Shown here: positions 1-64,000 of the stretch, in pieces | How the letters are laid out: every line of letters starts with the position of its first letter | How positions within the stretch are numbered: position 1 is the first letter of the stretch | Assembly: GCF_040802235.1 (NCBI RefSeq) | Contig: NC_133161.1 | Span: forward strand, 148,605,121 to 148,669,120 | Source of the DNA: Manis javanica | Lineage: Eukaryota > Chordata > Mammalia > Pholidota > Manidae | DNA: 64,000 bases | Reading direction: 5' to 3' | The notes under the pieces: model-generated | Databases searched by the model: none | The model's input: only the letters and a program-made list of their open reading frames with translations | Told to the model about the DNA's origin: nothing | Made by a program: the position numbers and the translations under genes

Positions 1-2138
1 AGGTAAAGATAAAACAAGACCAGAGGAAATCCAGGATTTACGTTCATGACTGGATATGGGGGGGCAGGGAGGAGCCTGTTTCTGGTTCTGAGAGGTTAAG
101 ATTTTGCAGGAGCTCATGATGTATTTGGAGAGGTTCTTAAAAAAATTCTAAAGCTATATGTTACCTGTGCACATTAATTTGAGCAGTGGTCTTGGAATGA
201 AGGACCCAAACAGAGCACAGGGGCTAGGAAGGGACTCGAAGCCAGAAATACTTACTGGGAACTGTGAGCTGATCTCCCAGCCCTGTGCTAGAGGCCCCGG
301 AGAAGTCAAGGAGGGTAGAAGATACTGTTCTCCCCTCCACTGGGGGCTTTCAGTCTAGAGGCAACGAGAAGGCCTGGAGAACACCAAAGCAGGCAGGCTG
401 TGAGCCCTGCCCGTGGGACCCGACAGCTTGCTGCTGGGGTCCTCTAGGGGAGCCCTCGCTTCCGAGAAGCAGGGTAAGTTTGACCAAGCCGGTCTGATAC
501 CCTGCATGGCGAAGCACTGGGGGTCCTGGGCGGAGGATCAGGGTCAGGTGGTATTGAGGGGCAGCTGGAACATGAACCGTGAGCTGGCTTCTCCACGCCC
601 TTGGGGCCCAGGGCCTGAGCCAGTGGCCTCAGTGACCCCAGCCCACCCTCCCCAAACAGAAGGTGGCGAGAACCCACTGCTGGCCCAGACCCCTGTCAGA
701 CCCAGCATGTGCTGGGGTGCGGAGCTGCTGGGTGTGGGTTTAATACATAAATACGCTTGACAGTCAAGGAGAAGGCTTTCTACTCTGAGGAGACCATCCA
801 GTACTATATGGTGATGCAGACCAAGTGAAACGGCAAATAAATAAAGGGGAAGATAGTTATGTGACGGAGTTCTCGTTGGACCCCCCACAGCAGGGAATAC
901 TTACAGACAATAGTACCGCCGGGGAGACACAGCCGCCCCAGCACAGACTAGCCCATAAACTGTCCGCAGCAGGAATGGGGGGGGAAGGAGTGGGAGAGGT
1001 CTGGGGGCCCCTCGCGCATCCACTCTGGGGTCCGCACCAGCCCCAGCACAGCCCCGCAGAAGGGGCGCATCGCCTAATAAATGTCTCCAGAAAATTACGA
1101 CCATACCGCCCCAGTAAAAAGACGGCGCCGTTTATCTCAGTGCCATCTGCACGGGCTCGTTTGTCGCTCCCTCAGCACCCAGCAAGCCACAGCTCTCCAC
1201 ACTGGAGCGTTTGCTGCACCAGGAGGCTGTGGCGCAGTGGTGATTGCCTTTCTGGCCTAGGAGGTCAGCAGGGCCTGCAGGTGAACCCGTCGGCTGCGTG
1301 CGCCACCCACTACAGCAGCCTGGACCCCAGGTCCCCATGCTGTGATGGACACTAGGGAGACCTGCATAGCTTTCCCGTACCTGGAGGGTTTTATCCAATA
1401 CCATCTCAATGAGGCTTTCCTGCCCCCCCTTCTAACACTGCAAGACCGCCCTTTCTGTAGCCGATGCCTTCCTCCCTGACCATGTCTTCTCAGGTCCCTT
1501 TGCTATTTCCCTGTGCACAGAAGTCCCCGTGGGGTTCGCCCTGGGCAGCCAGCCCCTACCTGCCTCCCTGTAGGAGGACTGCATCAAGCTGCTGGAGCCA
1601 GAATGTGTCACCTGGTCCCCGACCCACAGTGGGCAGCCCTCAACCAGTGACGGATTGACGCAAACCTATAAACACTCCGACTCGGTCACCCCTAAAGGCT
1701 CCACCACCGTGCACGTCGGTCCCGCTGAAGCATGGAATACTGAGGAGGCGCAGTAGGTATAAAACCAGAAACACACAATTGCTGCATTGCCCAGGTTCTG
1801 CAGGGTTCTAACGGGTCTGAGGGAGCTCATCCCAGTGACTGGAGAGGTGGCCTTGCTGAAGGCTGGAGACTGAAACACGAGGTGTGGGAGCACAGGACGG
1901 GGCCAGTCTCTGCTTGGACGCAGTCCTCTCCTGTCCACCTGGCGGCTCTGGCGGTCCAGGCACAGCAGCAGCCCAGCCCCCAGAGACCACTTACAGTAAG
2001 ACCTGAGCAGGCGCCTCTTGTCTTTCTCAGGCCCCCTGCGTGTGCTGAAATAAACGCCTCTCTCCCTTCTGCTCCCTCATCCACACCCAGCCCCAGAGCC
2101 TCAGAGAGGCGACACGCACCTCACTGGCCACGCCGGGC

Positions 2139-2153
2139 GGGGGGGGGGGGGGG
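2139..2153. repeat. Poly-G run (15 G)
   Basis: An uninterrupted run of 15 guanines inside GC-rich sequence. It is a likely source of length variation and sequencing error, and could form a G-quadruplex. Confidence 0.95.
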
Positions 2154-4359
2154 TGGAGAAGCCCTGCTCTTCTCGTGATGCGCAGAAGCTCCTGCCGGCC
2201 TTCTGTGCGGCCGCTGACGGGGAGCCGAGCTGGAGAAATGTGCGGAGCCTGATGCAGGCCGGGCTTTTCCAGCAGGTGGTGCAGATCCCGTGGTAATCGG
2301 GGCCACCTGGTGGGAGCTGCAGCCCCCAGGGGTGGGGCGACAAGGAGGAGGCGGCGGGAGGGATCGGGATGACTGGGGGGTGTGGGTGCTGGCCCAGGGG
2401 CTCTGGAAGTGGAGCTGGAGTGGAGGGAATTCCTGACAGATATTCAGGAGGTCGATTGAACAGTTTGGGGACTGATTAAGTGTTTACAGGTGGGGAGGAG
2501 GGCAGATTCTGTGGGGAGAAGGAACGAAGGGCAGAGACACAGACCGAGGGGGGCATGGACAGATAGCAGGGGGCAAGGTGGTATTAAACGGGTCACGGAA
2601 AGACAGACAGAATGATAGAGATGAGAAAGAGGCAGACAGACAGAAAGCAACGGAACTCCCAGTGGGACTTCCTGGTTTAAAAACGTACTCTAAACTAATT
2701 TTAGACAGTCAGAAACATTGGAAAAATAGTACAGAGGATTCCCACACACTGTTCATCGCTTCCCCCCAGTAACATTTTGCGTGACCGTGGCATGGCCGTC
2801 AAACCAGGATGCTGACATCGGTGTGACACTACTAACTGAACGGCAGAGTCACCGAATCCCGTGAGTTTTCCGGAGCGATGGGGAGAGGGGGAAGCCCAAA
2901 CACTCAGGACCAGGGGAGGGAACGGGCTGGGCAAGTGTACCAGGTCCCCCTTCCTGGAGAGACTTGGGAGACTTGTCCTATCACAGCCCGAGGGCACAGA
3001 CTGTCTCAGGGACATATATTAGGTGCCCCATGGCTGGCTGTTTAATAAATAGCTCCAGGCACAGATCAAAGTCACAACGGGTGTCCGCCTTGCACCCACA
3101 GTCCTCGGTCATTTCTAGATTCCAGAGCTCCCAGAATCTGCCGCTTACACCAACAGGCATTTTCAAGGGGCCTAATGCCAAGGGCTGCTTCTAGCATCAG
3201 GTTCCCAGCTTCATCCTCAGAGAGATGCCTCCGTTAATGCCTTTCTCCTGCGCTGCCTCCCCTCCGGCAGGTGGTGGAGGCCAGTATCTCAAGTGTAATC
3301 TATTGGAATTTATCATAAAGGGGTGAGGGGGAGCTGCTCACTGTCATGCAAGAAGGGAAGGAGGCTTTTCACCCATCCCTGGGGTCCAGAGCCACTTGGC
3401 CCTCTCAGTTTGGAAGCTGGGCAGCCTAGGGACGAGTGGACTGTCAATCACCAGAAGGGTCATTAACGTCTTCCTTCCCGGGCTCATCAACACGGAGCGA
3501 AGCCAGCCCCAGGGGAGGGCAGGTGTGTGAAACAACAACCCACCTGGGGCTGACAGAGCCCCCTTCTGGGCCAACTCCAAGCCTGTGACAGCCCCGGGCA
3601 AGCCAGCCTGCTTCCACAGCAGTGACACTTTGGAAGTCTCCTTGGAAAAGGTCAGTGTCTGTAATTCTCTGTTGCATAAAGAGGGACACATCTGCCATTT
3701 GTCTCCTCTTGACTTCCTTATTTTTACCCCAAGTGACTGGGCAGACCTTAGCGCCTCTTGAAGGCCAGCGGAGCCCTTCAGGGGGTGGTGTTAGAGGAAA
3801 GGCATGTAAAACTTGGATTAGTGGCAGATAGCTGAGCAAAACTGTCACATGGCCGGCCACCCGAGACCAGTGACCCCAGGCCAGTATGGAACTCCTGAGC
3901 CATCCCAGAACAGACTTTCTCTGTTTCTTCCTTTTCAATTTTCTCTCTTTTTCTTTCCTTCCATCTCCCTCTCTTTCTCTCTTTCCTTTTTTTGGTGAGG
4001 GTAGGGGCTAGGAATTCCCACTCTTTGAGGGATATTAGACCAACATAGATAAAATTACACCTCCCACATCTCCAGACACTAGGGGTCTGCCGTGTAGGAT
4101 GTCTCCTCTTACCCCTTGAAGACCTGCCCTTGGTTCCCCCATCTATTCAAAGATAACGCTGATCTTTCTCCCAACCTGGTGGAGAGGTGTGTGGGAATAA
4201 CAAACAAAGAATTAAAGACCTGAAGCAACTTTTTTCAGATTTTTCTTATTCCCCTATTTGACTCAACCCCCAAAAATAATCACTCACTGATCAGCTTGCA
4301 TCTTTTCCCCTAAATAATAAGGATAAGAAAGAACCGGCTTACACAGAAACAGAAGGAAT

Positions 4360-4440
4360 CTCGTTGAGCTATAACTCCCAGCACAGTGCTTGGTACATAG
4401 TAGGTGCTAAAAATATATGTTAACCGAATGAATGAGTGAA
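4360..4440 (+). repeat. L2-like LINE 3' tail
   Basis: The stretch resembles the L2/MIR-type 3' tail: a cagcacagtgcttggtacat core, then a taggtgctaaa segment, ending in an imperfect gaatgaatgagtg tail. Only this short end is recognisable. Confidence 0.55.
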
Positions 4441-4486
4441 GAGGGGGTAGATCCAGGGGAAAACTTCCATGGTTGGGTAACACTGT

Positions 4487-4715
4487 GGGTAGAGCATTGG
4501 AATTAGAACTGGGTTCCAACTCTGGACCTGCTCCTTCCCACATGCCCTTGGGCAAGTTACATGACCTCATTGGGCCCGTTTCTCTCCCTAATAAAGCCAA
4601 GGATGAATACCTCCCCTCTGCAGTGTTATGGTGAAAAACAGTGTGTCTGTGGGCAGTTTGCACAGCACGGTGCTGGCGTGAGGTGGACAATAGATAGTAG
4701 CTGCTTTTGTGATTG
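4487..4715 (+). repeat. MIR SINE, nearly full length
   Basis: It runs from a gtagagcattgg start, through the phrase about the lost cctgctccttcccacatg core and the cccttgggcaagttacatga motif, to the atagtagctgctttt end. This is the usual order of a MIR element in plus orientation. Confidence 0.75.
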
Positions 4716-5489
4716 CTTTTCATGCTTGGAACCACTCAAGCTCAGAAGGTCGTGGAGAGCGTTAGCAAGGAGGATGGACAGTTAGCGCATAGGGTTATTT
4801 GAGGACAGTCCTGTCCTGAGGCAGAGGGACGGACAGGTGAAGACTTAAGGCCCAAGCCTGCCTTGGGATTCTGGAATTCCGGGTTCCTGGAGCCTGTGGG
4901 GTGTGGCTGTTTCCGAATGCCTGGGAGAGCCCGGCCCTGAAGCGGGAAAGCAGCAGAGGTACCGCACAGCCTTCTAGATCAGTCTGCCACCCACTAGCAC
5001 GCACCTGACTCTCTCTCCTGTGCTCTCATTCTCTCTTCTCACCAACATACAAAGATGGTCCCACAGGACCACCCCCATAGCCAAACGACAGCAGCCGGTG
5101 CAGCTTCTGGGAAGGGACATGAGTCGTCTGAGGTGCCAGAGCACCCTTTCTTCCCAAGTTATCAGACAGTCATACCTTAGAGGGCAGAGAATGGGTTCCC
5201 TTCCTTGAAAACTGTCGCTGGCACGCTGAACACAATAGTGCCTAATAAGCTTGACAACGACGGAGACGGGGGACCAAGGCGCTGTGCCCGGGGCCAGACA
5301 CTGTGTCTGCAGGTGGCAGGGGCGAGAGGCCTTCCTCGCTGGTCACACCTGCATGGGCAGTGGGCGGCTGTTGTCACCAGCACCAGCCCAGTGACTGTGG
5401 CACTTCACATGCTACTCCCACTCCTTTCTCGTGCCCACCTTCCGTCCGCTTCGATCTCACACTTTCTTTTGTTCCCTATTCTGGGTTTC

Positions 5490-5657
5490 CTCCTGTAGAG
5501 ACAAGGCCTAGAGAATCCCTGAGCTGTCAAAGCATGCACGACCCCAGGCTGGAAAATTCCACCCGAGCTAACAATAAAATTCTTTTGTGCCTTTGCACTG
5601 CTGGCTTTGGACTTGTCTATTCACCCCAGGGACCCGAAACTTCGGGCACAACACTCC
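5490..5657 (+). mobile_element. Short solo LTR (5494-5653) with 4-bp target-site duplication
   Basis: The 160-bp body starts TGTAGAG and ends GCACAACA, giving TG...CA termini. It is flanked on both sides by CTCC (5490-5493 and 5654-5657). An AATAAA polyadenylation signal sits at 5573-5578, about 80 bp before the 3' end, where an R/U5 region would be expected. No retroviral internal sequence is seen next to it, so this looks like a solo LTR, possibly internally deleted because it is short. A four-base TSD can arise by chance, so the family assignment is open. Confidence 0.5.
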
Positions 5658-5864
5658 CTCCCTTTTCTTTTTAGCCTGTAGCTCAGTTAGACCTTCGGCA
5701 GCACCTGCTCGCCCGGCCTCTTTGATGGTGAAATGAGCTCTGGCTCAGCATCTCTCCAAGCCGGGCCAGTGACCTCCGTGGAGCACAAGTGGGGCCCAGG
5801 CACCGCGGCAGCCCTGCACCCCCAGCTCCCCAGGGCAATGTGCTGGCGCAGCTTCTGTGTTACG

Positions 5865-5985
5865 GGCGTGGCGCCAGGCATCTCCACACACTGTCCTCTC
5901 GTTTCATACATACAGCCACCTACAGATCCAAAGCTTCTCCCCATTCTCCAGATGCGGGAAGCAAGTCTGGGCCCGGAAGTGATGA
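5865..5985. repeat. MIR-like fragment
   Basis: A ccaggcatctccacacac segment is followed by cattctccagatgcgggaag, matching the order and spacing of a diverged MIR core. Evidence is by eye only. Confidence 0.4.
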
Positions 5986-7394
5986 CACGTGGGTGGGGCT
6001 TCCACGTGCACCAGGCCACCCGGAGGGCTTGTTCAAACACAGACGCCTGGGCTCAGTTTGTGTTTCCAGCTCAGTAGTTCTGGGGTGGGGCCTGATAACC
6101 GGCATCTTGGCAAGTTCCTAAGCGATGTGGATGCTGCTGCCTGGGGACCAGACTTTGAGGACCACTGGCTTCCACGGACACACCTAGGAAGTGGCAGGCC
6201 AGGGATTGAAACCCAAGGCTTCGGATCCCAGATCTGGTGTCCTTCCCCCGCCACCTCGACTGGCTTCCCTCTGCAGGGCACCTGGGTGGGGTCCTTACCT
6301 GGAGACCATGAGGGCAGGCAGGGTCACCTGCAAATCCACAAGGCCCCCGGGAAACAGGGCAGAGCGGAAGCGAGCTCCATCTGCCCTGGGCTCCTTTGCA
6401 AGGGGACAGAGGCCGAGGACAGCGGCCCCGAGCACCCACTGGCCCTGCAGCTTCCTTCATGAGTGTTTGTTGGGCGGGTTTTCAGAGTATCAGTAGGGTG
6501 AGGCGCCTGGCCCTGCGGAGTGAACAGCAGCCTGAGCAGGCAGCAGAGGTTCAGGGCGAGATCCCGCTGCAGGGCAGTTTTAAATTGCTGCGTATTTAAT
6601 TGTTAACCATGCTACTCCACTGGTTGAGGAGGGAATGGGAGACGGGAGGCAGGTGAGCCCCAGAATGTGCTGAGCAGCTGTATTTCTCTGTGCTTTGGGC
6701 TCATCAAGGATCCTGTACAGAGCAGCCCCTCAGGGCTCGGAGCTGGTTTATGTCAGGCCCTGTGCTTGATGGGCTCGAGGTTCATGCTTCCTGGTTAGTG
6801 GGACCCAGGAGGGTGCGGATCCCAGATGCTCCTGGCTCACACACTGCCTTTTCTGCAGGCAGGGGCTGACTTTGACCTTTGTGGGTCCCGAAATAGAAGT
6901 TAGAGCTGGCACAAAACACCATAAAGCTTCCCGGCAGCCACATGCCATCACCTGACTCTTCAGGGCCTGGAGCTGGCAGAGGATATGCCAAAGGGCCGCC
7001 TGAAGACAGAGGGATGGCCACAGAGATCTGTCCGGGGCACTGCCAGCCCGAAATCCCAAGGATCTGGTGTCTCCTTGCACTTACCAGCACGCAGGCGAAG
7101 GCAGGTGGTCGGGGCATGTTCCAGACACACAGCCGTCTCTGCCTGTTCCGTCCCTCCTGGGAGCCCCCAGCAGGAGGCCAGGACCACTTCTGCTTGAGAG
7201 CGGTTGAGCCCCACTGAGTGGTGAAGAGATGGGGGCTGAAGGAAGCCCACCCCTAGAAATGATACAGTAATACGTAATTACCGCTGCCCCTCAGCCAGGG
7301 CACGCTGTGTGGGGGCCCTGTTCACAGGCTGATTGCTTTAGCAGCTCAAGAGCAATGACTTGCATACTGTGATGAAGGCCACCGCAGCGGGGAA

Positions 7395-7480
7395 CACCTC
7401 GCCGAGGGGTGGGCACCCTTGCCAAGATCATACAGCTAGGGCATGAGTGAGCCAGGATCGGACCCGGGTGGCATTGCTCC
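7395..7480. repeat. MIR-like fragment
   Basis: The gccaagatcatacagctagg and gagccaggatcggacccggg phrases are typical of the MIR core (memory comparison). Short and diverged. Confidence 0.45.
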
Positions 7481-10400
7481 CAAATGTGTACCTTTGACCT
7501 CTCCTTATACCACAGCTACCCCTTCCCCCCACTCCCACCTACCCTACAGCTGCTTGGGCTGGTTTGGGACCCCCCAACCCCATAACATACCAGTTACATG
7601 ACTGTAACCGGCAGTGTCCACATGCCATGTAAAGATGTGACACTGTGGCCCTGGAGACTGTGGGCTGCAGCCGCACAGATTTTAGAAGGTGACACGCCTC
7701 TGTCGGAAGAGTGGGAGGAGCAGGCAGCTCGGGGGGCGGGGGGCTGTCAGCCTGCTCTGTGAGCCTGTGGGAGGTGTGCACAAGGCGATCTTGGGGCGGG
7801 ACCCCCCACTCCAGTCCCCCAGGTAGGCGCCCCTCCTAGCGTCCCACCAAACCCGGTCAGCAGCCAGGAGCGGCCCTCGGGAGGCACGGCCTTGGCACAA
7901 ATTCCATGGATTTCGGGGCAGCAGCTGGAGCTCTTGCCCACCGACGCCTCTGAGCCTGGGGGTGGCGCATCTCATGGCCACCACAGGATGTGACATCCAT
8001 TTTTGCATTTGATCCAGACACTCCAGATTAAATACCAGAAACTCAGCTCACGCTCAGGGAATTCACCTGGGGTTGGAATCACCTGCGCAGCCTCCTGGCC
8101 ACGGGATCTGTTTTAGGAACCTCTGCTCCGAGAGGCCCTCAGGAAGACGCCTCCGGAGGGCCAGGGCTGCGGCAGTCCATGAACTTGGCTTGCTCCGCTC
8201 CAAGCACACCTCGGGCGGCTCCGGAGAAGCTTGCTGCTGCCCAGACACTCTAGGGAGCATTCCCTGCCCGAGGATGGGAGAGGCCAGGATGCTCCTGGCT
8301 GGTGAACACAGCAGCCTGGTGCTCAGACCAGGCAGTGAGGGGTGAGCACCTCCTTTAAGCCCCTCATTGTGTCTCCCTCTCCTTGGGGTCTGTGATCTCC
8401 GTCATGGCTGAGCTGTAGATCCAACCCTGAACAGAGGACAAGGGACCGAGGGGGGCCAACCAGGCCAGTGGCTCCATGTGAATCACCTTGTGTCCAAGGC
8501 CAGTTTCCATGGACAACGTCGTGCAGAGCCACAGGGGCCCAAGCCCAGCCCTGTACAGATGAAAGTCTCATTTATGTGGAAGATGTATCTGCAGAGGGAG
8601 CGATAAAGTGCCAAGCAAAGTATGAAGGTTTGCAGCAAATGCTGTTAAGTTTTATATTCCTGAAAACTAGGGATAAAAGATAGAACCATTTAAAGCAAAG
8701 TGGATAAAAGGGGCTTCCACACAATTGTAAAAGAGCCTTGTAATAGTTAATTGCTAGTTTCTTATTACAACAGAGAGTCAAAATAGCCTTTAAAATCCCC
8801 ATCGTGGAGAAGTGAGTCGGGGGAAGCGGACAGGAGGGAGTGACCTGCCAGAAACAGGGTTTGGGCTCTCGTTCCCAGGGGTTCTCCGAACACCCCACTG
8901 CCGTTCCTAGAAGCCTGACTGTGCATATTGAAGGGCTTGTCGCTGCCCTGGCCTGTCCATCAGGTTCCCATGCACTGCCACCAAGACCTGGAGTGACCAT
9001 GGACAAGTTGTTCCGCCTCCCTGGGCCACAGCATCTTTTTCACGAAGGAGGAGTGCACAGTGGTACTGCATCCCTCCGGCTCCAGAGCTCAGCCCACATC
9101 ATTCACTCAGGGCCTCTATGCGGCCGGCGCTGCACGCAGGGAGCAGCAGACAGGAAGCTGAGGATTGTGAGAACAGTGCAGACAGACACTCAAACAGATC
9201 ATTGCAATGCCGTGTAGTAAACCGCGGAACAGAGGTACGTGCAGTGTCGTGGCTGCCCCGAGAAGGAGGCGTAATAACCAAGGGGAGATCTCAGCTGGGT
9301 CTTACAGGCTGAATAGGAACTTGACAGAACGACATTCTAGGTAGAGGGACTAGCATGTGTAAAGCCTGGTGCCCAGGGCTTCCTGGGTGGCCCAACTCCA
9401 GGGGCGCTTTAACATGGGGGTCCGTGTGAATGGAGCCCCTGTCAGGGTACAGTGTCCGGCACATGCAGCTTGCCCAGCAGTCCTCTAGAGCTGCGGCCCC
9501 GAGGCATGCAGGAGATGGGGCGGTGAGGCTGACCCCAATCTCCAGCATCAGCACAGTAGACTGGTGGGACTCTGGCCTCACCCCTGTTTCCCACTGTCTC
9601 CCCATCGTCAAACCATTTAGAGGAGCTACTGCTCAGATATGGCCTGGCCCCAGGGTGATTTCTGCTCTGCCCCCAAACATTGGAGGCCCACCCCAGGCCC
9701 ACCCCAGCTGTCAGGAAGCTAGGAAAAGACCCAAATCCGTTTTCCACTTTTGCAATGAAATTGCACTTTCTTTTTACCTAAGGTGGGGCGTATGGGTTTC
9801 CTCCTCCACGAAAGGGATTGTTAAGGAAAAGTAGATGGTTAAGGTAATGGATTACCTGGGGATTTCTTGTCAATCCAGCCCGGTTAGGCAACATTCAACC
9901 CCATGGCTCAAGCCACCTCCACACCGCGCCCCTCCCCACCCCACACGCAAGCAGAGCGCAGCATCTCGTCTCTGTGGGGCGGAGGGGTCTCCAGAATCAC
10001 GTGCGTATGATGGTGGGGCCGGGGGCCGGGCCCTCCCAGCTACCGCCTGTCGGGGCTGCCGGCACTGCTTCCTGCTCCACAATCAGCCCATCCTTCTTCC
10101 CAGGACCTGGATGCAGAGGCCCGGCTAGAGCTCCCCTGTAGCTGTGTTGAGGACATGCGGCATTTGACCTGTGACCCCACAGGAAGTCTTTCTGACCTCT
10201 GAGGCGAACCTCAGGAGGAAAACCATGACCCCACGAGGTGAGGGCAGCGCTGGGGCCTCTCCTTCCCCAGCCTAAGATCTCTTGATCCTAGAATCTGCAG
10301 GAAGCACTCCCAGCTGAGGCCGAAAACCCAGGGAAGGGACTCAGCCATGGAAGGGGGACAGGGAGACCCCAAAGAAGTAGGTGGCCATACATCCTGCTTG

Positions 10401-11614
10401 CCCGGAACAGCCCCACTTTACAGCAGTGTGTCGCTGTGCAATTACTAATAGTGCCCCCATTTCTAGGACAGAAATCCTCTGGTTTGGGTGATAAATTATC
10501 TAGCCAACCTTAGCAGAAAGGGACTCACACAGAATCTACACCACTGCCACCTTCGTTCACTCAGCAGGTATTGAGCCCCTGTCCCATGCCAGGCGCACGT
10601 TAGGTAAGGGGTAAAGTAGGAGGCTGGCGGTCCCCACCGTGGAATTTGGGCAGATAGAGCCCCAACCCACCAGGGCTCAGTGTGGACGCTCTGGACGCAA
10701 GTTCCTTCTCTTAAAGGTCGCAGAGAATGTTCACCGAGGAAGTGACATCAGGGGCCTCAATGGCCACCCCCTCCTCAAGATTCCCCGCTGCTCCCAGCTG
10801 CCTGGGCCTCTCTCACATGTCTGCGTGCTCCCCACACAAGCTTGCAGGGACGACATTGCCGAGGACTAGATCAGAGAAGGCACTTCAGATGATGCACGAA
10901 GATGTCTCTCCCCAGCCGCGGCTCATTCACTGGTTTGCTCACCAAACGCAAGGCGTGGACCAGAATCAGGTGCCCAGCAGTGAGCAGAGGCATCCCTGCC
11001 CTTGGGAACTTGCAGGCTGGGAGCCTGATAGATGCTGCGTGACTTCCCCTGCCCAACCACGAATACATGAACAAGACCCAGGGAGCGAAGGGAGGCCGGC
11101 TGGAGGGGCTGCGGCTGTGGCCAATGCTTGCCCGCCCCCTCCACGCTCTGGAGGGGCACGAACCCTTGGTGTGCAGATAGGTATGAGTTTCATTAGTGAG
11201 AACCAGAAAAATGAGTCCTTGGGTGAAAGGGCAGGACCTCGGATGTGTCAGCAAAGAGAAAAGGGCACACGCGGAGTGGAGGCCTGCGCTGTGATGAGGT
11301 GCCACCTCCATGCAAAGGCAGGATTTCCTGGATCTGAAGTGGGGAAGGTCCTCCAGAGGTCATCCCGTCCATCCCCCTGCCTCTGTGGGCTTTCTCAGAC
11401 AAAGAAGGTGGACTGGATCCACAGCCCACTCTGTGTTTAACACCTCTTGCCTCAAGAGGCCCTTACCACTGTCAAGCGCCTCTACCCACGGAGATGAGCA
11501 GAGCCTGGGAGTCGGGAGGGGAAGGGGAAGACACGCTGCCTCCATCCTGTACTCTTGCCAGGCGGGGCCCTGGACTCTGTCTCTGGGGCTCTGCTTTCAT
11601 ACCCTTTCTCCTAA

Positions 11615-11618
<4 letters not shown>

Positions 11619-11656
<38 letters not shown>
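11619..11656. repeat. (TA)19 microsatellite
   Basis: Nineteen perfect TA dinucleotides lie inside otherwise GC-rich sequence. They account for the Ile/Tyr repeats in open frames across this site, which I do not call as coding. Confidence 0.97.
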
Positions 11657-11661
<5 letters not shown>

Positions 11662-11932
11662 GCTCAGTGTTCTTCGCCACAAAGCTATCTCCCAGAAGAA
11701 CTTTGCCTAAAAGAAAGTATATTTCTTACACACAAGAAGTAAGTGAGTCTAAGACGGACCACACTTCAGTGTTGCGATGCAGGGGCCAGGGCAGGAAGCT
11801 TCCAGATTTATACCTAAGAGCAATAATGAATCCATTGTTAAAACTCACCAGCGTTGCTTTGTGCTGAACCCTCTGAGGGCGTTGCTCTGCCGGCCCTCGC
11901 AGCAGTCCCAGGAGGCAGGGAGGCTGCACTGG

Positions 11933-11972
11933 CCTCTGAGGTGAGCGGACAGCCTCTGAGGTGAGCGGACAG
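11933..11972. repeat. Exact 20-bp tandem duplication
   Basis: The 20-mer beginning cctctgaggtgagc occurs twice back to back (11933-11952 and 11953-11972), followed by a partial third start (cctcagag). Perfect identity points to a recent slippage or duplication event. Confidence 0.95.
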
Positions 11973-12049
11973 CCTCAGAGCGGCCAAGCGACCTGCCCAG
12001 CGTGGCGGACAGTGCTGTGTGCTCCCGATCCCCAAGCCTGCGGCCTTGT

Positions 12050-12405
12050 CTTACAAGAAAAGGAATTTCACAGATGTGACTGATTCAAGGATCCTGAGAT
12101 GGGGAGGTCACCCCGGGTCATCTGGCTGGGCCTGGGGAGTCCCAGAGGGCTTCATGAGAAGAGTCGGAGAAGGAGGCGTGACAAAACAGAAAGTCCTGAA
12201 GCCGGGAGAGGGGGTCACCAGCCAAGGGATATGGGCGGCATCCAGCATCCAGAAAAGGCCGGGGAAGAGACTCCCCACTGCAGTTTCCAGAAAGAACACA
12301 GCGCTGCCAGTCCACTCGGGACTTCTGACCTGCAGAACGCTACGACAGTCACTTTGTGTTTAAAAGTTGGTATTTGTTACAGCAGCAGAAACCGATAGGA
12401 CTGAC
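12050..12405 (+). mobile_element. Decayed MaLR-like LTR fragment
   Basis: The order of motifs fits an old MaLR-type LTR: gattcaaggatcctgagatg, then a tail with gggacttctgacctgcag, ttggtatttgttacagcagc and a final cgataggactgac. The sequence is strongly diverged, no terminal duplications were identified, and the subfamily is uncertain. Confidence 0.45.
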
Positions 12406-13334
12406 AGGCTAGCAGGTGAGGCCAGCGGAGTGATGGGCACTGCCCCGGGGCAGGAAAAGAAATCAGGTCATCAATCCTATTCGGAACCAAGTCTGTCTCG
12501 GGGGTCCCCACCCTCCGGGTGAGGATCGCCAGGTCCCACGCTCCCTGTCTGACCACTGGCTCCTGCCCCGGGCAGAGCCTCGCCCTTCCCTTCCTATTCC
12601 TAGGACCACTGGGGACATCTGAGAGCCAGCGGAGGAGTCAGGCCCCAGAGGCGTGCATGCGCAGGAGAGAGAGGCGGAGAGCCCTCCGTGGGACGGCATA
12701 TGAAGGATTGGGTAAAATGGCTTCTTTACCATCAGGCATCAATATCGTCATCGCATAAGCAGAAAGAACAGCCACTGAGTGTGTGGCTTGCGTCCGGTCC
12801 AGGCCTCAGCCTGCAGGCGAGAGCGGCTGTTGCTCGGGAAGCAGGGCGGCCACAGCTGTGTGATGGGGGAGGGGCAGTGAGCCAGCCTCTGCCCAGAGCT
12901 CAGAACAAGGCACCAAGCACCCTGGGACGCGATCCTTAGTGCTGGCCAAAGGGCTGGTCTTGGAGCAAGGGGGCTTCAGAGGCCCCTGCGGAGGGGTGGG
13001 AGGAGGGCAGGGGGCAATAAAATGTTTCCTAAAGGCCCCTCCGTAGAACTTCTGGACTTTGCTGCCACCTTGTGGACAGACTTCAGGCGGACAAGGTTGT
13101 GGCTGCCCTTGGGGGCCTCGGGGTAGACGTTTCTGAGTCTTGGGTTGGGGTCCCTCCCAGGCGCGGGCAAGTGGGTTCCGAGGCTCCCGTAGTCCCAGCT
13201 GTCACATCAGGGTGCGTCTCTTTCAAGGATTTAGTCTCTTTGCAGACAGGGACACGGGAGGTGGGACTGAGGAGGACCTCTCTTCTCCAGCCTTCTGACC
13301 TCTCTGGGCTTTTGCCCCTTACTGGGGTGTGGCG

Positions 13335-13470
13335 CCCACTCTCTCCCGCCATTCCCATGAGCCAGACACTGATATGATCCCCATTTTTCAGGCGAGAAGA
13401 TTGAGGTGCACATGGTCACAGTAGCATGTGACGGAGTCAACATTCAAATTCGGGGCAGCCCACTCCACAT
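13335..13470. repeat. MIR-like fragment
   Basis: The segments gagccagacactgatatgat, ccccatttttcaggcgagaa and the downstream gtgacggagtcaacattcaa follow the arrangement of a MIR core. Confidence 0.55.
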
Positions 13471-16400
13471 GGCACCCAGATTGTCCCGGTAAGTGTGCAC
13501 GAAAAGGAACAGGAGCCGCCCAGCGTCCGGGGTCCTGGCTCCGGCTCCCTCTCAGCTCAGGCTCTGGCGCGGAAGTCGAGGCCGGCCTCCCAGCCCTGCT
13601 CTGCCCCTTCCCGGCCTGGATGAAGGCTCCTTCGGCTCCTTCCCCTTCAGACTCCCAGTCTGCCCCTGTGGAACACGATGGCATCGGCACGTTCTTCCTG
13701 CAGTCCAGCGTCCACCCGTCCTGCAGGTCAGGCCCATTTATAAGAGCCAAGACAGACAGGAGAGAGGATGTGGCTTCTCTCAGAGAGCGTATTCTTGGTC
13801 TCTGGAACCAGGGTTTAATTCTCTGACCATGACAGCCAGGGCTGGCCAGTCACACGTCTTAACGGGAGAGCTTAAATTACAGAGGACCAAGTTAGAGAAA
13901 AGAAAAAAACCCACACAAACAGCAAAACCCACCCGACTCCCAGCCACTCTACTGCAGCTGATGGGTAATTATCTGCTGTTTGTGAGCATTCAGGGCTCCA
14001 ACCCCGACCGGCCAGGACGGTCAGCCTGGGCCTGGGCAGGAGGCCAACGAGCTGGTGCCAGGTTGAGACAATTGTGTGGGGCCTGTCCAGACCCTCTCGA
14101 CTTCTCTCCCCCTCTTCCGCCCCTCTGCTCCCCTCCAATCAGGGGAGGGGCTGCCCTCTCTTGCCACCACCCCCTCCCCAACGCTCTGAGGAGAGAGGGA
14201 GTGATTAGCACGGGGCATTGTCCCCGGATAATGGGCCCCAGCTGCCGCTAGAAAGAAGAGACAAAGAGCCTGGCCACTCCACACGCATTATCCCCTCGTT
14301 AAATCTCTGTTATTAGATTAGATTCAAAATGTATTGATTCAGAGGCTGGGGGAGGCAGGAGGCGGGGTGGTGGAGGGGCTGCCGGGGAGGGAGGAGAGCC
14401 TGGCGGGGAGTGCTGAGCTGCACCCCCCTCACCCCAGGCAGCTCTGCTCCCCCACTCTCTCGGGGCAGTCTCCCCAAAGCCCACCCCTACCCCGACTCCG
14501 AGCTCTGCTACTCTCCCCGGAGGTCCAGGAGCTGTGGGACTCCCCCTCCTGCACAGGGCCCTGCAGCTGTGGAGCCCAGGTTGCCCACCTCCAGGAACAT
14601 AGGTGGCCTGGGGGAACCCTCAGGGGCTGGAGGGTGGGTTGCATGCTTTCAAGACCTTTAATGAGAGCTTTTGAGTAGCAATGCCAGGTTTGGAAGCAGG
14701 GTGGATGGGTGTCTTGCCAATGGGTTTCAGCCCTGGGCAAGTTCACTATGGATTCAGTGTGACCAAAGAAATTGACAGCAAAACATTTTTGGGGTGAAAG
14801 GGTTTTACCCAACTTTATTTCCAGGGGGCAGGTCAGTCACTAGAATCCCGTTCACTCAGAGTGACTTTGCATGCAGCAAGCTGGTCTCTGCCTCTGGGCC
14901 TCTGTCCTCGGTGCTGCCACCACTCCAGCCTCTGCTCTGCTCTCCTGCAGCCCTGCCACCGTGTCGTGCCCAGAGTACTGGGTGGATCTTTTCATATAGA
15001 GTCAACAGCCATGTATTGCCCACAGGTGTGCAGTGAGCTAGTCAACCAGGGCCAGGTGAGAATCCTGGCCACAGGAGCTCTCATTTTATCCACAATGAAC
15101 AAGAAGGGAAGAGATGGGAGTCTTTGAGGGTGAATAGGGAAGGCTGCAGGAGGGGAGTGGGTGGGACAGGGAGGCCAGCTGCTTGGGAGCACTTACAGAG
15201 ACTGGGTGGCCCCTGGTTCTCTCTCTGCTGAGGATGAAATGAGGGGCAGAGCTGAGGCGGCAGGAAGATGGGAGGAAGGCCTTGCCGGAAGACAGAACAG
15301 ATGGGAGGGGAATCTGGGTGTCACAGATCCCGGACAGGGCAAAGGTCTCTTGGGAGGAGACCACGACCAATGCTGATAGATAACAGTTAGTAACTGGGGG
15401 CTCTCTGGGCCTGAGCCTCAGTTTCCCAGTCCGGATGCTGGATCGGTGGGCCAATTGGCTGCGGCTAGTGGGGCAGAAGGTGTTACACATGCGGCTCATT
15501 CTGGAGGTTAACTGGCTGCGTCTGTGCTGGGCTCTGTTGCCCCACTGACTGTGGGTGAAGGGCAGAGACGGGGAATCAATAGGTTGATTAGTGTCTCACT
15601 AGCTCTCTGGTCGGACACTTGGTCAATAGCCACCCACTTACTGACCAGCGGGGCCAGCAGTTCCGGGCCATCCACCTTTCTCTCCGGCCTGATGTGTGAA
15701 ACCATCCAACAGCATGACTGGCCCAGCAGATCCTGCTGGGGTGGCGCAGGTTCTGTCCCAGGACGAGCCTCCGAAGCTTGGGCCGCCACGACTCTCCCGA
15801 GGGAGCTGGGATGAACAATCACCATCTTCAGCCCAATCTGTGCTCAGCAACTGAGCTGAATTATGATTGGGGCCAATGCCCAGCCCACAGTCTCCTGCTT
15901 TTTGCTGGGAGACCCTGATATCTACCCCTCAACACAATAAAGATAAATATAAAACCCAGAACTGACATCAAAAGCAGCTCTGTCTGGGGTGGACGCAGCA
16001 GGTGGAGCCTCATGTCCTGTTCACTTAGCGATCAGCAGCCAGCCTGACACTGCTTAGTGACTCGTCCTGCACGCAGGGAACCCAGGAGCAAAGAGGCCGA
16101 GAGGCTAGACTGGACACGTGCTCCCCTCAGCTTCCGGCTTTCAGACACCAAGCGCCCAAGGCCCGGAGCTCTGTGCTCCATCCGGCCTCCGGGGATGGTC
16201 TGTGAACTCGACCTGCAGCTGGGGCCCAAGGGGCTGGAGCTTCAGGGGGTCCGCACTGACCAGCCTGAAACAGCTCACCCCAGATACGCCTTCTGGACCC
16301 TTCTGGCCATGTTCAGCCCTTCACCATGCCTTCGTCTGAGTGCCAGGCAGCCCGAGATGGGCAAGGGGTGAGGCTGGACGAGAAAGGAGAGGCAGAGAGC

Positions 16401-17025
16401 CTCAGGCAGACGCTGCAGACACAAGGGGCCCCCGTGGGCCCTGGCACACCTTTCCTCTGAATGCCTGTCACATGGATGGATTGGGTGCCCCTCCGCATGT
16501 CTTACACCCGAATGTCTGGCAGAGGGGGCCTGCGTGTGAGATCGGAGACCACACGAGCCTCCGGGCTGGCTGCTGGTGGGGCCCCCACCTCCATTACCCA
16601 GCAGGGGGAAGAACTTAAACCTTGTCTTCCCAGCCTCAGACTGGTGGGTGCTGGGGTCCCTGTCCCCATACCAGATGCTCCTGCAGGGCAAGGTCTTGCT
16701 CCCGGGGTCCCTGAGAGACCACAGATGACAACAGGCCTGTGGGTGCTTCCAGCATCTTCCCAGGGCATCACAGCCCTGAGTCCCCCCTGCCCCTCCATTG
16801 CTCAGCGCGCATGGTCCTGACCCCCCACCTCAGACCCCAGCCTCTCTTGCTCCCTTTCATAACGGCCACTGTGTGGTCACCTCCCAGCGTCCGTGGGCAG
16901 GGAGCACCAAACACTGAAACCACAGGTGGCTCCCCAGCCTCCTGTCTACCGGTGGCTTCACCTCTTCTTCCACCCACCTGGCTGCTGGCAAATGGTCAAG
17001 AAGACAGTCTAGGGCTTCATCACAT

Positions 17026-17031
17026 TTTATT
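17026..17031 (-). terminator. HTR3A: Candidate HTR3A polyadenylation signal AATAAA
   Basis: The plus strand reads TTTATT, which is AATAAA on the minus strand, 792 bases past the HTR3A stop codon. It is the first canonical hexamer I see downstream of the last exon. Cleavage would be expected 10-30 bases further on, near 17000-17016. Confidence 0.6.
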
Positions 17032-17087
17032 ACCCCCATCCCACCCCACCAGCTGATGGAACATGAGTGTTCGGGCAAGTGGCCGTT

Positions 17088-17405
17088 GGGGTTAGAGGTG
17101 ACGGGGACACAGGTTAGAGGTGGCGGGGACACTGGGGTTAGAGGTGGTGGGGACACTGGGGTTAGAGGTGACAGGGACAGTGGGGTCAGAGGTGGCAGGG
17201 ACACTGGGGTCAGAGGTGACAGGGAAAGTGGGGTCAGAGGTGGCAGGGACACTGGGGTCAGAGGTGACAGGGACAGTGGGGTCAGAGGTGACAGGGACAG
17301 TGGGGTCAGAGGTGGCAGGGACAGTGGGGTCAGAGGTGACAGGGACACTGAGGTTAGAGGTGACAGACAGTGAGATTAGAGGTGGCGGGGACAGTGGGGT
17401 TAGAC
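17088..17405. repeat. 24-bp-unit minisatellite in the HTR3A 3' UTR
   Basis: About 13 tandem copies of a 24-bp unit of the form GGGGT(C/T)AGAGGTG followed by (A/G)C(A/G)GGGACA(G/C)T. Copies vary at only a few positions: C/T in the first half, AC or GC before the GGG, and ACAC or ACAG at the end. Because 24 is divisible by 3 and the unit has no stop codon in several frames, long open frames appear on both strands (a 163-residue Pro/Leu/Ser/Thr repeat on the minus strand, Gly/Arg/Thr repeats on the plus strand). I treat these as by-products of the repeat. Confidence 0.95.
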
Positions 17406-17822
17406 AGACCTCATGCTGAGTTATCATTGCTGTTGGCAGAGAGCCAGTTTGCCTTCGATCTAAAAACAAGATTGAGAGAGATGCACGGAACGCCAAAGTG
17501 CCCTGTTCAGAGGAGTGTCAGTGGGGACACTGAGGCCGGGGACACAGGCACACAGAGCGACGCCAGGGGATGCGCGGGCTTCTCCTGATCTGAGACAGCA
17601 TGTTTCAGAGCTAACGAGGGGCAGGCAGGAGGTGGAGGTCTTGAGCGCAAGTGCTCTGGGAAGAGTGGAGGCCCTGCGGGGGCTGCGGAGAGCTGGCTTT
17701 GGGAGCAGCGGTGCGAGTGCGCAGGCGTCTTGGGAATGGCGCTGGCTCCCCTGGGCCCTGAAGTCCTCCCACCCCATCCTCACCAGGGTCTTCATGCCCC
17801 TGCCCTGCTGGGCCACACCCCC

Positions 17823-18121
17823 TCAGGAACACTGCCAGATGGACCAGAGGGCGACCAGCGTGGCACCATAGACCAGCACCACCAGCAGGTAGATGCGGAA
17901 GAGCAGCCTGTCCAGCGCAGAGCCCACGCGCAGCCAGTCCCGGGCCACCTCGCGGCCCTCCTCCCGCCTCTCCAGGAGGTGCCTGACGGAGGACAGCTCC
18001 TGCAGCACTGCGCACGTGGCCAGCGAGGCCTCCCGGGGCGCGGGCGGGGGGCTGCCCCTGCCCCTCGGGGTCCCCTCCGAGTCCTGAGGTCCTCCCCGAG
18101 GGCTGCAGCGGTTCCCCATGT
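17823..18121 (-). CDS. HTR3A: HTR3A exon 9 (coding part): end of M3-M4 loop, MA helix, M4, stop
   Basis: The acceptor is a pyrimidine-rich tract ending cttcttccag just above 18121. The exon encodes DMGNRCSP..., the amphipathic MA helix containing RREEGREVARDWLRVG, and M4 (LLFRIYLLVVLVYG), ending IWQCS and TGA at 17823-17825. The three MA arginines known to depress single-channel conductance in human 5-HT3A (R432, R436, R440) are all kept. Confidence 0.96.
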
Positions 18122-21100
18122 CTGGAAGAAGGGCAGCGCATTGGCAAGGCAGGGAGGCCCAGCCCGGTGGCCCGGGCACTGCCCCGTAGGTCTCCGAGCC
18201 CTGCAGAAGTCCTCATTATGGACGACGGCAGACACGAAGAGTGCGGAGAGTGACACACGCACATATTTGTGGGCCCACCACTCAGCTTGAGCAAATGAAG
18301 GAGCCCAAGCAATTGCAGGCCCCCACGGCCCCTCCTGGGTCATGCCCTCTTTGGGTGTGTACCCCCAGGCTTTGTTTTCTTAACTTATGGACTTTCCCCA
18401 GCAATTTGACATCCATTAATTCATTCAACCCACTTTTGGGACCATCTCAGAGAGAGGCCACTCCCAGCCCAGAGGGCTGGCTCCCGAAGCTGGGTCCTGG
18501 GCTCAGGACTCCCACCCCCTCGGGCAGATGAGAGGTGGTGAAGGCGGAGACAGGGTCTGGTTAATGCCTTCGGCTGAAGTGCGCCTCCCCCCAGGGAGGG
18601 CGCTGTGTGCAGGACAGCACAGGATCCCCAGGCCCTGCCAAGGCTCTCGGGCAGGTCACGCGCTCCCGCTCCGGAGATGCCCCACCACGGCCCTGTGTCC
18701 GGGTCCCTCTGCAGGACGTCCCCTCTCCCTTTCTCACCTGAGCAGTCATCAGTTTTGGTGGCTTGGGAGGTGGTTGGGGGCCTTGGGGAGGCTGACTGTC
18801 CCCTTCGGCAGAGTGGTGGGACCAGCCTGTCCGGAGCCAGGCGCCGCAGCCAGGCGGGCACAGGCCGCTGCAGCTCCTGCTTGTGCACCAGCCGCACGAT
18901 GAGGATGGTCTCCGCCAGGCTTAACACCAGCAGAGCCATGCACACGACAAAGTACACACCTGCACAGCCCAGGGCGGGGCGGAGAGGACACACAGGAGGT
19001 GGGATGGGGCCAGCTCCTCGCCACGCTCGGCTCTGCCCGGAGCGCGCCTTACCAATGAGGGGCGTGCCGATGGCGGTAGCCGGCAGCGTGTCAGACACAA
19101 TGATCAGGAAGACCGAGTAGCCCAGGAGGAGCGTGATCTTGAAGGAGACTCTCTCCCCACTGTCGGGGGGCAGGTAGAAGCCCACAATGTCCATGACCAT
19201 AAGGAAGATGCTGGGCAGCAGCAGGCTGACAGCATAGAACAGGGGCCGCCGGCGGATGACCACCTGGGACCCGGAGAGGGGCTCCTGAGACTCCGGGGTG
19301 GACAGGGCCTGTGCCCAGGGACCACCCCCCAGCCCAGCCCCCCGTCTGTGGAGCCTTCAGCCTGGGGCGCTCGGAGAAGGCAGACCTCACAGTCGGCCTC
19401 TGAATCCGGGCTTGTGGCTGCTCAGGATAAGTAAGGGACAATGCAGGTGAGCTTCCCCATCCACCTCACGGAAGGTCCGGGGGATGCACGTGACCCCGAC
19501 TTGGAAAGGGCTCCGGAGATTCAGCCCAGATATCTCCTTACATCTGCCTGGGTGTGACGGCCCCGGAGGCCCACCCACCACTTCACCACCCCTCTCCCTG
19601 TCCTACTCACGTAGAACTTCATTTCCGCGTAACAGTCGCTGCTTTCCATGAACTCCCGAAACTGGGTCAGCACCCCCAGCAGCTCCCACTCGCCCTGGTT
19701 CATGAAGACACTCTTGTCGGACTTGACCTCTTCCGGCAAGCGCCACAGGGATATGTTGATGTCCTGGACTGAGAGAAGACATCAAGCCAGCTTCCAGAGG
19801 CTGGTGCCAGAAGCAACACCACCCTGTGATGGGGGCGCAGGTGGGCTATGCCCACACAACGTAGCTGGTCTCAGCAGTGGACCTTCAGCCTCAGCTGTAC
19901 AGGAGGTGACATGCGGGGAGGCTGCGGAGAGGGGAATGGAGGCTTGGGGGAATGGACAAAATGCAAGAACCAGACCAGCCATTCATTAGAAAGCTCTCTT
20001 TCATACACACACATGTCTTTCCAAATACCTTTCTAGGTTTCCTGTTAGAATTACCCATTTAGGAAATGAACAAAAGTCAACATTCTTCACCGTTGTCTTC
20101 ACTGAGCCGCCTGTCTTTAAAGGTGAATTAGGAAAATAAAGAAAATCCCCATTTACAGAATATTAGTTTTACTTCTCTGTGCCATCCTAAAGGCTGGCAG
20201 ACAGATGCATGAGAAGGGTGGGCGTGCTCCCTGAAGGAAAATGCTGGGAGAGACCTAAAGGCCCATCAGTTAGGAAAACACTTAATATTAACACCATGCA
20301 CCTGAATCACACACTATTCTACAGCAGTGGAATTTTGCGAGAAGATCTACAGAGGCTCCAACTTGGAAATATGTCCAAGACAATATTCTTGTCCAGTGAA
20401 AGAACCATCAGCATGGCATAAGCGATACATTTATTTAAGTGAAGGGGATAAAAATTAGCAAGGATATTTGATATCTCGGTCTGGACAATGGTTACATGCA
20501 TGTGTACACAAGTCAAAATGCACCGAGTTGTACACAAAGATGTGTGCATTTTATGGTATGTACCTTATAGACAATCTTTTTAAAGATATGTAAAGAGAAA
20601 AGAAATTCCCATTATTCTGTGGAAAAGAAAAGCAACACATTGACATTTATTTCATAGACACACAAAAGTAATTTTGCTGTTAATATTTGAATTTATTTGT
20701 ATTATTGGACTTTATCAAAGATGACTCTATGATTCAGTTGAACTTCAATAAAATTCAACATAAATGATAAATGTAAAATATTATGATTAAATATTGATAC
20801 AGAGAAAAATGACATATTTATGTAAAATACAAATGTATAAAATAATTTCCAAGTATTTTCCATACATGTTTGTGCACATGCACATATGTACATGTGCATA
20901 CATGTGTATGCACATGTACGTATGCCAAGGATAGAGAAGGATCTAGAAGACCGTACTATTCTTACAATAAAAGCTGTTAAATATCAGTGAATGAATCGTT
21001 GGTAAAGAGTTTGGAATTGAGGGCAGAGGTCAAAAGTCAAAGGTTATTTGTACTTCAAGGAAGTTATGTACTACCTTTGTCATTTAGAGTCAACGCACTA

Positions 21101-24100
21101 AAATCGGAATAGAAGTGGGGGCTGCTGCTCGCAGTGGGGTGCTGTCACCCTCCGTAGACCTTAGTGGCTCCTGGCATCATGCGCCCTTTGTGCCAGACAC
21201 TGCCCTGGGGTCTGACGGCAGACCAGAAATCATGTTCCTGCCCTAGTTTCTACCTGCTAGGGGAGCAGACACAAGCACTCACAAGCTCAGGAGGAGTGGG
21301 AGAGTGGGTCGCTGTGAAATGGGCAGCGGGGGTACCCAGTCTGGGGACGAGGGATTCCACTATGACACGGGTGCTGCGAGGAGTCAGCCACACTGGGGGA
21401 GGCGGGAGGAGGGGGCAGGAAGGGGAGGACGGAGGGTGGGGGCAGCACAGGGAGGAGGAGGGGCCCAGGTGGCCCGAGGGAGGAAGCAGCGGGGGGTGCA
21501 GGCGAAGGACAGGGGCTTTGGGGCTGGAAAGAAGGCAGCTGGAGAGCCACTGAGGCTTTTAAACAGAGAGTGACATGATCAGATTTGCATTTTAATGAGA
21601 CAAACTGCTTGTTTGCTGTGAGGAGCATGATTTTGAAGGGACAAGAATGAATGAGGGGGATGGGCTGGAAGGCTGCTAAGAGCCCTGGGTGAGAGATGGG
21701 GCAGCAGGCCTTAGGGGAGGGGGCATGGTGGCGAGGAGAAGCTGTGGGTTGGAGAGACAGTGCCGGAGGGGGCTTGTGGAACAGGCCCTGACCTGGCCTT
21801 CCTGGGGGCCTAGGGGTCAGTTTGCGCTGTGTCCTTGCCTTACGAAAGTGGAGGGTGGCTGTGAGGGCCCCAGTGGGGCGTGAGGAGACAGGCCCAGGGG
21901 CATTCAGGGAGGAAGTGGGAATACATGGGGTGAAGGAGCGCACACCCTAGGGTGTGGTCTCCATTTGGGTGTCTCAGGGACCGCCGCCCTGCACCCAGGC
22001 CCTGAGGCCCAGGGACTCACTTGTGTGCAGCCAGCTGGTGAAGGTCAGGGAGCAGTTCTGAACGTCGAAGGGGAAGTTGTAGATGTCCAGGCTGCAGGCG
22101 GTCACCACGTGGAGGGGCTTGTAGTTCTGCACCTCACCATGATGCCGGACATAGACGTAGGGGATGTTTGGAGACTTGCCCACATCCACGCTGGCCGGGG
22201 AAAGGGCTTCATTTGCCTGGAGACTGGGAGCCGTGACCTCTACCCACGCTTCACTCTGCTCAGCAATACTACTGCCCGCTTAAAAATGCAACTGTCCCTC
22301 ACTCGGCTATTACATGGTATAACTTCATTCACTGGCTCCTTTTCCCCTAGAAGGGACCCTTGGACCAAGAAGTGGAGAGTTTCAACATCAGGCATAGAGA
22401 AAGAGAAGTTTTTTAAAAGAAAGACAATGGGGAGCTGGGGCCCAAGCCAGCTTTCTCTGCCGCTCTGCGAGTCTTGGGGGGATGTCCCGAGGGCACAGCA
22501 GTGACCATGCACCCCGGCCCGGCCACCCAGCGTCTGATGGCAGTACTCACAACTCGTTGATGAGAATGTCGGGGACCCAGATGCTGTCCGTGGGGATGGA
22601 CAGCTTGGTGATGTTGTCAAAGTCTCCCGGGTCCCACTGGAGGAACTCATCGGTCCAGTACTGGGGGAGGAGCAGGCACGGTCATGGGCGGCCCGCTCCA
22701 ACTCGGGCTGGGTCTGCAGAACTGAGGCTGAGCCCCCCGGCTCAGTGCCCGGGGTACAGGCGGGCATCTTCTCGGAATCTGGGTGTTGGTGGCACCGATC
22801 CCTCGGCAGCACCAGGGGGTCCCCACCTCTGTCCTCACACGCTGCCTACATGCATGCACCGACAAGGGCAGCCTCTCTGGGACGGCATTCACACGTCTCT
22901 GCGCACTGAGGGGCTCAGACAAACAGCTGCTTGTGCCTTGGTCTGCCCGCATGTAGGAGGTGCTGACGTGGGCCCACAGGGTAGGTGGCCATTGTGAGGC
23001 TGTGAGCAGTGCACCCCCCCACCGTCCTGCCCTATGACAGGTCTCCGGGGCAGGCCTCATGGCGCTGCCTCCTCCCTTAAGGTTCATCAGTAGGGCCCCG
23101 CTGCACTTAGGACGAGCGAGCCTCACCTCATGGCCCATAAAGGCTGATTCAGTCCTGCCTGCACCTCTCTGGCTTCCCTCTGGCCTCCCTGGCTTCACCA
23201 TGCCTCCCTGCAGATCCTTCACCATAGCCCCTGGACATCTCTGCACACCCTCCTCTCTGCGCACCCTGCCCTCCCTCTGCGCACCCTGCTCTCTCTCCCA
23301 CACCGCCATCCTTGCCTTCTTTGCTGGGAGTCTTCCCCAGCCTTGCAGGCCCAGCCAAGGCATCTGCGAGCTCCCTTCTCTAGGAACCTTCTGGGGCTCC
23401 CCTCCCCCGCTGGACTTTTCATGCCTCCTCTGTGTTCCCACAGCTGGCATCTTGTCCTTACCACACGGAGTGGCTTACCACATCTGCCTGACTGTGGGCA
23501 GGGCCTGAGTCTAGTTGGCGTCTCTAGTTCTGGCCCCTAGCACAGCCGCTGGTACATAGTAGACTGGGGCTCCCAGAAAGGAGCTCGGGGCCACTGGTGC
23601 TTGCCTGGGCCCCTTCCCTTGAGGCAGGGTGTGCTGTGCACTAGGAACCTCTCTAAGGCAGAAAGGGGCCACACGCTGCAGCCGGAGGAAGGTGCTCATG
23701 AGGGGCACTTAACATAGACCCACACATGCCACGTGCATCCCCAGAGCCCCTCTCAGTTTGACCTCATAACCTACCCCCATCCTAACCCCCTCTCCTCAGC
23801 CACTTTGGGTTCCCCTTCTGCCCCAACATCTTCCCCAGCCTCAGAGGCTGCAGGGCAGGTCCATCTGTGGACAGCAGCCCCCACCCCCCCGTTTGCCAGA
23901 TGTCCCCGGCCAGCTCCAACCCTGAAGTGCTGCCAGTGCCTGACCGGTACCCGTCAGAATCTGGAAGGGTGGGGAGGTGGCCAAGACTGTGAGGGCTCAG
24001 TGGATGGAGTTATCCTGTTATCGCCCTTGGTTCTCATCCAACTTGGCTTAATGGAAGGAAGAGCTTTCCAGCAATTAAAGCTGTTTGCAAGTGAGGTGGC

Positions 24101-27100
24101 TGCCTTCTGAGCTCCCAGTCACTGGAGGTATTTGATCCACAGACGTTAGGAAAGCACTTGTTGAGATGCTGAGAGAAACCTCAGAAAACAGAGGCATTCG
24201 GAGAACTTTCCATCCACTGATACACAAGCTTTCTTTTGTACCCTGTCTTGAGATCTGCAGAGTCCAAACCCCTGGACCTCTCAGTAAACCTCTGAACCTC
24301 CCCTGCTTCCCTCAGCAAGAGGCCTGACCCTCTGGGGTGGAGAAGTCCTTCCTGGGAGGGTACAGCCCAGGCCCAGGCCCAGGAAACAGAAGGGCGCAGG
24401 CTGGTCTGCTCACCTGCCGGTACCAGATGTAGGTGGTCAGTACCTGATTCTTCTCGTCCTGTGAAAGGAAAGGAAGCTCAATGTGGGTGGCCCTGCAGGC
24501 TGGGGTCCCGCCACGCACAGACCAACCCCAGAAGGAGCAGCTGCTTCCTCGGGAAGGGATTGTGGAGAAGAGAGGCAGGGGAAAGAGGCCAGGCAGGAAG
24601 ACTTGCTGTTTTACTAGGACACAACTAGAGAGAAATGCAATAATTTCTTCTTTAACTTCAATATATATATACATGTTTAATTATATCTACCTTCTATTAC
24701 CTTCTATTATGTTGTTTATGCACATTATATATGCCTATTATGTTACAGATATTTTGCATACATACTTCACATCACAATAGAAGGCATATGTAACAATATC
24801 ATACCCGCTCTCTCTATATATATTTCCATATGCATATATATCTGTATCCCTACATCTGTCTCTTGTGCTGGTATGAAGTGAAGAGGTACAAAACCACACA
24901 GAATGGAAAATTCATCCCTCTCCCTCCCTCCCTCTGATCCCAGTTTCTCTTTCCAGAACAGCCACACGGATCACAGCAGTGGCCAGGAAGCTGGCAGCAC
25001 GCACTGCATCCCTGCCTCTTGTTTCTCTTTGCACAGTGTCCGCCCCCCTCTGCTGGGCAGTGCACCCCACCAGCTACAGTAACCGGGGAAGGAATGGATT
25101 AGTTAATTGATGGATGATTAGTGCTTCACCAACCACTTAGGAATACCTGCCATCTACCAGGAGCCCGTGTGAGACACCCACAGCACGGAGATGAGCAGGA
25201 CGGTGTGAACCCTCACCTGGCTTCCACAAGGAGACCGCCACGCAGTGACAGGTGAGGAGCCACATGCACCCGGAGGGATGTGGGAGAGGCAGCCACCCAG
25301 GTGACCCCAGGTTTTTGGTCTGGGTAGCCGGCAGCTGGCGGGTGCTGCAGTCTGTCTGAGCTGAGACACTGGACCCCAGGTACTGGGGTACTTGAATGCC
25401 CACCGGGGGTGGGGGGGTGACTCGGTGTCATGTGGTCTCCTGCCCCGGGACCCCGGAGCTGCGCAGGCTGGGGTTGAGTGCTCACCACGCTGAGGATGGC
25501 GTAAACAATGACGTCAATGGACACGGTGGTGGGTCTCCTCCAGTCCCGCACAGGTCGCACGCCCTTGTTGTAGCCGGCCAGGAGGTAGTCTGACAGCCTC
25601 AGCAGGGCGGGCCTGGTGCTGTGGGTCCAGAGGCCCCCGTGGTGCCTGGCTGGGAAGCACAGTTCGAAGTGGACCTACAGGTCTGAGTCTTCCCTGGCTC
25701 TGCCGCTGAGCTTTGGAAGCTGTTCAAAGGAAAGTGTCCCCACCGTCCACTCAGTCCCCGGATGTCCCCACAAGCTGAAAGTCCCATCGCTGGAGCACTT
25801 TGCCTGGAGAGATTCCTGCTAAAGTTCAAAGCTATTGTCCCATGAAGTCACCTGCACACTCATGTGAAAGAAGGAGCTGGGTGGTAAAAGCAGGTGGCAT
25901 GGGACAGGTGAGCCTCAGGCAGGCCAAGGGCTGAGAAAGGTGAGAGTCAGTACCTGCCTGGGGCAGGTGGGCCTGTGGGGCCCTGGAGAGGGGCTCCGAG
26001 GAATGAAAGGAAGGGTGGCCCTGGGTGTGTGATTCTGGAAGGTGAGAGGGATGCAAGAAAAGGTGGCCCCAAGTGTACAATTTCTCAGCACTATGGTCTG
26101 CATGAGCTTTGCTTCAGCGAAGGTCAGATCTCACATCTGCACAGCTCCTCACGGCCTCTGTGGCCCCAGCCTGCAGTGACAAGGGCGGTGGGCACCAGGG
26201 CAAAGGGGCACTCCCTCTCCCTCCTGCAGACCAGCCCCCAGACAGCCTCTCTTGGGGACCCCCATGCAAACTGCCAAGGGAGCGTTTGCCAGGCCTCCCT
26301 GTCAGCACTGCTCTCCGGGCCCATCTGACAAGGTTGGCAGTGAGGCATGGAGGAAGCAGGGGAGAGCAGACTGCTCCCCGAACGGGAGGCCAGCAAGGAA
26401 GGGCGAGGGACGAGAACGTCCAGGCCACCCAGGGGGTGTCGCGTGCACTTCGGTCATCTCTCTGGGCAGCAGTAGAGCACCTCCAGGAAGGTGCCGAGAA
26501 ATATGAAGGTGGGAGGCATAGGGTGGGAAAGGGGGACTCCTAGAGCTGCAGGGTACAGGCTGCAGGCACGCGGGGACTGGCGGGTGAGGCCAGGGTCTGT
26601 CCCAGACCAGGTGCCAGCAGGCGTGGCCTTCTCAAAACAAGACCGCCTCTCCGCTCGTCCTGTCTACCAAGCATGTAGCCTGTATAGCAAATTGGCACTG
26701 TGGTTCCCCGACCTGCCCCAGCCGCAGGTCACTGATAAACTTTCAGCTCCCTCAGAAAGATAGAGAAGAGCAGAGAGGGAAGACACGTGACTATTTATTG
26801 AGTGTCTCCTTTGGAATAATATTGACAATCAACATATTCTTTATCTCAATCTTAGCACAGTCCATTGGGTGACTGTCACGATAGCCCATTTCACAGAGAA
26901 CGATCCCCAAGGCTCAGAAAGGTGAGCCTTGCAAGTAGAGGACCCGCTACTCAGACCCACATCCCTGTGTCTTCATGAAACCAAACCCTATTGTGTGGGC
27001 ATCTGAGCAGTTTGGAGAGAATGGGAATGGGCCCCACAGGCCTCGGAGCCAGGGGCCACTGCTGGGAGGGGCAGAGCCTGGCCTCAGCTGAGAAGCCCCA

Positions 27101-27931
27101 GGCCTTGGCCCTGACTTGCAGCCTGGGCCCACCTGGGCCTCGGAGCTTCTGCGTGACAGCTCACGGGGAGGGGGACCACTGGGCCCAGAGGAGCCTCATA
27201 GCTGCCGGGGCCTGGGCGCCATCGTGATCGCGCCCCAGGCCCGGCTTCAGCCCAGCTCTCAGTGGGGAGGAAGGCTTCCAAGGTGGGCAGCGAATGTTGT
27301 CTGCAGCAAAGGGGGAGGGAACTTTTAGGGACCAAAATACCCTGTATCCATGGAGGCAGCAAAGAATGCGAGGGGGATGGCAGGGAGAAGTTCCGTGCTC
27401 CTGGAGAGGAGCTTGGATGGGAGCTTTGGGGAATCAAGGCCAGGGCAGAGCCAGGCAACATGGCTAGGTTGGCTCCCATCCTGGAGCTGTGTGACCTCGA
27501 GTGGCTCACTCCCTCTCTGGACCTCAGCATTTCCAGTGAGTAAGAAGGAGTGGCCCAAATGAGCTCGAAGGTCTCTGGCAGCTGCTATTCGATGAGTTTA
27601 GGGGCAGGGCAAAGAGGAGAGGAACACCCCCCCCCCCCCCACGGTGCCTGTGTGCGTACTGCTGGCCCATCAGGCTGCTGCCCAGCACTCAACCCGGGGC
27701 CACATGCTGTGTAATTCTCTGGTGCTCGTCTGTGGTCAGACCCCCGGCCTTCCGGCAGCAGCTCCCACTCAAAGGCCCCCTTCCCTCACCCTTGGGGGGG
27801 TCAAGTGTCCTGACCCTCCTTTGCTGATGGCCAGCCGGGTCCACGTGTTCCCCCACCGGCCCCTTACCTTCTCCCTGGACCAGGAGGGTGGGAAGAAGGA
27901 AGGCAAGAAGCGAGGGCGCCCACGACAGCAT
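17823..27931 (-). CDS. HTR3A: 5-hydroxytryptamine receptor 3A, complete coding region (9 exons)
   Basis: Subunit of the serotonin-gated cation channel of neuronal plasma membranes. Coding exons on the minus strand: 27931-27868, 25649-25486, 24458-24414, 22660-22551, 22190-22021, 19768-19611, 19263-19053, 18959-18738, 18121-17823. They join in frame to 1443 bp (480 residues plus stop; human about 478), with AG acceptors and GT donors throughout. Domains in order: signal peptide (MLSWAPS..., Leu-rich); ligand-binding extracellular domain with WYRQ (loop D), INEFVDVG (loop A), the Cys-loop with 13 residues between cysteines (CSLDIYNFPFDVQNC), TSW (loop B) and loop C; M1 to M3; a cytoplasmic loop with the MA-helix arginines (REVARDWL); M4 ending ALWSIWQCS. 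The N-terminal part of exon 2 and loop C differ from human (see findings). It lies about 15 kb downstream of HTR3B in the same orientation. Confidence 0.97.
18122..18737 (-). other. HTR3A intron 8
   Basis: A 616-bp intron between exons 8 and 9. No repeat or gene is recognised inside it; both long open frames across it are shadows. Confidence 0.8.
18738..18959 (-). CDS. HTR3A: HTR3A exon 8: M3 and first part of the cytoplasmic loop
   Basis: It encodes VYFVVCMALLVLSLAETI (M3), then RLVHKQELQRPVPAWLRR (MX region) and the loop up to TKTDDCS. Acceptor gctgtgcag above 18959, donor gtgagaa below 18738. The phase agrees with exons 7 and 9. The loop is more Arg/Pro-rich than I recall for human. Confidence 0.96.
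19053..19263 (-). CDS. HTR3A: HTR3A exon 7: M1, M2 pore helix
   Basis: 211 bp from VVIRRRPLFYAVSLL (start of M1) through VMDIVGFYLPPDSGERVSFK and the M2 pore helix KITLLLGYSVFLIIVSDTLP to TPLIG. The GERVSFK segment at the cytoplasmic mouth of M2 is the cation-selectivity filter region. Acceptor gtcccag above 19263, donor gtaagg below 19053. The same length as HTR3B exon 7. Confidence 0.97.
19611..19768 (-). CDS. HTR3A: HTR3A exon 6: loop F, loop C, end of extracellular domain
   Basis: It encodes QDINISLWRLPEEVKSDK (including the NIS glycosylation sequon and loop F), SVFMNQGEWELLGVL, then loop C as FREFMESSDCYAEMKFY. Compared with the human protein as I recall it (FREFSMESSNYYAEM), one serine is missing and Asn-Tyr reads Asp-Cys. 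The reading frame is kept, since the difference is exactly three bases, and splice sites (ctctcag acceptor, gtgagt donor) are intact. Confidence 0.96.
19769..22020 (-). other. HTR3A intron 5
   Basis: 2.25-kb intron. The central part, about 20000-21080, is AT-rich and contains a LINE-like fragment (listed separately); 21300-21950 is GC-rich with purine-rich stretches. No gene is supported. Confidence 0.8.
20180..20600 (+). mobile_element. LINE-like 3' fragment in HTR3A intron 5
   Basis: The segment with ctggacaatggttacatgca, gtcaaaatgcaccgagttgt and gtgtgcattttatggtatgt matches the arrangement at the 3' end of old mammalian L1 elements, in plus orientation, i.e. antisense to HTR3A. No ORF2 sequence was recognised upstream. 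Confidence 0.5.
22021..22190 (-). CDS. HTR3A: HTR3A exon 5: loops A/E and Cys-loop
   Basis: 170 bp encoding VDVGKSPNIPYVYVRHHG, EVQNYKPLHVVTAC and the signature Cys-loop SLDIYNFPFDVQNC, then SLTFTSWLHT with the loop B tryptophan. The NCS sequon is present. Acceptor ccggccag, donor gtgagtcc. Confidence 0.97.
22551..22660 (-). CDS. HTR3A: HTR3A exon 4
   Basis: 110 bp encoding YWTDEFLQWDPGDFDNIT, KLSIPTDSIWVPDILINEF. It contains the N-I-T sequon and the INE part of loop A that contacts serotonin. Acceptor ctcccccag, donor gtgagt. Confidence 0.97.
22661..24413 (-). other. HTR3A intron 3
   Basis: 1.75-kb GC-rich intron. It has pyrimidine-rich stretches (23200-23330) with several imperfect copies of a ctctgcgcaccctg motif, giving a local low-complexity tract. 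No gene is supported. Confidence 0.75.
24414..24458 (-). CDS. HTR3A: HTR3A exon 3 (45 bp)
   Basis: A 45-bp exon encoding DEKNQVLTTYIWYRQ, which carries the loop D tryptophan and arginine of the complementary binding face. Flanked by ttcacag and gtgagc. The same length as HTR3B exon 3 at 53431-53475. Confidence 0.97.
24459..25485 (-). other. HTR3A intron 2 with AT-rich core
   Basis: 1.03-kb intron. Positions 24650-24860 are a TA/CATA-rich low-complexity tract. The rest is unremarkable. Confidence 0.75.
25486..25649 (-). CDS. HTR3A: HTR3A exon 2: N-terminus of mature subunit
   Basis: 164 bp from acceptor gcttcccag; it encodes ARHHGGLWTHSTRPALLR, LSDYLLAGYNKGVRPVRDW, RRPTTVSIDVIVYAILSV. The acceptor was chosen because it alone restores frame with exon 1 (GAA G / CC). 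Relative to human as I recall it, the stretch before TRPALLR is four residues longer and lacks the NTT glycosylation sequon. A nearer CAG at 25616-25618 would break the frame. Confidence 0.88.
26785..26930. repeat. MIR-like fragment
   Basis: The tatttattgagtgtctcctt opening, tttatctcaatcttagcaca middle and cccatttcacagagaacgat / ccaaggctcagaaaggtgag end follow the MIR/L2 core order. Confidence 0.6.
27627..27640. repeat. Poly-C run (14 C)
   Basis: An uninterrupted 14-base cytosine run in HTR3A intron 1, about 230 bp from the exon 1 donor. Confidence 0.95.
27868..27931 (-). CDS. HTR3A: HTR3A exon 1 (coding part): signal peptide
   Basis: 64 bp encoding MLSWAPSLLAFLLPTLLVQG and a Glu, a typical hydrophobic signal peptide that lines up with the human MLLWVQQALLALLLPTLL start. 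The ATG is at 27931-27929; the preceding bases (gctcacc) give a C at -3, and no in-frame alternative downstream fits. Donor gtaagg. Confidence 0.93.
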
Positions 27932-28260
27932 GGTGAGCCTCCCGCCGCATGGGACCTCGGCGGGCCTTCACCGTGAGTCCTGCGGAGGACCAGCCTGCCC
28001 GGCCTCTGCCGGCCTCCCGTCCCAGCCAGCCTGCCTCTCCCGCCTGCTCCCCGCACCTTATGAGGCCGCAGCCTCGCGCTGCCCAGGCCCCCGGGGTGGG
28101 AAGCTGCCAAGTTTTCCTGCAATCAGCCCACCAGCTGGATCAGGTTTCAGGGCGGGAGGCAAGGGGCGGGAACCAGAGAGAGGGGAGCCCGCCCAACTGA
28201 TGTCATGCCGCGGAGCTGGGCGCAGCCGTGCAGCCAGGTGGCCTGGCCAAGTTCGCCAAG
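27932..28260 (-). promoter_or_regulatory. HTR3A: Candidate HTR3A 5' UTR and proximal promoter
   Basis: The sequence immediately upstream of the HTR3A ATG is GC-rich, with two Sp1-type GC boxes on the plus strand (gggcggg at 28150-28156 and ggggcggg at 28163-28170). No TATA box is obvious. The transcription start is not identifiable from sequence alone; the placement is inferred from position. Confidence 0.4.
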
Positions 28261-30939
28261 GACTTGCTTGTGGACAGAGGGCTGCAGGAGGCCCTGGGGT
28301 AGGGGCTCAGCCTGCCTGCTGGGAGGGGCTCCGGGCGGCTGCCTTCGTGTATGTCCCAGGACAAACGTGGCTGGTGGCACTGGGCTGTGGCAGGGTGGGG
28401 TGGCGGAGGAGGAGCAGGAAGCCATTCTACTCCACAGGGTGACAGGGTGCCCCAGGCTGAGCAGGTGTCTGGGCATCTCTGCAGATGGAGGAAGGGGACC
28501 TGGGGTCAGCACATGTCTGCTCTTTGGTTCTCATCTAAATATTCATATTTAAATATTTAAGTAATCATACATATGCATATATATATAACTTTATGCTATA
28601 CATTTATATATTTAAAAATACATAGTACATGCTATAAAAATGTAACAGTAATACATGATCATTGCAGAAAAATAGGAAGACAATTTAAAATCATCCATAG
28701 GCTTACTTCCTGCCCCAAAACAGCCACTGTTCATATTTTGGTATTCACTCTTTTTTAGTTTCTCCTCTAATATGTATATAATAAATATGTAATACATGTT
28801 ATTCTGTGTCCCGACCCTTTTTTTGCTTAATATCATGGGCGTTCGCAAAACGTTCAAGTGCTGTTTTCTCGAAAGAAGTGTTTCTTTTTTCTTTGTAAGT
28901 TGAATAGGCAAGTATCTTTCCCTGAGAGGCCCAACCATGTGCCATCAAAACAGTCTTTGAAGAGAAGTGCTGTGAATTCCTCCTCGAAGGAGTCCCAGCT
29001 CCGCGTCACCAGTTGAATGGAAGCAGACTTTTCTACTCAGCTCACGGCAAGCTTCAACGCAAAGCATTTTCATGCCTTTTCCAGCTGAATTTAAGGAGAA
29101 TAGGCTGAGAACACTCTAGGAGGATAAATTTTCTGAATTGTAGTAAAATTAAAAAAAAAAGTCACCTTGGCTGGGGGAGTCCTGTTTGGCCTGGATTCTC
29201 CCCTTACTCTCATGTGTGATGAAATCTGCGTGTAGCGTTGCTCCTGTGCTGACGGTGCCCCTTCAGAGGGCCTGTCGCTGGGGCTTGGCCTTGGACTGCT
29301 CACACTCAGGAGGTGGGCCACCCTCCTCCTAAGTCCTGTGCTTTCGCCCTGCACAATCCAGAAAAGCGGGAAACCCCTTGCCGAGAATCCCTTCTGGAGG
29401 ACTGGAGGTAAGGGCGAGTGACAACAGGAGAAGATGGGGGGCCCTACACTTGTAGGGAATGTAAAGAGCCAGAGCCCCTGCCCCCAGAGCAAGGGTCCTC
29501 AGACTCCAGGCTTGACAGCAGCACAAGGCCAGGTGAGAAGAACCTCCAGGCTGAGGTCCTGAGGGGCTCACACGCAGGTGGGGCATGCGTGGGTTCCTAA
29601 GCGCACCTCAAGCCCACCTTCCAGATTGACAGAGACTCTTACTTACGCTTGCGCCACCTCCATTTATGGTAACTGCCACTCAGGAACCTGCCATTGATTT
29701 CTAGGACTTCTCCTGCTTCCGTGCGCTGCGAAGGCTGCACAGAGCATCCTACCGTTCAGTGGCGGGCGCCTTCAGAGGGCCATTCACCAAGCTTGGCCCT
29801 TAGCGGCATCAAACCCACCTGGGCCTTCTGCCCTTAAAGATCAGACACGTGGCATCTCCCCGCGCGGGCCCTGACCTCTCCCCCAGGTGCCCTGGGGCTC
29901 CCTGTGCGTCTCCCTTCTCCTGCTCCAAGGTGACGCCAGCGAGGCCGAGGAGACAGAGCCGGGAGGAAGCAGGGGCGGCGCTGAGCGGAGGCGGTGTCCC
30001 AGCAGAAAGTGGGGAGACAGGGGGTGTACAGACGGCAAGGCCACAGCAAGGGGCGGCCTGGACACAGGGAAGGGACAGAAGCCAAAGCAAGGGAGGAAGA
30101 AAGGGAAGGTAAGAAAAGAAGGGAAAACTGGGAGGAACCCGAGAAGGCAGGCGGGTGTGGTGCGAAGGCAGCAGGTGGGGGGGATACGGTGGACCGACCC
30201 CACCCCCGCCAGGCTCTGCACAGGGGACCGTCCACTCCGTGGAGGGCAGGGCGGCCACGGTGTGCGTGAGGACCCACTGGGGGCCATGAGGGGCCTGCGG
30301 GCCCTGCCCCATGGGCCCCAGGCCGCCACTATAACACTGAGCTCCTGGCAGCCCCTGGGGTGGCCCAGCCGTGTTGGGGAGGGCAGAGGCCATCCTGTGC
30401 ACAGTGTTCATTAGAGAATTAGCCTCTTAGGTAACAGGATTAGAGCCAGCCAGCCAGGCCACAGGCTTGGATGGAGATGGATTGCCTGCCCGTTTCTCTG
30501 ATGGTGCAGCAATCAAGTTTCCCCTGAAGAAATTTCCGATTAATGGATCTGATGGGGCGATGGACAGGGGGAGATGGGGCCATGGCCAGGGGCGGGGTGT
30601 AAATTGCCTCCAGTGAAACCGTGGAGTCACTTTTGTGCCTTTTAAACAAGATAAGAATTAGTGCCAGGCCTTGATGAACTCTCCTTGGCCGGTGGGGATG
30701 AGGGAAGAGCAGAGGCCGGGCTAATTCGATTCGGGAGCTCTGCCTGCAGACGGCCGGCTCCTCCCAAGGAGTGGAGGCAGACGGCAGATGGCAGCCCTCC
30801 AGCGCATACTGGAGCTCTGAGACAGCAGCGCCTGGGCCTGGCCTCCCCTTTGTGTCCGCTGCTCCCAGCCCAGGGCAAGGAGCTTGTGCCCAGAGCTTCC
30901 CACCCACCCTCCAGCCTGTTGCACGTTGTCACAGCCCTT

Positions 30940-31060
30940 GTTACTTGTCTTGGTCCCATTTTCCAGATGAAAACATAGAGCTCAGAGAGCCTCTGTCACT
31001 TGCCTGGATTCCCACAGCTTGACACGGGTGGAACCGAGGCCCCCCAGACCCCTGGCTCCA
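30940..31060. repeat. MIR-like fragment
   Basis: cccattttccagatgaaaac followed by agagctcagagagcctctgt and acttgcctggattcccacag has the order of a MIR core. Confidence 0.55.
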
Positions 31061-32002
31061 GCCTTCTGTGCTACAGCTGTTTCCCATCTTCTCCAGTAAA
31101 TTTTTACTGGCCTGTAAAACTTTTACCACTAAAGGGCCTGACCTTTTCAGACCTATAAACTTATCAAAATTCTGCAACCTGTAGTGACATCTGGCCCCAC
31201 TAGGGGCCACCTGCTAGGAAAGGGCTTGGAGGTGGGGGGCTTACGGTTGTGCCATGGGGCTACTCAGGAGATTACCCTGCCCCCCACCCCCCGAGGAGAG
31301 GAAGAGGGACCAGTGAGCTCCCACCGGCTGGACACCGGGCTTGTGTTGCTCAAGGCTGTTTCGGTTTCCGATACCGTTTTGCGTACATCCCCTGTCCCTG
31401 CCCTAATCTGTATTCATGTGGGAGCTCCCAGCCCTCATCCTCCACAGTGAGGGGGCGCAGAGGAAGGGGGCTGTTCCTGAGGCAGCAGCAATGGTCTGAG
31501 AGGGGGACGCACCCCAGCAGAGCGGAACCCAAGGGGCCGCGATGGGCTGCCTGGTCCACTGGTCTCCTGCCTGGAGATCACCGCTGCTCTGCTTTGCAGG
31601 TGAGGGGCTTGTTTTCGTCAGGGAGCTGGCGCCCCTTCACATGGACCGTGAGGGGCTGGTGGGCCCCAGGGACAGCAGAGCGGTCAGGCCTGTTCTCCCG
31701 CCCCCTCTTCTCTGGCGCAGGAAGACAGAGGGCTCACCCCAGTCCTTATGGGAGCCCAAGAAGGGCATGCCCCAGCCTCTTGAGGGTGCCTCCTTCCTGT
31801 AGGGTGAAACCGTCCCTTCCCTTTTCCCAAATCTCTATCCCATATTAGCTTTTTCTTCTTCTTGAGATGGAAGCTTTTCTTCTGCACCTCAGACAACAGA
31901 GCCGACTGCAGGGTGGTCTCTGGTTGGAGGTCGTCCTGGAAAGTGCACCCAGAACTAGCAAGAGGCAGCAAAGGCCAGGCCTGTGGGGCCTTTGACCAGT
32001 CA

Positions 32003-32230
32003 TTCACCCATCTGGCCACCCCAGAGCCGGACTGGGGGACAGAAGGCTGATTGGCTTAGATTTCTAACTCAACAGAATTACTGAATTTCAGGGAGGAAGG
32101 GACAGAGGCCATTTTCTCCTGTGAGTGCCCATTAGTCCATCTGGCCACCCCAGAGCGGAACCTGGAGTCAGAAGATGGTTTGGCTTACATTTCTCTCTTA
32201 CTTGAATACCAATTTCCAGAAAGGAAGGGT
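32003..32230. repeat. Diverged tandem duplication, about 129-bp unit
   Basis: tctggccaccccagagc occurs at 32011 and again at 32140. In both copies it is followed by a gga..ct..g segment, then cagaag, then ttggctta and atttct at matching spacing. The two copies differ at several positions, so the event is not recent. Confidence 0.75.
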
Positions 32231-32519
32231 CTGGAAAAGCCTTTTTATCCATTCCCTTGCTTCTGGGGAGATTAGTGTCTTAATATATTGTTATAAGTAT
32301 TTTCTGAGAAATTTTCAAAGAAATCTCACACGCCCCTTTGGGATTCCAAAACAAAGTTTCTTCTATTATCTAACTTTAATTGCACTTGTACAATTTGAAT
32401 CATTTCCTCTCATCCTGAAGAGACAAGGCCCATCTCCTGCTCACATGTCCACTGCCTGAGAGGCAGTGAGAACATTGTGCGTTTCTGGGCTGGTTCAGAG
32501 AGAAGAAGGCAGAGGATAG

Positions 32520-32705
32520 CGGTGTTTACGACCTTCCCGGCACCGTGCGGTTTACCGTCTTCCACGAACGTCCTCTCTCAGTTTGATACTGGATGCCAGA
32601 GGTCGGCCACCTCATCTCCGTTTTATTGATGAAGAGCCATGGCTGAGTCTTAGTGACCTGCTGCAGGTGACTCAGCTAGCAGGTGGCCAGGTCTGGCTCA
32701 GAACA
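32520..32705. repeat. MIR-like fragment
   Basis: A caccgtgcggtttaccgtct segment, a catctccgttttattgatga segment and a gtgacctgctgcaggtgact / cagctagcaggtggccag end fit a MIR core. Confidence 0.55.
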
Positions 32706-33471
32706 CTTCCCACATGCCAAGACCTCAGCGTGTCTTCTACGTTTCCCACTGGAGTACGAGGCGAGGGGGAGCCACAGACCGTCATGGAACCTGGCGCGAG
32801 TGCCTCAGTGTCTGGGGGTGGACAGTGAGCCCTGGTGAGGATAAGTGACCTCAGCAAGGTCCCCAGTTCCTCTCCCGGGACCAGCTCCCAGCGAGGAGGA
32901 TTGTCCAGCGTCCCACACAGAGATGCAGTTTTGTGCCTTCTTCTCGGGTTCGGCCTGGGTAGCCCCCTGAGGCCCTCCTCGCCCATCCGGCCCCTGTCCC
33001 TCTGTCCTCTCCCGCTGCGACCTCGCACCCTTTTCTCCACTCTGCTTAGAACACGTGCTCCAGGTCTTCCCTCGGCTTAGAGCTCCTTCCCCAGGATATT
33101 CACTTGGCTGACTCCCCCTCCCGGCCTTCAAGTCTTGGCCTGGGCCTCCCCTGCTCAGGAAGAACTCCCCTAACCCTCCATCTGATGCCCTCACCTGCCC
33201 AGGCCCTCCCTGGCCACCTGACTCTCTTATCCTGCCCTATTTTTTCTTTTGTTCCATAGTCCATCACCTCCTCGCACAATTCTGACGTAGATTCCTTCTT
33301 GTCTGTCTCCACTGAGGGCAGGGGGCTTGGGCTCTGTCTGCTGCAGTAGCCCGAGTGCCCAGAACAGTGCCTGCGAGCACCTAGCAGGGACTCAGTTGGC
33401 ATTTGTGGACTGAGTCTCCTACTCACAGAACCCAACCTCCCACAGGACACAGTAGGGGCTGAACACGTATT

Positions 33472-33550
33472 TGCGGGGGCAGCCTCCATTTTGGACATGG
33501 TCAGGCACCTTGGCAGAGAGGAAGGGACCTTGCAAGGGTTGTTCCTGGCC
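33472..33550 (+). repeat. Inverted repeat, arm 1 (79 bp)
   Basis: These 79 bases occur again in reverse complement at 34254-34332 with the same length and, by my count, only four mismatches (about 95% identity). The match starts at tgcgggggcagcc and ends at gttcctggcc. The two arms are 703 bp apart. Open frames in the two arms read the same short peptide (GREEGTLQGLFLA) on opposite strands; nothing suggests it is a protein. Confidence 0.93.
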
Positions 33551-34228
33551 TGGAAGACATCCCTGACCCTTCTGCTCATAACTCACTGTCCCACAGTCCT
33601 TGTCACACAACCCGCCCAACACCATGAGGCTGGGAAGCACAGTCCCTCCCAGTGCCCAGAAAAGGGGATGACCGGTGTGTCTGGGGCTCAGTGCTCATCC
33701 CACGTTCAGCACTGCCTGCACAGCAGACCGAGCCCCAGTTTCCTCGTCTGTGAGGAAGTAAGAGTGATTCCTCCTCCGAGGATGGCGTGCCGCCCAGCCG
33801 ACAGCGCACAGGAGGCCGGGGCCAGGCCTGGGGGGCACTGAGTCACGTGGCCTGGGCTCCTGCGTGGGGCTTGGGGTCGCCCTGGGTGGTCAGCCCCGCC
33901 TCTGTCTGGTGGCAGGATGCCTGGGGCCGGGAGCTCGGACGGTCGGTGCCTGTGAAAGCGCCGCAGCCCCTGGCGCCCATGAAGTCACCTGTGGGGGCCG
34001 CAGGGAAGGAGAGTTTCCAGCACAGCCATCAGAGGCGACGGTAAATGTCCAAAAGTGCGTCACGCTGTCAGAGGACTCTGCATTTAGGACCAATTAAACA
34101 CTCGGAGGCAGGAAGCTGAGAGATCCTCTCAGGGAGGCTGTTCCAGGCCAGCAAGACACTCAGGGCTTGTTTACGGCATCTGCAAAGCTCCCGGGGAGGG
34201 GGCACTGGGTACTCAGCTCCAAACCGCA

Positions 34229-34332
34229 CTCCATCTTGGACACGGTCAGGAACGGCCAGGAACAACCCTTGCAAGGTCCCTTCCTCTCTGCCAAGGTGCC
34301 TCACCACGTCCGAGATGGAGGCTGCCCCCGCA
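34229..34332 (-). repeat. Inverted repeat, arm 2, inside a hairpin with 25-bp ends
   Basis: 34254-34332 is the reverse complement of 33472-33550. In addition, 34229-34253 (ctccatcttggac...) and 34296-34320 (...gtccgagatggag) are imperfect inverted repeats of each other, about 20 of 25 positions pairing. The 92-bp unit 34229-34320 can therefore fold into a hairpin and resembles a small non-autonomous DNA element with terminal inverted repeats. No target-site duplication was found, and I cannot name a family. Confidence 0.8.
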
Positions 34333-34719
34333 GCTTAGTGCCCAGAGGGAGGACACGGCCCAGAGCTGGGGCTGGCACACGGCAGGCTGCTGCGAGCTGC
34401 TGAGATGTGGGGACCAGCAGCCGGCACAAGTGACCTGCCTCCCCTGCCCTGTCCGAACGTCCGCTCGGCCCCCTTCTGGCTCTGTGGACTTGGACGGGTC
34501 AGTGTGCCTCTGTGGGACTTGGCAGACAGAGGGCATGTATCCCAGAGTTCTGAGAAGGACTTGAGATGAGCAGGATGCCCAGCCTGTCACGTAGAAGGGC
34601 TTGGGAAATGGAAGCTGTAGCCATTGTCACTGTTACTACTGTCATTGTTGTGAAGGAAACGTATCATCCAAGGCCCCTGGTCAGCAGCGATTGGCAGGAG
34701 GCAGGAGAGGAAGGGAGCT

Positions 34720-34865
34720 GCCTTTCTGAGCAACTACTATGTCTTCTGTACTCACAGTCTTCGTCCCAGGTGCAGGACATCATAGTTCTTACTTTTAAGA
34801 TGATACACTGAGGCTCAGCGCATCATTTGGTTTGTCCAGGGTCAGGAAGCCATGAAGTGGTGTCG
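34720..34865. repeat. MIR-like fragment
   Basis: ctgagcaactactatgtctt, gatacactgaggctcagcgc and tgtccagggtcaggaagcc follow the MIR core order. Confidence 0.55.
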
Positions 34866-35399
34866 CTGATACTGGAAGCTGGGCCTGGATGAGTCTCTTC
34901 CCATCATTTCCTTCCCAGCCCTGGGCACATAACCCCTCCCAAGCCCTGTCTCACCCACGGTGCCCTCCGGGCAAGCCCGTCCCTTTTCCCGATCAGCACA
35001 GCTTGTCAGCGGCTCCCAGTGCCGGCCTTCCCCGTGCCCTCAGATCGGGGTCACCCGCCCTGCCCTGGGCTGCAGCGGCCCAGCCCGTTCTGGGCCCCTC
35101 TTGTCCTGGCCCATTCCTCCTCAGCCTGGGTGGGGAGTGCATGGGGTCCTCAGGATTCTAGTCCAAGACAGGGTGTGTCTAACGGAGGTGTGGGGGGCCT
35201 CCTCCCTAGCAGGACAAACCTTTGAGGGAGGCCCCCTTCCCCTCGGCTCTGTGCTTAAAAGTGACCATCCTACCCCCCCATGACCTGGCAAACTGACGAG
35301 GAGGGGGCTCAGCTGTGGTCACCCCCCCATCTAGGCTCGAGAGACTGGCTCCCTGGGGATGCCAACGTCTGGATGCCAAAGTGACTGGACATCAAATTG

Positions 35400-35560
35400 G
35401 ATCATCCTGAGCTCAAATGCTGCCCTTTCACCCCTCGCTGTGTGATGTCGGGCCACTGACTTAACCTCTCTGGGTCTCAGTATATTTGCCCTACTGCACA
35501 TGAGCATTGAATCAGGCAAGGCACGGCACAGGAAGTCCTCATATGACGTGTGGCACCAAG
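35400..35560. repeat. MIR-like fragment
   Basis: The gtgatgtcgggccactgact / taacctctctgggtctcagt block is a recognisable MIR core. Confidence 0.65.
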
Positions 35561-37409
35561 CAAGTGTCCCCTTGCAGTAGCTGCCAGTATTGGGCCTCCC
35601 TACCCCCACCTGACTGTCACGGGGCGGGGTGGGGGGTGCTGTCACCGGGTCCAGCCTCACCTGCACAGTGAGAACTCCGAGGCGCTGGTCTAGCTCCCCC
35701 CGCCTCTGACACCCCCCCCAAGCACACACACTCCTGCCGAAGGGGCAGGGCAGGGAGCCCCAGGCCTCAGACCCGCCAGGACGAGCCTGGGCTGGCTTTG
35801 CCCAGGGACCCTCAGTGTCAAGTTCAGGCGCAGCGAGAGTGTCCTGGTGGCTGGGAGGCCAGAGGGCAGGGAGTGAGGGGCCAGGGGCCGAGTGGCCAGA
35901 GGATCTGTAGGCTGTGGAGGCCTAAGGGCCAGAGTGCAGCCCCAGAGCCATCTCCTGTATCCCTAGGAAGCCGCACCCGATAAACCATAATGGGTGTTCG
36001 AAGGACGCCCAGCAGGGAGGGTCTGGGAGATGCAGAGAGAGCGTCTTTCCTCCCGGGGCTGAGGCTCGGGGTGGGGACAGCGGGCCTCTCAGCAGCCTTG
36101 GGGCCCCAGGTGGGAAGGCAGAGCGGGCCCCTCCCAGCACTGGCACCCCTGGGAGGCAGGGGAAGGAGCAGGAAGAGCAGCCAGGCCAGCCCACCCTGGG
36201 GCCCTTTCCCCCGCGCCCAGCGCTTCGCGATGAGGCGCAGGAAGCTGGTGCTCGCCCACCGCTTGTGGCTGCCTTTGGCGGAAGCCGGAGGGCGCATTCC
36301 TCCCCCAGGCCCCCCGCGCCCATGCTCTGTGCTGGAGGCCAGAGATCCTGGCGGGGTGGCCGTGGCCCGTCCCCCTGCTCGGGCCCTCCTCTGCCTGAGG
36401 CGCTGACATGTTGAACCTGGGGAGAGGCGAAGGTCTGGGAAACAAAAGGGCTACATCTGCCAGGGCGGGTTGGAGGGCTGCTCCTCCAGAGGCGGGACTT
36501 CCATGACCAGGGTCTCTCCGGGTGCCATGGCCGTGGCACAGTGGGCAGGGGGCTCTGGGGGTAGGCAGCTGGGGCCCCGGAAAATAGGGTGTCAGGGGAG
36601 GAGAGCAGTGGAGGGGTCTTGCTGTCCCTTGGCCCCTCTGTCCTTGGACGGCGCACAGCCACCTCCGCCATCTGCCCGCAGCCTATAATTCAGCGGCCCA
36701 GCTGCGCAGAGGGCTCAGCTGCTCTGAGGGTGGGGAGGCTGATTCCCCATGGAGCACAGTGACTGGTAGGTGCCCTGGGGCCCAGCTGCCCTGGTGGCAG
36801 GGGCGGGCTGCATGTGACACGTGACATGGCACTGTCCCCAAGCCCCTAGCGCCCCAGCCTGCTGTGCAGCCCCCTGAGAGCTCCCACTGGCCCCCTTACC
36901 TTCATCGTGCCTTAGACCCACACTTCTCCAACTGCGCTGCACAAGTGGGTCCTCTGGGATTGGTCAGAGTTCAGATCCTGCTTCAGTAGGTCTGGAGGGC
37001 CCAGGACTCTGCATTTCTAACCAGCGAGCAGCTGATGCTGGTGCTCCAGGGACCACACCTGAGGCAGGGAATCCTTAGGGCTAGCCCAGCTCCTTAATCC
37101 GTCTGCGATGTCTCCGAGTTCCCGGACAGCCCTGGGGACAGGCTCCTGGTACCTGCCGCCATCCCCTGTGCCTCGGGCAGGCGCCCCGCCGGCCACGCCA
37201 CCCATCTCACCTCGTTCGACCCTCCCCACCTCTGCAGAGCTCCTCCTCAGCGCTTTCACATCAGGGATCACTTGGGCCCCAGATGCTTAGGAAATCGCCT
37301 GTGGTCACAAAGCTAATGGGCAGTGGGATTGTGATTCAAGCTCACATCTTCTTCCCATTCCTCTGATCACATGCCAGTTGGTGGATATTAGAAGTAATGG
37401 TCAAGGCTG

Positions 37410-37640
37410 TGAGCTGTGGAGTCTGAGTGGGCCTGAGCAGCAGAACGTCCACCAGCATGGAGTCTGGGTCGGACCGCGTGTGTTTGGATCTTAAGCTCAT
37501 CACCTGCTAGCTCAGTGACCTTGGGCAAACGAGTTACCCCGTCTGGGCTTCCGTTTCTGCACCTGTGAAGTGGGACCGGTACTACTACTGTGCCGAGGAT
37601 CTCACTGTATGCACATCTCAGCATATCCACAACCCTCATA
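37410..37640 (+). repeat. MIR SINE
   Basis: catggagtctgggtcggacc, acctgctagctcagtgacct, tgggcaaacgagttacccc, tctgggcttccgtttctgca in order; a clear MIR in plus orientation. Confidence 0.75.
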
Positions 37641-37744
37641 ATGAATCTACCTCAGGTCTATCTGTCTAATGAGATTATGTAGCGAGAGCCCTTGGAGAAG
37701 CGTCTGGCACAGGAATCAGTGAGGCTGATTACTTGAGAAATGGG

Positions 37745-37975
37745 GATATTGACACTAACAATAAAAGCCACCACTTAATCAAGTAAATAGCTGTACTGGG
37801 CATGTTTCTATGCATTTTACATGTGTGACTCATTTAATTCTCATAATAACCTTATAAGCTAGGTTTAATATTATCACATTTTATGAATGAAGAAACTGAG
37901 GCATAGAGTTTAAAGGACCCACCCCCAGATCACATATCTGATTCACGGTGGAGCTGGAGTTTGAACCCAGTGTGG
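37745..37975 (-). repeat. MIR-type element
   Basis: catgtttctatgcattttac, ctcataataaccttataagc, gaatgaagaaactgaggcat and agctggagtttgaacccag are standard MIR phrases in the opposite orientation to the preceding element, 100 bp away. Confidence 0.75.
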
Positions 37976-40319
37976 TTCTCCCAAGGCAGGCAGACACAGT
38001 GACTGTTTCCTGTGTTCCAGGCACCGTTGCAGGCACTGGAGACACAGCAGTGAGCACCATAAACCCCCTGCTCCCCCAGACCTGATGTTCCAGGGGCCCT
38101 AGAACCAGACCACCCAGGCCCTCGGCACAGGACCCTCAGTAACCTATCTCTGCCTATCCTGTTACCCCCCCTTGACTGTGACTGACACCACCAACCCATC
38201 ACATTCTTCACACGGAGCCCACCAAAATCTGTCTCAAGACAACACTCCCTTGGGTTTGCGCTGAGACCAGATCTGTGTCAGTTCTGGGTAACCATGCTGC
38301 AGTGGTACAAATGAACATTTCAGACCCCAAAGCCGGTGATGTGCACCCCCCGGAGGAGGTGGCAGGAGGTGGGGACCCAAGTGCAAAGGGCAGGTATGGG
38401 GAGGAGCTGAGGAGCCAAATCGGCCAGGGAGGTGGGGAGAGAGAGAACCGCCGGCAGCTCTGTGACTCCCTCACCCTCAGCTCTCCGAAGAGGATGGGCA
38501 GGGTGGCAAGGAGTGGGGCCCGCTCCAGGGCTGGCCAGCGGCATGCAGCCTGGTCCCCACTGGCCCGAGCAGGCCCTGGGTCTTCGTAGCTGGCCGCTGG
38601 CTGGGGGACAGGTAGAGAGGGCAAGCAGGGGCCTTCCCTGCAGGCTGGAATCTGCTGCCTGCTGCGCGGAGCCCGCCCACTGCCCAGCAGCCCCTTCCCG
38701 CCCCAGCAGAGTGCTGCACCGCCATGCCTGCGTTATGGCCTCTGCCAAATGAAGCACAAACTTAACTACATCACCCCCCCAGCATGACAGGGAGGCGGCT
38801 GGCAGTGGCACCCTGGGCTGCTTCAGTCCCCGAATCTAATCACTGGACTGGGTCATTTCAATTACGGACACCAGAGTGTGGTGGGGGTGTGGCTGCTCGT
38901 AAAGGCCTCCATGCTGCTGCTCAGCTAATTATGAAGCTCTTACTGTCGCGGCAGGTGAATGACTCAGAGCGGAGAGGTTCTGGCTGCCGAGATGGAGCGT
39001 GAGCCACGCAGGAGGGCGGAGGGGCACCTGGGATGGGTCCAAGGGCACAGGTGGGGTCGCAGGGAGGGACGCACAGCCTCCCAGGAGGGATCAGAGAACT
39101 GGGGCCTCTGCCCTGGGTGGCCATCCAGTACTGGGACTCGGTGGAGGAGCCTGTTACCTCAAACCCCAAGATTGCAGTTCTCTAGAAACCTTTGAGCCAC
39201 AGAGTAGGATACAAATGTAAGCTCCATGCCCTTCTACTGACCTTGTGAGTGGGCCTGGGGCTTCCCGAGGCTGCCCTGAGAGGCTGGTTCTCTCCGGGGG
39301 GAGCCTCAGGCTGGCAGCCCGCTCAGCAGCTCTCTGGCTCGCTTCTGGTCTGACCCGTCGTCGGGCCACAGAAGACCGGCTGGGTCACAGAGCGCAGGAG
39401 GTGGGGTCTCGGCTTCCCTAAGTGCAACCAGACAGGAGACAGGGGTGTCCTAGGAGAAGATGCCCACCCCCTAACTGGGGGCTACACGAAAGGCACGCAG
39501 GCTTTGGGAGATTGTGGTCACAGCCCTGAGATACCAGGATGAGGGGGGCTCCCTGGCCAGCTGGGGGCTGCGCCTAATAACGCCTTATTCTAGGCGTCAG
39601 AGAGGCCCCCAGAACTGGAGCTGTGATTTCCCAGCGAGTGCAGAGACTACCTGGGTTGTGGGAAACAGCAGATGGCGGGGCACTTGCAGCTGGGAAAATC
39701 CCGTTTCTGCTCTGTCCCTCAGTCTCCTCCCTCTAAGAAACAAGAATCACCATTTGGAGGGGCACCAACATTTGGAGGGGCTGAGCTAAAGCTGCTCTGT
39801 ACATAAGGGCTGCTGGCGCCCCACCTTCCTCCCCTGCAGCGGATGAGGTCTCCAGGGCGCGGCACTGCTCCAGAGGGCAGACCTCACCCTGGGACTTAGC
39901 AAGGGCCCTGGTGGCCACGCTGAGGTCAGGGCCACTTGGCACTTGGGCAGGGGAGGTCTGCACTGGCACCCAGCATGGCGTTCAGGGTGCACTCTGGAAG
40001 GGCTGCTTTGTGGAGGCTGACATAGACAACTTGGAGACGTTCTCTAGGGAGGAAACGAAGGGGTGCCGGGTGGGAAGCTGGATGGGAAGTCGTTCGGCAG
40101 CACCCTCCCCGGCCCGCCACCCAGGTCCCCTATGGCACGGGAAGTGATGGTTTCAGCCCTTGGCCTTTGGGTCCTGGAATAAAGGCACCTCGGGTGACAG
40201 AGGTAGCTGGAAGGGTCCCACACCACAGACGCAAGACTGGAATCCATCTGCTGGAAGCAGGCAGGTCTTATTTTTATTTTGTCACGTATGATTTGCTTTT
40301 CAAAGTGCTGTTGAGTACA

Positions 40320-40450
40320 CTGCTGCATTCTGACCCAAAGCGCTATGGGTAGAGCAAGTGCGAGGAGCCCCTATGTCAAATAGGGTAAACTGGAGCTCTG
40401 AGAAGTCAGTCAAGGCCACCTGGCCAGGTAGAGAGGAAGCCAGGACCAAC
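40320..40450. repeat. MIR-like fragment
   Basis: tgtcaaatagggtaaactgg, agctctgagaagtcagtcaa. A short diverged MIR core. Confidence 0.4.
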
Positions 40451-41993
40451 ACCAGGTGCTTTCTCCAAGACCCAGGTACAAAGGAGATTTTCTAGTGGGG
40501 TTCGCTGCAGACCTGTTTGCCCTCTGATAACTGAGGAAGTGAAGAGTGATTTAGGAATCAGTTGAGAGGCAACCGAGTAGGTCGGGCAGGGGAGGCCGCC
40601 AGCAAAAAGCAGGAAGTGAGGAGGGAAGTAGGTGGAGGTCTGCACGCACCCTTCCTATCCACAAACTTCTTATGCTCCTCATTTCATTAACAGCAGCAGA
40701 GGAATTTCATGGACGATTGGCATTGAGCACTAACTGGGAGGTAATGAGAGGGGGAGGATGCAGGTAAAGGCTGTTTGAATTTAAATTCCTTTTCTTTAGG
40801 GGGTGGGGGGCAGATTTTTTGAAAGGCAGTTTTAGTGCTGAGAACAGTTCCTAGCGAGCAGCCCTGGGCTTTTGTGCCCTCTGCCAGCAGTGTCGGGGTG
40901 AAGACTATCCCTCAGCACAGTGTGACCTCCGACGGCTGCCCCCACTGAGGATGGAGGGATGCCGTGAGGCTGGAAGTCTGACCTTGGGTAGATTCTGTCC
41001 CTCAGACCGGGGCAAACACCCTAGAAACGTGTCCAGCTTCAGGGGTGAGCTAGGGTGAGTCCTGTGCACTTAGTCACTGCAGAATCTTCATGAGCACTAC
41101 TGTGGGCACCTGAACAGAGAGGGGAGAAGCTGGTGGAGGAGAGGGCTGCTGCTCTGGGAACGTGAGCTGGCCGGCAGGCGATGTGCACATGGGCTCACTT
41201 GCAGGGCCACGGAATGTTCCGAAGAGAGGGATGCCGGGAGATGAGGACTAAAGTGAGGGGGACGGAGTCACGGGCGGACCAGGTCGGGCTGGGGCGGGGG
41301 GAGAGGGCCAGTCTAAGCAGAGTCCTCAGACAGCGACACAGATTGGTGCAACTAACGAATGCATCGACCAGCAAGAGATGTTTGGGTGGAAATGACCTCC
41401 CTCCTGAGGAGGACGGCAGGGAGGTCGACTCGGCTACACAGAAGCCTCTGTGATACGAAGCGGTGGGAAACGAAGCAAGTGGACATGAGGGGAGGCAGAT
41501 TTTGCGGAAGGCTTGAATTCTGATCTTGGGATTCAGGTGATAAGGCCACAGGAACAGCCATAAAAGGCTAATCAATACAGATTTGGCTCCTGGAGAGTAA
41601 GAGCCGGAAGTCGATCTGTTACCCAGGTGCCAGATGACCCGGGTCCGTCTGCCTGGAGGAGTACCTGTGGGCATAGATGGGAAGCCAAGGGGCCACTGGA
41701 CTGGATGCCTGGTTCTGTGTCACCTTGACTAGGTCATGGTACCAAGAAATTTGGTTAAACATTATTCTAGGTGTTTCTGTGAAGGTATTTTTAGATGATA
41801 TTAACATTTAAATTAGTAGATTTGGATGAAACAGATCACTCTCCAAATGTTAGTGGGGTTCCCTAAGAATAGGTGGGCTCTTCCATCAGAGGCACCTCCC
41901 TTTGGACTCAAACTGCACGTATCTCCTGGGCCCCAAGCCTGCCAGCCTACCCTGCAGATTTTGGACTAGCCAAGATCCCACAGTCACGTGAGT

Positions 41994-42365
41994 GCTATGG
42001 GCTGGACCGTGAACCTACCCGGATTCTTTTGTTGAAATCCTAACTCTCAGTATTTTAGAATTGACACCATCTGGAGATTGGGCCTTTGAAGAGATAATTC
42101 AGATTAAATGAGGTTAGTAGAGGGGGTCCTAATCCAGTATCATTGGTTTCTTTATAAGAAGAGGAACAGTGGACAGATCTGGGCACGCACGGAAGAGGGA
42201 CTGTGTGAGGACACAGGGCAGAGGCCCGTGGACACGGCCCTTGAAAGAAACCAGCCCTGCCGAAACCTCGATCTGAGTTCAGCCTCTAGACCGTGAGAAA
42301 ATATATCGCTGTTTAAGCTGCCCAGCACGTGGGGTTTTGTCGCAGGGCCCTGGGGGACGAATACA
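41994..42365 (+). mobile_element. MLT1-like MaLR LTR
   Basis: Motifs in LTR order: gctatgggctggaccgtgaa, tgttgaaatcctaactctca, tttataagaagaggaac, gtgtgaggacacagggca, gcctctagaccgtgagaaaa, tgtttaagctgcccagcacg, and an end ttttgtcgcagggccctggg. These match the arrangement of old MLT1 LTRs. No internal retroviral sequence is attached, so it is a solo LTR or a fragment. Confidence 0.7.
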
Positions 42366-42652
42366 GGTGGCAGACAGTGAGTGCCTTGGACGCAAGGGCC
42401 ACAGATCAGCCTCTTCCCCAGCTCAGAGCCTCACACAGGGTGCGTGCTGACTGCATGTGCTGGGTTGGGCCAGAAGGCTGGGCACTGCTTTCCATCCAGC
42501 TTGTCCCCTGCTGAGGAGGTGCAGCGGAGGGCGGTCTCATCTGGGGCGGTGGAGCCAGAGTTCCAGGCCACGGTGCGGTGGGGGCCGTGCACTCTGGTTT
42601 CTACCAGGCTGACCTTGGGAGTCAAGTCAAGTGAAGAATGACCTGTGACTGG

Positions 42653-42658
42653 CTTATT
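42653..42658 (-). terminator. HTR3B: Weak candidate HTR3B polyadenylation signal (AATAAG)
   Basis: No canonical AATAAA or ATTAAA is seen on the minus strand within about 500 bp of the HTR3B stop. This single-base variant is the nearest candidate, 450 bases downstream. It is offered only as a possibility. Confidence 0.2.
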
Positions 42659-42667
42659 TGGGGTGTT

Positions 42668-42740
42668 CTCTGGCATGCCTCACATAATGCCTAGGACTTA
42701 ATCGACACTCATTAAAGTTTTGTTAAAAGGATGACTGAAT
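42668..42740 (+). repeat. L2-like 3' tail
   Basis: cataatgcctaggacttaat followed by cgacactcattaaagttttg and the gactgaatgattgac tail is the end of an L2-type LINE. Confidence 0.5.
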
Positions 42741-42800
42741 GATTGACTAAGACAGGACTGGGAGATAGAGCCAACTTATACTTCTTAAATCTATGATAAC

Positions 42801-42818
42801 GTGTGTGTGTGTGTGTGC
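42801..42818. repeat. (GT)n microsatellite
   Basis: Eight or nine GT units, continuing as an imperfect GT/GC alternation to about 42832. It lies about 275 bp downstream of the HTR3B stop codon, so probably in the 3' UTR or near it. Confidence 0.9.
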
Positions 42819-43106
42819 ACGTGTGCGTGCGCCTATAGTGCTCTGAAGGCGACTGCTGATGGCAGTCACTCTGAGGGGGAGGCAGGGTGAGAGGCCCGGC
42901 TCCCCTCTCCCAGCTCCTCCTGTCCTATCTGTTTGCCATGGTGAGTCTCTGCTGAGTCCCTCGGCAGCTGCTCAGGTGTGAGCAGTGAATGGACAGAGGC
43001 AAGGGGGGCGGTTGACCCACCACTCCTCCCTCCCCAAACTTCCCACACACGCTCAGCCCTCCCCAAATGCGGCGAGAGCATTCAGTGCGACGAGCAACCT
43101 CCCATG

Positions 43107-43342
43107 TCACGAGCGGCTCCACAGCACCCAGAGGGAGCACAGGGTGACGGCGTAGAGCCCCAGCACCACCAGGTAGCCTCGGAAGAGCAGGCGGTCGAAG
43201 TGCTCCAGGAGGGCCAGCCACCCCACCTCTCGTCGGTGGGCCTGGTCTCGGGTTTGGAAGTAGCTGCTGATGGATCTGAGCTGGGGCCAGGCTTCCTCCA
43301 GGGTCCCCGATGGGTCCTGGTGCTCCTGAGAGAGGTGGGACT
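43107..43342 (-). CDS. HTR3B: HTR3B exon 9: cytoplasmic MA helix, M4, stop
   Basis: Acceptor cccacacag above 43342. It encodes ESHLSQEHQDPSGTLEEAW, PQLRSISSYFQTRDQAHRRE, VGWLALLEHFDRLLFRGYL, VVLGLYAVTLCSLWVLWSRS and stop. The MA helix has R, H and V where human 5-HT3B has Q395, D399 and A403. Confidence 0.96.
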
Positions 43343-46300
43343 CTGTGTGGGAGAAGAACACATTGCACGTGAGCCGGGGCTACCCACGGCATTGGTGGCC
43401 TCATCCTGCAAGGAAGCTGCGGACAAAACTGGGCAGCGGGCTGGGCACGGGCTGCCCGCCTGCTGAGGGGAGGCACCGCCGTGCCGAGGGAGCCCTGGAG
43501 GGCAGAGCGGAGCTGGGGGAAGATGGGTCTGGGAGAGTTTCTGAGCCAGGGTCCAGCCCACACTGACTTGGTTAGGGGCTACATGATTCTTTCTTTAAAA
43601 AAATTGAGACATAATTGATATATAACATTACCTACTTTCAGGGGTGCAGTGTAATAATTAGATGATCACCACGCATAGTCCCACTTTTATTTTGTGATGA
43701 GATACACTGTGGGATACACTCCCTTAGCCACTTCTGGGAATTGTAATCACAGGGAACACTCCACAAGTCCGCGTGTCACCCTTGCACGGGGCTGTGCTAG
43801 CCTCGGTGCTGTTGCACAGTCAGCATTCATGCTGCCTGTGTGAGTGCTGGGAGGACTTACATGCTGTTCCCCTCAGCGACCGGAACCCAGATGCATGCAG
43901 ACCGCGTGAGGGCACGCACCAGCACTCTTCCAGAGCCAGGGGCTCCTTCACTTTAGGGAACTGGTTGAAACCAGAGATAAAACAAACTAAGCTAGATGAG
44001 GGCCTGGCCTCCGAGTTAAAATGAGGCTTTCGGGAAAGCCAGCAGAAGGCGGCCATCAGCCTCCAGAGATGAAATCTAAAATGCAGCACAGAGGTGAGGA
44101 AGCAGATGCTTCCAGTTTCTACACTGCCACACACATGGCCTGGTGCCCCCCCAAAGGGCGCTGGTGCTCAGCAGGATGGGGAAGGGACCTCAGGGCTGCT
44201 CACAAACCTGTTACCCCAGTGAGCTGGGCCCCGGGACCCATCCTGGGCCTGTCAGAATCGGTGTGCCCTCGAAGACACCAGAGGGCCCACTCCTGCCCGC
44301 TGCCCTGCCCATCGTGGAGGAATCTGACCAACAGGATGGTTTCCGACAGGCTGAGAACCAAGAAGGCCATGCAGACTGCGAAGAAGACGCCTGAGGAAAG
44401 AAGCGGAGCAGGTGGCGTTAGCGGGTCTGTGGGGACTCTCCTGCCCCTGACCTGAAATGCAGCATCAGACCTTTGACAGCAATGATGCATGAGGGACGCC
44501 TGGTGCCCAGCGGCTGCTCACCGATCAGAGGGGTGTGCACTGAGCTCCTCGGCATCTTGGCAGACACGTTGACCCTGAACACGGTGTAGCCCACCAGCAC
44601 GCTGGTCTTGAACACAATCCTGGCGCGGCAGGTGGGTGGTAGGAAGAAGCTCCCCAAGTCCACGAGCATCAAGAAGACGCTGGGGATCAGCAGGCTCACG
44701 ACATAGTCCAGTGGGCGCCGGCGAATCACCACCTGGCCGGGCACAAGGAATCGGTTTGGAAAGAGGGTTTAAGCTGATGATTAATGTTCAGCCAAACCCA
44801 CAGCCAAGAACACTGCCCGAAGTTCCAACGTTTTTGCATCATGTGAAAAGCCTGTGCGGTTTGGAAATAAAAGATTATTTTGTGGTTCAGAAAAGAAAAA
44901 AATCCTTTAATTTTATTCTTTAATTATTAATACTAATAATTTAATATTGATCAGCTAATATTAATATTTATAACTAGAAGCAGCTGCAGCTACCATCAGT
45001 TCACCGCTTGCCGTGTGCCTGGCGCTGGACTGCGCTTCATATGCTTTGCTCGGTCCTCACACCTGACGGCTGGATATTAGCTCCATCTCACAAGGAAACC
45101 AAGGTTCATACAGATTAAACTGCATTTCCAAACTCACATGACCAGTGAATGAGAAACGGTTTTAAAACCAGGTCAGACACCAAAATCTTCCTTCTGACAC
45201 CGCTTACTTTGCAATGCACTGTATCGTTTTGCATGAGATGTGATTTTTTTAATCCTTGCCGTGAGCTTGTGGGCAGTAGTGTCCCCACTTCATAGATTTT
45301 TAAACATAAAGCTCAGCTCCTCCAGTAAGTTGAGGGAAGGGCAGGGTTGGGGTGTGCCCCCACGTCTGCCCCAAGCCCCGTATCCTCTTCCACACGGCGT
45401 GGCTGCAACCCTTAATCTGAACGGCCCTCTGAGCGGAGTTCCAGGCTCTTCGTCCTCTCCTCTGCCTCCTTCTCCGGAAGAGAGTCACAGAAATGAGCAG
45501 AGGTGGAGGCCAGGGGTGGAGCAGACGGTGGTGGGAGGGGCCTTCTGGGTGAGGCAGGGCCTCACCTTGCCAAAGAGAGCAGGGGCTCCCGACCCCTTGG
45601 GTCTGAGAGTATACCCCAACTCCAATGCCGTGGGGCCTGGGGGCCAGAGCCACCTGCGGGATTGCAGTCTGGCTGTCATCTTTCACATTAAACATCACCG
45701 GCTGCAGGTAGCTAAGCCAGCGCGACACTCACGCTTTACACTGATCTGGTTGACACACACTTCCACCCAAGTGCGGTCGGCGAGAAAACCACCACCAGAG
45801 AGAGCTGGCATCAGCCTGCACCTGCCCGGCTCCGTGCATCACGCTGTGACCCAGACGGCTGGGGAGGGGAGGCAGTGAGAGGGGAGCCAAGGGGTCAGAC
45901 CCCAGGGCCTGTGCTGTGGGCCAGCCTGGGCTCTGGGTGACCCAGCCCTGTGGGGTGGCAGGGCTGCCCAGCCTGCTGTCTCTGGAGGGTCCAGATGGAA
46001 AGGCCCCCCTAGAGACCTCATGGCAGATGCTACTGAAGAGGATGGGATACCGTCCAGTGACGAATACCATCCCAGGGCACAAGCACAAGCAGGCGTGTTG
46101 GTTGAATGGAAAGAGCCCAGACTCAGAGTTGGAGTGACAGAGTCCCAGAGCCGAGCCCTCAGTCCCAAGACCCTGGTGTAGGTGATCCCAGGTGTGGGAT
46201 TTAACCCTGTCATGCCTTGATCTTCCCTTTCTGAAAAAGCAGTTTACTTCTGCTTTGCCAAACACCTTGGGTACAATTGAGATTAGCTGTTGTACTCATT

Positions 46301-49300
46301 AAATAAGGCTCTGTGTGCACAGCACGTGCTGAGACTGTTGCTCCCTACCCAGAAGCTGATGCGGAGTGGGTGTAAATCGGGCCCAGAACCAAAGGTGGGC
46401 AGTGTGGCTCCTCAGTTTTAACACGTGCACGTTCCCCTGGCTGCCAGGGGAGAGGGGCACCAGAGCCGAGAGTCTGGGAGGCATGCAGGCTTCCTGGGCA
46501 TGGGGCCAGGCTGCACAGAGCCCTGCACAAGGAAGGGCCCCACACAGGCTCCAGTGTCCTGCCGGTGTCACTTAAAAGTTCTTCATTATTTTTGGACAAG
46601 GAGCCATGCATTTCCACTTTGCACTGGGCCCTACGAGTTCCATAGTGGTGCGAGGGCAGACAGCGCCCCCCGAGACAGAAAGCCGAGGTCGCCCCTGCCT
46701 GTGCTTGGCTCACAGAATCCCACGGTGAGCTGCGCGCTCCCAGACCGTCTCGTCCTTTCTCTAGCCTTCAGCCAGGATGTTCCCATTCCTAAGACTGAAT
46801 AGGAAATACAGTTTTGGTTTTCATCAAGAGCAAACAGCCCGCCTTCTTCTTAGGTTGATTTAGGGGCAGTATTACCCACAGACTATACCAATTTTCTTCA
46901 CAAGCCCAGCGCAGCCTAAAGAAACTCCAGTTTCATCACCCAGTTTTGTTCCCACTGTCTCATTTGATCCTCAGAGCCCTTTATTCCTCTGTTCTGGAGA
47001 TGCTGAGCATGAATAGGGTGTCAGGTACCCTGAATACTGGAGGTAGAACCATTCCTAAGATGGGCCCAGCCCTTGCCCCCCACCCCACCCCATCTAATGG
47101 GATCAGGAACCAGACTCATGGGTCTGCAGATGGAGGGAGAGAGAGAGTTTGCCCCAAAATGGACCATACCCAGAGTCTATACCTGATTTAGCTGATGAGA
47201 TTCGGGGCTTTTTGAGTTTGTAATTGATGATATTTTGGTCTTAGCATTGGCATTGGAATGGGTTAAGACATTCGGGGATGCTGGAACAGGGACAATGTAT
47301 TTTGCACATGGGACGGATGTGAACTTTTTGGGGGCCATAGGACAGTGGACTCTACTAGGCTGAATAATGGCTCCAAGAATTCATGTCCTTCCTAGAAGCC
47401 CAGAACGTGACCTTTTTTGGAAACAGGATCATTGCAGGTACACTTAGTTAAGATGAGGTCCTACTGTGGCAGGTGGGCCCGTAGCCCAATGTGACCAGGG
47501 GAGACACACAGAGGAGAAAGCAGCGTGGAGATGCAGGCAGAGGTTGGAGCAACACATGTACGAGCCAAGAGATGCCCAAGACCAGGCGCTAGGAGAGGGC
47601 ATGAAATGGACCCCTGTCAGAGCCCCCAGGAGACCAAGAGCTGCCGACTCCCGGCTTTCGGAAGAACTGGCGTCTGTTGTCTGAAGCCCCCCAGGTTGTG
47701 GGACTTTGTCATGGCGGCCCCTGGGGGCTTAGACCGATTTCCCAGTACCACACAGTGGGTAGATGCCAAAGACCAGACCGGAATCTGCTTGCTATGTTTA
47801 GTTGCGTCTCAGCATCAGAGATGATTAGCACACCGATTGGGGAGTCAGATTGCCTGGGTTCAAGTCCCGGCTCCACCTGTCGCCTTGTTACCTTGGCTGA
47901 GTCACGTAGCTTCTCTGCATCCCAGATTATCCATTTTCAACAATGCCCGTACTTGGAGCACCCGCCGTATGGAGACAGGAGATTCCATACACACACTTCT
48001 AAATGCCGAGGTCCATGGCTATTGCTGTTGTGTCTCCCAGAGCAGGTTTTGAGGCCCATGACAGACGCCGGGGCTGTGCTCTGCTCATGTTTGTGTCTTC
48101 AGAGCTTGCCACTGAGCCTGGCATGTGACAAACGCTTTAAAGATTTTCACTGAGTTGTACTGGCATCTGTCAATAATGGTACTTTGAGTCCCAGTGGGGT
48201 GGGGTGTGGACTTGGCCCAAGAGGGGCTCTCTGTTGAGGTCCGCGCTCAGAGCACCACCCCTCTGCAGTGAGGCCTTCCTATGCGGGGGGAAGGCAGGCA
48301 AGACACCAGCTCAGGGGGATGCCACTCTCTGCGGCACTGTCCCTACCTGGAGCCCATCGTACCTAATGGACTAAAGGAGCTGGTGCCTTTAAATTCCACC
48401 GAAAGGAAAGCAAAAGCACTTTAGTTTCAGCCCGTGTTCTCCATTAGACACCCTTCAGGTGTTAGCAATATTATGCCACAATTTCATTATCCATTAAAGC
48501 CAGGTAATAATAAGTACACAAAGGTATTTGGAGCCTATTGATGTTAATGAAAGAGATCAATCTAATTCAGAATGTGTGTGTGGAGAGCTCCTTGGAGATG
48601 GGATGGGCCCCAAGGTCAGCCTCTCATCGCCTCCTTGACGGTAGACCCCACCAGTACTCAATTTTGCATGACTGTCTTTATGACGTAGTTGGAATTTTGA
48701 CGCCCAGACTCACGCTTCCTACAGAGGCCCATTCTCCTCCTCTCCCAAGCCCCTCCCAACATTCCCGACTCAGAAAGAATGGGGAAGTTGCTGCCATTTA
48801 AGATCCTTGCACAAGAGGAGAGTTTCTTGGGTGTAGACAATGGGCTGCACTAGAGCAGCACAAGTCCATGATCCCAGGGTTGCTGGAGGGACCCTGATAA
48901 GATTTCCAGGGCTCTAAATTAATCTCTCTCTTTCTCTCTGGGGCTCAGAGGGATCTTCTACCAAGTTTATGGGCTGCATTCAATGGCTATCTCAACAAAA
49001 TTACTCTACATGAAGCTAGAAAGGGAAAAATAATGTCAGAGAAAGAGGACAAATGAGTCATCTTTCTGTCCCTGATGCCCTCTGCAATTTTCTGGGAGTC
49101 CCCTATGGGTCTCTAACTCCTGCCCTGAAGATGGTTTTACTCATGTGAAGATGTCTGTGGGTGGCGCACTTTGATCTCCACAGCCGTCCACCCTTGTCCA
49201 TCCAGCATGAGTTCTCAAATTTTATTCCTACCTCCTCCCACTTCTACCGGTATTCTTCAAAAAAGCCCCCAGAAACAAAACACCGCCTACAGAAACAAGT

Positions 49301-52300
49301 ATCACCCTACCGTTTCTGGGATCCAGCACCCTGACAAGGTGCTGGAGGAAACCTCCCCTCCCACGGCTGCTGGGTGGGGCGCCAGGCTGCACACACACAC
49401 ACACACACATCCTTGTAGGTGGACGTGCCTGTGCCCTGGGCCCCTGTGGGATGCAGCCCAACTCCGGAGTCTCGGCAGGCGCCCTCTGACAAATGGTACG
49501 TGTCCCAGCTCTGGCCAGGATGACTGCACATTGGCAGGAACTAACGGGGCACCTGCGGCAACAGGGCACATCAGGCCCAGGGTGCGGACATATATAGAAT
49601 AGATCGCTGTCCCTCCTATCTGTCCCGCCTGTCTCCAGCCCCTGCTGGGCAGCCTGAACTGGGCCACAGTTGGTGATCGGATTAAGGGGGAGCTGGCACT
49701 TCGCCATCAGGACCTCGGCAGGTCCAGGGCTGGCATGGAACTGGGCTCTGATTTTTGCATCATTGGCCAAGGGCTGTAGAAGGACCTGTGGGTGGCTTCA
49801 GTTACTAAACTCGGGGTAGGATGTCTGTGTGGAGTAACAGGACTTGAGTCCAGCCACAGTGCTCATAGCAGCAGGGGACGCCTGGAGGCTGGGAGAGGAC
49901 GAGGAGACAGAGCAGGGATGGTCGCTGAGTCCGCTGTGTCCTTCTGACCGTGCAGTGCCCCTGGGGCTGGCTCCCTGCCCTACCGAATATGAGCTGGGAC
50001 CCCACCAGGATTCTTCCCCTGCTCTGTTCTGGAGGGCCGGGGGGAAGGCCGGCCCTGCTACATCGCCCAGCTTTGCCACCCCTGCGCCAATCTCCAGTGG
50101 AGCCATACGGTGCCCACCGCCAGCACCTCGGCATGCGCACGGTGCCCAGAGCAGAGGGGCCGCGGTCCGCAGATCCATGGGTGCCTCTTCCCTTACCTTT
50201 CATCATACTTAAAATGCACCCAGTACACAGAAACCTTTCACCACCGTTGAGAGGACAAATTAGTATTTTGGACGGAGGGTGACACGTAAGTGCAAACAGT
50301 GGGGGCCTGTGGGGAGCGTGCACTTGCACGCCCGCTGCCCACCGTACCTCCTGCCTTTGTGTGCCTCTCCCGCGCAGTGTGGGTAATGGTGTGTGCAGTG
50401 TTCTCCGCAGTGCTTGGTAGGTGACGATGTTCCACCCTCACATTTCCCTTTAATGCTCTCCATTATTTGGCTGCATTAAAAATGTTTGCGGGCTGATATC
50501 TTTAAAATTAATGAGGTGTTTACTCTTAGCCAAGAAACTCATTGAAATTAAAAAAGCTTTCTTTTCCCTCCCTTTACCTCACTAAAAACAAAGTGGACAA
50601 ACAAGTCACAATACAAGCCTCGCTAAAAACAAGTAGAACAGTCAAGAGCCGCAGCCCGCCGCCCGGGAGGCGGGAGCTGCAGTTAGCCAGCACCCAGCAT
50701 GGCACATCGGTCGGGCTCAACCCGCCTCTGTAAGAGGCCCCAGTTTAACAAGGGCTTTGCTGGAAAATTGCAGGCAGCACCATTTAGCCAGTGGAGGGGC
50801 ATCTGTGCCCTCCAAAATAGCTTATTTCACCACCACCACCCTTCTTAGCATATTATCCATTGTGACCACAGCACCTTAATCTAGTTTAAATTTTCCTTCA
50901 TTTTCAAAAGGTTTGTTTCCCAGGAGAATTCATCTCGTGTGCAATCCTGACCTGTCTGTAGTCGTTATTTTTCAATCAGATCCATTACCTGGCATGAAGG
51001 ACCCCTCTGCTCAGTACTCCCACCCCATGACCCCCAACACTAGCTGACTTTGTGCAGAAAAGCAGAGCTGAGTGTTTATGATGTGAGTCCACTGGCTGCA
51101 TGAACTTGCTGTAGACCATGAGTGAGGACAGCCTGCTGGGAGGCCAGGGAAGGAAGACTCCTGAGTGCAAAGAGCAGGCTCACAGCCCTGACCCCCACCC
51201 CGCGCCCCTGCTGTGAGCAGGGCACATACCCTGGGGCAGGTGGGTTCTCCTCGTGCCCTATTAGAGCAGCTCTTCTCTCTGACCTGGAAACCACCAGTGG
51301 TCTCCATGCACCTTGCAGGTGACTTGTTAGCTAATCCCTCAGATATTCAAGTTAGTTGGACGATGATTGTATGCATCTGCATCTAGAAATAATTGATGAT
51401 TAGCTCAGTCACAAAGAGGACAGTGATGCTGAAGTGACACTCCCCTCCCACTCTGTTGTTGTGTATGGGATTCCTTCTTTCCCTCAGGAGCACTGGCAAA
51501 GGAGGACACAGGGATGCCCTGAAAGGCTCAGGGTTTCCTGCTGCTGCCAGACTGTGGCCTCTGAAACCCATTTTCTTTATAGCCACACGTGGGGTATCTA
51601 CAGCAGGAGCCCAGGATCTGTGGCTGAGCCTCTTGTCTCTGAAACACCCGAATGCAAGTAGATGTCAGATCCCTCCGAATCACCTGCTTCTGGATGGTAA
51701 TGACGAGCATATGCAAAAAAGCAGATTCCTCAGCCCAAGAGAGAAGGCCGAGGACTGCAGAGAAGCAGGCAACAGGGACAGCAAGGGGCACAACCTACAT
51801 TATACTGAATCTGTGCAAAATCTCCAGCGTTGGTCTGCAGAATGTCATAGGCTGAGGACACAGAAAGAAGTTCCCACTCACTGTCATTCAAAAATGCCTT
51901 TTTGTCATGCTTAATGTCTTCTCTGCTCCTCAGGAAGGCCAGGTCTACATCTTCCACTGAAAACGACAGAAGCGATTGAGTTCCCTACAGAGCGAGGCAC
52001 CAGTGTCAACCAGTCCCAGCCCCCCAGCTCCCAGTTCAAGTCCTGCCTCTCCCTGCTGTCTCCAATGCAGTCTTACTGACATGGGGTTCGATATGACCAT
52101 CTTGAACCAGGAGCAGGGGAGTGGAATAAAATCTTTCTAGCCGTAAAAGAAATCAACTCTGAGTTTAGGGTTTGCATCCCACTGTCCGTGGGAGGGTGGG
52201 GCTGGCCCTGACTTTGATGACATTCTCAGTGGTGTGGAGGCCTCGTACTGTATTCCACACCAAGAGCAGCAATAGGAAGGTCAATCCTGTGCAAGAATAA

Positions 52301-53475
52301 AGCAGACACGGAGGACAGCAGAACGTGACTTCACCTGTGTGCCAAACCCAGCTCAAGCACATTTTCCCATGAGCCAACTGTACCTCTCATGGTTTACCTG
52401 TGTGCAGAATGCTCCTGAAGGTGAGGCTGCAGTTCTGGATATCAAATGGAAAGGTGTATGTCTCTAAACTGCATGCGGAGACCACCTGGATGGGCTTAGA
52501 GTTCTTAATGGTCCCAGATGAGTTCACATAAACATAGGGAAGGTCGGGTGACCTTTCACTGTCCACACTGCACGAAACACAAGAGACCTGGCTGTTGTTG
52601 GGAGGGCGTCAGTCATTTCACCACATAAACAGAACCGAGTATGAGCTGGAAGTGACCATGACACCCTGGGAGGGCCAAAGACAGAATCCCATGTCCCATG
52701 AGACAGCTCATCCTGGCAAAGATGGCTCAGCAGTGACAGTCTCGTAAGTTAACTCACTTGCGCTGTCATGACACAGACATGATCTAAGAGTGACCTCAAG
52801 CATTAGTAATAAAATCTGTATTTCAAATGACATCAAATCACAGCACTTCTAACCTGAATATTCCTAACAATAGGCTCCTTTTTAAGTTGAGAGACAAAAA
52901 AAAAAAAAATAGCAACAATGACTGAAAGTAAGTAGCAACTGGCCCGACTATCCTGAGCAGACTGAATCCCCCAGAAACACAGCCCAGCATACTTACAACT
53001 CATTAATGATGATATCAGGAGCCCAGATGGCACTTAGAGGTAGGGAGATCTCTCTAATCTCATCAAACATGCTGGGGTTCCAGGACAAGAACCCATCATC
53101 CCAAACCTGCCAGCGGAAGCCGAAAAGGAAACTTATCAAAAAGGGGTTAAGTCACCAAAGAACTGGAGAGGGATTTGGATGACTGACTCAATTGATCAGC
53201 CTGCCAGAACTATCTGACAGGGGAGAGGACTTCCCATCCAACTCCTGAAGATGGTGCTCCAACCAGAAACCATGTCCATGCATATTACATGGGTTCTAAT
53301 ACATTGGATCTGCCGCAGATCTAAGGAATCACAAACACAAAGATGATATCTAGCCTTAAAATGATTATGCTTTGCAACAGATGGAGGTCAGGAAGGGCCC
53401 ACGTGCATGGAAGGAGACGTGGTCACTCACCTCATGGTACCATACACTTGTCTTCAATTTTTGATTCTGTGCATC
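43107..53475 (-). CDS. HTR3B: 5-hydroxytryptamine receptor 3B, exons 3-9 (5' end outside window)
   Basis: Accessory subunit of the 5-HT3 receptor channel; it assembles with 5-HT3A and raises conductance. Exons in the window on the minus strand: 53475-53431, 53106-52997, 52567-52398, 51956-51799, 44732-44522, 44390-44208, 43342-43107. They sum to 1113 bp, 370 residues plus stop, exactly the length of human 5-HT3B after exon 2 as I recall it. Features: DAQNQKLKTSVWYHE; Cys-loop CSLETYTFPFDIQNC; EWELLSVSSAYDIL; M1 RRRPLDYVVSLLIP; M2 VLVGYTVFRVNVS (the 3B-type pore lining); M3 VCMAFLVLSLSETI; M4 YLVVLGLYAVTLCSLW. Exons 1 and 2 (signal peptide and N-terminus) were not found up to 64000. The MA-helix triad differs from human (see findings). 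Confidence 0.96.
43343..44207 (-). other. HTR3B intron 8
   Basis: 865-bp intron. About 43580-43700 (ttgagacataattgatatat / aacattacctactttcaggg) resembles an L1 3' UTR block common in laurasiatherian genomes. No gene is supported. Confidence 0.6.
44208..44390 (-). CDS. HTR3B: HTR3B exon 8: M3 and start of cytoplasmic loop
   Basis: 183 bp encoding VFFAVCMAFLVLSLSETILL, VRFLHDGQGSGQEWALWCLR and GHTDSDRPRMGPGAQLTGVT. Acceptor ttcctcag above 44390. The donor reads GTTTGT, weaker than GTAAG/GTGAG, but it is placed exactly where the human protein continues (GVT/ES) and keeps the frame into exon 9. Confidence 0.93.
44522..44732 (-). CDS. HTR3B: HTR3B exon 7: M1 and M2
   Basis: 211 bp encoding VVIRRRPLDYVVSLLIPSVF, LMLVDLGSFFLPPTCRAR, IVFKTSVLVGYTVFRVNVSA and KMPRSSVHTPLIG. 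Acceptor ggccag, donor gtgagc. M2 keeps the 3B-specific polar residues. Confidence 0.97.
44985..45170. repeat. MIR-like element
   Basis: cgcttgccgtgtgcctggcg, catatgctttgctcggtcct, ctccatctcacaaggaaacc, ctcacatgaccagtgaatga, in MIR order. Confidence 0.65.
47352..47733 (+). mobile_element. MLT1-like MaLR LTR in HTR3B intron 6
   Basis: Starts ctactaggctgaataatggc and contains tggaaacaggatcattgcag, gttaagatgaggtcctactg, agcccaatgtgaccagggga, gaggttggagcaacacatgt and the terminal ccaggttgtgggactttgtc atggcggcccctggggg block. The order is that of a complete but old LTR. Orientation is antisense to HTR3B. Confidence 0.7.
47830..47960 (+). repeat. MIR SINE
   Basis: ggggagtcagattgcctggg, ttcaagtcccggctccacct, ttaccttggctgagtcacgt, agcttctctgcatcccagat. 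A clear MIR core. Confidence 0.75.
49390..49409. repeat. (CA)10 microsatellite
   Basis: Ten CA units in HTR3B intron 6. It explains the Thr-His and Val-Cys repeats in the local open frames, which are not coding. Confidence 0.95.
51799..51956 (-). CDS. HTR3B: HTR3B exon 6: loops F and C
   Basis: 158 bp encoding VEDVDLAFLRSREDIKHDKK, AFLNDSEWELLSVSSAYD and ILQTNAGDFAQIQYN. Contains the NDS sequon. Acceptor gttttcag, donor gtaggt. Confidence 0.97.
52398..52567 (-). CDS. HTR3B: HTR3B exon 5: Cys-loop
   Basis: 170 bp encoding VDSERSPDLPYVYVNSSG, TIKNSKPIQVVSACSLET, YTFPFDIQNCSLTFRSILHT. Cys-loop spacing of 13 residues is kept and NSS and NCS sequons are present. Acceptor cgtgcag, donor gtaaac. 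Confidence 0.97.
52896..52909. repeat. Poly-A run (14 A)
   Basis: A 14-base adenine run in HTR3B intron 4. On the coding strand it is a T tract about 100 bp after the exon 4 donor; the polypyrimidine tract for exon 5 lies elsewhere. Confidence 0.9.
52997..53106 (-). CDS. HTR3B: HTR3B exon 4
   Basis: 110 bp encoding VWDDGFLSWNPSMFDEIR, EISLPLSAIWAPDIIINEF. The human sequence, as I recall it, reads VWNDEF; here the Glu of that motif is Gly and NSS has become NPS, which removes a glycosylation sequon. Acceptor gctggcag, donor gtaagt. Confidence 0.96.
53431..53475 (-). CDS. HTR3B: HTR3B exon 3 (45 bp)
   Basis: Encodes DAQNQKLKTSVWYHE, matching human DAENQILKTSVWYQE. Acceptor ctttacag, donor gtgagt. 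This is the most upstream HTR3B exon found in the window. Confidence 0.97.
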
Positions 53476-54149
53476 CTGTAAAGCAAAAAGAAAACCCACA
53501 CCAAACCTTAGAATGCCAGGAAATCAAAGCCCAATCCATCAGCATGACAATTCAGAGGAAGAAAATCGAATCTAATGAAATGATGCTGATTTTAAAAACA
53601 TTACCTTGACTCTTCAAAATCTGAGTATTCTCAGTTCCTATTTACCACGCGCACCTGTCGCTATGAACTTTACTCTATTACCCACGACAAAATGGCATTT
53701 TGACTGCACTTGACATCTTGAATAATTTTCTAATTTCTTTCCCACTTTAATTAGTTACTCTGCCATTAATCAGACTAAAAAATGATATGTAGTCTTAGTC
53801 AATTCTGGGCTTAAAAGATGAGACCAAGCTTTTAATTGTAATCAGGATATTATTCATAAGCTTTCTGGGAGGGTTATCTCAACCACTATTGGCAGCCATT
53901 TCTATTAAGTCATCTTATGTTTGGATTTCTCTGCTTATTAAACAGACTGAATGAGCCTAATGTAAATGAGGCATATTTTTGATGATTAAATAGATGCAAT
54001 TTCTCATGCTTGCAATGAGTCAGTGACTTTTTAAAAAATACTGCCCAAAACAACAAAAAACCTCTTTACTAATTTTTTTTGTAACTGATCCAATCAATAA
54101 GAACATTCTAAAATTGTGTCGTTCTTAGGGATTAAAAGAAAAGGAATAT

Positions 54150-55815
54150 CTCTCACCACATACAAACATTAACTCAAAACGGATCACTAACCCAAACATA
54201 AGAACTAAAACCATAAAACTCTTAGAAGAAAACATAGGAGTCAACCTTCATGACAGGTTAGGCAGTGGTTTCTTAGCTATGATGCCACAAACACAAGCAA
54301 CAAAATAAATGGGACTTCGTCAAAATTTAAAACTCTTGTTCTTTAAAGGACACCATCAAGAAAGAAAAAGACAACCTACAGACTGGGAAAAACTATTTGC
54401 AAATCATGTATCTGGTAAATCATGTATCAGAATATATAAAGAACTCTTAAAACTGAACAATAAAAGGATAAACAACCCAGTTAAAAAGTGGGCATCAGCA
54501 GACATAATCAACAGAGTGAAAAGGAAACACACAGAATGGGAGAAAATATTTGCCCAACATGTATCTGACAAGGGGTTAATATCCAGAATATATAAAGAAC
54601 TCCTACAACTCAAAACAAAACAAGGAAACAACCCTATTTAAAAATGGACAAAGGATTTGACCTGATATTTCTCCAGAGTAGATACATAAATGGCTAACAA
54701 ATACATGGAAAGATACCCCACATCACTGCTGTGGACCAAACTGTGTCCATCCAAAATTCATATGTGACCATATTTGGAGGTAGGACTTTTAGGAGGCAAT
54801 TAAGGTTAGAAGAGGCCACAGGGGTGGGGCCCTCATCCAATAGAACTGATGGCCTTAGAAGAAGAGGAACCTCTCTCCTCCGTGTGAGCCAACAGTGAGG
54901 AGGTCTGCAAGCCGGGAGGAGGGCCCCCAGCAGGAACCTGCAAGGCAGGAGCAGAACTTGGATCTGGGACTTCAAGCCTCCAGAACTGTGAGAAACAAAG
55001 TTCTGTCGTTTAAGCCACGCAGTCTATGGTATTTGTTATGACAGTCCAAGCTGGCTGATATTATCACCAATCATCAGGGAAACGCAAATCAAAACCACAA
55101 TGAAATACCACTTCCCTCTCATTAGGATGGCTATTGTTCTTTTAAAAAACAGAAAATAAGTACTGGTGGGGATGTGAAGAAATTGGAATCCTTGTGCATT
55201 ATGGGTGGGAATATAAAATGGTGCAGCTGCTATGAAAAAGTGTGGCAGTTCCTTAAAAAATTAAAAATAGAACTACCATATGGTCCAGCAACTCCACTCT
55301 TTGGTATGTACCCAAAATAATTGAAAGCAGGGACTCAGACAGATATTTGTACAACCATGCTCATAACAGCATTATTTACAACAGCCAAGGTAATAGATAA
55401 GCAAAATGTGGTATATACATACAAAGTAATATTATTCAGCCTCAGAAAGGAAGGAAATTCTGACATACGCTATAACATGAATGAATGTTGAGGACATTAT
55501 GCAAAGTGAAGGAAGCCAGACACAAAAGGCATATACTGTATGATTCCACTTAATATGAAGTAGATAGAGTAGTCAAATTCATAGGGACAGGAAGTCGAAT
55601 GGTGGTTGTCAGGAGCTGGGAGCAAGGGGAAGGGGCAGGAATCGTTTAGTAGTACAGAATTTCAGTTTTGCAAAATGAAAAGAGCTCTGGAGATGGATGG
55701 TGGTGATGGCCGCTCAGCAATGATTGTGCACTTAATGCCCTTGAACCAAAACTTAAAAATGGCCAGGATGTCAGATTTTAGTCATATGTATCCTACCACA
55801 AGTAAAAGTAATAAT
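54150..55815 (+). mobile_element. L1 fragment: ORF2 C-terminal end and 3' UTR, interrupted by an LTR
   Basis: Begins in the ORF2 region with cgtcaaaatttaaaactctt and gactgggaaaaactatttgc, including an internal local repeat of the atctg...aagaactc segment (54400-54610). It continues after the LTR with ttactcatcagg-type sequence (caatcatcagggaaacgcaa), aatgaaataccacttccctc, and gtggaatatgaagt-like 3' UTR segments ending near a ctaccacaagtaaaagtaat tail. Frameshifts and stops make it inactive. Confidence 0.85.
54722..55067 (+). mobile_element. MLT1-like solo LTR (54727-55062) inserted in L1, with 5-bp TSD
   Basis: The LTR starts TGCTGTGGACC, contains ccaaaattcatatgtgacca, ggggtggggccctcatccaa, cctccagaactgtgagaaac, gtttaagccacgcagtctat, and ends near ctggctgatatt. 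ATCAC flanks it on both sides (54722-54726 and 55063-55067), the 5-bp duplication expected for ERVL-MaLR elements. The L1 sequence resumes directly on the other side (cacatcact / caatcatcaggg), so insertion is younger than this L1. Confidence 0.88.
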
Positions 55816-56660
55816 TAAAAATTGAGCAAAGGACTTGAATAGATGTTTCTCCAAAGAAGATATACAAATGGCCAAAAAGCACATGAAAAGAGGCCCACGG
55901 CTTTAGTTACTAGGGAAATGCAGATCAAGACCATGAAGACACGTCACCCACTAGGACGGCTACAATAAAAAAGACGGAAAATAACAAGTGTTGGCAAGGA
56001 TGTAGAGAAATTAGAACTCTCATATATTGCTAGTAGGATTACAAAATGGTGCAGCCACTTTGGGAAACAGTCTGACAATTCCTCAAAATGTCAGAGTTAC
56101 CTTATGACCCAGCAATTCCACTCTTAAGTAAGTAACAAAGAAACTTGAAAATATAAGTCTACACAAGAGAACCTGTACAGGAAGGTTCATAGCAGCACTT
56201 ATAACACAATAGTCAAAATGTGAAAACAACTATGTCCATCAGCTGATGAACAGATAAATAAAATGTGGTTTATCCTTAGAGGAGAGTGTTTTTCAGTAAT
56301 AAAAAGTAATGAGATATGATGCATGTTACAACATGAATGAACCTTGGTGGTATTGTGCTACTGAAAGAATCCAGTTACAAGAGGCCATTTATTGTATGAA
56401 TCCATTTATATGGAATATCTAGAATAGGAAACCTTTAGAAATAGGAAGATTATTGTTTGCCTGCGGCTGGTGGGGCAAGGGTAGAGGGGGTGGCTAATGG
56501 TGTGGGCTTCACTTTGTTCTGAAATTAATGGTGGTCTGCACAAGAAAACCTGTAGAGTGGCACAACTCTCTGAATATGCTAAAACCACTGGATTGTAAAC
56601 TTCAAATGGATTAATTTTGTGGTTGAAATACATATTAATAAAGCTGCCCTTTAAAAAAAA
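55816..56660 (+). mobile_element. Second L1 3' fragment
   Basis: Starts again in the ORF2/3' region (ttgagcaaaggacttgaata, gatatacaaatggccaaaaa) and ends with a classical L1 tail (aaccactggattgtaaactt, caaatggattaattttgtgg, atacatattaataaagctg). It duplicates the region of the preceding L1 copy, so two elements lie head to tail. Confidence 0.82.
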
Positions 56661-58139
56661 TAGGTATTTTTAATAAAGGAAAAGGGAAGCATTTTTGAAG
56701 ATATTTCTGGGGTATTTATAAGAAGTCTGATACCAACCATTGATGAGATCTCCTTTACCTCATTTCCATTCTTTTCCATGTATAATTGATCACTAAAACC
56801 TGCATCCTTTGAAGAAAATGAGAGGACTAGAAAATCCAAGGTGAAAACGTGTGAAGTAAAATGTGTAAAACATTTCCCTGATGATTGAGGGTCAAAGCTA
56901 AGGGGTCATTTAAATAACCTTTGTATTTCTGTAATATTTATTACAATACCACATTTTAGTAAAATAAGAGAGTTTGGGGAGTTGATGGCATGAAAGCAAA
57001 TAACAACTCTGTTTTCCTCCCCAGAACAGGGTATATTAAATTAATCATCCAGCCAACTACTCAAGCACACCAAAAAATAGTCATTGTGCCTGGGGCAAGA
57101 CTACCATTTTTTTCAACCCTGGTGGGGGGTGGTAGGGAGGCACCATTGGAAAGTAGTCCATGGGGCGGCTGGTGCATCTGGAATTGTACCAGCCTCAGAC
57201 TATACAGGTATACACAGGGTGGCATTAGTTGAAAGAGAAACAATAAAATTTTTTAAGTCCCCACTTTTTGCCACCAAGAAAGAAAGTTGCTACTGAAAAA
57301 GCATTTCTAGGTATGTTGGGAAAGAAGACGGGATTGTGCACAGATATGGGTGACCCCCTCTAGTGGTCTGACAAAGGCGGATCTCAGGGAATTTGTTCTA
57401 CAGATTTTTTAGGAGCTTCAAATAGATACTGGGAAAGGCATGTTTTAAAGTGACATACAAGGTGAAAATGCTGAACCCAAAGCATTTCCCCAAGGGGCCA
57501 CGTGGGGGAGGACAGAGGGGAACCCACCCGAGACGGCTCTGCAGGGGTCCTGGCAGTTGTGAAAGGACTTCTCTTGAGAGCTCAGGGTTAGGTGGCAACA
57601 CTTCCTTCTGAGTTTTATCAGCTGGGAGATGCTGAAATAGATCACGTCTCACCCACTAAAGCAGAAAAGGCTCAGTTCTAGGCTTAGTCGCAATCAGTGA
57701 GGGTTCCCCACAAACAGGGGGAAAAAACAAGCCCCAGATGCAATCTGCATTAGTGGTAAATAGAGCTGTTCACCACTCCTTCCCAACACATGCACATTCA
57801 CATCCATGCAGTGCCCTGGCCAGTTTTTTTTATCACGGTCACGCCAAGTCATGAACGCGCGCTGTTGACTCAGTCACGTGACTGGGGAGAGGGTCGCTGT
57901 GCTGTCCGTTCATTTCACGGCTATTTTTAGTCCATCGGTTCTGACTAACTGCCATACTGATGCGTAGCCTGCTCTTCTCTTTTGCCCATTGCTTTATCGT
58001 ACCACATGTCACAGAAGAGTTAAGAATCTTTTTCTAATATATTAGGGGGGTGGCTGGGCGGATTCATCATGCAGCCCTAAAAACACAATGTCAGAAAGGA
58101 GTTTGAGGCTAAAACTGAAATCTTTTTTTGTCAAAGGGA
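56661..58139. other. Unassigned AT-rich intronic sequence
   Basis: No recognisable gene, repeat core or RNA. Upstream of the DIRS-like fossil one might expect its reverse transcriptase palm; I looked for a YxDD-type motif in the plus frames and did not find one. Confidence 0.5.
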
Positions 58140-58740
58140 ACAAGTTTCTCAATGCCAGCTGGTGAACATAATTGGTTCTCTGGTGGCATTATTCACAGCT
58201 TTTCCCTCTGTGTATCTCTCTCTCTTTTTTCTTTAGATACCTTCCATCTTGCTTGTTAAAAGCAAAGGATATTTCAGAGAATTGGAATTCATTAGTCTTC
58301 CTAACAGAGGGAGTCTATTTAGATCTAAATTGGTGGTTAGCAAATACACAGATAATTCCTGCACATTCGTATTTATCTTTCCCAGTTCCGAAGACTATAG
58401 AAACAGATGCCTCAACGTCTGGCTGGGAGGCTCTAGTCAATGGACTGGAATACAAAGGTATCTGGGATTCGGAATTGACAAAACTCAATAGAAACAAATT
58501 GGAACTCTTCACTGCTGAGTAGATTATCTCTATAATCAGATCTCCCTAAGGTACTCATAATACCCAGAAATTCTAAGACAACTGTAGTCTTTCATATAAA
58601 CAAAACAGGAGGGAAAACGTTACAAGGGAAGCGAGGTGCTGGGATGAAAGCTGGGCTGGGCTGAACGCTCTTCACTCCAAACCAAAGTTGCCAGCCGTTC
58701 AGCTGCTGGCAGATGCGTCCAGCAAGTTATCTATCCACAC
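58140..58740 (+). mobile_element. Fossil of DIRS-type retrotransposon reverse transcriptase/RNase H
   Basis: Conserved blocks of the RT end and RNase H domain of DIRS-type (tyrosine recombinase) retrotransposons occur in the right order in three frames. From 58156: QLVNIIGSLVALFTAFPSV, the RT C-terminal helix (family pattern with an IG.LV..FPAV core). From about 58318, in the 116-codon open frame ending 58522: LDLNWWLAN (family WWL..N), TIETDASTSGWEALVNG (RNase H strand with catalytic Asp and GWGA-type turn), then GIW and NKLELFTAE (family LELxA with catalytic Glu). From 58578: TTVVFHINKTGG (family DNTTAVAYINKQGG). From 58694: VQLLADASSK (family ADA.SR end). At least two frameshifts and missing sequence make it inactive. 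No YxDD motif and no tyrosine recombinase were found nearby. Ty3-type RNase H is a less good fit because it lacks the WWL and IN..GG blocks. Confidence 0.75.
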
Positions 58741-60739
58741 AGGGAGTGTCCTTGTCTGGGCAGAATCTGTGATTATCAAGTGCCTCAAGGCCAGCCCTGC
58801 CTCTGGAGTGAACTTTACAGGTCAGCCCAGCTGTCCTAAAGATAATCCCGGAACTGGGTCTCACACGGTTAATTAATTAGTTAATTCGTCAGACAGGTGT
58901 CCATCCAGTATCTCTGAAGTAAGATCACGTATTCTGCCTACTGTGGGGAACGTAAATATGAGTAAGGAAGTCCTCAAGTAGTTCATTAGTAAGTTAGGGT
59001 ATGTGACGTTCTAACGAATAACTGTGCTTGAAGATGTATACAGGCTTCAGTGGACTTACAGTGGGCAGACGTTGCTGTCAGCCTGGAGAATTGAGGAAAA
59101 TTTCTTTCAGTGGCTAAGATTTGAGGGCAGTAATATTTTGCAGATGGAGAACGAAGAGGAACACACTCAGTGGAGGGGCAGCAGAACCGGGGACACACAG
59201 GCGGGGAACCACAGCAGGCGGCGTGTCTCCACGGCAGCAAGTGCGCGCGCGACGTCAGGGTAAGGCACTGAATAGGGGTAAAACTAAAAGGATGGAATAT
59301 AAGATCTTTCCAGATTTCTGAAGGAAGGTATGCCATATCCAGTAATATGATATACCTAAGATATTCCAGTAAAAAATGAGTATATTCCACAACGGTGGAG
59401 AAAAACAGATCTTTGAAAAAATAATGGTGTTCTCTTTAACTACCACAAGGACTCTGATTTTATCTTCCTTTATTGGGGCAGAAAGAGATAAAAATTTTCA
59501 ATTTGTCACAGTTGTGCCAAGAGAGCATGTTACTATAAAGACCTTACTCTTTCTCTCTATTTATCTCCAAATGAACCTCTGAAGGAAAGTCTGAGCAATT
59601 CTACTTCACCTTAATCGACAGGAAGTTAGAAAGTAGGATGATGAGAAGAGAACCTCAAGGAGGTCTTAACTCCTGACTCAAGGGGGGTCGTACCTCTGCC
59701 CTGCGTCTTCACATGACCTGGTTCTTATCATGTGTCTTTAGCTAGATCATGCTTTTCCCGTTACACAATGCCTGATACACAACACAGCCATGATGACCCA
59801 CTGACAGCTACAGAGAGAGGCCTGGGATTTGAGCAGGTGAAGACACAGCCCCAGGGAATTGTCTCCAAAACTCTAGTTCCATTTCCAGTTAGAAGACATT
59901 TAAAGGAGTTTCCCATGGGAGCTTTGTGTAAGCCTAGGCCTTCTGGAAGGTGGGTAGGTAGTTCCTGCACTTAATTAAAGAATATTTTCTAGGATATTAG
60001 ATCTCGTACTTTTAATAGTGTGACTGAGAAAATAAAGCTAGGAAAAGTGCTAACAGGAATTTTTTTTGCGTGTATCAGTTAAACATTCCTGTTTATGAGG
60101 AAATAATGATTAGAGGTTTATCTAAGGTGGAGGATTATGCTAAAATAACTTGCATCAGACAAAAAATTTAAACTCTGTTATATCAGATAACATCAATTAT
60201 ATTTTCAGTTTCAAATTATTTTTTCATTAATTGCAATGCCTAATTCTCAGTTAAAAAGTCAGAGTCTCTGACTCATAGCATAGCACTAAGATAGTGACAT
60301 AGAAAAACACTTCCAATAAAGTAAATTAAGGGAGAATTAGTAAGTTATTTTAACAAAGTGAACTAAAATAACATGTATTATGGGGCCCATTATGTATATA
60401 AAATTGAAGACAAAAGAGGTGTGGGGACGGGGAAGCAGAAGTGGGATTTTTACTGTTGAAGGATCCATATATTTTATGTGAAGTGTAATAACGTTAATTC
60501 AGAGCACACTGTATAAAGTGGATGATGGATATGGAAATCTTAAACAATATGACAAAGATGGGTGCTAAAGAGTCAATAGAAAAACTAAAATCAAATATTT
60601 AAAAAATATTTAATTTACTTAAAGAAATGCAGGATAAGAGGAAAAGAAGAACAACAGAACACAGATGGGACAATTGGAAAACAAGTGGCAAGAGGGTATT
60701 GGTAAGCGGATGGAGCGCTTCAGTTAAAACGCACAGACT
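58741..60739. other. Unassigned AT-rich intronic sequence
   Basis: Nothing I can name. 59376-59582 has a short open frame with a poorly informative translation. The segment 59700-59960 is somewhat GC-richer and could be a decayed LTR, but no termini were found. Confidence 0.5.
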
Positions 60740-61272
60740 AACAGGTTAAAAAAAGCCATATCCCAGAATCCTACTCAGCAGCTGAAAGGAACAAGCTACT
60801 GACATGCTCAACAGCCTGGATGAAGTCGAGGGGAATTCTACTGAAGGAAAAAAGCCAGTCTCAAAGGTCACACCGCATGTTGCCACTGATACAGTGTTCT
60901 TGCCACAACACAGTTAGAGGGACAGGGAAGAGGTTCATTGGCTGTCAGTGGTCAGGGGCTGGGGGCAAACAGGAGCCATAGCAGGGAGCCTCTGGGGCTG
61001 ACCGCAGCTTGGTGTGGTCATGGAGGCTACGCAAAACCACACGTGACGAAACCACACGGAAGCACGCACACACTCACGAATGCTGGGAAAGACTGGGGAG
61101 ATCTGGATAAGCTCTGGGATGGCACCAGCATCAGTTTTCTAGTACTGATGCTATTTATGCAAGATATTAAAGACGGAAGACATTGAGTGAAGGGTGCACA
61201 GAACCTCTCGGTAAGTTTAGTTGCAACTTCCTGTAAATTTATAATTATTTCAAAATAAAAAGTTAGAAAAAA
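60740..61272 (+). mobile_element. L1 3' UTR and tail
   Basis: cactgatacagtgttcttgc, gtcaggggctgggggcaaac, tactgatgctatttatgcaa, acattgagtgaagggtgcac, and the final ataattatttcaaaataaaa are the standard 3' end of an old L1, closing in an A-rich stretch. Confidence 0.8.
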
Positions 61273-61279
61273 AAGTAAG

Positions 61280-62640
61280 ACCCCAGGTACATGCCGTCTC
61301 CAATATATGAATTTAAATAAAATGTCACGGATAGATTGAAAATAAAAGGATGGTCAAATATATACCTTGCAAAAAGTAGGCATGCTCAAAGTTTATTACC
61401 AGAGATGAAGGAGGGCATTTCATGATGATAAAAGAATCTGTTCATCAAGGAGATATGCAATCTTAAATATGTATACACTTAATAACAGACCAGAGAAATA
61501 GACAGACCACAATTATCCTTGGGGTTTTAACAATCCCCACTATGAAATTAATAGAACAGCAACAAAAAGAACAAAAAGTTAAAAGACTTAAGAATATTAT
61601 CACACACATTTATTGAATTTATATTTATAAAAAACACCTTTTATTCAACATTACTGGAGACTCAAGCCAGTATAAAAGCAAAAAAAATAAAAATAAAAAA
61701 AGGAAACAAAGGTATAAAGAGAGAAAATAATGAAGTAAAACTGTTTTTATTCACAAACAACATGATCTTCTGCAAAGAAAAATTGAATGAATCTAAAAAA
61801 AAATCCTCTAAAACTCCTAAGAAATGGCAAGGTTCCCAGGACCCAAGGCCAATATATGTAAATCAATTCTACTTTTGTATGGTAGCAATAGACAGATTCA
61901 ATTTAAAATATAATTTATTATAGCATCACACACATGAAATACATAGAGATAAACTTAACCAAGTATGTGTGAAGCACTGAAAACTATAAAACATTACTAG
62001 GAGAAATTAAGGCACTAAATAAATGGAGAGATACACTGTACTCATGGATTGGAAGACTATTCTTAAATTCTCAAACTGATATGGATTTAATGCAATCTCA
62101 ATAAAAATTCCAGCAGTTTTTAAAATAGAAATTGTGAAATGATTCTAAAGTTTATATGGAAATGTAAAGGACCAAGAAGAGCCAAAACAATTTTGAAACA
62201 GAAGAACAAAGTTGGGAAGATTCACCCTATCAGATTCCAAGACTTCTGTAATACTACAGCAATTGAGATAGTGAAAAACATATTGATTCGTTGGAAAGAA
62301 TATGATAATATTAATCTACAAAACAACCTTATTTTAAAAATGGGCAAAGGATTTGAGCAAATACTTGACCAAAAAAGGATACACAATAAGCAAATTTGTG
62401 CACAAAAAGATGTTCAACATCATTAGTCTTTAGTGAAATGGAAGTTAAAACCACAGTAGCTGCCATTGCAAATCTACTAGAATTGTTAACAATAACAAGT
62501 GTGGAGGAACTGAAACTCTCACACATTGCCGGTGGGATGCAAAATGACACAGCCACTTTGAAGAAGGTTGGCAGTATCTTATGGAGTTAAACATAGACTT
62601 ACCATACAGCTCAGTAATCCTACACCTAAGCACCTACAAA
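61280..62640 (+). mobile_element. L1 ORF2 fragment (3' part)
   Basis: Contains ttgtatggtagcaatagaca, ctcatggattggaagactat, gcaatctcaataaaaattcc and the open frame MILKFIWKCKGPRRAKTI (62139 on), a familiar L1 ORF2 C-terminal region, then a jump to the gggcaaaggatttgagcaaa block. Several stops; inactive. Confidence 0.85.
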
Positions 62641-64000
62641 AACTATTGCTAACACCATACTTAATGAAAATTTTTCCAGAAGATGGGAACAGCAAAGATT
62701 TCTGTTCTCACCACTTCTACTGATATAATAGGAGAGGTCTTAGGCAATGCAATAAGACAAGAAAAAAAGAATAAAGAGCATACAGACAAGAAAGTAAAAA
62801 GCAAAACTATTTGAAATGACAGATGATAATATTAATCTACAAAAAAACTACTAGAATAAGTAAGTGAATTTAGCAAGACCACAGGGCACAAAGTCAACAT
62901 ACAAAATGAATCACATTTCTCTACAAGAACAAGAAACGAGAAAAAAAATTTTATTAGTTAAGCACCATCAACATACTTTGAGATAAATTTAATAGAAATA
63001 GATGTAAAATTTCTACATCGAAAATTTTAAAACATGGTTGAAGACCCAAGTAAATGGAGCAACACTCCACATTCAAAGATTGGAAAACTCAGTAATGTTA
63101 AGATGTCAATTGTCCCCTAAATTTCTCTGTAGATTCTATTCTACACCATTCTAAACAAACTCCCAGAAGGTTTTCTTAAAAAATAGAAACTGACAAGATG
63201 ATTGTGAAATTTATGTAGAAATGCGAAGGCCCTAAAACACCAAACTATTTCAAAAGTGAAGAACAAAGTCCAAGGACTTACAGTCCCTGATTTCAAGTGA
63301 AATAGCCCATTCAGAGCAATTCAACAGGAAAAGGAGTCTTTTCAAACAAATGGTGCTGGAATATGCAGCAAAATGGAAAAAAATAAATCAATCAAAACAC
63401 AAAAAACAACAGCAACAAGAACCTTGATCTCACACATCACAGAAATTAACTTTCAGTACTTCATGGAACTAAATACAAGCAGCTAAAAACCTATAAATCT
63501 TTGGGCAGAAAACACAGGAAAATTTTTTTGTGTGAACTTTGTGAAGTGGCAAAGATTTCTTAGGCACTGACCATAAATAGAGGATTGATAAAAATGGACT
63601 TTATTAAATTTAAAATTTTCTGTTCACCTTAAGACCTGTGAAGAGAGTGAATAAACATAACCCACAGCATATGGAGCCAGGAGCTGGGACAAGACATCCG
63701 CATACATACATGACACGGGACTGTGTCCAGAATGTATAAGCTGCTTCTAAAATCTATAAGAAAAAGGCCAACAGCCCAATAAAAAATTAAAATGCCACTT
63801 CATGAAGAAAGATATGAAGGTAGCCAATGATGCATGTAAAAAAGAGCCCCAAAGCATTGGCCGCCAGGGGAACGTAAAATAAAACCACAGTGGGCCACCT
63901 CTATAGCCTTAGAGAGCAGCTAAAATTCAAGACTGAAAACACCAAATGTTGGCGAGGATGTGGAGCAATGGGAACCTTCTCAGCCAACAGGTGGGAGTGT
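62640..64000 (+). mobile_element. Second L1 ORF2 fragment, running off the window
   Basis: Repeats the same ORF2 order as the copy at 61280: caatgcaataagacaagaaa, gggcacaaagtcaacataca, catggttgaagacccaagta, ggtgctggaatatgcagca, ggcactgaccataaatagag and aaatggactttattaaattt. It continues at the right edge. Confidence 0.85.

Follow-up and report, generated by a model that had tools for sequence, protein, structure and literature searches.

Traces of DIRS-type elements in mammals have been described before. The human DIRS fossils reported by Frith 2022 (PMC9004415), who cites Yao and Frith 2021 for the first human report, comprise 37 that are classed as 'other pre-amniote', and a table of fossils that are older yet has five DIRS rows, which name ERC2, NFIB, MLLT3, RSU1 and WWOX. 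In that paper the patchy distribution is attributed to ancient loss of activity and conservation is read as exaptation, and there is a precedent in it for TE protein fossils that are strongly conserved without a coding role. Other reports describe no well-conserved DIRS1 copies in 37 mammals (PMC3266345) and no human DIRS trace save LAP2alpha and ZNF451 (PMC5753468). The view that DIRS-type elements are absent from mammals, which was cited in the first-pass annotation of the locus studied here, is out of date in the light of the human fossils.

Since fossils of this kind are already in print for human (PMC9004415), the copy at the HTR3B locus is a further fossil of the same sort. It resembles the human ones in being a frame-broken DIRS-type pol fragment in non-coding mammalian DNA with a strong conservation that is read as exaptation, and it differs from the five older rows in that its locus is not among the genes named there. 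The string 'HTR3' is absent from the main text of PMC9004415; the HTR3B copy may be in the supplementary list of that paper. A literature search for HTR3B together with 'retrotransposon' returned nothing relevant, which is no proof of absence. Like the LAP2alpha domains of TMPO and ZNF451 (PMC4495291), the fossil is DIRS1-like sequence kept in mammals; those domains, however, originate from ORF1 (GAG), lie in exons and are under protein selection, whereas the HTR3B fossil stems from RT/RNase H, is antisense and intronic, and gives no protein signal. With living DIRS1-like elements (squamates, newt, fish, coral and metagenomes; P0014-P0133) it shares the order of a putative RT tail, WW, TDAS..GW, LEL and IN..GG, but its best long match to them is 38.5% identical and neither a methyltransferase nor terminal repeats were seen in it.

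A set of DIRS proteins was collected with two bait stretches, giving 1292 proteins at E<=0.001 from 4178 candidates. Among the named members are proteins of snakes, a worm lizard, a newt, a fish, an acorn worm, an urchin and a coral, and many of the metagenome members have the Dam-type methyltransferase domain that is expected of DIRS elements. All of the 120 listed proteins from this set were used to build a profile, with the window (the whole 64-kb stretch of DNA that was analysed) left out, and the profile was run with hmmsearch on all 2376 stop-to-stop frames of at least 15 aa in the window. The search reported five frames at E 10, of which 58172-58519 on the plus strand was the sole significant one (42.0 bits, E 8e-12). 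The runner-up was an IN..GG piece at 58536-58661 (6.4 bits, E 0.51) and the remaining three frames had E 2.4-5.7, while the reversed window reached 2.7 bits and 39 first-order Markov simulations no more than 10.1 bits. By tblastn, 79 of the 120 proteins matched at the fossil at 1e-3 and none outside 57900-59000; the best among those listed was P0093 (38.5% identity over 58229-58516, E 6.7e-13). Over the 80 columns of the tree alignment, the best identity to a listed DIRS protein was 36%, and short pieces gave higher values. The homology of the core (58229-58519, plus strand) to DIRS-type elements is far beyond chance. In an open frame of 97 codons, this core holds the RT-RNase H junction and the N-terminal half of a DIRS-type RNase H (FFRYLPS..DLNWWLAN..TIETDASTSGW..NKLELFTAE), and its IETDASTSGWE matches 5 of the 7 letters of the DIRS-specific motif, published as ASKSGWG beside LTTDAS (PMC2685390), in keeping with a DIRS-type RNase H.

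The four strings pointed out in the first-pass annotation do lie on the plus strand at the positions given there, and the profile match bears out the DIRS type of the core: neither better matches to L1, ERV or Ty3 nor a lack of alignment was encountered. The 116-codon open frame that was said to span the RNase H is the frame 58172-58519, of which the part matching DIRS proteins is 97 codons and not 116. The length of this frame was dropped as evidence and is not special, because 127 stop-to-stop frames in the window are at least 116 aa long. Also dropped was an RNase H frame starting only at 58316; the profile aligns from 58229. Pfam RNase H models gave no match at E 10 for four window pieces or for three close relatives of the fossil (P0004, P0008 and P0002; see below), for which only unrelated models appeared, far under the cut-offs; the fossil hence lacks the Pfam RNase H match that would mark a Ty3- or ERV-type enzyme. 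These models are weak for DIRS elements too, as judged by the living proteins P0093, P0020 and P0120, which match RT_RNaseH only below the cut-off. A near alternative to the DIRS type would be the RNase H of Ngaro elements. The two best-matching proteins, P0093 and P0020, had sub-threshold matches to a Dam methyltransferase model, and a PDB scan of the window pieces found no RNase H.

Around the core, the pieces become weaker. A putative RT tail remnant (QLVNIIGSLVALFTAFPSV) lies at 58081..58233 on the plus strand; its frame differs from that of the RNase H part. A profile of the RT tail, made from the seven of the 120 DIRS proteins that reach far enough upstream, had its top match in the window at exactly this expected place, but with 8.5 bits and E 0.41; on the relatives it gave E 1.7e-4 for P0007, 0.0017 for P0004 and 0.016 for P0005 in a search of 12 sequences. 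Neither YLDD nor YIDD occurs in the six frames of the window. The next RNase H block (KVLIIPRNSKTTVVFHINKTGG), with the IN..GG motif, is found at 58515..58625 on the plus strand in the third frame, where 29 of the 120 DIRS proteins align in the right place and order (best P0097, 24.3 bits; best E 4e-4 against a 3-kb subject). Since fortuitous matches in other parts of this 3-kb stretch score equally (24.3-25.0 bits, with at most five proteins each), the support for this block comes from its place, order and number of proteins, and not from its score. The Asp of its DN motif is lost and reads as Ser, as judged by eye on the alignment. Further on, an ADASSK string at 58709..58726 (plus strand) is a possible, weak candidate for the C-terminal AD..SR motif: its spacing of 102 codons fits the median of 108 in those 92 of the 120 DIRS proteins in which the two motifs could be located, and a profile of the RNase H end did not match it. 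Of the four ordered blocks first proposed, the RNase H core is thus significant, the IN..GG block and the RT tail are in order and weak when taken alone, and ADASSK fits by spacing only.

Many of the 120 proteins extend into the methyltransferase, yet no such domain was matched after the RNase H at 1e-3, and the pieces downstream of 58625 did not rise above chance level (24.3 bits at most). The methyltransferase of the fossil appears to be lost or too decayed. No inverted repeats of at least 20 bp, and hence no terminal repeats or internal complementary region, were found at 56000-61000, as is expected of a fragment; the absence of such repeats, together with the absence of any further DIRS piece at 1e-3, indicates that the copy is a fragment. 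Downstream of the fossil, a 149-aa stop-to-stop frame is present on the minus strand at 58986-59435.

The host gene was mapped by tblastn with a human HTR3B query. HTR3B exons, which we take to be numbers 3-9, were located at 53.5-43.1 kb on the minus strand (43119-53475), with exon 3 at 53428..53475 (81% identity, E 0.004) and exon 4 at 53109-52996 (E 5.5e-16). HTR3A exons follow in tandem at 25.6-17.8 kb (17814-25623), also on the minus strand. The fossil is located upstream of HTR3B exon 3 and antisense to the gene, in agreement with its earlier placement in an HTR3B intron. That this is intron 2, as had been stated, is likely rather than shown, because the query detected neither exon 1 nor exon 2 up to 64000, the end of the window.

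A protein search with the 116-aa frame at E 10 returned just 12 close relatives (75-94% identical), all from metagenome assemblies and none with an NCBI or UniRef source. They are presumably host DNA of other mammals. These relatives are predicted proteins that were found via shared 5-residue words of the open frame, so the sample favours conserved and open copies. Eleven of the 12 also align upstream of the open-frame start, up to 57973. The poly-T tract before 58236 differs in length among the relatives, and this determines whether the RT-tail part is in or out of frame. In P0004 (57989-58519) and P0005 (58050-58519) a single open frame, 178 and 169 aa long respectively, runs through both the RT tail and the RNase H. 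Other searches gave no relative of the fossil: scans of viral_contigs and genome_contigs were negative, a TDAS..GWG DNA pattern found 16 stretches in viral_contigs of which none was DIRS-like by eye, and tblastn against plasmids gave a single chance match (E 4). A 700-residue read-through, scored on residues 349-417 alone, matched nothing at E 10 among seven longer-protein candidates.

The frame end at 58519, right after the LEL motif, is common to the window and eight of the 12 relatives, whereas living DIRS proteins continue past this point. In a tree of 69 sequences and 80 columns (P0012 was left out beforehand, and sequences not spanning the region were dropped, including three of the 12 relatives), the window and the eight spanning relatives formed one clade with support 1.0; the next node had support 0.0. 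We read the common frame end, along with the length differences of the poly-T tract, as descent of the window and its relatives from one decayed copy, and from the sequences we infer orthology and a great age of the fossil, with the proviso that there may be paralogous copies among the relatives. Horizontal transfer of a DIRS element into a mammal, with the copy confined to one lineage, had also been considered. Snake, lizard, newt and fish proteins are indeed among the listed DIRS set, and a closer DIRS protein may exist, given that 120 of the 1292 matches were listed. Nevertheless, the best long match among those listed is 38.5% identical, as opposed to 75-94% for the relatives, and the shared frame end of eight of them, in addition to the single clade, leaves a recent transfer without support; we regard this scenario as extremely improbable.

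Next to its homology, the fossil is characterised by a sharply uneven rate of change. Base changes were counted on a frame-tolerant alignment as the minimum per codon, and they represent amino-acid-changing sites only, except in P0012. For the 12 relatives, a block of 108 bp at 58238..58345 (no strand assigned) had 7 changes in 426 codons, compared to 92 in 486 codons on the upstream side (58081-58237) and 98 in 641 codons on the downstream side (58346-58519). This equals 0.016 inferred changes per codon in the block and 0.15-0.19 in its flanks, a local slowdown of about ten-fold. Without P0012 the corresponding counts were 5/391, 83/434 upstream and 94/605 downstream. No change at all was seen in 130 codons at 58247-58279, none of the 12 relatives had more than two changes in the block, and all 11 relatives that reach upstream were less changed from 58238 on than before it. 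When distinct changes were counted once and P0012 was left out, the first 36 columns (94 in total) held only 5 of the 52; scanning every 36-column run gave P 0.00045 by column shuffle, and 0 of 20,000 uniform draws were as low.

Such a pattern might also arise in neutral debris, the slow block then being due to chance or to the way in which the relatives were found. They were, after all, retrieved through shared words of the open frame, they are related to each other and thus not 12 independent sequences, neutral rates vary locally, and one relative has indels inside the block. On the other hand, a relative that had changed in the block but kept the remainder would be expected to share words as well, and none of the 12 was of this kind; furthermore, both flanks vary while the same 108 bp carries at most two changes in each relative, and the scan P value is low. 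On balance, we find neutrality unlikely.

The nature of the changes was then compared with that expected from random mutation (kappa 2). Over 94 codons, the 43 single-base changes (of 52) had a mean BLOSUM62 score of -0.91 as against an expected -0.48, and the fraction of simulations that were at least as conservative as the observed changes was 0.96. The changes were distributed 16:22:5 over codon positions 1, 2 and 3, which is near the null fractions of 0.43, 0.45 and 0.12. The conservative amino-acid replacement of a protein-coding exon was accordingly not seen over all 94 codons, a result that speaks mainly for the frame outside the block, as the block has just five distinct changes outside P0012. 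TDAS retains its Asp in 11 of 11 relatives, and the catalytic Glu of LEL is Lys in five of the nine relatives that reach this residue. In P0012 the frame is shifted within the block but the block sequence is retained, which shows that small indels are tolerated there. P0012 is also the only sequence in which synonymous sites are visible, since the relatives are known as predicted proteins: the first base is compatible in 39 of its 43 frame-1 codons, and in six of seven inside the block, and this base occupies the wobble position of the RNase H frame. Taken together, the non-conservative changes, the Glu to Lys replacement and the P0012 frameshift argue for constraint at the DNA level, and we infer that the block has been kept as DNA rather than as protein. 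The earlier proposal of an old fossil with exaptation would therefore stand in the form of a block of ~108 bp kept at the DNA level, and not in that of a protein. No RNA families were found at gathering scores, and the predicted folding of 58230-58350 was not remarkable (z -1.5 for the plus strand and 0.3 for the minus strand).

The block adjoins a polypyrimidine tract ending in AG at 58212..58236, which on the plus strand, opposite to HTR3B, resembles a splice acceptor. On a rough matrix it scored 9.34 bits, with a rank of 0.000 (to three decimals) among 9821 AG sites, and the HTR3B exon 3 acceptor scored 10.01 on the same matrix. Alternatively, this tract may be nothing more than a pyrimidine repeat. 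The minus strand has a donor-like AAG|GTATCT site at 58240, and the plus strand has another at 58458; their 1.41 bits are slightly under the weaker HTR3B donors (1.62 and 2.06) as scored on the same rough matrix. The strong acceptor-like and weak donor-like sites of the plus strand are in line with the idea that the host came to use the open frame as a protein or coding exon, as are the 97 DIRS-frame codons that are open in the window and most relatives and the near lack of amino-acid change in the block. This idea conflicts with the changes over the 94 codons, which are not conservative (those of the block alone being too few), with the frameshift of P0012 inside the block and with the replaced catalytic Glu. 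In addition, none of the relatives comes from NCBI or UniRef, none was found at E 10 among longer proteins, and the frame is antisense to HTR3B. Protein exaptation, which the first-pass annotation had raised, is very unlikely for these reasons. The block might conceivably be a spliced exon made from DIRS RNase H, either in a plus-strand antisense transcript across HTR3B (using the acceptor-like site at 58236) or as an alternative non-coding exon on the HTR3B strand that tunes the receptor mRNA (using the donor-like site at 58240), a reading that we hold to be rather doubtful.

The most satisfactory explanation, which we consider probable, is that of an old and vertically inherited DIRS fragment, antisense in an HTR3B intron, with a dead protein and a 108-bp block that the host uses as non-coding sequence. 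According to this explanation, a fragment of a DIRS-type (tyrosine-recombinase) retrotransposon with the RT end and most of the RNase H would have been inserted antisense in the HTR3B intron long ago and passed on vertically. Its protein would be dead, since three frames, with stops, are needed to read it and catalytic residues have been lost. The block has hardly changed, whereas the remainder of the fossil has drifted, which makes it most likely that the host uses it as a non-coding DNA or RNA sequence; most simply, it would act as a cis-regulatory element of HTR3B or HTR3A.

With this locus, the known tyrosine-recombinase retrotransposon fossils of mammals are joined by a recognisable DIRS copy that contains a constrained block with sharp boundaries. 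The block is a short candidate regulatory element in the HTR3A/HTR3B serotonin-receptor locus, and the case suggests that constraint at the DNA level can preserve an open frame in an old fossil as a by-product.
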